DNA from: a virus
IMG/VR virus record: IMGVR_UViG_3300028837_001326
Location: 1 to 31,491 of that record
Strand: one strand, 5' to 3'
DNA length: 31,491 nucleotides
Shown piece by piece: positions 1 through 31,491 of the stretch; positions within the stretch are counted from its first letter, which is position 1, and every line of letters begins with the position of its first letter. The position numbers were made by a program, and so were the translations under genes. The notes beneath the pieces were generated by a model, which was not told the DNA's origin, did not search any database, and worked only from the letters and a program-made list of their open reading frames with translations.

Positions 1-50
1 GATGAGATATTGCATTCAATGTGTGATCCGTTATTGCCAAGCCTTTATGG
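1..50. repeat. Terminal direct repeat, left copy
   Basis: These 50 bases are identical to 31442-31491, the last 50 bases of the window. The portal reading frame continues exactly in phase when the two copies are merged. This is what an assembler overlap on a circular or circularly permuted genome looks like. It is less likely to be a biological terminal repeat, because it lies inside a coding region. The unique length is about 31,441 bp. Confidence 0.95.
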
Positions 51-879
51 TAACAGTAAAGAGATAAGCTGCCTCAAAACTATCTTAAGTATTTTTGCTA
101 TGGACCAGTTTAACCTTACCACTTATGGCAAAGGCAAACTTGCACAAATCTTATGCTTCAACGGTATGACGCAAGAGCAAGCTAACACTTTAGCCCAGGA
201 AGCTCAGAAACAAATAGACACTCAAGAACTTGACCCGCGCACAGGGGAACGAGTAAACTCATTGCTTACCCTATTCTTAGGTGCAACTGATAAAGGCGTC
301 ACCAACGTTAATGCGATGCCGCCTAGCGAGAAAATGCAGAGTCTTGACTGGCGAAAACTATGGCGAGAAGTCATCCATTCAATCTATGGAGTGCAAGATG
401 TTGTGGCCGGTGGAATGGAACCAGGTAAAACAGGGCAAAATCCAAGAATGAAGTTAGACGTGAACAACAACACGACGGAAATGTACCAGAAAGCATTTGA
501 AGACCCATTCAACAATGTGGTTGTGTCTAAACTAGGCGTGACAGACTGGATGTTTGTGTTTAACCCGGTTGAAGAGAAAGATGAGATGCAAGATGTAACC
601 GTGCTTAACGCGAAACTGGATGCTCTGCAGAAAGCTGTAGATTTAGGGTTGCAAGTGGAGTTGACGGATGAAGGTGAAGTTAAAGTCGGCGGCAAACCCT
701 TATCGTTAGAAGAGAAAAATCAGATGCGCATGGAACAGTTTCAGCAGACGGCTAAACCTGAAGGCGAACAGGCATTTCAGGGTAAGCAGCCGTTCAGGCA
801 AGAAAACGTTTTTGCTACAGAGAAAAGCAAGAAAAAATGGTTAGTACAGGAAGTGGAGGTGAACCAAAACGTTGAATGA
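1..879 (+). CDS. Portal protein, C-terminal part (continues from 30701)
   Basis: This is the C-terminal 292 codons of the portal protein, whose N-terminal part starts at 30701. Joined through the 50-base overlap the protein is 539 residues, normal for a tailed-virus portal. The portal is the dodecameric ring at one capsid vertex through which terminase pumps DNA and to which the neck binds. Identification rests on position directly after terminase, on length, and on the mixed alpha/beta sequence; no catalytic motif is expected. The last 60 residues are rich in Gln, Glu and Lys. The stop overlaps the TTG start of the next gene by 8 bases. The in-frame TTG at 10 is not the real start. Confidence 0.85.
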   Translation, partial: DEILHSMCDPLLPSLYGNSKEISCLKTILSIFAMDQFNLTTYGKGKLAQILCFNGMTQEQANTLAQEAQKQIDTQELDPRTGERVNSLLTLFLGATDKGVTNVNAMPPSEKMQSLDWRKLWREVIHSIYGVQDVVAGGMEPGKTGQNPRMKLDVNNNTTEMYQKAFEDPFNNVVVSKLGVTDWMFVFNPVEEKDEMQDVTVLNAKLDALQKAVDLGLQVELTDEGEVKVGGKPLSLEEKNQMRMEQFQQTAKPEGEQAFQGKQPFRQENVFATEKSKKKWLVQEVEVNQNVE

Positions 880-1132
880 AGAGAAAAAGAAGCAGGCGGC
901 GCTAGAGTTTGCTCAGACTCAGCCTATTCGGTGGGACGCTTTCTTGGCAAAGTGGCTAAAGGAACATTCAGAACCAACCGAAACCGTTGAACCAGAAGTA
1001 GCTGAACCGGAGCCAATTGAACCTGTCGCTACGAGCCCGGAGGCAACTGTTGAAGTTGAAGAAACCGTTGAAGTTGCAGAAGTGAAGAAACGGAAGGTGG
1101 TGCCTAGGAAAGTGAAGGCGGCAGACTCATGA
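872..1132 (+). CDS. Acidic Pro/Glu/Val-rich protein of unknown function
   Basis: Predicted 86 residues. The TTG start at 872 overlaps the portal stop and is preceded by a strong GGAGGTGA ribosome site at 855-862. Residues 1-30 look helical. Residues 32-70 are a low-complexity acidic stretch of Glu, Pro and Val, and the last 15 residues are strongly basic. No known domain is recognised. Position right after portal in a head-gene operon suggests a portal-associated or assembly role, but that is inference. The stop is coupled by ATGA to the next gene. Confidence 0.7.
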   Translation: MNEEKKKQAALEFAQTQPIRWDAFLAKWLKEHSEPTETVEPEVAEPEPIEPVATSPEATVEVEETVEVAEVKKRKVVPRKVKAADS

Positions 1133-1494
1133 CTCAAGAAGGAATATACAGCAAGGGCAAGAAACTGCTCAAAAAACAGGCGCAACCTACTCTAAAAAAG
1201 ATCAAGCCTGTAAGTACGCCAATACCTTCTAGCTTAGTTGAAAACCAAATGGACATTAGGGAACTAGACCAGAAGTTAAGGGTTAAACGTGAAGCTCAAC
1301 AGCAAATCGTTGGGTCCATTGCTGAGAGTCTTAGAAAGGAATTGCCGGGGGTTGATGAGGAGTTGAGACGCCAAGTTGCGAGTGTGTTGGTTGCTGTTGA
1401 AACATTGAAGATGCGGCTTGCGGAGTTGAAGAGTCCGAACTGGGATCTTGAGCATGAAGTATTGCAAAAACTGAATAGGGTGTTGTCTGAATGA
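1129..1494 (+). CDS. Helical coiled-coil protein of unknown function
   Basis: Predicted 121 residues, ATG overlapping the previous stop by 4 bases. The first 30 residues are very basic (Lys-rich) and the rest is strongly helical with heptad-like Leu/Val spacing, consistent with a coiled coil from about residue 45 to 120. There is no recognisable family. It lies between portal and the first beta-rich structural gene, so a minor head or assembly factor is possible. The basic N-terminus could bind DNA or the acidic neighbour encoded at 872; this is speculation. Confidence 0.65.
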   Translation: MTQEGIYSKGKKLLKKQAQPTLKKIKPVSTPIPSSLVENQMDIRELDQKLRVKREAQQQIVGSIAESLRKELPGVDEELRRQVASVLVAVETLKMRLAELKSPNWDLEHEVLQKLNRVLSE

Positions 1495-1499
1495 TTTGG

Positions 1500-1515
1500 G
1501 TTTGCGTCAGCAAAC
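1500..1515 (+). other. Perfect stem-loop in intergenic gap
   Basis: GTTTGC (1500-1505), loop GTCA, GCAAAC (1510-1515): a perfect 6-bp stem with a 4-base loop, in the 62-base gap between two genes. It has no T-run after it, so a bacterial-type terminator is unlikely. An mRNA processing or stability element is possible. Confidence 0.4.
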
Positions 1516-1556
1516 GAGAAAAAATTACGATAATAAATTGAGGAGGTAAAAAGAAA

Positions 1557-2126
1557 ATGGTTGCAGATTTGAGTGTGTATTTCGACTTCGGAGGAACCGA
1601 CAACAATCCTGGAACAGAGCAAGACACTGACGCTTTAGGACCACCAAACATACGATTTAAAGTGGCTGACGACGCTACGATAGACAGTAGCGACCCAATT
1701 CCGATCCCCGCAGCTGGAAGCAACTATAGCTATTGGAAACAAATCTATCTTTACTGTGACACGGCACCGTCTACACAGGTTGACAACATAAGGTTTTACA
1801 CAGATGGCGGAGGGTTTGGCACAGGCATAACAGTGAATGCTGGCGACGAATTTCCAGTTAAGAATAGTGGTGCGAACACTGGGTATGATGTGGCTGACGC
1901 GGCGGAAACCATGACGAACCATACGGACATAACCGCAGTAACGGACGCTTTCACTTTCACAAGTGGCGCCCCTCTTAGCGGTCCAAGCATCAGTGAAGCA
2001 GGCAACATTATCGACGCTATTGGCGAAACAACAAACTACCTAGTATTGCAGATGGTTGTGGCTTCTACGGCGAGCCCAGGCGACTTAACCAACGAAACAT
2101 TCACTTTCAAGTACGACGAAATCTAA
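1557..2126 (+). CDS. Beta-rich putative virion structural protein
   Basis: Predicted 189 residues with a strong upstream GAGGAGGT ribosome site. The sequence is rich in Asp, Thr, Gly and aromatic residues and is predicted to be mostly beta-strand, with few Lys residues, typical of exposed virion proteins. No signal peptide or transmembrane segment is visible. A decoration, fibre-base or capsid-surface role is plausible from composition and from its own strong translation signal. No named family is recognised. Confidence 0.6.
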   Translation: MVADLSVYFDFGGTDNNPGTEQDTDALGPPNIRFKVADDATIDSSDPIPIPAAGSNYSYWKQIYLYCDTAPSTQVDNIRFYTDGGGFGTGITVNAGDEFPVKNSGANTGYDVADAAETMTNHTDITAVTDAFTFTSGAPLSGPSISEAGNIIDAIGETTNYLVLQMVVASTASPGDLTNETFTFKYDEI

Positions 2127-2146
2127 GCGGAGGAGGCTCCAATACA

Positions 2147-2530
2147 ATGGAGTGGAAAGCGATTTACACAGACGGCACATGCTTGCCTCAGTTTAACGAG
2201 GATGGTAGTGAAAACAAGTACGGCGACATTGAAAGGGCTAAACTGAAAGAGTTCCACCTGATTCAGCATAAGCAAATTATGGCTGTAGTTCATTTAGACG
2301 TGAAGAAACGGTTGATTTATCGCAGGCGTGTAGCTCAATACGTGACGGGCCCAAAAGCTGGGCTTAGAGAAGCTGTTTACCTTGTCGGCTGGCAAGAAAA
2401 ACGCGGCCGCGTAAACATTCAAGTTGTTTGCTTCGTGTTTGAAGATGGGCATATAGAGGTTTTGGATCGTTTCCGTGAGAAGCACCCGTGGTTTTACAGC
2501 GTCAACTTTTTGCCTGAGGAACGAGTTTAA
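2147..2530 (+). CDS. Conserved phage-type protein of unknown function
   Basis: Predicted 127 residues with a good GGAGG site. The N-terminal pattern W-K-A-x-Y-x-D-G-T followed by Q-F-N-E-D-G and E-N-K-Y-x-D-I-x-R resembles a small family seen in many tailed phages near head genes, recalled from memory and not verified here. A basic stretch K-K-R-L-I-Y-R-R-R-V lies near residues 53-62. It is alpha/beta with no membrane segment. Its stop is coupled by TAATG to a 33-residue gene. Confidence 0.65.
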   Translation: MEWKAIYTDGTCLPQFNEDGSENKYGDIERAKLKEFHLIQHKQIMAVVHLDVKKRLIYRRRVAQYVTGPKAGLREAVYLVGWQEKRGRVNIQVVCFVFEDGHIEVLDRFREKHPWFYSVNFLPEERV

Positions 2531-2631
2531 TGGCGACTTTTGCTTGTTCCGAGAATGAAAAACTTGAGACTATCACTGTTTATCTTACCGTCGAACAAGT
2601 CGTTAAACTTGTGAAGTGGTGGCGTGAGTAA
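2530..2631 (+). CDS. 33-residue small protein
   Basis: A short frame coding 33 residues, linked at both ends by TAATG overlaps (start A shared with the stop of the gene before, stop A shared with the ATG at 2631). The double coupling makes it more credible than length alone would. The sequence is an acidic N-terminal half followed by an amphipathic helix ending in two Trp. Function unknown. Confidence 0.5.
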   Translation: MATFACSENEKLETITVYLTVEQVVKLVKWWRE

Positions 2632-3872
2632 TGCCGTGTTTTGGAAAGCAAACAGACTGTGATGGCGATGAAGGCGGTCAAAATTTCACTGCCGCAAACG
2701 ATAGAATTTACCTTCTTAAAGCCACGTTATCAGAGGATGGTAATGTTACTAGAATCAGTTTCTACGGCCGGTCTGTTTCCGGCAATAATTACATGCAGTG
2801 TGCCATTTATGATGATGACGGTGGCGAACCTGATGCCCGTCAAGGCGTAACTAATGAAGTTCTTGTCAGCACTAATCTGCAGTGGTGGGATTTCACCTGT
2901 GATATTGATTTAACTGCTGGCACCTATTGGATTGGCTGGAACCAAAAAACTGAGGGTAGTTCTCCCCGATATTATTTTGATAGTGTGTCCGGCGCAGCCC
3001 GTTATAAGAGTGGCATGGAATATGACGATGGTTTTCCAGCGTCTATGCCATCTATGAGTAATTTAGATAAGGAACTTAGCATTTTCGCGGAGTACACGAC
3101 GGGTGGAGCAACCTATACTAAAACGTTCACTGGCGACGCATTTCTAGAAGCTACCCAAACCAAAACATTAACGACAGACGCTTATCTCCTCAAAGAATAC
3201 CTCAAAACATTCGCGGCAGATGCTATCTTACAAAGCACAGTTGGAAAATCGTTCACAGCCGACGCAATACTAAAGCTGACGGCAACCAAAACCGCCACGA
3301 TCGACGCGTTCCTGAGACAGGTTTACACTAAAACCTTCGCAGCCGATGCCATACTGAAAGCTACATACACAAAAACTTTTGATGTCGATGCGGTTCTGAG
3401 CACGCCTGACACGAAAACCTTTGATGTCGACGCTTTCTTAGAAGCGACAAAGACAAAAACATTAGCGGCAGACGCGTATCTTCAGAAACCATACACGAAA
3501 ACACTAACAATCGACGCCTACATTCAACAAGCCCTAACAAAAACCCTAACTGTAGACGCTTACTTACAAGCACCACAAGCCGCAAGCTTCGCAATAGATG
3601 CCTACTTACAAGCAACGCAAACAAAGACTTTCAGCATAGACGCAATCATAACTGCCGTCGCAACACACACTAAAACTTTCACGATAGACGCGTTTCTCCA
3701 GGCATCTTTAACAAAAACGTTTAGTGTAGATGCAATCGTTGGAGTTGCCGCCCCGCCAAGTGAAGTAAGTATCTGGCTTGAGCCCAAACGTAAACGTCGT
3801 TTGCCGTTACCCCGCGACACGCTGGAAGCAATTCAAGAGTATTTAGAGTTGAAAGTGCAACAAAATGTCTGA
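2631..3872 (+). CDS. Beta-sandwich protein with 15 tandem 14-residue repeats
   Basis: Predicted 413 residues. Residues 1 to about 157 look like a beta-sandwich, with the A-I-Y-D-D-x-G-G-x-P and G-T-Y-W-I-G-W patterns seen in phage and secreted carbohydrate-binding-like domains. Residues 163-374 are 15 tandem copies of a 14-residue unit with consensus T-K-T-F-x-x-D-A-x-L-x-x-x-x, one copy carrying two extra residues. The C-terminus (about 40 residues) is basic then helical. A fibrous virion surface or host-contact protein is the best guess. It sits among head genes rather than with the two spikes, and its stop overlaps the next gene by 8 bases. Confidence 0.75.
   Translation: MPCFGKQTDCDGDEGGQNFTAANDRIYLLKATLSEDGNVTRISFYGRSVSGNNYMQCAIYDDDGGEPDARQGVTNEVLVSTNLQWWDFTCDIDLTAGTYWIGWNQKTEGSSPRYYFDSVSGAARYKSGMEYDDGFPASMPSMSNLDKELSIFAEYTTGGATYTKTFTGDAFLEATQTKTLTTDAYLLKEYLKTFAADAILQSTVGKSFTADAILKLTATKTATIDAFLRQVYTKTFAADAILKATYTKTFDVDAVLSTPDTKTFDVDAFLEATKTKTLAADAYLQKPYTKTLTIDAYIQQALTKTLTVDAYLQAPQAASFAIDAYLQATQTKTFSIDAIITAVATHTKTFTIDAFLQASLTKTFSVDAIVGVAAPPSEVSIWLEPKRKRRLPLPRDTLEAIQEYLELKVQQNV
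3117..3752 (+). repeat. Coding tandem repeat, 15 x 42 bp
   Basis: DNA encoding the 14-residue repeats of the protein at 2631-3872. Unit length is 42 bp, with one unit of 48 bp. Copies are divergent at DNA level but keep K-T-F or K-T-L and D-A-hydrophobic-Leu, implying selection on the protein. There is no spacer structure, so this is not a CRISPR array. Confidence 0.9.
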
Positions 3873-4200
3873 AACGGCAGATATAATAGGTGTTGTAGAG
3901 GCGGTTAAGGCAGTACAGAGAATTAAGCTGGAGCATAGGCATGAGCCTGGACCTACTGCAACTTTCTTTAGTGAACATGACGTTTGGCTTTACGTTGCGG
4001 TTATAGACTCAAAAGTTTGTGAGGCTTGCCGAGAAAACGAAAAGTGGAGCGACATACATGGTGGCTTTAAGGGAGATCATTTACGGAGTCATTTCCCTTA
4101 TCTTGAGATTATAGATGTGAACACAATTGCGGCGAATGTTCATCCAAACTGTCGATGCTACTTAACACGAAAACTAGAACATGAAACACCACAAGTATAG
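3865..4200 (+). CDS. Stand-alone MuF/SPP1-gp7 C-terminal-like minor head domain
   Basis: Predicted 111 residues. It has C-E-A-C at about 53-56 after D-S-K-V, and H-P-N-C-R-C near residue 94, the signature of the C-terminal domain of phage minor head proteins (Mu gpF / SPP1 gp7 group). Those proteins sit at the portal vertex and are normally 250 or more residues; here only the Cys/His domain is present. The four Cys and the His probably bind a metal or form disulphides. The gene at 14432 encodes a second such domain. The start overlaps the previous stop by 8 bases. Confidence 0.75.
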   Translation: MSETADIIGVVEAVKAVQRIKLEHRHEPGPTATFFSEHDVWLYVAVIDSKVCEACRENEKWSDIHGGFKGDHLRSHFPYLEIIDVNTIAANVHPNCRCYLTRKLEHETPQV

Positions 4201-4250
4201 TTTATTACGTGTTTACCTAGCCTATTTAGCGTAAAAAGAGGTGATTGTGT

Positions 4251-4334
4251 ATGCCTAAAGGAGAAAGACGCGAGAAATGTTTAGAAACTGGACGGAAACC
4301 TACTCATCCTCGTAAACATAAAAATTGGAAGTGA
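4251..4334 (+). CDS. 27-residue basic small protein
   Basis: A short frame of 27 residues preceded by a GAGGTGAT ribosome site at 4239-4246 and followed one base later by the protease ATG. It is about one-third Lys/Arg, with three His/Pro pairs or neighbours and one Cys. Tight packing and a good ribosome site support it. No function is recognised. Confidence 0.55.
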   Translation: MPKGERREKCLETGRKPTHPRKHKNWK

Positions 4335-4335
4335 A

Positions 4336-5265
4336 ATGAAAATGCCATTTGCAAGATGGGAAAACTTTAGAGAATGTGAATTAGAAATGATAGATACGGG
4401 ACATGATGAAGAGTCAGCTAAGAAAATCTGCGGGGCAATACAGGCAAGAGCCGAGAAAGGACAGCTCTATAAGAGTGTGGATCAGCAGAACTATGATATA
4501 ATCTGTAAAAGTGACAGTGAACTTGTGATCGGTGGATTTGCCAGTTGGGAACTGGTTGACCCTGAAAACGACCTCGTCACAACCCGGGCACAGACTAGAT
4601 ATTTGCAGAAACTGTTTAAACTGCCTCGGGAATACCGCAACATCATGGTTGGACATAGCAACTACAAAATCGGGGAACCCCTCCTCAAATACGTGAAGGA
4701 TGGGCATGAATATTTTAGCCACGTCAACGAGAAAGGCCTCTACCTAGTAGCTACAATTAGAAATGACAGTTTCAAGACGACTCAGAAATGGCGCGAAAAA
4801 ATCTTGAAAGGCGAAATGAGCATGTATAGCATCGCTGGGTTGCCGCTTGAAAGTGAAATTGTTGATGAAGGTGGAACTAAAATCCGTAAAATCTACGATA
4901 CTGAACCGTGGGAAATCACGATTTGCGAGAAAGGTGTTAATCCCAAAACTAAATTCAAAATATTAGCTAAACAAGAGCCCAAGAGCGATGAAGAAAGAGC
5001 TAAAGCACATTTCAACATTACTGACGAAGAGTGGAATAAACTAACTGAAGAACAAAAGAAAACATTGATTGATAAGCTTCCGGCTCGCGGTTCAGCTAGT
5101 AAACAGAAGAGCGGTCCAACGCCGGGAATAGAGTATGACGTGGTGAAAATCACGGCGGTTCCGAATCAAATAGTGCTTGTTGAACGAGTTAAGGAAATAA
5201 GCAAAGCAGACATCGAGGCTGTTCTTGTTAAACACGGTTTCAACAAGTCAATAAAGAAATCATAG
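4336..5265 (+). CDS. Prohead protease (XkdF/HK97-type serine protease)
   Basis: Predicted 309 residues. The N-terminal segment (residues 4-40), with C-E-L-E-M, D-E-E-S-A-K-K-I-C-G-A-I-Q, is the conserved leader seen in XkdF-like capsid proteases. The protease core follows: strand I-G-G-F-A-S-W near 65-71, a likely catalytic His at 107 (M-V-G-H-S-N) and Ser at 165 (M-Y-S-I-A-G), matching the His/Ser arrangement of herpesvirus/HK97 prohead proteases. The enzyme would cleave scaffold and capsid protein during head maturation. Residues 215-309 are a charged tail with possible self-cleavage or scaffold-contact function. Scaffold and capsid genes follow directly. Confidence 0.85.
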   Translation: MKMPFARWENFRECELEMIDTGHDEESAKKICGAIQARAEKGQLYKSVDQQNYDIICKSDSELVIGGFASWELVDPENDLVTTRAQTRYLQKLFKLPREYRNIMVGHSNYKIGEPLLKYVKDGHEYFSHVNEKGLYLVATIRNDSFKTTQKWREKILKGEMSMYSIAGLPLESEIVDEGGTKIRKIYDTEPWEITICEKGVNPKTKFKILAKQEPKSDEERAKAHFNITDEEWNKLTEEQKKTLIDKLPARGSASKQKSGPTPGIEYDVVKITAVPNQIVLVERVKEISKADIEAVLVKHGFNKSIKKS

Positions 5266-5268
5266 TCA

Positions 5269-5299
5269 TGCTCCCTGCCTCTGAAAAGGCGTGAGAGCA
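5269..5299 (+). other. Intergenic hairpin between protease and scaffold
   Basis: Inverted repeat: TGCTC (5269-5273) pairs with GAGCA (5295-5299), and GCCT (5277-5280) pairs with AGGC (5287-5290) around a CTGAAA loop, with an internal loop between. It lies in the 60-base gap before the scaffold gene. It could be an mRNA processing or stability site separating low-level protease from high-level scaffold/capsid expression. No T-run follows. Confidence 0.45.
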
Positions 5300-5325
5300 A
5301 TAAATAAAAATGGAGAAAAAAGAAA

Positions 5326-5811
5326 ATGAGCGAAGAAACACCAACAGAAAAACCGAAAGATGAACATGGATGTATAATCGATGAAGAACTATGGAACGAG
5401 GAAACTGGAAAATGCGAGCTAATCACAACCGCTGAAACGGCACCAACTGAAACCCCAGCAATAAAAGCCACAGACGCACCACTGATAGACCGCATAATGA
5501 ATGTTATGTCAGAAGTGATGAACAAGAAACTCGGCGACTTTGAAAAGAAAATCGACGCTAAAATCGATGTGATATTGAAGGGCAAAGAAGTTGAAATAGA
5601 ACAAGCCTTGAGAAAAGGCTTTGGACTGGAAAATGACCCAGTAGTGCACATGAGCGACCTCATTGAACACGGCAGAAAACTAGCCTTAGCAAAAGCAGAA
5701 ACTGACAAGCGTACACCGGGAGCGGAAACACCGGCAGGACCTGAAGGCAACGTGAAGTTGAGTCCTGTAGACCAGATGTTTGCGAAAGCAAAGAAAGGAG
5801 AGTTAGCATAA
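5326..5811 (+). CDS. Putative capsid scaffold protein
   Basis: Predicted 161 residues between the protease and major capsid genes, the usual place for scaffold. It is acidic, helical and Lys/Glu-rich with a coiled-coil-like middle (about residues 55-110). The N-terminal segment contains C-I-I-D-E-E-L-W-N-E-E-T-G-K-C, a two-Cys motif often found at the start of phage head-assembly proteins. Scaffold guides capsid assembly and is removed by the protease. A purine-rich site precedes the ATG, and the stop is coupled by TAATG to the capsid gene. Confidence 0.75.
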   Translation: MSEETPTEKPKDEHGCIIDEELWNEETGKCELITTAETAPTETPAIKATDAPLIDRIMNVMSEVMNKKLGDFEKKIDAKIDVILKGKEVEIEQALRKGFGLENDPVVHMSDLIEHGRKLALAKAETDKRTPGAETPAGPEGNVKLSPVDQMFAKAKKGELA

Positions 5812-7133
5812 TGGTATCCAAAATAGACATAAACTTTGAACAGTATCTCCAAAACTACTACAACCAACCATACGGGCAAGGAAGACTGGCTGACCCACGC
5901 GCCAAAACTGATCCATTGTACAAAGGCGCAACCATGACCGGTCTAACCTATGTTAGCGCAACAAGCTGGTTTGATCCAGTGTATAGTGCACAAGTCGCTT
6001 TAGACGGCTTAACCCGAAGCACAAGCATCTTCAAACTCTTGCCGAAAACCACGTACCAACAGAAAGGCGACAGCTTACAAGCGATACTTGCAGAAAAAAC
6101 AGAAGGCATCTACCAGACAGGTGAGTCAGGCTTAATCTTCACCACAGAAACCACAGTGCCAACCATAACAGACTACGACAGCATTATCCCAGCCGTTAAT
6201 CACACGGAGTGGGAAGACACGATAATGGCGACAGAACTCAGCAAAATCCAACGCAGCCGCGCAGTCATGAACCCCGACCTGCAAAAACAATATGAAACAG
6301 GCTTGTTCTGGGATTCAATAGACAGGCAACTCGCAGGAGTCGTCAACGATCCAGACGGCACGCCAAACGGCTTCGGTTGCGACATGCCTGCAACCGACGG
6401 CACATACGCACAAATCGAATGCATCGACAGAATCTGCACAGACCAAACAGAACAGGGCGCAACCTATCTTAGCGCAACCACAGACGGAGACATTTACTGG
6501 AACAACACTGGACTCGCGGGAACAGCAAGAGCAGATAGAGACTCAGTCGCAACGATGGACGCACAAGTCACGTTGCCAGTTGGCAGCGTAGCCGCAGGAG
6601 TAGCATACAACATTCTGGACGAACTAGACGATTTGATGGCAACCGCTAAAGTCTACGCGAAACAACCGTACAATTACATCGGGTTATGCAGTCCTAAAGC
6701 GTTGAACAAGATTCAAAATGAGATCGACCCGAAACAACGCTTCCTAGAAGGCCAAGCAGACGTAACACAGACAATAGGCGGAGTAAGCTCAAGACCAGGC
6801 GTTGAAGGAGGCAAAGTGTCTGTTTCAAGCCTAACCATTTGCGGAGTCAAAGTGCCAATGTTCGAATCGCCATACCTGATGGGTACAGCAGCAAGCAGTT
6901 GGATATGGAAAACTAGCATGCATGATACAGGCGGAGTAGGCAACATTTACCTCTTAAACTTGGATGCTATTGAATTCAGAATGTTAGTGCCACCAACCTA
7001 TGAAAGCTGGAGAGCCTACTACGACTTGGCAGACGCACCCGCGTTCGGAAACAAACATGTTCTCTACATGATGGGCCAGTTAATCGCTTGGAACTGGCAC
7101 AGCCACGCAGCGCTGAAGTGCATCGCAACTTAA
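5811..7133 (+). CDS. Major capsid protein (HK97-fold candidate)
   Basis: Predicted 440 residues, the largest head gene, immediately after protease and scaffold, with TAATG coupling. Its length and its mix of helices and strands fit an HK97-fold capsid protein. Residues 1-45 are polar and could be the N-arm. The middle holds the long region with Q-R-S-R-A near 147 and K-Q-R-F-L-E near 305, and the C-terminus is hydrophobic and strand-rich. Codon use here is strongly biased to C/A-ending codons compared with flanking genes, as expected for a highly expressed gene. The fold is inferred from context, not seen as a motif. Confidence 0.8.
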   Translation: MVSKIDINFEQYLQNYYNQPYGQGRLADPRAKTDPLYKGATMTGLTYVSATSWFDPVYSAQVALDGLTRSTSIFKLLPKTTYQQKGDSLQAILAEKTEGIYQTGESGLIFTTETTVPTITDYDSIIPAVNHTEWEDTIMATELSKIQRSRAVMNPDLQKQYETGLFWDSIDRQLAGVVNDPDGTPNGFGCDMPATDGTYAQIECIDRICTDQTEQGATYLSATTDGDIYWNNTGLAGTARADRDSVATMDAQVTLPVGSVAAGVAYNILDELDDLMATAKVYAKQPYNYIGLCSPKALNKIQNEIDPKQRFLEGQADVTQTIGGVSSRPGVEGGKVSVSSLTICGVKVPMFESPYLMGTAASSWIWKTSMHDTGGVGNIYLLNLDAIEFRMLVPPTYESWRAYYDLADAPAFGNKHVLYMMGQLIAWNWHSHAALKCIAT

Positions 7134-7151
7134 AAGGGAGAGCTGAAGCCT

Positions 7152-7412
7152 ATGGCACCGGCATTAGCATGGAAAAGACATAACTTCGCAGGCAAGTACA
7201 AACAAATCGTCATGAAATACACATACACAACCGGCGACACAACAGTCACCGCAGCAACTGGACTCAAAAACATAGTAGCCTATTCAATCAGTCCAACAAG
7301 CGTCACAGCTAAAGCAGTGGACTTTGCAACCGTAGCCGGCGGAACAATCACCATAACCGTGGCGAACCCGCTTGCCGCATGTTACTTGTTCGTAACTGCT
7401 TGGGGGCTGTAG
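7152..7412 (+). CDS. Small beta protein, capsid decoration candidate (copy 1)
   Basis: Predicted 86 residues, 18 bases after the capsid stop, with a GGGAG site. It is all-beta with alternating Thr/Val. It is a clear paralogue of the next gene: shared features are W-K-x-x-x-F-x-G-K, an M-K-x-T-Y segment, S-P-T-S-[IV]-T-A-K, G-G-T-[IV]-T-I-T-V and C-Y-L-F. Small beta proteins directly after the capsid gene are often capsid-stabilising decoration proteins, so that is the proposed role. Confidence 0.65.
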   Translation: MAPALAWKRHNFAGKYKQIVMKYTYTTGDTTVTAATGLKNIVAYSISPTSVTAKAVDFATVAGGTITITVANPLAACYLFVTAWGL

Positions 7413-7416
7413 CACC

Positions 7417-7680
7417 GTGGCCGTCGTAACAACATGGAAGAAAATCGATTTCGTAGGCAAATGGAAAGTAGTTCACATGAAAATGACTTATAGCGCAGCA
7501 GAGACAACAATCACTTGCAAGACAGGCTTGAAAATCATTGAAGCATTCGATGTAAGCCCAACAAGTATCACAGCCAAACCAGTTGACTACATTGCCGTTT
7601 CAGGGGGCACAGTGACAATAACAGTGAACGCCCCAGGCGCCTCGTGCTACCTCTTCCTAACAGCGTATGGCGTTGGTTAA
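7417..7680 (+). CDS. Small beta protein, capsid decoration candidate (copy 2)
   Basis: Predicted 87 residues from a GTG start 5 bases after the previous stop. It shares the whole 86-residue architecture with copy 1, including S-P-T-S-I-T-A-K and the C-terminal C-Y-L-F-L-T-A. A tandem duplication followed by divergence is the simplest explanation. The two may form a mixed oligomer on the capsid, or one may be a neck component. Confidence 0.65.
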   Translation: MAVVTTWKKIDFVGKWKVVHMKMTYSAAETTITCKTGLKIIEAFDVSPTSITAKPVDYIAVSGGTVTITVNAPGASCYLFLTAYGVG

Positions 7681-7739
7681 AAAACACCCTTTCTTAGTGA
7701 AAACGTAAGCCTCGGAACCAATGTTTTGCGGTATGTCAA

Positions 7740-7770
7740 GCTGCGATAAGGAGGCTGAAAACCACGCAGC
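7740..7770 (+). other. Stem-loop enclosing a ribosome-site-like sequence
   Basis: GCTGCG (7740-7745) pairs with CGCAGC (7765-7770), leaving an AAGGAGG sequence in the loop (7748-7754). A 19-codon frame starts at 7771 and its TGA overlaps the ATG of the gene at 7827. This could be a translational control element in the 146-base gap, or chance. Confidence 0.35.
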
Positions 7771-7826
7771 ATGACCATGCAAACATTTTCTAGTTATCAA
7801 AAACAAAAAAGGAGAAGACAAAATAA

Positions 7827-8333
7827 ATGACTGAACACCCCGACAGTGTTAGAATAGGAGTAAACCGTCTGAATCTAGTTGTGACAGGTGAACATTTAGA
7901 CCTCGCTGGAACGAGCAATTACTTTGAAACAGACCAAGCCCTGACAACCTTGCCGACTTTATCCATGGCTGTATCCAGTAGCACAGGCGTACAAGTTAAA
8001 AAATTCTTGTTAGAAGACGTGCAGTACATGATGAATCCTACAGCAGCGGAAACCTATCAACTATATCTTTTGGAAGATGCAACCGCAGATGATGTGCAGC
8101 AAACTACTGACATTGCTTTTTGGAGTCCCGCCGCGCAGGCAGACAGTGTAAACTATCGTTACAATAGCGCAGGCTATCAAGCAGCTACGGGCACAGCGGA
8201 AGTTGCACAGTATAAGTTGCCTCGCATAGTTGAGTTAGCAACGGCGAACAAACTCTATTATATGCTTGACTGGTCAGGAGCTCCCGGCAACACACCTGGC
8301 TTCATAAAGATTCGCGGAAAACTCTTAAAGTAG
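7827..8333 (+). CDS. Beta-rich virion structural protein
   Basis: Predicted 168 residues, preceded by AAGGAGAAGA at 7809-7818. It is mostly beta with low charge, many Thr/Ala/Asp, and aromatic residues spaced as in jelly-roll proteins. It lies between capsid/decoration genes and the connector, so it is probably a head-surface or trimeric decoration protein. No family is recognised. Confidence 0.6.
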   Translation: MTEHPDSVRIGVNRLNLVVTGEHLDLAGTSNYFETDQALTTLPTLSMAVSSSTGVQVKKFLLEDVQYMMNPTAAETYQLYLLEDATADDVQQTTDIAFWSPAAQADSVNYRYNSAGYQAATGTAEVAQYKLPRIVELATANKLYYMLDWSGAPGNTPGFIKIRGKLLK

Positions 8334-8349
8334 GACAGGTGAATCATTC

Positions 8350-8610
8350 ATGGTTGACCGTTCTACAACGTTAAAGAAAATTACCGACGTAAAATACTAC
8401 GCTAGCGCCTTGTTCGACGTCACCGTAAGCATAGGTGACACCATAACTCTAGGCGAGTTTGACACTACAGTTAACCTGAACAAAGCTGTGATAATGAATA
8501 ATAGCGACGGCGCAGAAATCACTTGCACCGTACTGTTGAACGTGGTAACAGTGACTGGCGCAGCAACCGATGAAGAATGCACTTTATTCGTTTTCGGCAG
8601 GAGAGCCTAG
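8350..8610 (+). CDS. Small beta protein, possible third decoration paralogue
   Basis: Predicted 86 residues, the same length as the two paralogues at 7152 and 7417. Similarity is weak but co-linear: a K-K-I/N-F start, a V-S-x-G-D-T-I-T type strand near residue 25, a T-V-T-V strand near residue 70 and a C-x-L-F near the C-terminus. It could be a distant copy of the same fold. ACAGGTGA lies upstream at 8336-8343. Confidence 0.6.
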   Translation: MVDRSTTLKKITDVKYYASALFDVTVSIGDTITLGEFDTTVNLNKAVIMNNSDGAEITCTVLLNVVTVTGAATDEECTLFVFGRRA

Positions 8611-8613
8611 AAA

Positions 8614-8985
8614 ATGGTCGCGGTTACAGCCGACACATTCAAAGACTTGATGAACAAGCCAGACCTAGATTCTGAGGTTGTGGAGAAAATTTTAGATTTG
8701 GCAGTTGACTGTTTAAACCTTTACGGTCAGTTAGACATGAGCAATATGGCTGGAACCGCAGGGTCGAAAACGTTGAATCTAACAAGTCAACAGAACGCTG
8801 CATTATTGATTGTTGCACGAGCTATTTACTATGGCTTTTATTTAGGCTTGTCTTCCGCTGCAATTGCCAGCCAAAGCGTAACTAACCCGTCTGACCTGAT
8901 GGCTAATTCGGTTGTGTCTGACTCTTTACGCGAAGCGGCAAGGCTACTCCAGGAACCAGAGTACAGCAGAGCATTTCTAAGGTGA
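8614..8985 (+). CDS. Head-tail connector (adaptor, HK97 gp6-like)
   Basis: Predicted 123 residues and all-helical, with the pattern T-A-D-T-F-K-D-L-M-N-K-P-D-L-D at the start and helices separated by short loops. This is typical of connector proteins that dock onto the portal (HK97 gp6 / SPP1 gp15 type). Position after the capsid and decoration genes supports the call. Family assignment is by fold pattern and context only. Confidence 0.65.
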   Translation: MVAVTADTFKDLMNKPDLDSEVVEKILDLAVDCLNLYGQLDMSNMAGTAGSKTLNLTSQQNAALLIVARAIYYGFYLGLSSAAIASQSVTNPSDLMANSVVSDSLREAARLLQEPEYSRAFLR

Positions 8986-9016
8986 ATTCTATTGTGGAGA
9001 CTGATTCGGGGATTTC

Positions 9017-9154
9017 ATGAATAAACAGTGTTCCTATTCTTTAGAATCCCGTGCAGTCATAGTTTTGAACGAACATAGGGTAATTTGTTTGACCCGTAAA
9101 TTTCGGAATATCCCGTGTCTTACTGGTTTTGTTATTATTATTACTGGTGATTAG
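9017..9154 (+). CDS. 45-residue small protein
   Basis: A 45-residue frame filling most of the gap before the first spike gene. Its TAG ends one base before the spike ATG at 9156. The spike's GGTGA ribosome site lies inside its 3' end. It has three Cys and a hydrophobic C-terminus (I-I-I repeat). A GGGGA site lies just upstream. No family is recognised; it may not be expressed. Confidence 0.4.
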   Translation: MNKQCSYSLESRAVIVLNEHRVICLTRKFRNIPCLTGFVIIITGD

Positions 9155-9155
9155 T

Positions 9156-10694
9156 ATGCGATGGGTTGGCGGAACAAAACATAGTCCTGAAAACGATAAT
9201 CGAATGTCAAACCTGCCCCTATCTAGTTACACGTTACATCAGCTTGGAAGCAAATATTATGCTGAAGCAAACTTTGACGGCGGAGTCGATTATGAGAGTT
9301 CCACGTCGCCTTCCACAGTGATAAACAATGCTATCGCCGGATTATCGAGCGGCGTGGTGTTCATTAAGGACGGGGACTGGACTGAAACAGGATACGTTAA
9401 TATCTATATGAAAAATGGTGTGGATCTAATTGGTGAAAGCAGAGAAGGCACAAAACTAGGAAGCACAACAAACTTTTACATCGTGAGATTCAACAGTGTT
9501 TCAAACAGTAGCCTAAAAAATCTCAACATTTTAAATGGCGGCGGCACAAACATCATGACTGCTTATATTTATGGCGCAAGCCCGAGCAACATCGAAATTG
9601 ACAATGTTCACTTTACGGGTACTGCCACATGGGCAATCAATGGAGTGTCTGCAGAAAACATACGCATCCGAAACTGCCTATGCGACAGCAACACAATAGG
9701 TCAATTCTTTTACAACAGTGGAATCTTCGAGAAAACCATAATCGCAGACAATGTAATTACGGATACAACTGTAATGGGTGTTTACAGCCGCGGCTTAAAA
9801 GACAGCAGTATCCATGATAACATTCTAACAGATGCAGGCAGCACGAGCGCTGATAACGCTTTCATTACCGTGGCAAATAACAATCCATCATGTAATTACA
9901 GTATAAGCAAAAACAGGTTACGGTTCACCACTGACCCCACAGCCACAACTAACGGAATCTTAATTGCTGGAGAATCAAGCGATACAAACTATAATGAAGT
10001 CGTAGTAGTTGATGGCAACACATGTTACGTAGAAGCAGGTGTCACCAGTAACGTAAACCAGTTCATTTATACACATGGTTACGACAGTGCCCATCATCAA
10101 GTCCGCAATGTAACAATCAAGAACAATATTGTATATGGCGCTGGCACAATTATGGGAGGCATCGTATCCACACTCAGCGACCACATAAATTACACAGGGA
10201 ATATAATTGACACAGTGGAACAACGCGGCATCCAAATAGATGATGCAGACTATGTTAAACTAGGAGCTAATATAATCAGAAATTACGACCAAGCCGCAGG
10301 CGGATACGCAGCAATCGATCTTACAAACTCACCAGTTAACGTCGTCGGTGACGGTGCAGTGCAGAGCTATACACCCGCCGACTTGAGCGGTGCCGCAGAC
10401 ACCCATTACTTGATGAGTCCCGAACAGAATGTATGTTTGCTTAATGCGTACCTCAAATATACAGAAGCTTCAAGCGCCGACGCGGGAATCACTTTAATAT
10501 TGGGAAAAGAAAGCGACGACGACTACTATTACACTGGCACTTCTGAAACGGATAAGGCTCAATGGTACACGAAAACGTTGACTTTACTCAAGCGAGACCT
10601 TGCTGCGGGAGACACATTAATCTTTAACAGCGCAGGAGGCAAAGCAAATGCAGGCGAAGTCATCTGTGTAGTAGACTACGCGTTTATAGATTAA
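9156..10694 (+). CDS. Right-handed beta-helix tail spike 1
   Basis: Predicted 512 residues from the ATG at 9156 (GGTGA site upstream). A longer frame begins at TTG 9129 but would add only a Leu run. The N-terminal region has the pattern Y-Y-A-E-A-N-F-D-G-G and F-I-K-D-G-D-W, as in pectate-lyase-like spikes. Then come about 12 short repeated turns with N-x-I/V and G-x-I motifs (about residues 85-385), the hallmark of a parallel beta-helix. Residues 390-512 form a separate beta domain. Spikes of this class bind or cut surface glycans. No catalytic residues are assigned. Confidence 0.8.
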   Translation: MRWVGGTKHSPENDNRMSNLPLSSYTLHQLGSKYYAEANFDGGVDYESSTSPSTVINNAIAGLSSGVVFIKDGDWTETGYVNIYMKNGVDLIGESREGTKLGSTTNFYIVRFNSVSNSSLKNLNILNGGGTNIMTAYIYGASPSNIEIDNVHFTGTATWAINGVSAENIRIRNCLCDSNTIGQFFYNSGIFEKTIIADNVITDTTVMGVYSRGLKDSSIHDNILTDAGSTSADNAFITVANNNPSCNYSISKNRLRFTTDPTATTNGILIAGESSDTNYNEVVVVDGNTCYVEAGVTSNVNQFIYTHGYDSAHHQVRNVTIKNNIVYGAGTIMGGIVSTLSDHINYTGNIIDTVEQRGIQIDDADYVKLGANIIRNYDQAAGGYAAIDLTNSPVNVVGDGAVQSYTPADLSGAADTHYLMSPEQNVCLLNAYLKYTEASSADAGITLILGKESDDDYYYTGTSETDKAQWYTKTLTLLKRDLAAGDTLIFNSAGGKANAGEVICVVDYAFID

Positions 10695-10706
10695 AGGAGA
10701 TACAAT

Positions 10707-10931
10707 ATGGACCCTGCTATTTGTGGATACTGCCGATGTGACTATTGCAGATGTGGCGTTTACCGTGACGATTGGGATCAACTGTTAAAAACATTCAAGA
10801 ATGTGCCAGCGCAAACTAAGGGAGGCGTAGACCCTTTCATTGTTGGTCATTTTCGTGTTGGACACTTTCGTGTGGGAGTAACTATTCCATTCTTTGATGA
10901 GATGTTAGAACAATTTAAAAAGGCGGTTTAA
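10707..10931 (+). CDS. Cys-cluster small protein between spikes
   Basis: Predicted 74 residues with an AAAGGAGAT site. Five Cys at residues 6, 9, 11, 14 and 16 form C-x2-C-x-C-x2-C-x-C, a compact metal-binding-like cluster. A five-residue unit G-H-F-R-V occurs twice in tandem near residue 47, and the C-terminus is an amphipathic helix. It sits between the two spike genes, so it could be a spike attachment or chaperone protein. Function unknown. Confidence 0.6.
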   Translation: MDPAICGYCRCDYCRCGVYRDDWDQLLKTFKNVPAQTKGGVDPFIVGHFRVGHFRVGVTIPFFDEMLEQFKKAV

Positions 10932-10932
10932 A

Positions 10933-12783
10933 TTGGGAAGTCATAAAACATTTATAGATGGCGAAACGCCAACAACTGAAGAGTTTAATTATCTTTTAGA
11001 TCATCGTGTCTACGCAACAAAGGCTGAGTTGGACACTGCGGCTGCAGGTTGGGGCAGCGCTGAAGTCAAGCGAATGTGTTGGGTTACAGAGGAAAACCGT
11101 TTTTACTATTGGGATGGAAGCGTGCTTGTTAAGTTTCCCAGCACAGGCGGCGCTGGAGCTCCAGTTGACGCGACTTACGTGACGACAGGTGCGGAGCCTG
11201 GGCTTAACAATGAAGCGTTACATAAGGACCTTGTAGGCGTGAACCTTCACGTTCCAAAAGTTCATAGTGTTAGTCATGGAAACGCTGGGTCAGACCAGAT
11301 TAGTGTGGAAGGATTAACTGGACTGTTGGCGGATGAGCAGAACGCTGGCAAAATCAAAAGCAAAACCATTGATGCTTTAGTTGGTAATCGGTTTCTGTAT
11401 TATGATGGCGTTACTATGACGTGGGCTTCATTGCCTGGCGGCGGCGACATGACTAAAGCCGTTTACGACACTAATGATGATGGTGTGGTTGAGGACAGCG
11501 ACAAACTTGAAGCCAGCACTAAAGCGCAAGTGCAAGATCACACGCCTAAAGTTCACAAGGACAGCCACAAAACAGGCGGAAGCGACGCGTTGCTTGTCAC
11601 TGACGCGCTAGATGCTTTAGCACGTGTTGAAGTTAAAGAAGGCGGAGTCAGCAAAGGCAAACGCAGAGCCATAAATTTGATTGCGGGTGCTGGCATCGCA
11701 TATAATATTACTGATGATGCTGGGAACGAAGAGGTTGACGTGAATATTAGCGTGTCAGGCGGCGGCACCTACAAACTCCGTCCTAAAGTCACAGTCTATA
11801 AAGTTGGAAGCTACTATTACGCAATGGATGAAGACGGAGTTCTCGTTGACAGCGGCACGGACGCGACTACCGTTATTAAAAGTGCGATTGGTGACTTGAC
11901 GGGTGGTCGGACTTGGCGAGAAACTGTCGCGTTAAAAGGAAGTTTCACGCTGACTGAGGATGGTTCAACTGGTTACTGCATTAACGAGCCCACATACACG
12001 ATTCTCGATTTAAACCAGGCAATTTTGACTTTAGATGATAACCAAGACTGCGACATGATCCAAATTACAGGTGGCGCAGGTAGCAGTCCGAGGGAACACT
12101 CAGAAATTTGGGGCGGCAGACTTGAAGGGAATAAAGGAAACCAAACAAGCGGACACGGTATCGTTATCTCCAAAGGGTCAGCCTCGTTAATCAGAGACAC
12201 GGTTATTTACAACTGCGACGATGATGGCTTAAATTATAATGGCACTGATTGGGGTGAATGGGCAGGATTACACAGAGCAGTAAACGTGAGAATTTATAGT
12301 TGCGACAGATACGGTGTCTACTGCAACTATCATAACGACAACTACTTTGATCATTGTGTTGCACAGAGCAACGGCAGCGACAATGTTTATCTCTACGGTA
12401 TACATCGACTCTTTTATTTCCACAGTATCTATGCAGGACGATACAGTTTTCATTTACCTTCTGGATGTGATGGAACCCGATTAATAGAATGTGATGCGGA
12501 TACGCCGACAAGCCATAACATTTACATTGGTGGAGACCGAAACGCAATCGTTGGCGGTTACATTCATAATAGTGCTGGTAATGACGGCGTTCGCTTTTTG
12601 AGTGGCGCAGAAAACAACAATGTCTACAACACGCATATTTCAACCCATGAGTATGCAGTGAATGAGTTAGCTGGTGCAGATTGGAATCATGTTCACGGAA
12701 ACTTTAGCAGGAGCATAACTCAGGCTGTAGCTTTCACCACGACGGGTGGAAATAGCGTGTTCACTGATAATGTGGATAGATAA
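10933..12783 (+). CDS. Tail fibre/spike 2 with C-terminal beta-helix
   Basis: Predicted 616 residues from TTG 10933 with AGGCGG upstream. Residues 1-75 resemble a virion-attachment head. Two related segments follow (about 105-140 and 205-235), each with H-x-P-K-V-H-x-x-S-H and a downstream G-S-D, the fibre motif often seen in tailed-virus fibres. Residues 285-616 are a parallel beta-helix with N-x-I and G-x-H-G type turns, as in pectate-lyase-like enzymes. It probably acts with spike 1 in host recognition. Confidence 0.8.
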   Translation: MGSHKTFIDGETPTTEEFNYLLDHRVYATKAELDTAAAGWGSAEVKRMCWVTEENRFYYWDGSVLVKFPSTGGAGAPVDATYVTTGAEPGLNNEALHKDLVGVNLHVPKVHSVSHGNAGSDQISVEGLTGLLADEQNAGKIKSKTIDALVGNRFLYYDGVTMTWASLPGGGDMTKAVYDTNDDGVVEDSDKLEASTKAQVQDHTPKVHKDSHKTGGSDALLVTDALDALARVEVKEGGVSKGKRRAINLIAGAGIAYNITDDAGNEEVDVNISVSGGGTYKLRPKVTVYKVGSYYYAMDEDGVLVDSGTDATTVIKSAIGDLTGGRTWRETVALKGSFTLTEDGSTGYCINEPTYTILDLNQAILTLDDNQDCDMIQITGGAGSSPREHSEIWGGRLEGNKGNQTSGHGIVISKGSASLIRDTVIYNCDDDGLNYNGTDWGEWAGLHRAVNVRIYSCDRYGVYCNYHNDNYFDHCVAQSNGSDNVYLYGIHRLFYFHSIYAGRYSFHLPSGCDGTRLIECDADTPTSHNIYIGGDRNAIVGGYIHNSAGNDGVRFLSGAENNNVYNTHISTHEYAVNELAGADWNHVHGNFSRSITQAVAFTTTGGNSVFTDNVDR

Positions 12784-12786
12784 GCC

Positions 12787-13581
12787 ATGACTTTAAGTTT
12801 TGATGTTACCCGCCACAAACTTGTGTTAGGTCCAGACCGGAACGGCACGACGGGCTGGTATGATGTTAGCTACACCGAAAGCACGATTGAAGCGATTATT
12901 CAAGATCGCGGCGCAACTACTCGTTACTTACCCGCAGGCGTTCATGTGTCACTAGATGGTTTAATGATGACGGCTGATCCTGTGGTTGAAGGCGACCAGA
13001 TTGAGCATTCTGCAACTCGTTTTTACGAAGTTAAAACCGTTAAGGAAGTTAATTGGCTGGATAGTTTTGTGCGGCGCGACTGCGACTTAACGTTGTTGCC
13101 GGCGCATGATTTAAGTTATGATGTGACTGCGCCCTCAGCGGCAGATTTGATTGCAGACCCAAACTTGTATTGGGATGCTCGCTTGCACACGCGGGCTTAC
13201 TGGATAAAATATTTAGATGATGATAACTTGCAAAATTTCAGTTGGATAACCTGTTACAGCGATCCGCCTTACCCGTTAATCCGTGTTTTCAAAGACAAGT
13301 TTATCGACTTAATTTTCACTGTAAGTCAAGCAACCACTATACCTTTAATGGGCACGGAACCTGAACCTTACGGTTACGAAGAACATGTGCCCACTCATGT
13401 AGTCACGTTAGACACGAAACTAATAGATTTATGTGAATTAGAGTTAAGACGCATTATAAAGGACTATCCAGAAGGCAGCCGTCGAACGTTAGACCGTCGC
13501 ACCAGCACAGTCATTCAAGTCGGCAGCACGCCGATTTATGATACTGAATTCATTTTGAATTATCGGAGGTTAACAGCGTGA
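12787..13581 (+). CDS. Putative neck / tail-completion protein
   Basis: Predicted 264 residues, no known motif. Residues 1-100 are beta-rich and include a strand pair followed by Y-E-V-K-T-V-K-E-V, as in head-closure proteins. Residues 100-264 are alpha/beta and end with a long helix and a final strand, resembling small tail-terminator proteins. It may join two neck functions in one chain. The stop overlaps the next GTG by 4 bases. Identification is by position between fibre and tail genes. Confidence 0.5.
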   Translation: MTLSFDVTRHKLVLGPDRNGTTGWYDVSYTESTIEAIIQDRGATTRYLPAGVHVSLDGLMMTADPVVEGDQIEHSATRFYEVKTVKEVNWLDSFVRRDCDLTLLPAHDLSYDVTAPSAADLIADPNLYWDARLHTRAYWIKYLDDDNLQNFSWITCYSDPPYPLIRVFKDKFIDLIFTVSQATTIPLMGTEPEPYGYEEHVPTHVVTLDTKLIDLCELELRRIIKDYPEGSRRTLDRRTSTVIQVGSTPIYDTEFILNYRRLTA

Positions 13582-14435
13582 CTGGCATAGGTTATGGGCA
13601 TGGTAAACTGGAGCAGTGCCAAACAGCTTACACAAGTAAAGTTGACAGCGGCGACCCGTTAACCGCGCCGACCTGCACGGTTCAGAAGGGCGGTTACTTC
13701 CGGATTCAAGGAACAACAGACAATGTGGCGGCAGTGGAAGGCGTTTATTATTACAGTGCAGACTTAACCAGTGAAGCAGTGTCAACCGTAACACATGATA
13801 AATGGCGGTTACGTTACAGAACCAGTGTGGATACTGGCGGGTTAGGCGCCCGAGTAGTTCTTGAGTTTACGGATGCCTCGACAGAAACAATTTTCGGCGC
13901 TACCTTACAGTATAGTGAAACTTGGAAAACAGTTTCAGGCACCATCACGGCAGACAAAACTTTAAAGTATATTCGTTTTTACGCTTACGAAGAATCCGCA
14001 GTCAACACTAACGGCACTTACTATGTGGATTATGATTTCTTGCTGCTGCATACGGGCACGTTCACGTTTCCCGTTACAATAAGATCACAGCTTACGCTTC
14101 CGACACGCTACGTTGATAAAGTAATCCCAAAACGCGTAGGCGGCATCACAGACGAGTTAGGTTCAGAACTTGCAAAAATTCATTTAGAAGGGGAAATGGA
14201 ATTAGGCTCTGGATGGGGTTCGCCTGCTGGACAGTTTATGATGTGGATTAGCCACGAGTCGCATAGTGAATCGTGGCAATGGTTCAGTAGCACACGCGCA
14301 AACTTCAAAGTAACAACCCGCGACTTAGTTTTCACTGAGGCTGAGGGCAAAGTCAGTTTTGTATGGGATTTGGTAGAGTATCGTGAGACTGACGCGGCTG
14401 ATGAAACTTACCTTGAACGGTTCGGACTAGGATGA
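13578..14435 (+). CDS. Putative tail tube or distal tail protein with beta-sandwich insert
   Basis: Predicted 285 residues. Residues about 15-158 look like a carbohydrate-binding-type beta-sandwich (Y-Y-x-S-A-D-L, R-L-R-Y-R, Y-Y-V-D-Y-D-F). The C-terminal part (about 165-285) contains I-H-L-E-G-E-M and F-K-V-T-T-R-D-L-V-F-T-E-A-E-G, which resembles tail tube/distal-tail or baseplate proteins. A tail-tube-like core with an exposed sugar-binding module is the best reading. It is coupled to neighbours by GTGA and ATGA overlaps. Confidence 0.55.
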   Translation: MTGIGYGHGKLEQCQTAYTSKVDSGDPLTAPTCTVQKGGYFRIQGTTDNVAAVEGVYYYSADLTSEAVSTVTHDKWRLRYRTSVDTGGLGARVVLEFTDASTETIFGATLQYSETWKTVSGTITADKTLKYIRFYAYEESAVNTNGTYYVDYDFLLLHTGTFTFPVTIRSQLTLPTRYVDKVIPKRVGGITDELGSELAKIHLEGEMELGSGWGSPAGQFMMWISHESHSESWQWFSSTRANFKVTTRDLVFTEAEGKVSFVWDLVEYRETDAADETYLERFGLG

Positions 14436-14722
14436 TGGAAATAGATGACGCTATCAAATACACTTTCACATGGTACACTTATTGGGATAATAAGGTGTGT
14501 CAGAAATGCCGCAACCTAGACGGTAAGACTTGGCACGATCAAGATTTATTCGCGTCTCAACTAATGGATGAAGTATTAGGGCCAGTTTGGGATTTAGACG
14601 CAGATCAGACTTTAGCGCATCCAAATTGTAGGTGTCACATTGAAGTTGTGGCGCATGTAGATTTAGGTGCAATTAAAATCTACGGAGTATTCATGGAGGC
14701 TGCTAAACCGTTTGTCAAGTAA
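14432..14722 (+). CDS. Second stand-alone MuF/SPP1-gp7-like Cys/His domain
   Basis: Predicted 96 residues. It carries N-K-V-C-Q-K-C-R near 20-27 and H-P-N-C-R-C near 69-74, the same two-part motif and spacing style as the protein at 3865. The two are probably paralogues. Here the gene lies in the tail cluster rather than next to the portal, which is unusual for a minor-head domain. The ATGA overlap with the previous gene marks the start. Confidence 0.7.
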   Translation: MMEIDDAIKYTFTWYTYWDNKVCQKCRNLDGKTWHDQDLFASQLMDEVLGPVWDLDADQTLAHPNCRCHIEVVAHVDLGAIKIYGVFMEAAKPFVK

Positions 14723-15023
14723 CGTTCGTGAAATGCGAGATCAAGTGGCAGCGTTAAAAGTAGAGATGGCTTCTCTCACTAAAGAGGTTACGGTTGCTAG
14801 AAGCTTGTTGATGGACGTAACAGGTTTAATGGCGTTAGCAGGCATAAAAGACGCGAGAGAAATCCGGAGATATATTATTCTTTTGTATCAGTTGAAAGCA
14901 GCTTATGACGCGGTGCAACTAGCCCGTATGGCAGCAGGCGATCCTTTGGCTTGGATTAGCGCAGGCATCACAGTCACAACGGCAGCCGTGCACACGGTTG
15001 ACTTAGCGGGGTGCTACGGTTAA
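14667..15023 (+). CDS. Helical protein at the tape-measure position
   Basis: Up to 118 residues from GTG 14667; TTG 14712 (after GGAGG 14695-14699) or ATG 14733 are alternative starts. A coiled-coil region (about residues 20-50) is followed by a long helical segment and a hydrophobic stretch near residues 90-110. It lies just upstream of the tail hub, where tape-measure genes normally sit, but a usual tape measure is 500-1500 residues. A miniature tape measure or a tail-tip/membrane-entry protein are both possible. Confidence 0.55.
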   Translation: MQLKSTEYSWRLLNRLSSNVREMRDQVAALKVEMASLTKEVTVARSLLMDVTGLMALAGIKDAREIRRYIILLYQLKAAYDAVQLARMAAGDPLAWISAGITVTTAAVHTVDLAGCYG

Positions 15024-16832
15024 ATGGTTGTCTGGAGCAGTAACCCTGACTTTAAAATTGAAGTAGGCGCTACTGAACTTAGCACAGAAACATTAAGCGT
15101 TGAAGTTTTAAGAATAGAAAACGCTGTCGCCGTCGCCAAAGTTTTGTTAAACAATAAAAAATCAGTAAACTACATAGATAATATTGACTTGTTCGGCAAC
15201 TTAAAAGTGAGTTTCCGGCGTGGTTCAGCCGCGTGGACAGAAGCGTTTGACGGCATAGTGGAAGAAGTAGGTCCTAAAATGGATCGGAACACTGGCTATT
15301 TAGTTGGTGCTGTAGCTTACGGTCAAGGACGAGCGTTGCGGAACACGTTTTGTAATGCGACTTACGGAACGGAAAGCCAAAACCCAACCATTGACACGCC
15401 GGGGGAAATATGGACTGACATTGTAGATAATTATGTGGAAAAATCGTTTGGAGGCGCAGCTACAGGCTATACACTCACATTAGCATATAACAATGAAACT
15501 TTGCCTACTGTTCCTTTCATGTTTAATCCTTACTTGTGCAATTTTGATTTAATCAATCAAGTGATACAGTTAATCCAAGCGTACCGTGACGGCAGCAGTG
15601 GGCATCATTGGATAGTTGGAACAGACGGGCAGTTGCGAATTAAACGTATTGGCACAGATATTGCCGGGTGGTCTAGCTGGTGGAACACAGATCAAGCCGG
15701 CAGCACTTTAGTTGAGGGTGAAGACTTCATAAGTTACGGGTTCAGTAAACGGGCTAAAGCGAAACAGTTTGCTAATAGAATCATTTTAACTACTGACTTG
15801 CGGAAGCCAGGTTATGATTACTGGACCGAACTAGCCACTGCAGCGTTAAATACAGCATGGGATAAAACAAACGCAACGTTAACAGGTGACAATACCGAAG
15901 CTATTGTGGGTACGTATAGTTTGTTAGCGGAACCTACAGTGGATGATGGAAGCAACGCTTTATTCTGGTATCCCAGCGCTAAAACTGCGGCTTGGGATTT
16001 CACGAAGGTAGGAAGTAAAGATCATCCGCCGACGATAGAGTTTCAGTATCGTGTAAGCCGAGATTTAGGAGGCACGGGCGGACCATATCTTTCGTTATAC
16101 ACTAGCGCTGGCAATTATTACTGGTTGAACCTTTACGGCATCACCGGCAGCACTGTAGACACATGGGTTCACTGTGAAATACCTATAGGAACGTATGCGG
16201 AGAGAACCGCGAAAAATGATTTTTACGATTGGCTTGAGCAAGGAGCGCCAGATTGGAATGATATTAATTGGATTCAAATTTTATGGGCTAGCAACCATTT
16301 AGACACGGACTTACGATTGGACGACTTACATTTCAACGGTAAAATCATAAGAGAAGCATATAACAGCACAAGCATCACAGCGTATGATGAAGTGCAAAAA
16401 ATCATGCGGATGAACATTGCCGTTGAAGACTCTATGAAACAAGCTGACGATTCCGGCATGGCGGCGCGGTTGGCTTATGCTGAGTTGTTGACGGCTCAGA
16501 AAATAGCGAACACGGGCACATTAGAAACTCCGGGTATTGTAGATATTTTACCTGGTCAAATCATTCATGGACACGCTGAACAAAAAAGCGACGGAACCTT
16601 TCGGATTGATAGTGACTTGCGGATTAAACAGACTAGTCAAATGTTTAGGGAAAACGGTTTCAGAACAACCTTGCAAGTTACTGACGACTTGATTAATAGT
16701 TTTGCGAAGACGCCTGTTGAGTTGGCGAGTGTGGTTTATCAGATGGCGTTTATTGATCCGGAAGCTAAATCGTTACGGGCTACTGGTGTTGATCCTTTAG
16801 TGACGCGGTTGAGTATTGATTATCCGAGTTAA
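15024..16832 (+). CDS. Tail hub (gp27/gpD-like) with inserted beta-sandwich
   Basis: Predicted 602 residues, ATG directly after the previous stop. Residues 1-265 follow the pattern of tail/baseplate hub proteins: an N-terminal strand set (F-K-I-E-V, V-A-V-A-K-V-L-L-N-N), then a helical domain with a W-x-D-I-V type segment, then I-V-G-T-D-G-Q-L-R-I-K-R. Residues about 268-442 are a beta-sandwich insert resembling a carbohydrate-binding module, and the hub core resumes to residue 602. The hub closes the tail tip. Its 3' end overlaps the convergent leftward gene by 53 bases. Confidence 0.7.
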   Translation: MVVWSSNPDFKIEVGATELSTETLSVEVLRIENAVAVAKVLLNNKKSVNYIDNIDLFGNLKVSFRRGSAAWTEAFDGIVEEVGPKMDRNTGYLVGAVAYGQGRALRNTFCNATYGTESQNPTIDTPGEIWTDIVDNYVEKSFGGAATGYTLTLAYNNETLPTVPFMFNPYLCNFDLINQVIQLIQAYRDGSSGHHWIVGTDGQLRIKRIGTDIAGWSSWWNTDQAGSTLVEGEDFISYGFSKRAKAKQFANRIILTTDLRKPGYDYWTELATAALNTAWDKTNATLTGDNTEAIVGTYSLLAEPTVDDGSNALFWYPSAKTAAWDFTKVGSKDHPPTIEFQYRVSRDLGGTGGPYLSLYTSAGNYYWLNLYGITGSTVDTWVHCEIPIGTYAERTAKNDFYDWLEQGAPDWNDINWIQILWASNHLDTDLRLDDLHFNGKIIREAYNSTSITAYDEVQKIMRMNIAVEDSMKQADDSGMAARLAYAELLTAQKIANTGTLETPGIVDILPGQIIHGHAEQKSDGTFRIDSDLRIKQTSQMFRENGFRTTLQVTDDLINSFAKTPVELASVVYQMAFIDPEAKSLRATGVDPLVTRLSIDYPS

Positions 16833-17016
16833 ACGATACATCTTGTTCTGTAAGTTCCAACAATATTATTAAACCGCCAACCATGAACAAGATGAAACCG
16901 ACAATTAACAGAGGAAGCGCAAACATGGTTGAGCCGAGATTAACGTAGGCAATAAACATTAGAAACAAACTAACAAGTACCAAACCAAAAGGCAACATTA
17001 AACTTGAACTATCCAT
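16780..17016 (-). CDS. Small two-TM membrane protein
   Basis: Predicted 78 residues from the ATG at 17016, with GAGGAG just upstream (a GTG at 17019 is also possible). Two hydrophobic spans at about residues 8-26 and 32-52, then a polar Asp/Ser/Gln tail. It is the last gene of the leftward operon and its 3' end overlaps the tail hub gene by 53 bases on the opposite strand. The clear membrane pattern argues that it is real. Function unknown. Confidence 0.55.
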   Translation of the reverse strand: MDSSSLMLPFGLVLVSLFLMFIAYVNLGSTMFALPLLIVGFILFMVGGLIILLELTEQDVSFNSDNQYSTASLKDQHQ

Positions 17017-17073
17017 CACTCCTCAATAGACTAGAAGCGTTCCCTTATATTTTTATTTTTTGTTTTACTCTGT

Positions 17074-17223
17074 TCATATATCCATTTTCACCTCCGCACG
17101 TTTCGGTTTGTATCTTGGACATGACATTTGCATGTGAATTTCTTTTAGTTTAAGTGTGGTTTCGTAGGCTTCACAGTAGCGACTGTCACGATTTAGAAAG
17201 CGACAATATACGCAGCGAACCAT
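17074..17223 (-). CDS. Zinc-finger-like microprotein (49 aa)
   Basis: A 49-residue frame whose ATG shares its A with the stop of the nuclease-like gene (TAATG). C4-x2-C7 near the N-terminus, C17 and C35 could form a four-Cys metal site. The C-terminal third is basic. It is one of many Cys-pair microproteins in this operon. Confidence 0.55.
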   Translation of the reverse strand: MVRCVYCRFLNRDSRYCEAYETTLKLKEIHMQMSCPRYKPKRAEVKMDI

Positions 17224-17597
17224 TAGACAAGTGCCTCTTTTATCTGTTTAAACACGCGTTCCACCTCAGTTTCGCTATAACGTGGATAAGAAATCGATAA
17301 CGGTTTAACACCTTTCCGTTGCTGCAATAAGTCTCGAAGCTCTTCGTCACGCAACTGCCTATTCCGATGCACTTTTTCGCCGTCCAAATACAAGCCGATG
17401 CGCTGTTCTCCTTTTGTTAAAGTAAAATCAGGAGTAGTCTGAACTAGGCAATACGGTTTTAGCCATTCAACCCGCCACCCAGCCTCACGTAGGTCCTTGT
17501 CAGTTTTAATTTTTTTAAGAATTGAAAGTTCCATCTGACTGATTTGCGGGTGCATCCGAGCCCTACGATGTTCCCAAGAATCTTTAAACACACTCAT
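17223..17597 (-). CDS. Vsr/DUF559-like PD-(D/E)XK nuclease candidate
   Basis: Predicted 124 residues from the ATG at 17597, which overlaps the previous stop (ATGA); an upstream in-frame ATG at 17618 is less likely. P-D-F at 56-58 followed by Y-L-D-G-E-K-V-H at 70-77 matches the order of Vsr, DUF559 and EDxHD-type nucleases (Asp, then D-G-x-x-x-H). The tail is alpha/beta, ending in a helix. Such enzymes nick or cut DNA in repair, restriction or homing. The glutamate usual in DUF559 two residues before D72 is Tyr here, as can occur in Vsr-like proteins. Confidence 0.55.
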   Translation of the reverse strand: MSVFKDSWEHRRARMHPQISQMELSILKKIKTDKDLREAGWRVEWLKPYCLVQTTPDFTLTKGEQRIGLYLDGEKVHRNRQLRDEELRDLLQQRKGVKPLSISYPRYSETEVERVFKQIKEALV

Positions 17598-17794
17598 ATA
17601 AACAAGGACTCCCAACATTCCTCATGGTAATACTTCATTGTGAATTTGCCTCGGCTGCTGCATCGTTTACGCACTATCCGTTGTTTTGGAAGAATAGGTT
17701 TGCCGCAACGTCGACAGGTCAAGTCGAATCCTCTAGTGGTTAACCGTTGATGCTCCCGTTTCTGCAGGGTTGAGTGAGCTTCACTCTGCGTCAT
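17594..17794 (-). CDS. Zinc-binding microprotein (66 aa)
   Basis: 66 residues from an ATG that overlaps the previous stop (ATGA), with GGAGACGGTGAA upstream. C27-x2-C30, C45 and the pair H57/C60 give a Cys/His pattern like a small treble-clef or LIM-type finger. The N-terminal 20 residues are polar. DNA or protein binding is likely; target unknown. Confidence 0.6.
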   Translation of the reverse strand: MTQSEAHSTLQKREHQRLTTRGFDLTCRRCGKPILPKQRIVRKRCSSRGKFTMKYYHEECWESLFI

Positions 17795-17955
17795 TTCACC
17801 GTCTCCCTTTTGTTCCGGCCGCCATTCCGCAATCCTAACAAGCGAGCACAACATTTTCTGCATAGACGACTCTTCGCTACACTTGTGATTTTTGTTCCGC
17901 ACACGCGACAGTGATACCCGTTTTGCGGCGGCTGATAAACTTCCACCTCTGTCAT
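17791..17955 (-). CDS. Zinc-ribbon microprotein (54 aa)
   Basis: 54 residues with ATGA overlaps at both ends. C16-x2-C19 and C32-x2-C35 (plus C36) form a two-knuckle zinc ribbon, followed by an Arg/Lys-rich tail that could contact nucleic acid. The frame is too short for usual cut-offs, but the motif and the couplings support it. Confidence 0.6.
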   Translation of the reverse strand: MTEVEVYQPPQNGYHCRVCGTKITSVAKSRLCRKCCARLLGLRNGGRNKRETVK

Positions 17956-18131
17956 TTTACTTTTTCCTCTTTCACTTTTTTAGTGTAAATCATTCCACAT
18001 TTTGAACAGCGAAGTATTCTGTAAGGATAGACTATCCAGTCTTTCATTGAGTCATCTGCTAATCCTACTAGCAATCCATGCCAATCACTTAATTTTCCTC
18101 CACAGACTCTACATTTTTCACTTGGCGTCAT
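17952..18131 (-). CDS. Zinc-ribbon microprotein (59 aa)
   Basis: 59 residues from the ATG at 18131, one base after the previous stop; a longer frame to 18185 is not needed. C-R-V-C near residue 7 and C-S-K-C near residue 43 form a classic zinc ribbon with a 32-residue linker, followed by a Lys-rich tail. Similar to small archaeal and viral zinc ribbons of unknown role. Confidence 0.65.
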   Translation of the reverse strand: MTPSEKCRVCGGKLSDWHGLLVGLADDSMKDWIVYPYRILRCSKCGMIYTKKVKEEKVK

Positions 18132-18132
18132 T

Positions 18133-18450
18133 TTATTGTCGTCTCCAACAACTCTCTTTTCCCTGGCTAACTCGCGCAAAACCATTTTGCCTCAGGAGTT
18201 TATTAACCGTGTTCCACTCGCTTTTGTCAGTGAGGTATTCTCGCTGTCGCACTTCATCCTCGCTCACAACTTCTAGGCGATCGCGTAAGCTCACGTCTAA
18301 ATCTTTAAGAATCTCCTGGATTGGTAACGGTTTGGTGTTTTCCGTTTGTTTTTGATAGACTATGTTTTCTAAAGCTGCTACTTGACTCTGCAACTTGGCG
18401 ATGTCCGCTTTTTGTCGAGCAAACTCAACATACAAATCCTCATTACTCAT
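18133..18450 (-). CDS. Coiled-coil small protein
   Basis: Predicted 105 residues with a strong GGAGGTGA site upstream. Residues 5-35 form a heptad-like coiled coil (Leu, Ile, Val spacing with A-x-L-x-S-Q-V-A-A-L), likely oligomerising. Residues 40-105 are charged and helical, with an R-Q-R-E-Y and a final W-R-R-Q. No family is recognised. A regulatory or scaffold role in the early operon is possible. Confidence 0.6.
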   Translation of the reverse strand: MSNEDLYVEFARQKADIAKLQSQVAALENIVYQKQTENTKPLPIQEILKDLDVSLRDRLEVVSEDEVRQREYLTDKSEWNTVNKLLRQNGFARVSQGKESCWRRQ

Positions 18451-18472
18451 TTCTCAATCACCTCCTTTTTTT

Positions 18473-18670
18473 TTAAACTATCATAGATAGACAGATATTG
18501 AGCAGAAGCGATATTATTCCAAGGGATAAACATCGCCGCGCCTTTACATTGTTTCGCTTTCGGAGTTGTGTGTAAGCTAGGATTCCACCGACTATACTAA
18601 ATAGAAAAGCTATGAGAAACCACCAGTTTGAAACACTTTCTCCTTCAGGAAGCACGTCAGGAACAATCAT
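18473..18670 (-). CDS. Small two-TM membrane protein of archaeal style
   Basis: Predicted 65 residues. A short periplasm-type N-terminus with Pro/Glu, then W-W-F-L-I-A-F-L-F-S-I-V-G-G-I-L-A-Y (first TM), a basic turn L-R-K-R, and a second hydrophobic span to the end. The W-W...G-G-I-x-A-Y pattern with a K-A-R/K turn is common in small archaeal membrane domains, from memory. This is a weak but useful host hint. Its start overlaps the previous stop (ATGA). Confidence 0.6.
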   Translation of the reverse strand: MIVPDVLPEGESVSNWWFLIAFLFSIVGGILAYTQLRKRNNVKARRCLSLGIISLLLNICLSMIV

Positions 18671-18789
18671 TTATTTTTTCGCTCCTTGAAAGTTCTAGTG
18701 TGTGTGCGTGTGTTGTTCTCTACTTTACTCACTGTCTTATTTCTTACTATTCTATTCTTTCTTTCAGACTCTAACCTACTTTTCACCAT
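18667..18789 (-). CDS. Very basic 40-residue protein
   Basis: 40 residues, about 40 percent Arg/Lys, no Cys and almost no hydrophobic core. A GGAG site precedes the ATG and the stop overlaps the next start (ATGA). It may be a nucleic-acid-binding or disordered peptide. Confidence is limited by length and composition. Confidence 0.45.
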   Translation of the reverse strand: MVKSRLESERKNRIVRNKTVSKVENNTRTHTRTFKERKNK

Positions 18790-18816
18790 CGAAACATCAC
18801 TCCTTATTTTTAGTGA

Positions 18817-19110
18817 CTAGGACCTAGCTTCTGGTAATGTTAATTGTTTCATTGGCCGCCCGAAAACCTCTTTCATTTCCATATCAGTCTTCAATAAGTT
18901 AATGTAATACACGTTTTTAGTGACTGGATGAGGCGTTAACAATTTCCATTGCACACACACGCGCACGTATTTCTCGATTGTCCGTTCATCTGCTCCAATA
19001 TACATAGCGATTAATTTACCGACGTCTTCATGGTTGATTTGGCGTAGGTAGCCGTGTTTAACCATTTTTTCTATTAAGAGCAAACAAGTTTTATACGCTT
19101 GACTAACCAT
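18817..19110 (-). CDS. Winged-helix DNA-binding protein candidate
   Basis: Predicted 97 residues. The pattern G-K-L-I-A-M-Y-I-G-A-D-E-R-T-I-E-K-Y-V followed by W-K-L-L-T and a beta hairpin ending V-Y-Y-I-N fits a helix-turn-helix (about residues 30-55) plus wing (55-70). It probably regulates viral or host transcription. Its start overlaps the small membrane protein stop (ATG within N-G-stop). Confidence 0.65.
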   Translation of the reverse strand: MVSQAYKTCLLLIEKMVKHGYLRQINHEDVGKLIAMYIGADERTIEKYVRVCVQWKLLTPHPVTKNVYYINLLKTDMEMKEVFGRPMKQLTLPEARS

Positions 19111-19249
19111 TTATTTTTTCGCCCCCCCTACTGCTATACCAACACCAAATTACAAATCCAGTCATAAAAATGGCCATTGCAACCGTGCCAACGAAAAATA
19201 TTTCTAATCCTACATTATTTTCTGGATGAAATACCCCCATTATATTCAT
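19103..19249 (-). CDS. 48-residue membrane microprotein
   Basis: 48 residues; residues 14-37 are one transmembrane span (V-G-L-E-I-F-F-V-G-T-V-A... W-C-W-Y), with a short polar tail. ATGA overlap with the 12-codon gene upstream and an 8-base overlap with the regulator downstream support the call. Confidence 0.5.
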   Translation of the reverse strand: MNIMGVFHPENNVGLEIFFVGTVAMAIFMTGFVIWCWYSSRGGEKING

Positions 19250-19284
19250 GTTTTTTTCTCCTTAGCAGTCAATTTTTTAGCCAT
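19246..19284 (-). CDS. 12-codon micro-ORF with strong ribosome site
   Basis: Encodes 12 residues (Lys-rich, M-A-K-K-L-T-A-K-E-K-K-T). A GGGGAGGTTG site lies upstream and its TGA overlaps the next ATG. It may be a leader that couples translation of the downstream membrane protein rather than a functional peptide. Confidence 0.35.
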   Translation of the reverse strand: MAKKLTAKEKKT

Positions 19285-19414
19285 GATTTTCAACCTCCCC
19301 TTCGTAAGAACCGTCCGGGTAAATGTGAATTTTAAAACCAATTTCTACCCAATTACGGAAACGTGTTATAGTAGTCGCCAACCATTCGGAATGTATCGGC
19401 TTTTTTGTAGTCAT
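19277..19414 (-). CDS. 45-residue small protein
   Basis: 45 residues with alternating helix and strand, ending I-H-I-Y-P-D-G-S-Y-E-G. No Cys. A Y-P-D-G turn and flanking strands suggest a small beta-hairpin protein. Overlaps the next gene by 8 bases. Function unknown. Confidence 0.45.
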   Translation of the reverse strand: MTTKKPIHSEWLATTITRFRNWVEIGFKIHIYPDGSYEGEVENHG

Positions 19415-19424
19415 GGCTTGCTTT

Positions 19425-19553
19425 TCACCATCCTATTGAATTGAAGTAAGCCTCTTCGTAATCTTCGGGTTCAACGATTTCTTTAATTAAATCCATCTTG
19501 GTTTTGGTTTTTAGAAGTGTTTTCTTATTCGGTCTTTTCCATTTTTCACTCAT
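19425..19553 (-). CDS. 42-residue small protein
   Basis: 42 residues: a Lys-rich first half and an acidic helical second half (E-I-V-E-P-E-D-Y-E-E-A-Y). ATGA overlap with the zinc-ribbon gene upstream. No motif recognised. Confidence 0.45.
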   Translation of the reverse strand: MSEKWKRPNKKTLLKTKTKMDLIKEIVEPEDYEEAYFNSIGW

Positions 19554-19648
19554 TTTCTATATCCACACCTATCACAAACATATCCGTACCAAGCGAAACC
19601 TAGTTTGATTTTACGCATTGGGATTTTACAAAAAGGGCATTCACTCAT
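19550..19648 (-). CDS. Minimal zinc ribbon (32 aa)
   Basis: Only 32 residues, but with C4-x2-C7 and C25-x2-C28-G, a complete four-Cys zinc ribbon with an aromatic-rich linker. ATGA overlaps join it to both neighbours. It is among the smallest zinc ribbons one could expect; no target is known. Confidence 0.6.
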   Translation of the reverse strand: MSECPFCKIPMRKIKLGFAWYGYVCDRCGYRK

Positions 19649-19800
19649 TTTCTTTTTTCTCCCGCAATCCGTATAATCCGGAGCAACAACCGAAACTGAC
19701 AAACTAAGCAGTTGGCTCGGTAATAGCATTGTTTTCGGTTTCGGCCGTGATAGATTGCGTGTAATTCACGGTTTAAAAATGCAAAACCCATTTTCACCAT
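19645..19800 (-). CDS. Basic Cys-containing microprotein (51 aa)
   Basis: 51 residues from ATG 19800, or 48 from ATG 19791, which has GGTGAAA upstream. It is highly basic, with C25, C31 and C34 and a nearby His (C-Y-Y-R-A-N-C-L-V-C). An arginine-rich C-terminal helix could bind nucleic acid. The stop overlaps the next start (ATGA). Confidence 0.5.
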   Translation of the reverse strand: MVKMGFAFLNRELHAIYHGRNRKQCYYRANCLVCQFRLLLRIIRIAGEKRK

Positions 19801-19962
19801 CTACTCCGGATATTTGTCGCCGTGCGGTGGAATCTTGAATTTCATGCGGATTCGACAGTCTACAGCGCAGCCTAACTTGTGGTTGGGGCACTCGAAAAGG
19901 CAGTAGTGCAAGGCGTCCTTACTGTTTTTTAACACTCTAGTTTTCGAGATTATCAACTTCAA
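19801..19962 (-). CDS. Four-Cys microprotein (53 aa)
   Basis: 53 residues from TTG 19962, which overlaps the previous TGA (TTGA). C21, C25, C32 and C36 with H28 give a compact metal site in the middle; the C-terminus is basic. The weak start codon and short length lower confidence, but the Cys pattern fits its neighbours. Confidence 0.45.
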   Translation of the reverse strand: MKLIISKTRVLKNSKDALHYCLFECPNHKLGCAVDCRIRMKFKIPPHGDKYPE

Positions 19963-20066
19963 TTTTTCGCCTTCTCTATTCTTTTACAGAATTTTTCAAG
20001 AGATTTCATGTTCTCATCGAAATATGGATTTTTTTTAAGTTCTTTAATTATGTCATCCGCAGTCAT
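19959..20066 (-). CDS. 35-residue helical microprotein
   Basis: 35 residues, strongly helical and Lys-rich, preceded by GAGGTGA. ATGA coupling upstream and TTGA overlap downstream. No motif recognised. Confidence 0.45.
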   Translation of the reverse strand: MTADDIIKELKKNPYFDENMKSLEKFCKRIEKAKN

Positions 20067-20200
20067 TTTTTCACCTCATAAATTAACCGTGAATTCTGAG
20101 CGTAATCAAGCTGATCTACAAACATGGTGTAAACCGAATAGAACGGTGTGCTGATGAGTACGCGTTTGTCTAGGCGAACCACAAAACGGGCAATCATCAT
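20063..20200 (-). CDS. 45-residue small protein
   Basis: 45 residues: a beta-hairpin-like first half (A-R-F-V-V-R-L-D-K-R-V-L-I) and a helical second half. TAATG coupling to the previous gene and ATGA to the next. Function unknown. Confidence 0.5.
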   Translation of the reverse strand: MMIARFVVRLDKRVLISTPFYSVYTMFVDQLDYAQNSRLIYEVKK

Positions 20201-20550
20201 TAAGCCTCCTGAAATAGCTTCGCGTTAGGACGATAGACTCCTGACGTTACCGCGACGATTTTAGCACCAAATTTTAAACTGGCTGCGTTGTTTACACGTC
20301 TGTCCCAAGTGCGTTTGCCTCGGTATGGATAATTCCATTCGCGGTCGGCTCGTTTCTGCCTTACTTTTTGTTGGCATCTACGATAAATTTCTAGTAGGTT
20401 ACACGAGAACGTGTGTAATGGTAGTTTTGATTCGTTAAACAAGCCCATGACGGATTCGTTGATTAAGTTTATCATTGCTTTTTCTTCGTCTTTTGAAACT
20501 GGAACTTGTTGGGGTTGCCAGCCTGGTATCTTAACTGTTTTAGTACTCAA
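20200..20550 (-). CDS. Basic protein, possible DNA-binding
   Basis: Predicted 116 residues from TTG 20550, with AAGGAGAAAGG upstream, overlapping the previous gene by 11 bases. Residues 20-65 are helical. Residues 70-110 contain R-G-K-R-T-W-D-R-R-V-N-N-A-A-S and end G-V-Y-R-P-N, an alpha-beta tail. High Arg/Lys content fits nucleic-acid binding. No family is recognised; a winged helix is one guess. Confidence 0.55.
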   Translation of the reverse strand: MSTKTVKIPGWQPQQVPVSKDEEKAMINLINESVMGLFNESKLPLHTFSCNLLEIYRRCQQKVRQKRADREWNYPYRGKRTWDRRVNNAASLKFGAKIVAVTSGVYRPNAKLFQEA

Positions 20551-20761
20551 TTTTTCCTTTCTCCTTCAACTCGGCTAATTTGACTTTAGCTTTCTGTTTT
20601 TGGACTGCTTTCTTACAAGCTGTGCAGTTATCGGAACTATCATCATTTCCTGGCTCTAGTTCTCCGAAAAACAACCATTTTCCGCAAAGAGAACGGCTAT
20701 CTATGAAGTAGTGTGCTTTTCTTGCGTTGCTTGGAAATCCCCACCCTTCTTTTTCACTCAT
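20540..20761 (-). CDS. Cys/His small protein, phage-type zinc motif (73 aa)
   Basis: 73 residues from ATG 20761 (ATGA with the gene before); a longer in-frame start at 20800 is less likely. Pattern H-Y-F-x-D-x-x-S-L-C-G-K-W, then C-x2-C-K-K, as in small phage proteins that carry one His and three Cys. The C-terminal 25 residues are a Lys/Glu helix. It probably binds zinc; function unknown. Confidence 0.6.
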   Translation of the reverse strand: MSEKEGWGFPSNARKAHYFIDSRSLCGKWLFFGELEPGNDDSSDNCTACKKAVQKQKAKVKLAELKEKGKIEY

Positions 20762-20922
20762 TGGGTTTTCACCTTGTTCAGCCTGTAGCAATGTTGGCAT
20801 TCCACAAGCTTCACATCGCCATTCTGCACTAGGACTTTGGGATCACGCATTCGCCAACCGCAACTGCCACAAATCAACTGACCGTCCGTTTTGTCCTGGT
20901 AAGCCTTGTAGAGGTCACTCAT
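20758..20922 (-). CDS. Zinc-ribbon microprotein (54 aa)
   Basis: 54 residues with C18-x2-C21-G and C42-x2-C45 joined by a beta-rich linker, a standard zinc ribbon. ATGA overlaps at both ends. Similar to its neighbours at 17791 and 17952 in architecture, not clearly in sequence. Confidence 0.6.
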   Translation of the reverse strand: MSDLYKAYQDKTDGQLICGSCGWRMRDPKVLVQNGDVKLVECQHCYRLNKVKTQ

Positions 20923-21062
20923 TCTAGGTGTGCTCTCCCCAACAGCTCTTTCAACTTTAAAATTTGTTCACGGTACGTTTCAGGTTTATACTTGAAACTG
21001 CCAACTTCTTCTGCGCTCCACAAGTCGCTGCGTTTAACGATGATGGTGGCTTTCTCCGTCAC
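20919..21062 (-). CDS. 47-residue small protein
   Basis: 47 residues from GTG 21062, which lies 3 bases after the repressor stop and follows the AAGGAGG at the end of that gene. One strand (A-T-I-I-V-K-R) then a charged helix. ATGA overlap with the next gene. No motif recognised. Confidence 0.5.
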   Translation of the reverse strand: MTEKATIIVKRSDLWSAEEVGSFKYKPETYREQILKLKELLGRAHLE

Positions 21063-21065
21063 TTT

Positions 21066-21215
21066 CTAAGCCTCCTTCAATTCTCGGTTCATCCTTTGGA
21101 TGACGGCTTGCCGTATGAACTCTGAACGGTTTAGAAACATTTTTTCGCAGAGATCGTCAAGCTGTTTCAGTAATGTTTTGTCGAAGTTGATGCCGACAAG
21201 TTTGTTTTTTCCCAT
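21066..21215 (-). CDS. Ribbon-helix-helix (Arc/CopG/MetJ-type) repressor
   Basis: 49 residues with the full RHH pattern: a short N-terminal strand with polar/basic residues (K-L-V-G-I-N-F), then helix 1 (K-T-L-L-K-Q-L-D-D-L-C-E-K), a turn with N-R-S, and helix 2 (E-F-I-R-Q-A-V-I-Q-R-M). It would dimerise and bind an inverted operator through the strand. The imperfect palindrome at 23232-23247 is a candidate site. TAATG coupling to the previous gene fixes the start. Confidence 0.8.
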   Translation of the reverse strand: MGKNKLVGINFDKTLLKQLDDLCEKMFLNRSEFIRQAVIQRMNRELKEA

Positions 21216-21367
21216 TATTTCGTCTCCTTGCCGAAGAGTCTTTTAAGCGCGTCTAACGCTTCACAATCATACGGATAATTTTCACAGTAATTAGAGAATG
21301 GGCAGTCGTCGCAAATCTCATTGTTTACTACACGCACTCGGAGTTTTTCGCGCTCGTGGCTGTTCAT
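21215..21367 (-). CDS. Cys-cluster microprotein (50 aa)
   Basis: 50 residues from ATG 21367 with a GGAGG site. C-D-D-C near residue 19, then C27 and C34, four Cys within 16 residues (C-x2-C-x4-C-x6-C), too close for a zinc ribbon. Iron-sulfur or zinc are both possible. It lies directly before the RHH repressor. Confidence 0.55.
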   Translation of the reverse strand: MNSHEREKLRVRVVNNEICDDCPFSNYCENYPYDCEALDALKRLFGKETK

Positions 21368-21465
21368 GGTCGCGCCTCCATCTGTGCTATTGGATAACCG
21401 CATTGTGGGCACCTGTCGGGGCTTAAGCGTAGTAGCCATCTACACTGGCAATATGAACATTTCAA
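21364..21465 (-). CDS. 33-residue zinc ribbon next to integrase
   Basis: 33 residues from TTG 21465, overlapping the integrase TGA (TTGA). C3-x2-C6-x-C8 and C19-x2-C22-G make a zinc ribbon. The stop overlaps the next ATG. A long antisense frame overlaps it, but the motif and couplings favour this strand. Confidence 0.5.
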   Translation of the reverse strand: MKCSYCQCRWLLRLSPDRCPQCGYPIAQMEARP

Positions 21466-22388
21466 ATTATCACTTCCTTTTTTTGTTTGTAAAATCGACA
21501 ACCACTACAAGCTTCGCAACTACTCATTTCCAGTTTGAATTTGCATGTGGGCTCGTGAGTGCATTTGCTGCAATACTCTTCGTAAAAACTAGAGGGTGCA
21601 ATCTCTTTTTTGCCGTGTTCAAATTCCGACCTTACATAGGGATTTTGCAGTCGGTCATAATCACGTTTAATATCCTCAGGAAAGACGAAACGCGCTACAT
21701 AAAAGGTGGTTGTGGCTAAGTTCGTATGCCTTAACATTCTACGTACAGTCTCAATGCTGGCTGGTTCCGGACGGTTTCCTTGTTCGTCTGGTTTAGGATA
21801 CATCAGGCTTGCCACAAAATAATGTCTGAGAAGACGAGGGCTGACACCTTTAACGCCTGCTGCTAAACCGATGCCGTGAATTAAATACCAGACTGCTACT
21901 CTGCTTAGGGGTTTATGTTGCAACCGAATTTTCCAATTATCTTCACGAGTGAAAACAGGACCTTCCGTTCGGTCGACAATTAAGTCTTTAATGAATTGCA
22001 ACGTCAAAACGTCTGTGGGCACTGGAGAGAACTTTTTCTTTTTGCTGTCTAAAACTTGCAATTCACCCAGCTCAAAATCGATGTCTTCAATGTTTAATGT
22101 GCAAATTTCACCAGTGCGTAAACCGCTTTTCATGGGTACACGAATTAACAAGAAATCGCGTAGTTTACGGTGTACACGCGCATAATCGTGAACGTGCTCG
22201 ACATCGGAGCGTCTAATAACGATGGCTTCTCCCTTGCCATGCCACTCTCCCCTCCCACCACCATTAGTCATAGTGATGCCCTTTCTGGAGAGAAAATAAG
22301 TCTTAACGCGGATCGACCACTTAACACTTGCGCAAATCTTTACTGTGCGGGTTTGGGAGGGAGATCGGTTTAAGTGTTCTTGGCGCAT
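21462..22388 (-). CDS. int: Tyrosine recombinase (integrase) with C-terminal Cys cluster
   Basis: Predicted 308 residues from ATG 22388 (TAATG coupling); ATG 22271 gives 269. Catalytic-type residues: R91 (S-G-L-R-T-G-E), a Lys run at 116-119, R188 (L-L-R-H-Y-F), H221 (L-R-H-T-N) and nucleophile Y230 (T-F-Y-V). The His usually three residues before the second Arg is Arg here (R185), so motif II is atypical. Residues 273-297 add C-x2-C-x5-C-x8-C-x2-C-x2-C, an extra metal-site-like tail. It would integrate the circular genome into the host chromosome, making the virus potentially temperate. It lies within the leftward operon. Confidence 0.85.
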   Translation of the reverse strand: MRQEHLNRSPSQTRTVKICASVKWSIRVKTYFLSRKGITMTNGGGRGEWHGKGEAIVIRRSDVEHVHDYARVHRKLRDFLLIRVPMKSGLRTGEICTLNIEDIDFELGELQVLDSKKKKFSPVPTDVLTLQFIKDLIVDRTEGPVFTREDNWKIRLQHKPLSRVAVWYLIHGIGLAAGVKGVSPRLLRHYFVASLMYPKPDEQGNRPEPASIETVRRMLRHTNLATTTFYVARFVFPEDIKRDYDRLQNPYVRSEFEHGKKEIAPSSFYEEYCSKCTHEPTCKFKLEMSSCEACSGCRFYKQKKEVII

Positions 22389-22648
22389 TACTTCTTCCTT
22401 CCTTTTCCTCGTCTTCCCCTACCTTTTTTAGAAATCGCGTATTTGTCGCCGTGATAAAGAACTAAGCCGTGAATATGTAGCCAAGCTAAAGTTTCTAGGA
22501 TTCGCTGTTGGGTCGCGCCCCAATCTGCTAACTCATCATATAATTCGTCAACTGTTTTTTCTCTTTCAAGCAAATGGTCAAGAATCATGCAATGAGAAAC
22601 TTCTAATCGTGGATACGGCTCTGCGGAGTTAGAATGTTTTTGGTTCAT
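22388..22648 (-). CDS. Winged-helix regulator candidate
   Basis: Predicted 86 residues. M-I-L-D-H-L-L-E-R, D-E-L-Y-D-E-L-A, R-I-L-E-T-L-A-W-L-H-I-H-G-L-V and a hairpin L-Y-H-G-D-K-Y-A-I fit a winged helix, as in MarR/archaeal regulators. The C-terminal 13 residues are a Gly/Arg/Lys tail. TAATG couplings upstream and downstream. It may control lysogeny with the integrase next to it. Confidence 0.65.
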   Translation of the reverse strand: MNQKHSNSAEPYPRLEVSHCMILDHLLEREKTVDELYDELADWGATQQRILETLAWLHIHGLVLYHGDKYAISKKGRGRRGKGRKK

Positions 22649-22827
22649 TATGAAGAAGCCTCCAAAATCTCCGTAATGAAATCATACACAGCAACGCTTT
22701 TCGTGTTTGTTGGATAAACTCGCATTTGCCTTAGTTCTTTCTCGAAACCCTCAATCCATTTTAGAACACAGCTTAATTCATTTGCAGTGTCAATACACTT
22801 TTTGAGTTGTTCTAACGAGTACTTCAT
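22648..22827 (-). CDS. 59-residue helical protein
   Basis: 59 residues, helical, with two Cys and the ending I-L-E-A-S-S. The 3' end encoding E-A-S-S and the next start are part of a 19-base repeat shared with the end of the first gene of the operon. Its start overlaps the previous stop. No motif recognised. Confidence 0.5.
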   Translation of the reverse strand: MKYSLEQLKKCIDTANELSCVLKWIEGFEKELRQMRVYPTNTKSVAVYDFITEILEASS

Positions 22828-23024
22828 TAGATAGCCTCCAAAATTCCGTTAACGCGTACGGCTCCGTGCGGTGTGTTCCAGAACAAAACGCGTCGCCATT
22901 TCGCCCGTTTAGCATATTCTCGTGCGTGTTGCTCACAAAAATGATTGCCACTGTGATGATGAGTTGCTAGTTTTCCGCATTTTTGGCATCTTACAGCTTC
23001 ATGTGTAATGTTAAGCTTTGTCAT
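22827..23024 (-). CDS. Zinc-binding microprotein (65 aa)
   Basis: 65 residues from ATG 23024 (TAATG). C-Q-K-C-G near residue 13, then H-H-H and C-E-Q-H (H-F-C-E-Q-H) give a Cys/His cluster like a B-box or small treble clef. An R/K-rich helix follows. Its N-terminal L-N-I-T-H-E also occurs in the upstream gene, encoded by an 18-base exact repeat. Longer GTG/ATG starts exist but are less likely. Confidence 0.6.
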   Translation of the reverse strand: MTKLNITHEAVRCQKCGKLATHHHSGNHFCEQHAREYAKRAKWRRVLFWNTPHGAVRVNGILEAI

Positions 23025-23215
23025 TATGAAGAAGCCTCCTCCTTCCACTTTAGCGCAAGTTTGACGTATTCATCGGCTAATCTAGCAGCCTCTTCGTCAG
23101 TCAACAAAAGTAAGTCTTGAAAATACTTTTTCGCTGTAGCCCTGCTCATGATTAGTGGTTCATGTGTAATGTTAAGGGTTGTATAGCGTTTGTATGTTGT
23201 GGTTAAGTCGGACAT
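23024..23215 (-). CDS. First gene of leftward operon, helical protein (63 aa)
   Basis: 63 residues from ATG 23215. The start lies about 10 bases after a predicted transcription start with no ribosome site, so translation may be leaderless, as is common in archaea. Residues 14-19 read L-N-I-T-H-E, shared with the next gene. The rest is helical and acidic, ending E-E-A-S-S. Function unknown. Confidence 0.55.
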   Translation of the reverse strand: MSDLTTTYKRYTTLNITHEPLIMSRATAKKYFQDLLLLTDEEAARLADEYVKLALKWKEEASS

Positions 23216-23231
23216 GGTTGTCAATTTACTA

Positions 23232-23247
23232 AGGGTACGTATGCCCT
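23232..23247. promoter_or_regulatory. Imperfect palindromic operator candidate
   Basis: AGGGTACGTATGCCCT: the outer four base pairs match, with one more in the centre arm. It lies between the leftward TATA box and the predicted start, where a repressor would block transcription. The RHH protein at 21066 is a candidate binder. Confidence 0.4.
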
Positions 23248-23254
23248 ATATATA
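23247..23254 (-). promoter_or_regulatory. Leftward TATA-like box
   Basis: TATATATA on the minus strand in an A/T-rich stretch with an A-rich BRE-like segment upstream. The expected start about 25 bases downstream falls near 23225, about 10 bases before ATG 23215. This fits an archaeal leaderless promoter. Not tested. Confidence 0.5.
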
Positions 23255-23291
23255 TTTTATGTATTAAAGATATATGTTGTCTTAACACTCT

Positions 23292-23306
23292 CGAAAACCT
23301 TAAAAG
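23292..23306 (+). promoter_or_regulatory. Rightward promoter candidate
   Basis: CGAAAAC followed by CTTAAAAG on the plus strand resembles a BRE plus TATA box. Start would be near 23328, about 70 bases before the ATG at 23396. Other A/T-rich sites in 23256-23276 are also possible. Confidence 0.35.
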
Positions 23307-23328
23307 GGCAACTCACCATAGAAACCCA

Positions 23329-23371
23329 TGAGTTTAGTCAACTCTTACTCTATCCACTGAGTTACGCTCCA
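23329..23371 (-). other. tRNA 5'-half-like sequence, attP candidate
   Basis: Read on the minus strand, this segment has a U8-A9-like pair, a D-stem ACTC/GAGT with a GG-containing 8-base D-loop, and a 4-bp anticodon-type stem (GAGT/ACTC) around a 7-base loop. No T-arm or acceptor pairing follows. Integrases often use tRNA pieces as attachment sites, so this could be attP, but it lies about 1 kb from the integrase. It may also be chance. Confidence 0.3.
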
Positions 23372-23395
23372 CTCTAAATGGACGCGGCTTAGAAA

Positions 23396-23623
23396 ATGGC
23401 ATCAAAAAGAGGAAAACGATCTCCAGAATCCCTAGCAAAACGATTTATTTTAGACACTAGCTTCCACGACAGAAACAACGCGGAAACCGTCACCTTGGTT
23501 GACGACGTAATGGTTGTGGCTTATGTGAATAGTGTGTATCCTGATCAGCCGCCGCCAACGATTGATGTTGTGAGAGGGGAAGTTATTATTGACAGTCGTG
23601 GGGAGGGTTCATTCCAAAAATGA
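23396..23623 (+). CDS. First gene of rightward operon, unknown (75 aa)
   Basis: Predicted 75 residues with a basic N-terminus (K-R-G-K-R-S) and a beta-rich second half. No recognised motif and no strong ribosome site. The stop overlaps the next ATG (ATGA). It may be an early rightward regulator. Confidence 0.5.
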   Translation: MASKRGKRSPESLAKRFILDTSFHDRNNAETVTLVDDVMVVAYVNSVYPDQPPPTIDVVRGEVIIDSRGEGSFQK

Positions 23624-23712
23624 GGCAAAAAACACCAATAGAAAAATGGGAACTTGACTTTCACATTGAAGTTGATTGTTATCCGTTGAATCTTAATAGG
23701 CTGAAAAAGTGA
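23620..23712 (+). CDS. 30-residue small protein
   Basis: 30 residues with ATGA coupling to the previous gene; charged, one Cys, ending in K-K. Too short to classify. Confidence 0.4.
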   Translation: MRQKTPIEKWELDFHIEVDCYPLNLNRLKK

Positions 23713-23733
23713 GTGAATGGAGGTGAATTATGT

Positions 23734-24150
23734 ATGAGAAAATTCTGGATTTTCATGGCTATCCTATTCGCTGTAGTGTTCATAATTGCGTTGGCTTGTG
23801 CTGTGTCGCCGGATTGGTTTAGACCGTTGTTTGTCAGCGGAGCCATTTCCGCATTCGGTACAGTCGCTATAACCATTAACGACACGTGGACCGGTATTGC
23901 CGCGAATCCAGTTTATCAACAATGGCACATGCTCATCTGGTTCATAGGCGGAATCATAGGCACAATAATATTCACGAAAGTGTTGTGGCCTAGACGACCA
24001 CGCTGGAAAGCAGCCCCGTCAATACCTGTAATTCATCAACATCGGATAGAAACAGATTTGCCGCATTCAGTTAGTGAGCCTGTTCCTGAAACCGTAGCTA
24101 AAACTAAGCCTAAAGAAGAAGTTAAAGCTGAAGAGGCTGTAGCGACATGA
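23734..24150 (+). CDS. Two-TM protein next to GTPase
   Basis: Predicted 138 residues from ATG 23734 with GGAGGTGA upstream (a GTG at 23713 is less likely). TM1 about residues 4-24, TM2 about 66-86, then a 50-residue tail rich in Pro, Glu, Lys and Val, probably cytoplasmic. The stop overlaps the GTPase ATG by 4 bases, so the two are made together. A membrane anchor or target for the GTPase is the likely role, by inference. Confidence 0.65.
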   Translation: MRKFWIFMAILFAVVFIIALACAVSPDWFRPLFVSGAISAFGTVAITINDTWTGIAANPVYQQWHMLIWFIGGIIGTIIFTKVLWPRRPRWKAAPSIPVIHQHRIETDLPHSVSEPVPETVAKTKPKEEVKAEEAVAT

Positions 24151-25112
24151 GCATCTTCAAGAAAGTTGTAGATCGTTTCCAACCGAAAGCGCAGCCTATC
24201 ATGCCTACACAATTGTACGCGTATAAAACACGGTTCGCCATGCTAGGTCCTGTAGGCGCCGGAAAAACAACAGTGTCTGCCTTAACTGTTTTAGCGGCTC
24301 AAGTGTCAAGCAGTGAAATCTTACATTTTCGCTGTCGCGTATTAGAAGGCACAAGCAGCGTCCTAGAAGCGGTTAGCAGTTTAAGACAGGGACATTTTCC
24401 AGCGAAAACACCCGCGCACGCACGACATGCAGCTGAGTCCGGTTTGTTGTTGCGTCATAAAGGGTTTTGGGGCGAAAAAAAGATTCAAGTACCCATCGTA
24501 GACATCGCCGGTGAAGACATAGAATTAATGATTCAGCATTACCGCACAGGCTCGACCCCTATTGGACGCGCAGCCTATTCATTAGCGAAAAGTCTCATCA
24601 GCTACGTTAAACAAAGCGACGGCTACATCCTGTGTGTTGATGCAAGCAAAGCATTAGGCGTTAAAGGGTACAATCAACCATCCAGCACGGTGCAGGTGGA
24701 CCCGGATAACGATTTACACCGGATACTGTCAGAAATTTTCATACATAAAGAACGCAGCCGAGGCAACACGATTAAAGGCATCGCCGTCGTTATTACAAAA
24801 TGGGATACGATTGAGCCTTACGCGAGCAACTGGGGCATGGACATTTACGATGAATCAGGCGAAGGCTTAAAAGAATTCATGGACGTGTGCTTCCCCAACA
24901 CAAGCATGATTTTAAAGGATTATGGTTTTGGTTTTGGCGCGAACATTAAAGTGTTTCCAAGCTACATCGCAGTGGAACGGGATAGCACAGGTGAAGTGAA
25001 GCGGTGGCCGGATGAGAAAGAAAAGATCGTTGTTAAGAACAGGCGTATGCCATCGTGTGACTTACAGAGCTACATGAATTTGATTCAGTATTTACTGAGT
25101 TTTGCAACGTAG
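24147..25112 (+). CDS. P-loop GTPase
   Basis: Predicted 321 residues. G1/Walker A is G34-P-V-G-A-G-K-T at 34-41, G3 is D119-I-A-G122, and G4 is T217-K-W-D220, all canonical. The segment G-Y-I-L-C-V-D-A-S near 159-167 is the strand before the G4 region. This order and length resemble TRAFAC-class small GTPases with extensions, such as the DO-GTPase 2 type described in conflict systems; that assignment is tentative. It should bind and hydrolyse GTP and act as a switch. Neighbours are membrane proteins, suggesting membrane remodelling, egress or defence/anti-defence. GTPases are rare in tailed viruses. Confidence 0.8.
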   Translation: MSIFKKVVDRFQPKAQPIMPTQLYAYKTRFAMLGPVGAGKTTVSALTVLAAQVSSSEILHFRCRVLEGTSSVLEAVSSLRQGHFPAKTPAHARHAAESGLLLRHKGFWGEKKIQVPIVDIAGEDIELMIQHYRTGSTPIGRAAYSLAKSLISYVKQSDGYILCVDASKALGVKGYNQPSSTVQVDPDNDLHRILSEIFIHKERSRGNTIKGIAVVITKWDTIEPYASNWGMDIYDESGEGLKEFMDVCFPNTSMILKDYGFGFGANIKVFPSYIAVERDSTGEVKRWPDEKEKIVVKNRRMPSCDLQSYMNLIQYLLSFAT

Positions 25113-25124
25113 AGGTAATGAGAA

Positions 25125-25394
25125 GTGAAGGGATTGTTGGAAAAACAAGTAAAGGCAGAGTTAGCTTGGGTTGCGAATGCTGGTCAGCAGTCGCTAGGTT
25201 CAATTCGTACCGCAAAAGTAAATCTTTTACAAACTATTAATGACGCAAGAAAAGACTTCTTAAAATACAGAGAACTTCCGACAGGTAGAACTCCAGAAGA
25301 TTGGAGTGACACTTTAAGGGATTTTGTGTTTAGATGGTTTGACAAGTGGTTCGGTGACGAAAACTTTTGGAAGTCTCCCAGTGATCTCTTGTGA
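25125..25394 (+). CDS. Helical protein in GTPase cassette (89 aa)
   Basis: Predicted 89 residues from GTG 25125, with GAGGT upstream. Mostly helical: an amphipathic N-terminal helix (to residue 50) and a Trp/Phe-rich C-terminal half (F-R-W-F-D-K-W-F). It could be a membrane-surface or GTPase-binding peptide. The 3' end overlaps the next gene. No family recognised. Confidence 0.5.
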   Translation: MKGLLEKQVKAELAWVANAGQQSLGSIRTAKVNLLQTINDARKDFLKYRELPTGRTPEDWSDTLRDFVFRWFDKWFGDENFWKSPSDLL

Positions 25395-25731
25395 GCATTT
25401 CGTTTATAGTTTAGCCACTGGCTTAATCGCCAGCGCAAACGTGGAAAAACTGTTAACCCCGTTAGAACTAGATTTTCTATGTCATATTGGCGACCGAGCA
25501 AAAACAGAACAGTGTTTCCGCACAAGCATAAACCCTCATATTATAGCAGTCACTTATGTTGAACCTATCCGGGACGATTTTAACCGTAAAGACGTGTGGA
25601 ACCACACTATCCTGATTAAATATAAAGATTATTTTGAGGATCGAGAAAAAAATCCTGTTGAACTTGTTGCAGCCCAGTTTGTCCGGTCTAGTGTTGGGTC
25701 GCTTGAAAAGTTGGAGCCACTGAAAATATGA
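25381..25731 (+). CDS. Possible GTPase-associated protein (116 aa)
   Basis: 116 residues from GTG 25381; a longer frame begins at TTG 25324 inside the previous gene. A motif set E-H-F-V-Y-S-L-A-T-G near the start, then L-C-H-I-G-D-R, Y-V-E-P-I-R-D-D-F, and D-V-W-N-H-T-I-L-I near 85-93 loosely recall the N-terminal domain of GTPase-associated proteins found beside DO-GTPases. The match is weak and from memory. Its place next to a GTPase supports a partner or regulator role. Confidence 0.45.
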   Translation: MISCEHFVYSLATGLIASANVEKLLTPLELDFLCHIGDRAKTEQCFRTSINPHIIAVTYVEPIRDDFNRKDVWNHTILIKYKDYFEDREKNPVELVAAQFVRSSVGSLEKLEPLKI

Positions 25732-25976
25732 GCCCGAGATACCCTAGCACTTATGAAATTCCCGTGATGCGACTGCTCAAGTACATGTTTATCATTTGGC
25801 TCTTCGGCATAGCCGTCGGCATAGGTATGGCGGTAGTCGCGTATAAGACAACGTGGTGGCAGCAGCTCGGCACATCCACCATACAGTTTCACTTGGCACA
25901 TCCGTGGTTCTTCTTGATTTACGGCGGATTCGGCTTAGTTTCACTCATTTATATGACAAGGAGAAAAACAGAATGA
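25728..25976 (+). CDS. Small two-TM membrane protein
   Basis: Predicted 82 residues; TM1 about 17-39 (F-I-I-W-L-F-G-I-A-V-G), TM2 about 58-76 (P-W-F-F-L-I-Y-G-G-F-G-L-V). It has a short basic cytoplasmic end (R-R-K). ATGA couplings on both sides. Part of the membrane/GTPase cassette; could be holin-like or a membrane partner. Confidence 0.6.
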   Translation: MSPRYPSTYEIPVMRLLKYMFIIWLFGIAVGIGMAVVAYKTTWWQQLGTSTIQFHLAHPWFFLIYGGFGLVSLIYMTRRKTE

Positions 25977-26152
25977 GAAATCCTCTTTTAGTGTTTTTAT
26001 CTTCAATCGATCATAAATTTGGTTTAAGCAAACTTTACACGAAAATGGGTATCTATCGTCTAATGTTACCTCATGTTTTCGAGTATTATTGCGTTTTCTG
26101 TCGTGGTATCTGTAATTGTTGGTGGGAAGATTATTGGAGAAGTGATGAATAA
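25973..26152 (+). CDS. Cys/Trp-rich small protein (59 aa)
   Basis: 59 residues with ATGA and TAATG couplings to its neighbours. The second half has Y-C-V-F-C-R-G-I-C-N-C-W-W, four Cys in ten residues next to aromatic residues, possibly a metal or disulphide cluster at a membrane surface. The first half is amphipathic. Function unknown. Confidence 0.5.
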   Translation: MRNPLLVFLSSIDHKFGLSKLYTKMGIYRLMLPHVFEYYCVFCRGICNCWWEDYWRSDE

Positions 26153-26670
26153 TGAATAAGTCAACTTTAATTCTCGTAGCACTCTCCGGTCTAGCAGGCT
26201 TTAGCTTAGTATGGATGTGGCTTACAGGCTTCAACCCCGTAACCGCAATAACACAGTTCATCAGCAACCCCGCAGCCGCTATATCTGAATTAGTAAGCTT
26301 GTTTACTCAACGGTTGGATGTTGTAGCGCCTGTTGTGGCTGTCATATCTGGAGCTGTCGCATTGGGCAGTCATCTAATCAAACAAGTGAAATCTACAGCT
26401 AAAGAGGGTCAAGACATTTTGAAGGGTCAAATGTTAGAGATGGATCAGGCTAAAGCAAACATAGAAGCAGAATTAATTGTTAATAAAGAGGTTGTGGCGC
26501 GACAAACAACGAAAATAACAACGTTAGAATCTGAGAAAACCAAGGATGCCAAAACAATCAGAGATCAAGCCCTCACGATTCAACGGTTACAAAACGACCT
26601 TAGTTATGGCACTAAAGCCGAGAAGGATTGGGTTAAACAGGAAATTCAGGAAGCAACACGAGTGAAATAG
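26152..26670 (+). CDS. TM protein with long coiled coil (172 aa)
   Basis: Predicted 172 residues. TM1 about 7-26, a second hydrophobic span about 56-75, then a long coiled coil from residue 80 to 165 with regular Glu/Lys/Ile/Leu heptads. Membrane-anchored coiled coils of this kind appear in phage lysis spanins and in membrane-bridging factors. It could link the GTPase cassette to the cell envelope. The start is TAATG-coupled. Confidence 0.6.
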   Translation: MNKSTLILVALSGLAGFSLVWMWLTGFNPVTAITQFISNPAAAISELVSLFTQRLDVVAPVVAVISGAVALGSHLIKQVKSTAKEGQDILKGQMLEMDQAKANIEAELIVNKEVVARQTTKITTLESEKTKDAKTIRDQALTIQRLQNDLSYGTKAEKDWVKQEIQEATRVK

Positions 26671-26678
26671 GGAGGTGA
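26671..26678 (+). promoter_or_regulatory. Strong ribosome site before an ACG codon
   Basis: GGAGGTGA, 7 bases upstream of ACG 26686, the optimal spacing. No ATG, GTG or TTG occurs at that distance in the frame of the downstream gene. This is the strongest sign that translation begins at ACG. Confidence 0.5.
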
Positions 26679-26685
26679 AACAAAA

Positions 26686-27087
26686 ACGAATAAACTAAGC
26701 CTTGTTTTCGTGTGTCTTATAGCCTTCGTTATATGCGGAGCATTAGCCATTGTAGCAGTCGAGTATTACTATCCTAATGTTGGAACAATCGGCACTTTAG
26801 AGGTTTACATAGACGACATTGAATATTTTGAGGGTAACTCTGTGAACTGGAGTGTGTGTCAACCGGGTTATATGTACTGGAAAAACATGACCGTTGCTAA
26901 CATAGGCGATACAACTCTGAACATTTCTATCTTACCTGACCATTTACCGTTTGATTGGGTTCTTACTTGGGACGCTAATAATGTAGAGTTAGGACCTAAT
27001 GAATTTGTGATGGGTTGGCTTAACCTCACAATTCCAATAGATGCTATAGAATGGGGTGAATGGGGCTTCTACTTAATAGGTGAATGA
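26686..27087 (+). CDS. Signal-anchored extracellular protein, possible ACG start
   Basis: 133 residues if read from ACG 26686; 125 from GTG 26710. From ACG, the protein starts (M/T)-N-K-L-S-L-V-F-V-C-L-I-A-F-V, a normal signal anchor with a charged Lys. From GTG, that Lys is lost. The mature part is beta-rich with a W-V-L-T-W-D and many Asn/Thr, like an Ig-type surface domain. It may sit on the outer side of the membrane. It ends the cassette. Confidence 0.6.
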   Translation, partial: TNKLSLVFVCLIAFVICGALAIVAVEYYYPNVGTIGTLEVYIDDIEYFEGNSVNWSVCQPGYMYWKNMTVANIGDTTLNISILPDHLPFDWVLTWDANNVELGPNEFVMGWLNLTIPIDAIEWGEWGFYLIGE

Positions 27088-27180
27088 ACGTGTTTGTGGT
27101 GCGCATTCGTCAAGGCTAAATAAAGAAACGCCCTCAAAACAACGCTATTATTAAAGGGTGTCGCCGTAGCCGTCACTCCT

Positions 27181-27351
27181 ATGGTTGTCAATCTTCTTTC
27201 TCAAGGTATACGACGGCGCAAAGCTACAAACACAATGATTGATTTTATCGTTACGATGATTTGGCAGTGTCCCCGTTGCGGGGCTGTTAATTGCGGATTA
27301 AATCGGCACTGTAGAATATGCGGAGACTCTTCGGAAAAACGTAAAGGGTAG
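27181..27351 (+). CDS. Zinc-ribbon small protein (56 aa)
   Basis: 56 residues from ATG 27181. C30-x2-C33-G, then C38, then C44-x2-C47-G form a zinc ribbon. An open frame extends upstream without a standard start codon (V-A-V-A-V-T-P), so the true start may be earlier and non-standard. An Arg-rich segment precedes the ribbon. Function unknown. Confidence 0.5.
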   Translation: MVVNLLSQGIRRRKATNTMIDFIVTMIWQCPRCGAVNCGLNRHCRICGDSSEKRKG

Positions 27352-27369
27352 ATTTTTGGAGAAGTTGTT

Positions 27370-28437
27370 TTGCAAAAAGCTTTACAAATTACAGTTAATC
27401 CTACATATCAAGAGCTGTTACCAAGTATTTCAAAGGAAGAATATGAAGCTTTAAAACAATCCATTGAAACCGAAGGACAGCATTTCCCTATAACAGTAAA
27501 CCCACAAAACCAAATTCTTGACGGTCACAACCGCTACAGAATTTGTCTGGAACTTGGATTAGAGCCCAAGTGTGAACTGAAAAGTTTTCGTAATGGGCTC
27601 TTGGAAAAGAAGTTTGTTATAGAAGCTAACTTGCGAAGGAGGCACCTCAACAAGTTTCAGAAAGCAGAGCTGGGTTTTCCTCTTTTGGATATTGAGACAG
27701 AACTAGCAAGAGAAAGAATACTGAATGGAACCCTAGTGCCATTTGACGCTAGGGGTAAGTCAAGTGACAAAGTAGCCAAAACAATCGGGCTTTCGACACG
27801 CACCTTTGAGAGAGCTAAGGTAATTATTGAGAAGGGTTCGCAAGAACTGAAGGAAAAAGTTCGCAAGGGTAAAGTTAGCATATCCTATGCTTACCAAGTG
27901 ATTAACACGGCGGAGAAACACGAAAATCCACCTCCACTTCCAACCGGTCAATTCGACGTATTATATGCCGATCCACCTTGGAAATACAAATATGTCGCAC
28001 TCGACGGTAACGCTGAAACACAATACGCTACGATGCAATTGGAAGATATTTGTAAGTTAGAGATTCCATCTGCAAAAGATGCCATTTTATTTCTTTGGGC
28101 AACTAATCCATTGTTAGAAGACGCTTTTGAAGTAATGAGGGCGTGGGGTTTTACATATAAAACAAACATTGTTTGGGTTAAAAGTGGATTGGGAATAGGA
28201 CATTATGTTAGGGGCGATCATGAATTACTATTGATAGGTAAAAAAGGAAACATACCGCCCCCAATAACTAAAAATCGACCTTCTTCGGTTGTAAAAGCTC
28301 CCAAAAACCGTCATAGCAAGAAACCAATAGAACTGTATGCCCTAATTGAGAGAATGTATCCGAACCGGAAATACTTAGAATTGTTTGCTCGGGAGAAACG
28401 GCAAGGTTGGCGTTCTTGGGGTTTAGAAGTTGAATAG
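27370..28437 (+). CDS. ParB-like domain fused to MT-A70 adenine methyltransferase
   Basis: Predicted 355 residues from TTG 27370 with a GGAGA site. Residues 10-95 are a ParB/Srx-type N-terminal domain (I-L-D-G-H-N-R-Y-R at 49-57), with a helix-turn-helix-like segment about 130-175. Residues 195-350 are MT-A70: the catalytic D-P-P-W is at 201-204 (Y-A-D-P-P-W-K-Y), with H-S-K-K-P at 315-319 and L-E-L-F-A-R-E at 336-342. It should transfer methyl groups to N6 of adenine in DNA, guided by the ParB part. Likely roles are protection from host restriction or regulation. Confidence 0.85.
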   Translation: MQKALQITVNPTYQELLPSISKEEYEALKQSIETEGQHFPITVNPQNQILDGHNRYRICLELGLEPKCELKSFRNGLLEKKFVIEANLRRRHLNKFQKAELGFPLLDIETELARERILNGTLVPFDARGKSSDKVAKTIGLSTRTFERAKVIIEKGSQELKEKVRKGKVSISYAYQVINTAEKHENPPPLPTGQFDVLYADPPWKYKYVALDGNAETQYATMQLEDICKLEIPSAKDAILFLWATNPLLEDAFEVMRAWGFTYKTNIVWVKSGLGIGHYVRGDHELLLIGKKGNIPPPITKNRPSSVVKAPKNRHSKKPIELYALIERMYPNRKYLELFAREKRQGWRSWGLEVE

Positions 28438-28936
28438 TTATTTTCAAATACCCTTCGATCTAAAAATCACAAAGTTAGAAGGTGAAAATTGGGAAAGGCA
28501 AAACATACAACAATTAGCTCAACAATTATACGACTATCAAGGTGAATGTCGCCTATCAATCGAAAATAGAATAACCGTAGTGTTTGACCGATCTACCACA
28601 TCTAGCGTAGCATACTTCCAAAAACACAAACCAATCCTATTATACCGTCTAATCACAGAATGTTATGAAGCCCAAAACTGGGTTTGGGTAAGCGAATACA
28701 AAGTGTGGCATTGCGTGTTAATGATTCCAAACATTGAGGACACCCCAGTTGAGCACTCCCAACACATCATAGGTTATGGCTTACGCGAAGAGGAAAAAGC
28801 TGACTTTGAGACTCAGTTACTAATAGAAGTAGCGCAATGTTCCAACGAAATAATGACAGTGAACCCTAACCATAAAGAACACGGTGTGGATGGTTGGATA
28901 TGGTTACCCAACTCACTTCTTGGGCTGAGAGAATGA
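28430..28936 (+). CDS. Protein of unknown function (168 aa)
   Basis: Predicted 168 residues from TTG 28430, overlapping the methyltransferase stop by 8 bases. Alpha/beta, acidic, with several Trp (W-V-W-V-S-E-Y-K-V-W-H). No motif is recognised. Co-transcription with the methyltransferase suggests a functional link, but this is inference. Confidence 0.5.
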   Translation: MNSYFQIPFDLKITKLEGENWERQNIQQLAQQLYDYQGECRLSIENRITVVFDRSTTSSVAYFQKHKPILLYRLITECYEAQNWVWVSEYKVWHCVLMIPNIEDTPVEHSQHIIGYGLREEEKADFETQLLIEVAQCSNEIMTVNPNHKEHGVDGWIWLPNSLLGLRE

Positions 28937-28942
28937 TTTAAA

Positions 28943-29113
28943 ATGACTGTGCCTCCAGACATAACCATCCTACTCATATTCGCTGTCGTCTTCATCGTAG
29001 CCGTGTATTTTGTTGACAGGAAAATCCAGAAAGGCAAGCCCACACTAAAGGTTAAGCGCCATCCTACGCCTAAAGTGCAGTTTCATAAACCACAGAAAGA
29101 TCAAGAAAAATAG
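28943..29113 (+). CDS. Small one-TM protein (56 aa)
   Basis: 56 residues, with one membrane span at about residues 7-24 and a Lys/Pro/His-rich basic tail. Directly before the terminase genes. It resembles holin-like or membrane-tether peptides but cannot be assigned. Confidence 0.5.
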   Translation: MTVPPDITILLIFAVVFIVAVYFVDRKIQKGKPTLKVKRHPTPKVQFHKPQKDQEK

Positions 29114-29125
29114 GAATGTCCCAAA

Positions 29126-29473
29126 ATGTCCCTCTCTGAACCTACACGAAGACGTTTACCCAGAGTCAAAAAAGGCTTAATCAACGGCTTAACCATAGGA
29201 CAAATAGCAGACATCTGCAGAGTAACCGAAAAAACCATAGATCGCGACCTCAACAAATTTCGTGCAAGCCCACTATTTGAAGAATGGTTACGCGAAGAAT
29301 GGCAACGCGTACACTACATAATCATAAATGAAAACCCTGTTGAAGCTTACCGACAGTTAACTAGATTGCTAGGACAAACATTCACGCGTAGAATTGAGAA
29401 GCATGAGCTCACAGAACTTAAAGCAGCTATCATAGTTAAGTTGTGGAAGCCAGAAGATGAGCCAGCAAAGTGA
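29126..29473 (+). CDS. terS: Terminase small subunit
   Basis: Predicted 115 residues. A helix-turn-helix is visible (G-L-T-I-G-Q-I-A-D-I-C-R-V-T-E-K-T-I-D-R-D-L, about 21-42), then helical segments and a basic region around 87-93. It is immediately upstream of and overlaps the large terminase by 17 bases. Small terminase proteins select viral DNA and recruit the motor. Confidence 0.75.
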   Translation: MSLSEPTRRRLPRVKKGLINGLTIGQIADICRVTEKTIDRDLNKFRASPLFEEWLREEWQRVHYIIINENPVEAYRQLTRLLGQTFTRRIEKHELTELKAAIIVKLWKPEDEPAK

Positions 29474-30707
29474 AGTATTCATTCGTTATTATCCTAACGC
29501 TGGCAAACAACGACAATTCCACGACGACAGATACAAAGTGCCATACCGTGCAATCTTCGCAGGAGTAGGATCAGGCAAAACCATTGCAGGCGTGTTTGAA
29601 GATGTTAGTTGGTGTCTAGAAAACAACGGCATCGTAGGATACGTTTTTGAACCCACATATAAAATGGTTCGGCGAACATTAATTCCCACGTTGGAACATC
29701 CAAAAATTTTAGGAGCCCCATTAGACGCTAACCCTATAGTCAGAGAGTTCAGACGTGGCGACAACTGCATAGAATTTCTTAACGGCAGCGTCTTATGGTT
29801 TGGAAGCCTTGAAGAACCAAGCATGGCTGAAGGTCCCAACATCGACTTTATCCATGTTGATGAAGCTCAATACGTGCGCTACTTCGGTCAAGCATGGGAA
29901 GTAATACTGCGTAGGCTACGCGGAACAGGACGGTTTAAGTCTGACAGGCAAGGCGCATGGATTACAACGACACCGCCCGCATTATTGCCAGGCGACAGAC
30001 TCTATGAGTTCTTTGAAGACCCGGAAACGCGCAATCCACTATCTAAAGTTTATCGTTGGGGCTTATGGGATAACCCTCACACTCCAGAACGGTACAAACA
30101 AGAAATAGTGGCATCTCATCATGGGAGTTTGGCGAAACGGTTTATTGAGGGCAGGTTTGCGCCTGCTGGTATGGGAAGTTTCGATTATGAATCAACAATA
30201 CATGAAATTAAAAAAATCAACAAAGACATTTTACGTGACGTTGTCTATGGAGTGGATTTCGGATGGACCAATCCAAGTGCCATTGTGGCGGTGGGATTCG
30301 ACGGCGACGACAGAGCCTACATACTCGATGAGTTCTACCAAAACAGAATCCAACCAGAAGTCTTAATCACCGAAGCCAAATTAATGCGGGACAAATGGGG
30401 CGCCGGACCGTTATACTGTGACCGTAGTGAACCTCAGACGATTGTTGCTATGATGGCAGCAGGGTTGAATGCGCGGGCTGACAACAGTAAACGTGAAGAC
30501 GGCATCCATGAGTTAGGCGGCAGATTCTTCGTACAGCAGGATAAGAAACCACGCATTTACGTTTCTAGCGCGTGTGTGAATTGGATTCATGAAGTTATGG
30601 TTTACGATGCAGATGTGAAAGAGAACGATCATGCTATGGACGCGACTCGCTACGCTCTCATAGGACATAAACGTCCTGAGCCTTGGGTGAAGGGAATTAA
30701 ATGGTGA
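29457..30707 (+). CDS. terL: Terminase large subunit (packaging motor)
   Basis: Predicted 416 residues. ATPase: Walker A A35-G-V-G-S-G-K-T42; Walker B I129-D-F-I-H-V-D-E136; coupling motif T170-T-T-P-P. Nuclease: D267 in V-D-F-G-W, D322 in C-D-R-S, and D391/D395 in N-D-H-A-M-D. All expected acidic residues of the RNase-H-like nuclease are present. The enzyme cuts concatemeric DNA and drives it into the prohead through the portal. Starts at ATG 29457 and overlaps the portal start by 7 bases. Confidence 0.95.
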   Translation: MSQQSEVFIRYYPNAGKQRQFHDDRYKVPYRAIFAGVGSGKTIAGVFEDVSWCLENNGIVGYVFEPTYKMVRRTLIPTLEHPKILGAPLDANPIVREFRRGDNCIEFLNGSVLWFGSLEEPSMAEGPNIDFIHVDEAQYVRYFGQAWEVILRRLRGTGRFKSDRQGAWITTTPPALLPGDRLYEFFEDPETRNPLSKVYRWGLWDNPHTPERYKQEIVASHHGSLAKRFIEGRFAPAGMGSFDYESTIHEIKKINKDILRDVVYGVDFGWTNPSAIVAVGFDGDDRAYILDEFYQNRIQPEVLITEAKLMRDKWGAGPLYCDRSEPQTIVAMMAAGLNARADNSKREDGIHELGGRFFVQQDKKPRIYVSSACVNWIHEVMVYDADVKENDHAMDATRYALIGHKRPEPWVKGIKW

Positions 30708-31491
30708 AACAACCAAAACAATTGGGATTCAAAGACAAAATAGCTTTACGGCTAGGTTTGCTTACCAAAACTGTTGTGAAACAAATTATCGCCGAGCAAC
30801 AGTCGCAGCGTCGCAGTCCCATACGTGAGGACCTTTACAACCAAATCAACAAAGTCATAGATGTGCCCTACAACTATCATTTACTTATGCATTATGCTTG
30901 GCAAAACCCTGACATCCGAGAAACACACGACGCGATCATTCGTGAGTGTGTCCGCAACAAATGGGATGTTAAGCCTCGTTGGCAAAGCAAATGTCTCATG
31001 TGTGGGGCGGAGTTTCAAACAGAAAAGACAAAGTGTAGTGAATGTGGACAGCAAACTCGTAAACCTGATTTGGAACAGAAAGAAATTTTGAAAGCCTTCA
31101 TAGAAGACCCTAACCCGGATCAAGAAATCAACGATATAATCAAAAGTGTTTTTCGTTATATGTTAGGTGTTGACGATTGGTGGCTGAGCATTCAATATGC
31201 GGATTTAAAGGCAGACTCGCCTTTAACAGTTTACGTTGAAGACAGCCGTAACATGCGTGTGGTGAGTGATGAGAAAGGACGGTTGGGTAACGGTGAATAT
31301 TTCTGTCCTAAATGCACTGGAGATGACCCGGGTAAAATTTACAAGAAAGGGCAGCATTGTAAGAAACATCCTGAAATTGAATTGAAAGAAACCTGTTACG
31401 TTTACGTGTCAGGACATGATGTGAAAGCACGGTTTGCTAAAGATGAGATATTGCATTCAATGTGTGATCCGTTATTGCCAAGCCTTTATGG
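30701..31491 (+). CDS. Portal protein, N-terminal part (continues at 1)
   Basis: Starts at ATG 30701, overlapping the terminase stop, and runs off the window end; the rest is at 1-879. Full length 539 residues. Two zinc-type clusters interrupt it: C98-x2-C101 with C112-x2-C115, and C202-x2-C205 with C220/H223. These are uncommon in bacterial phage portals and may stabilise the portal wing. The call relies on position after terminase, size and joining across the ends. Confidence 0.85.
   Translation, partial: MVKQPKQLGFKDKIALRLGLLTKTVVKQIIAEQQSQRRSPIREDLYNQINKVIDVPYNYHLLMHYAWQNPDIRETHDAIIRECVRNKWDVKPRWQSKCLMCGAEFQTEKTKCSECGQQTRKPDLEQKEILKAFIEDPNPDQEINDIIKSVFRYMLGVDDWWLSIQYADLKADSPLTVYVEDSRNMRVVSDEKGRLGNGEYFCPKCTGDDPGKIYKKGQHCKKHPEIELKETCYVYVSGHDVKARFAKDEILHSMCDPLLPSLY
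31442..31491. repeat. Terminal direct repeat, right copy
   Basis: Exact copy of bases 1-50. Base 31442 is the first base of codon 248 of the portal gene, and base 1 is the same codon, so the gene joins seamlessly across the ends. Confidence 0.95.

Follow-up and report, generated by a model that had tools for sequence, protein, structure and literature searches.

A compact minus-strand arm of coupled small open reading frames around the integrase of a probably archaeal tailed virus

Organisation of the minus-strand arm

On the minus strand of the virus record IMGVR_UViG_3300028837_001326, the whole 31,491 nt of which is referred to here as the window, 30 clean open reading frames (ORFs) run leftward from position 23215 to 16780 and cover almost every base (Table 1). 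The initial annotation had described this arm as a 6.4-kb operon of about 31 overlapping microproteins, mostly of 30-70 residues, and the tiling by 30 ORFs agrees closely with that description. Leaving aside the integrase (308 aa), the ORFs are 32-124 aa in length; the full set has a median of 54 aa, and 22 of the 30 are of 70 aa or less. Neighbouring genes overlap mostly by 4 or 1 bases. When ORFs of at least 30 aa are counted, a single chain of 29 occupies 6,052 of the 6,436 nt, compared with a mean of 510 nt and a maximum of 1,267 nt in 200 dinucleotide shuffles. Start/stop couplings of the ATGA or TAATG type number 20 (shuffle mean 1.9, maximum 7), and g06 is coupled to the stop of the integrase by TTGA. 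Both the near-total coding and the start/stop overlaps that had been claimed are thus far above the shuffled controls. Read on its opposite strand, the DNA yields a chain of 4 ORFs covering 579 nt, with one coupling. Shine-Dalgarno-like motifs precede 23 of the 30 starts, as against 12% of 352 other minus-strand start codons, and at several junctions GGAGGCT stands just a few bases ahead of TAATG, which places the ribosome site inside the end of the preceding gene.

Table 1. Features of the minus-strand arm and the region upstream of it (positions in the window).
Feature	Position	Strand	Length (aa)	Description
Conserved upstream region	23216..23420	-		77% identical at same place in relative
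g01	23024..23215	-	63	N-terminus common to relative, partly to g02; shuffle Z 7.1
g02	22827..23024	-	65	CxxC and His/Cys cluster
g03	22648..22827	-	59	conserved
g04	22388..22648	-	86	possible winged helix (Pfam below cut-off)
g05 tyrosine integrase	21462..22388	-	308	C-terminus Cys-rich; PF00589
g06	21364..21465	-	33	zinc ribbon; DZR match below cut-off
g07	21215..21367	-	50	4 Cys
g08 ribbon-helix-helix protein	21066..21215	-	49	PF01402 above cut-off
g09	20919..21062	-	47	conserved
g10	20758..20922	-	54	double zinc ribbon-like
g11	20540..20761	-	73	three Cys
g12	20200..20550	-	116	72% identity to relative
g13	20063..20200	-	45	
g14	19959..20066	-	35	conserved
g15	19801..19962	-	53	four Cys
g16	19645..19800	-	51	three Cys
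g17	19550..19648	-	32	zinc ribbon; marginal Lar-like match
g18	19425..19553	-	42	
g19	19277..19414	-	45	
g20	19103..19249	-	48	single hydrophobic stretch
g21	18817..19110	-	97	possible winged helix; 79% identity to relative
DNA-conserved block	18700..18830	-		covers most of g22 and its leader
g22	18667..18789	-		ORF in DNA-conserved block
g23	18473..18670	-	65	two hydrophobic stretches
g24	18133..18450	-	105	ribosome site GGAGGTGAT; ~70% identity to relative
g25	17952..18131	-	59	two CxxC
g26	17791..17955	-	54	two CxxC; conserved
g27	17594..17794	-	66	CxxC...HxxC
g28	17223..17597	-	124	predicted Vsr-like PD-(D/E)XK nuclease fold
g29	17074..17223	-	49	conserved Cys/His positions
g30	16780..17019	-	79	membrane peptide; 54-nt gap upstream

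Two repeats lie at the head of the arm. A 31-nt direct repeat, 84% identical between its copies (22991-23021 and 23152-23182), takes in the part of g01 that encodes LNITHE, together with the beginning of g02, and a 19-nt exact repeat (22645-22663 and 23021-23039) falls across two gene junctions.

It had also been suggested that gene predictors would miss about half of these ORFs, and 17 of the 30 are recovered by a simple caller that relies on codon usage, has a 25-aa limit and was trained in part on these genomes. About half of the arm ORFs are without relatives and poorly supported by codon usage: among 17 ORFs without homologues the proper frame scores best by codon usage in 9, and their summed log-likelihood is 3.8 as against 55 for the conserved set. 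With a codon usage that is barely coding-like, the ORFs without relatives are supported by their tiling, coupling and ribosome-site motifs.

Upstream region and conserved DNA block

Conservation of the region ahead of g01 is strongest over the 60 nt at 23248-23307 (92% identity). A TATA-like sequence, AAAATATATATA, lies at 23247-23258 and a divergent plus-strand gene begins at 23396. Read by eye, the region is probably the archaeal-type promoter of the leftward operon. A minus-strand sequence at 23347-23365, GTAACTCAGTGGATAGAGT, just upstream of the integrase operon, looks like a tRNA D-arm and may be what is left of an attP site; no tRNA was detected here by ARAGORN or Rfam, and the sequence is absent in the relative.

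Within the block at 18.7 kb, 58 of 60 bases (18746-18805) are identical to the relative, compared with a mean of 69% in homologous coding DNA. The ORF that it covers, g22, has a dN of 0.23 and a dS of 0.19 with no third-position excess, a pattern suggesting that g22 is conserved as DNA rather than as protein and is probably not a protein gene. The predicted RNA fold of the block is no more stable than that of shuffles, and the likeliest reading is of a DNA site or unstructured regulatory stretch, a candidate cis element. Conserved antisense ORFs in the block were considered as genes and rejected as a by-product of DNA conservation, their third-position excess being nil in one frame and slight in the other. 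It might be supposed from g22, the clear case, that some of the other ORFs also arose as by-products of conserved DNA elements, but the pattern fits one ORF and in every remaining compared pair with a defined dS, dS exceeds dN; as a wider explanation it is improbable.

Conservation in related viruses

Most of the codon-level evidence is supplied by one relative, IMGVR_UViG_3300008516_000131 (G001), a circular genome of 35,653 bases in which the integrase and 12 further arm genes keep their order. The spacing of g09 to g08 and to the next gene is identical there, and the upstream promoter region and the 18.7-kb DNA block are common to both viruses. They differ in that the terminase and major capsid regions are without match and in that the G001 arm is of 11.5 kb, with longer genes. 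Searches for related arms with g12, g21, the promoter and the 18.7-kb block matched G001 only; the search with g29 also found matches in two further genomes (G005 and G009), and g27 has relatives in two other genomes, where they are located on the other arm.

Conservation of the reading frames, which the initial annotation had proposed as a check, was found in part: 14 of the 30 frames have relatives and in most of these dN is well below dS, but g22 fails. Against G001 the dN and dS values are 0.22 and 2.39 for g12, 0.15 and 1.20 for g21, 0.19 and 1.08 for g24, 0.13 and 0.95 for g14, 0.17 and 0.80 for g29, 0.43 and 1.40 for g26, 0.32 and 1.46 for the integrase and 0.35 and 1.33 for g09. The signal is weaker for g01, g03 and g08, and g28 yielded no dS estimate against G001.

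Two of the small genes correspond to parts of larger proteins. The product of g15 matches the last 47 aa of a protein of 128 aa in the relative, and that of g28 the C-terminal domain of proteins of 329-465 aa in four relatives. This suggests turnover by whole coupled cistrons, and single domains appear to persist as coupled microproteins. The same matches, together with the weak codon usage of the non-conserved ORFs, might be taken to mean that the arm consists mainly of decayed or fragmented genes, remnants of larger proteins left open by chance after deletion. This is improbable, as most of the ORFs carry ribosome-site motifs and exact start/stop couplings, g15 itself has a dN of 0.32 against a dS of 2.66 and several conserved short genes are near-equal in length in the relative.

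The equivalent arms of five relatives carry 2.98-3.64 genes/kb and 0.70-1.53 CxxC genes/kb, compared with 4.66 and 1.86 here, the relatives being counted by automatic chain and the present arm by manual choice. By this measure it is the densest among the six viruses compared and, since the codon-usage caller misses nearly half of its ORFs, the small-protein content of environmental archaeal viruses is probably underestimated.

Cysteine pairs and protein families

The small proteins of the arm contain 16 CxxC pairs, compared with a mean of 3.0 and a maximum of 9 in within-protein shuffles, and cysteine makes up 3.5% of arm residues as against 1.2% in the plus arm. Twelve proteins have at least three cysteines, a number that is ordinary given this richness (pooled shuffle mean 9.9). 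The 12 Cys clusters listed in the initial annotation hold up as CxxC proteins in 11 cases but not in g15, which has the pattern C-x3-C-x6-C-x3-C, resembling that of its relative, and no CxxC. In g29 the residues C4, C7, C17 and H30 are kept in four genomes. From these patterns we infer that proteins of the arm bind zinc, g11 and g16 being weak candidates because they have only three cysteines each. The idea that the zinc proteins arose through tandem duplication was rejected, pairwise scores between them being weak.

Significant family matches in the arm are those of the integrase, g05, to the PF00589 catalytic domain (E 4e-16, above cut-off) and of g08 to the RHH_1 profile (26.8 bits, cut-off 20.5). 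Matches below cut-off were obtained for g04, g21 and the zinc ribbons g06, g10, g17 and g25; g04 and g21 are possible winged helices on our own reading of these matches. The structure model of g12 is helical and of low confidence. For g28, which has a below-cut-off match to a restriction-endonuclease-like family, a model built from five relatives (pLDDT 77) aligns over 90-105 residues with Bax1 (Z 10.2), NGO0050 (Z 9.9) and Vsr (Z 8.9). The PD-(D/E)XK fold dominates its Foldseek matches, none of which is below E 0.001, and the model assigns g28 a Vsr-like nuclease fold of this type. At the predicted catalytic site D57, D72 and H77 are invariant in five sequences and the usual lysine varies. 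A marginal match of g17 to Lar-like restriction alleviation in PHROGs (E 0.007) may reflect just a generic zinc ribbon, and PADLOC gave weak PprRE and Csf1 matches on the arm.

Genome and host setting

The ends of the record share an exact 50-base overlap, so that it very likely represents a complete circular genome of ~31.4 kb. Its plus arm carries packaging, capsid and presumed tail genes. The best-scoring neighbour of the terminase (terL) is that of the haloarchaeal virus HJTV-4 (28% identity), a genome scan with terL also matched bacterial records at 22-28% identity, the capsid protein was without match among the phages searched, and the integrase matched bacterial or unassigned phages only. 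The terminase, the TATA-like conserved promoter and the likeness of the arm to haloviruses suggest an archaeal host, and the virus is probably temperate and tailed. Searches for tRNA genes and Rfam families found none, and a paper on Bathyarchaeia viruses mentions neither the present contigs nor zinc proteins.

The kin of the capsid-region genes are IMGVR_UViG_3300032062_000061 and IMGVR_UViG_3300031772_000182 whereas those of the arm are other viruses, and the arm therefore behaves as a separable module. The capsid protein of the first of these records is 95% identical to the present one; its contig stops close to where the divergent plus-strand gene begins, and its own arm therefore lies outside the record. 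Elsewhere on the plus strand, a P-loop protein at 24147-25112 is weakly similar to Double-GTPase families, the match to DO-GTPase2 (E 6e-5) falling below cut-off; it was found in most of the larger related records at 26-74% identity and was without match in the phage collection. An MT-A70 adenine methyltransferase (E 6e-32) is encoded at 27370-28437; its N-terminal part appears ParB-like by eye, a reading without Pfam support.

Function of the arm

The ORFs are closely packed, preceded for the most part by ribosome-site motifs, partly conserved at the codon level and recurrent in relatives, and we infer a single transcript, early timing and a host-directed role. Our favoured model, held with reasonable confidence, is that of the early/lysogeny arm of a tailed virus that is temperate and probably archaeal. 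The conserved promoter near 23250 would drive a long leftward transcript, and translation of its cistrons, initiated at Shine-Dalgarno sites and through start/stop coupling, would give the integrase, DNA-binding regulators and small, mostly zinc-stabilised or membrane peptides. The most likely partners of these peptides would be proteins and nucleic acids of the host or the virus, by binding which they would redirect the cell and control integration, and rapid turnover would come about by the gain and loss of coupled cistrons or single domains around colinear conserved anchors. There may be more than one transcript, in view of the g22 block and of the gap ahead of g30, and g30 is perhaps driven by its own promoter.

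The initial annotation had seen a host-takeover or anti-defence island next to the integrase. Of this, the clustering of small, often zinc-type proteins is supported, and the arm surrounds the integrase and does not merely adjoin it. A host-takeover or anti-defence role is plausible and fits the position, the conserved upstream region, the small size and the fast turnover; no host-directed function occurs among the families matched by arm proteins, and for many members ordinary regulators and integration functions are equally possible. In its stronger form, that of a dedicated island made up mostly of inhibitors of CRISPR, restriction or toxin-antitoxin systems under the control of a small repressor (g08 or g21, for instance), the proposal is possible though somewhat unlikely. 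Position, size and turnover are like those of early-gene clusters in archaeal viruses that proved to contain inhibitors (PMC11065993), and the marginal Lar-like match of g17 points the same way, but known inhibitors are matched below significance only, the arm also houses an integrase, a nuclease fold and regulators, and CxxC peptides serve ordinary regulation too.

The early/lysogeny model could be extended to a modular cassette in which zinc-stabilised domains, some derived from larger proteins, are swapped as coupled cistrons. We regard this extension as unlikely; if true, a single promoter would supply the viral lineage with a rapidly changing stock of peptides for host binding and anti-defence. 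Concrete targets for work on function are g09, g12, g14, g21, g24, g26, g29 and the 18.7-kb DNA block.

Relation to known early regions

Small zinc-finger proteins are known in Haloferax, where, according to the published reports (PMC10716476, PMC6562870), micro-proteins of less than 70 aa carry paired C(P)xCG motifs similar to those seen here; these are host genes, whereas the present set forms a viral operon. SIRV2-type early and anti-CRISPR clusters are, like the present arm, composed of small, fast-evolving genes, and lie in an early-expressed region (PMC11065993), but they consist mostly of single genes with their own promoters where the present arm is one tightly coupled run.

The HF1-like viruses have 21-23 CxxC genes per genome, mostly of less than 100 aa, and a structural region without any (PMC7230728), and many CxxC proteins of less than 100 aa outside the structural arm are found here as well. 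Early regions of this group (HF2, Serpecor1 and Hardycor2) consist, like the present arm, of dense overlapping small genes (PMC7230728). In HF2, positions 3758-7969 contain 18 genes, 7 of them labelled CxxC, or ~4.3 and 1.7/kb, which is close to the present arm (PMC7230728). HF2 differs in having a 77.7-kb linear genome, its own DNA polymerase and an integrase located elsewhere, and a tblastn search with the arm proteins against HF2 positions 1-45000 gave no match better than E 0.03. The resemblance to HF1-group early regions would thus be one of organisation, a common lineage being without sequence support. Given the five related arms and the similar density in HF2, the present arm appears to be an extreme, compact example of an already known type of region.
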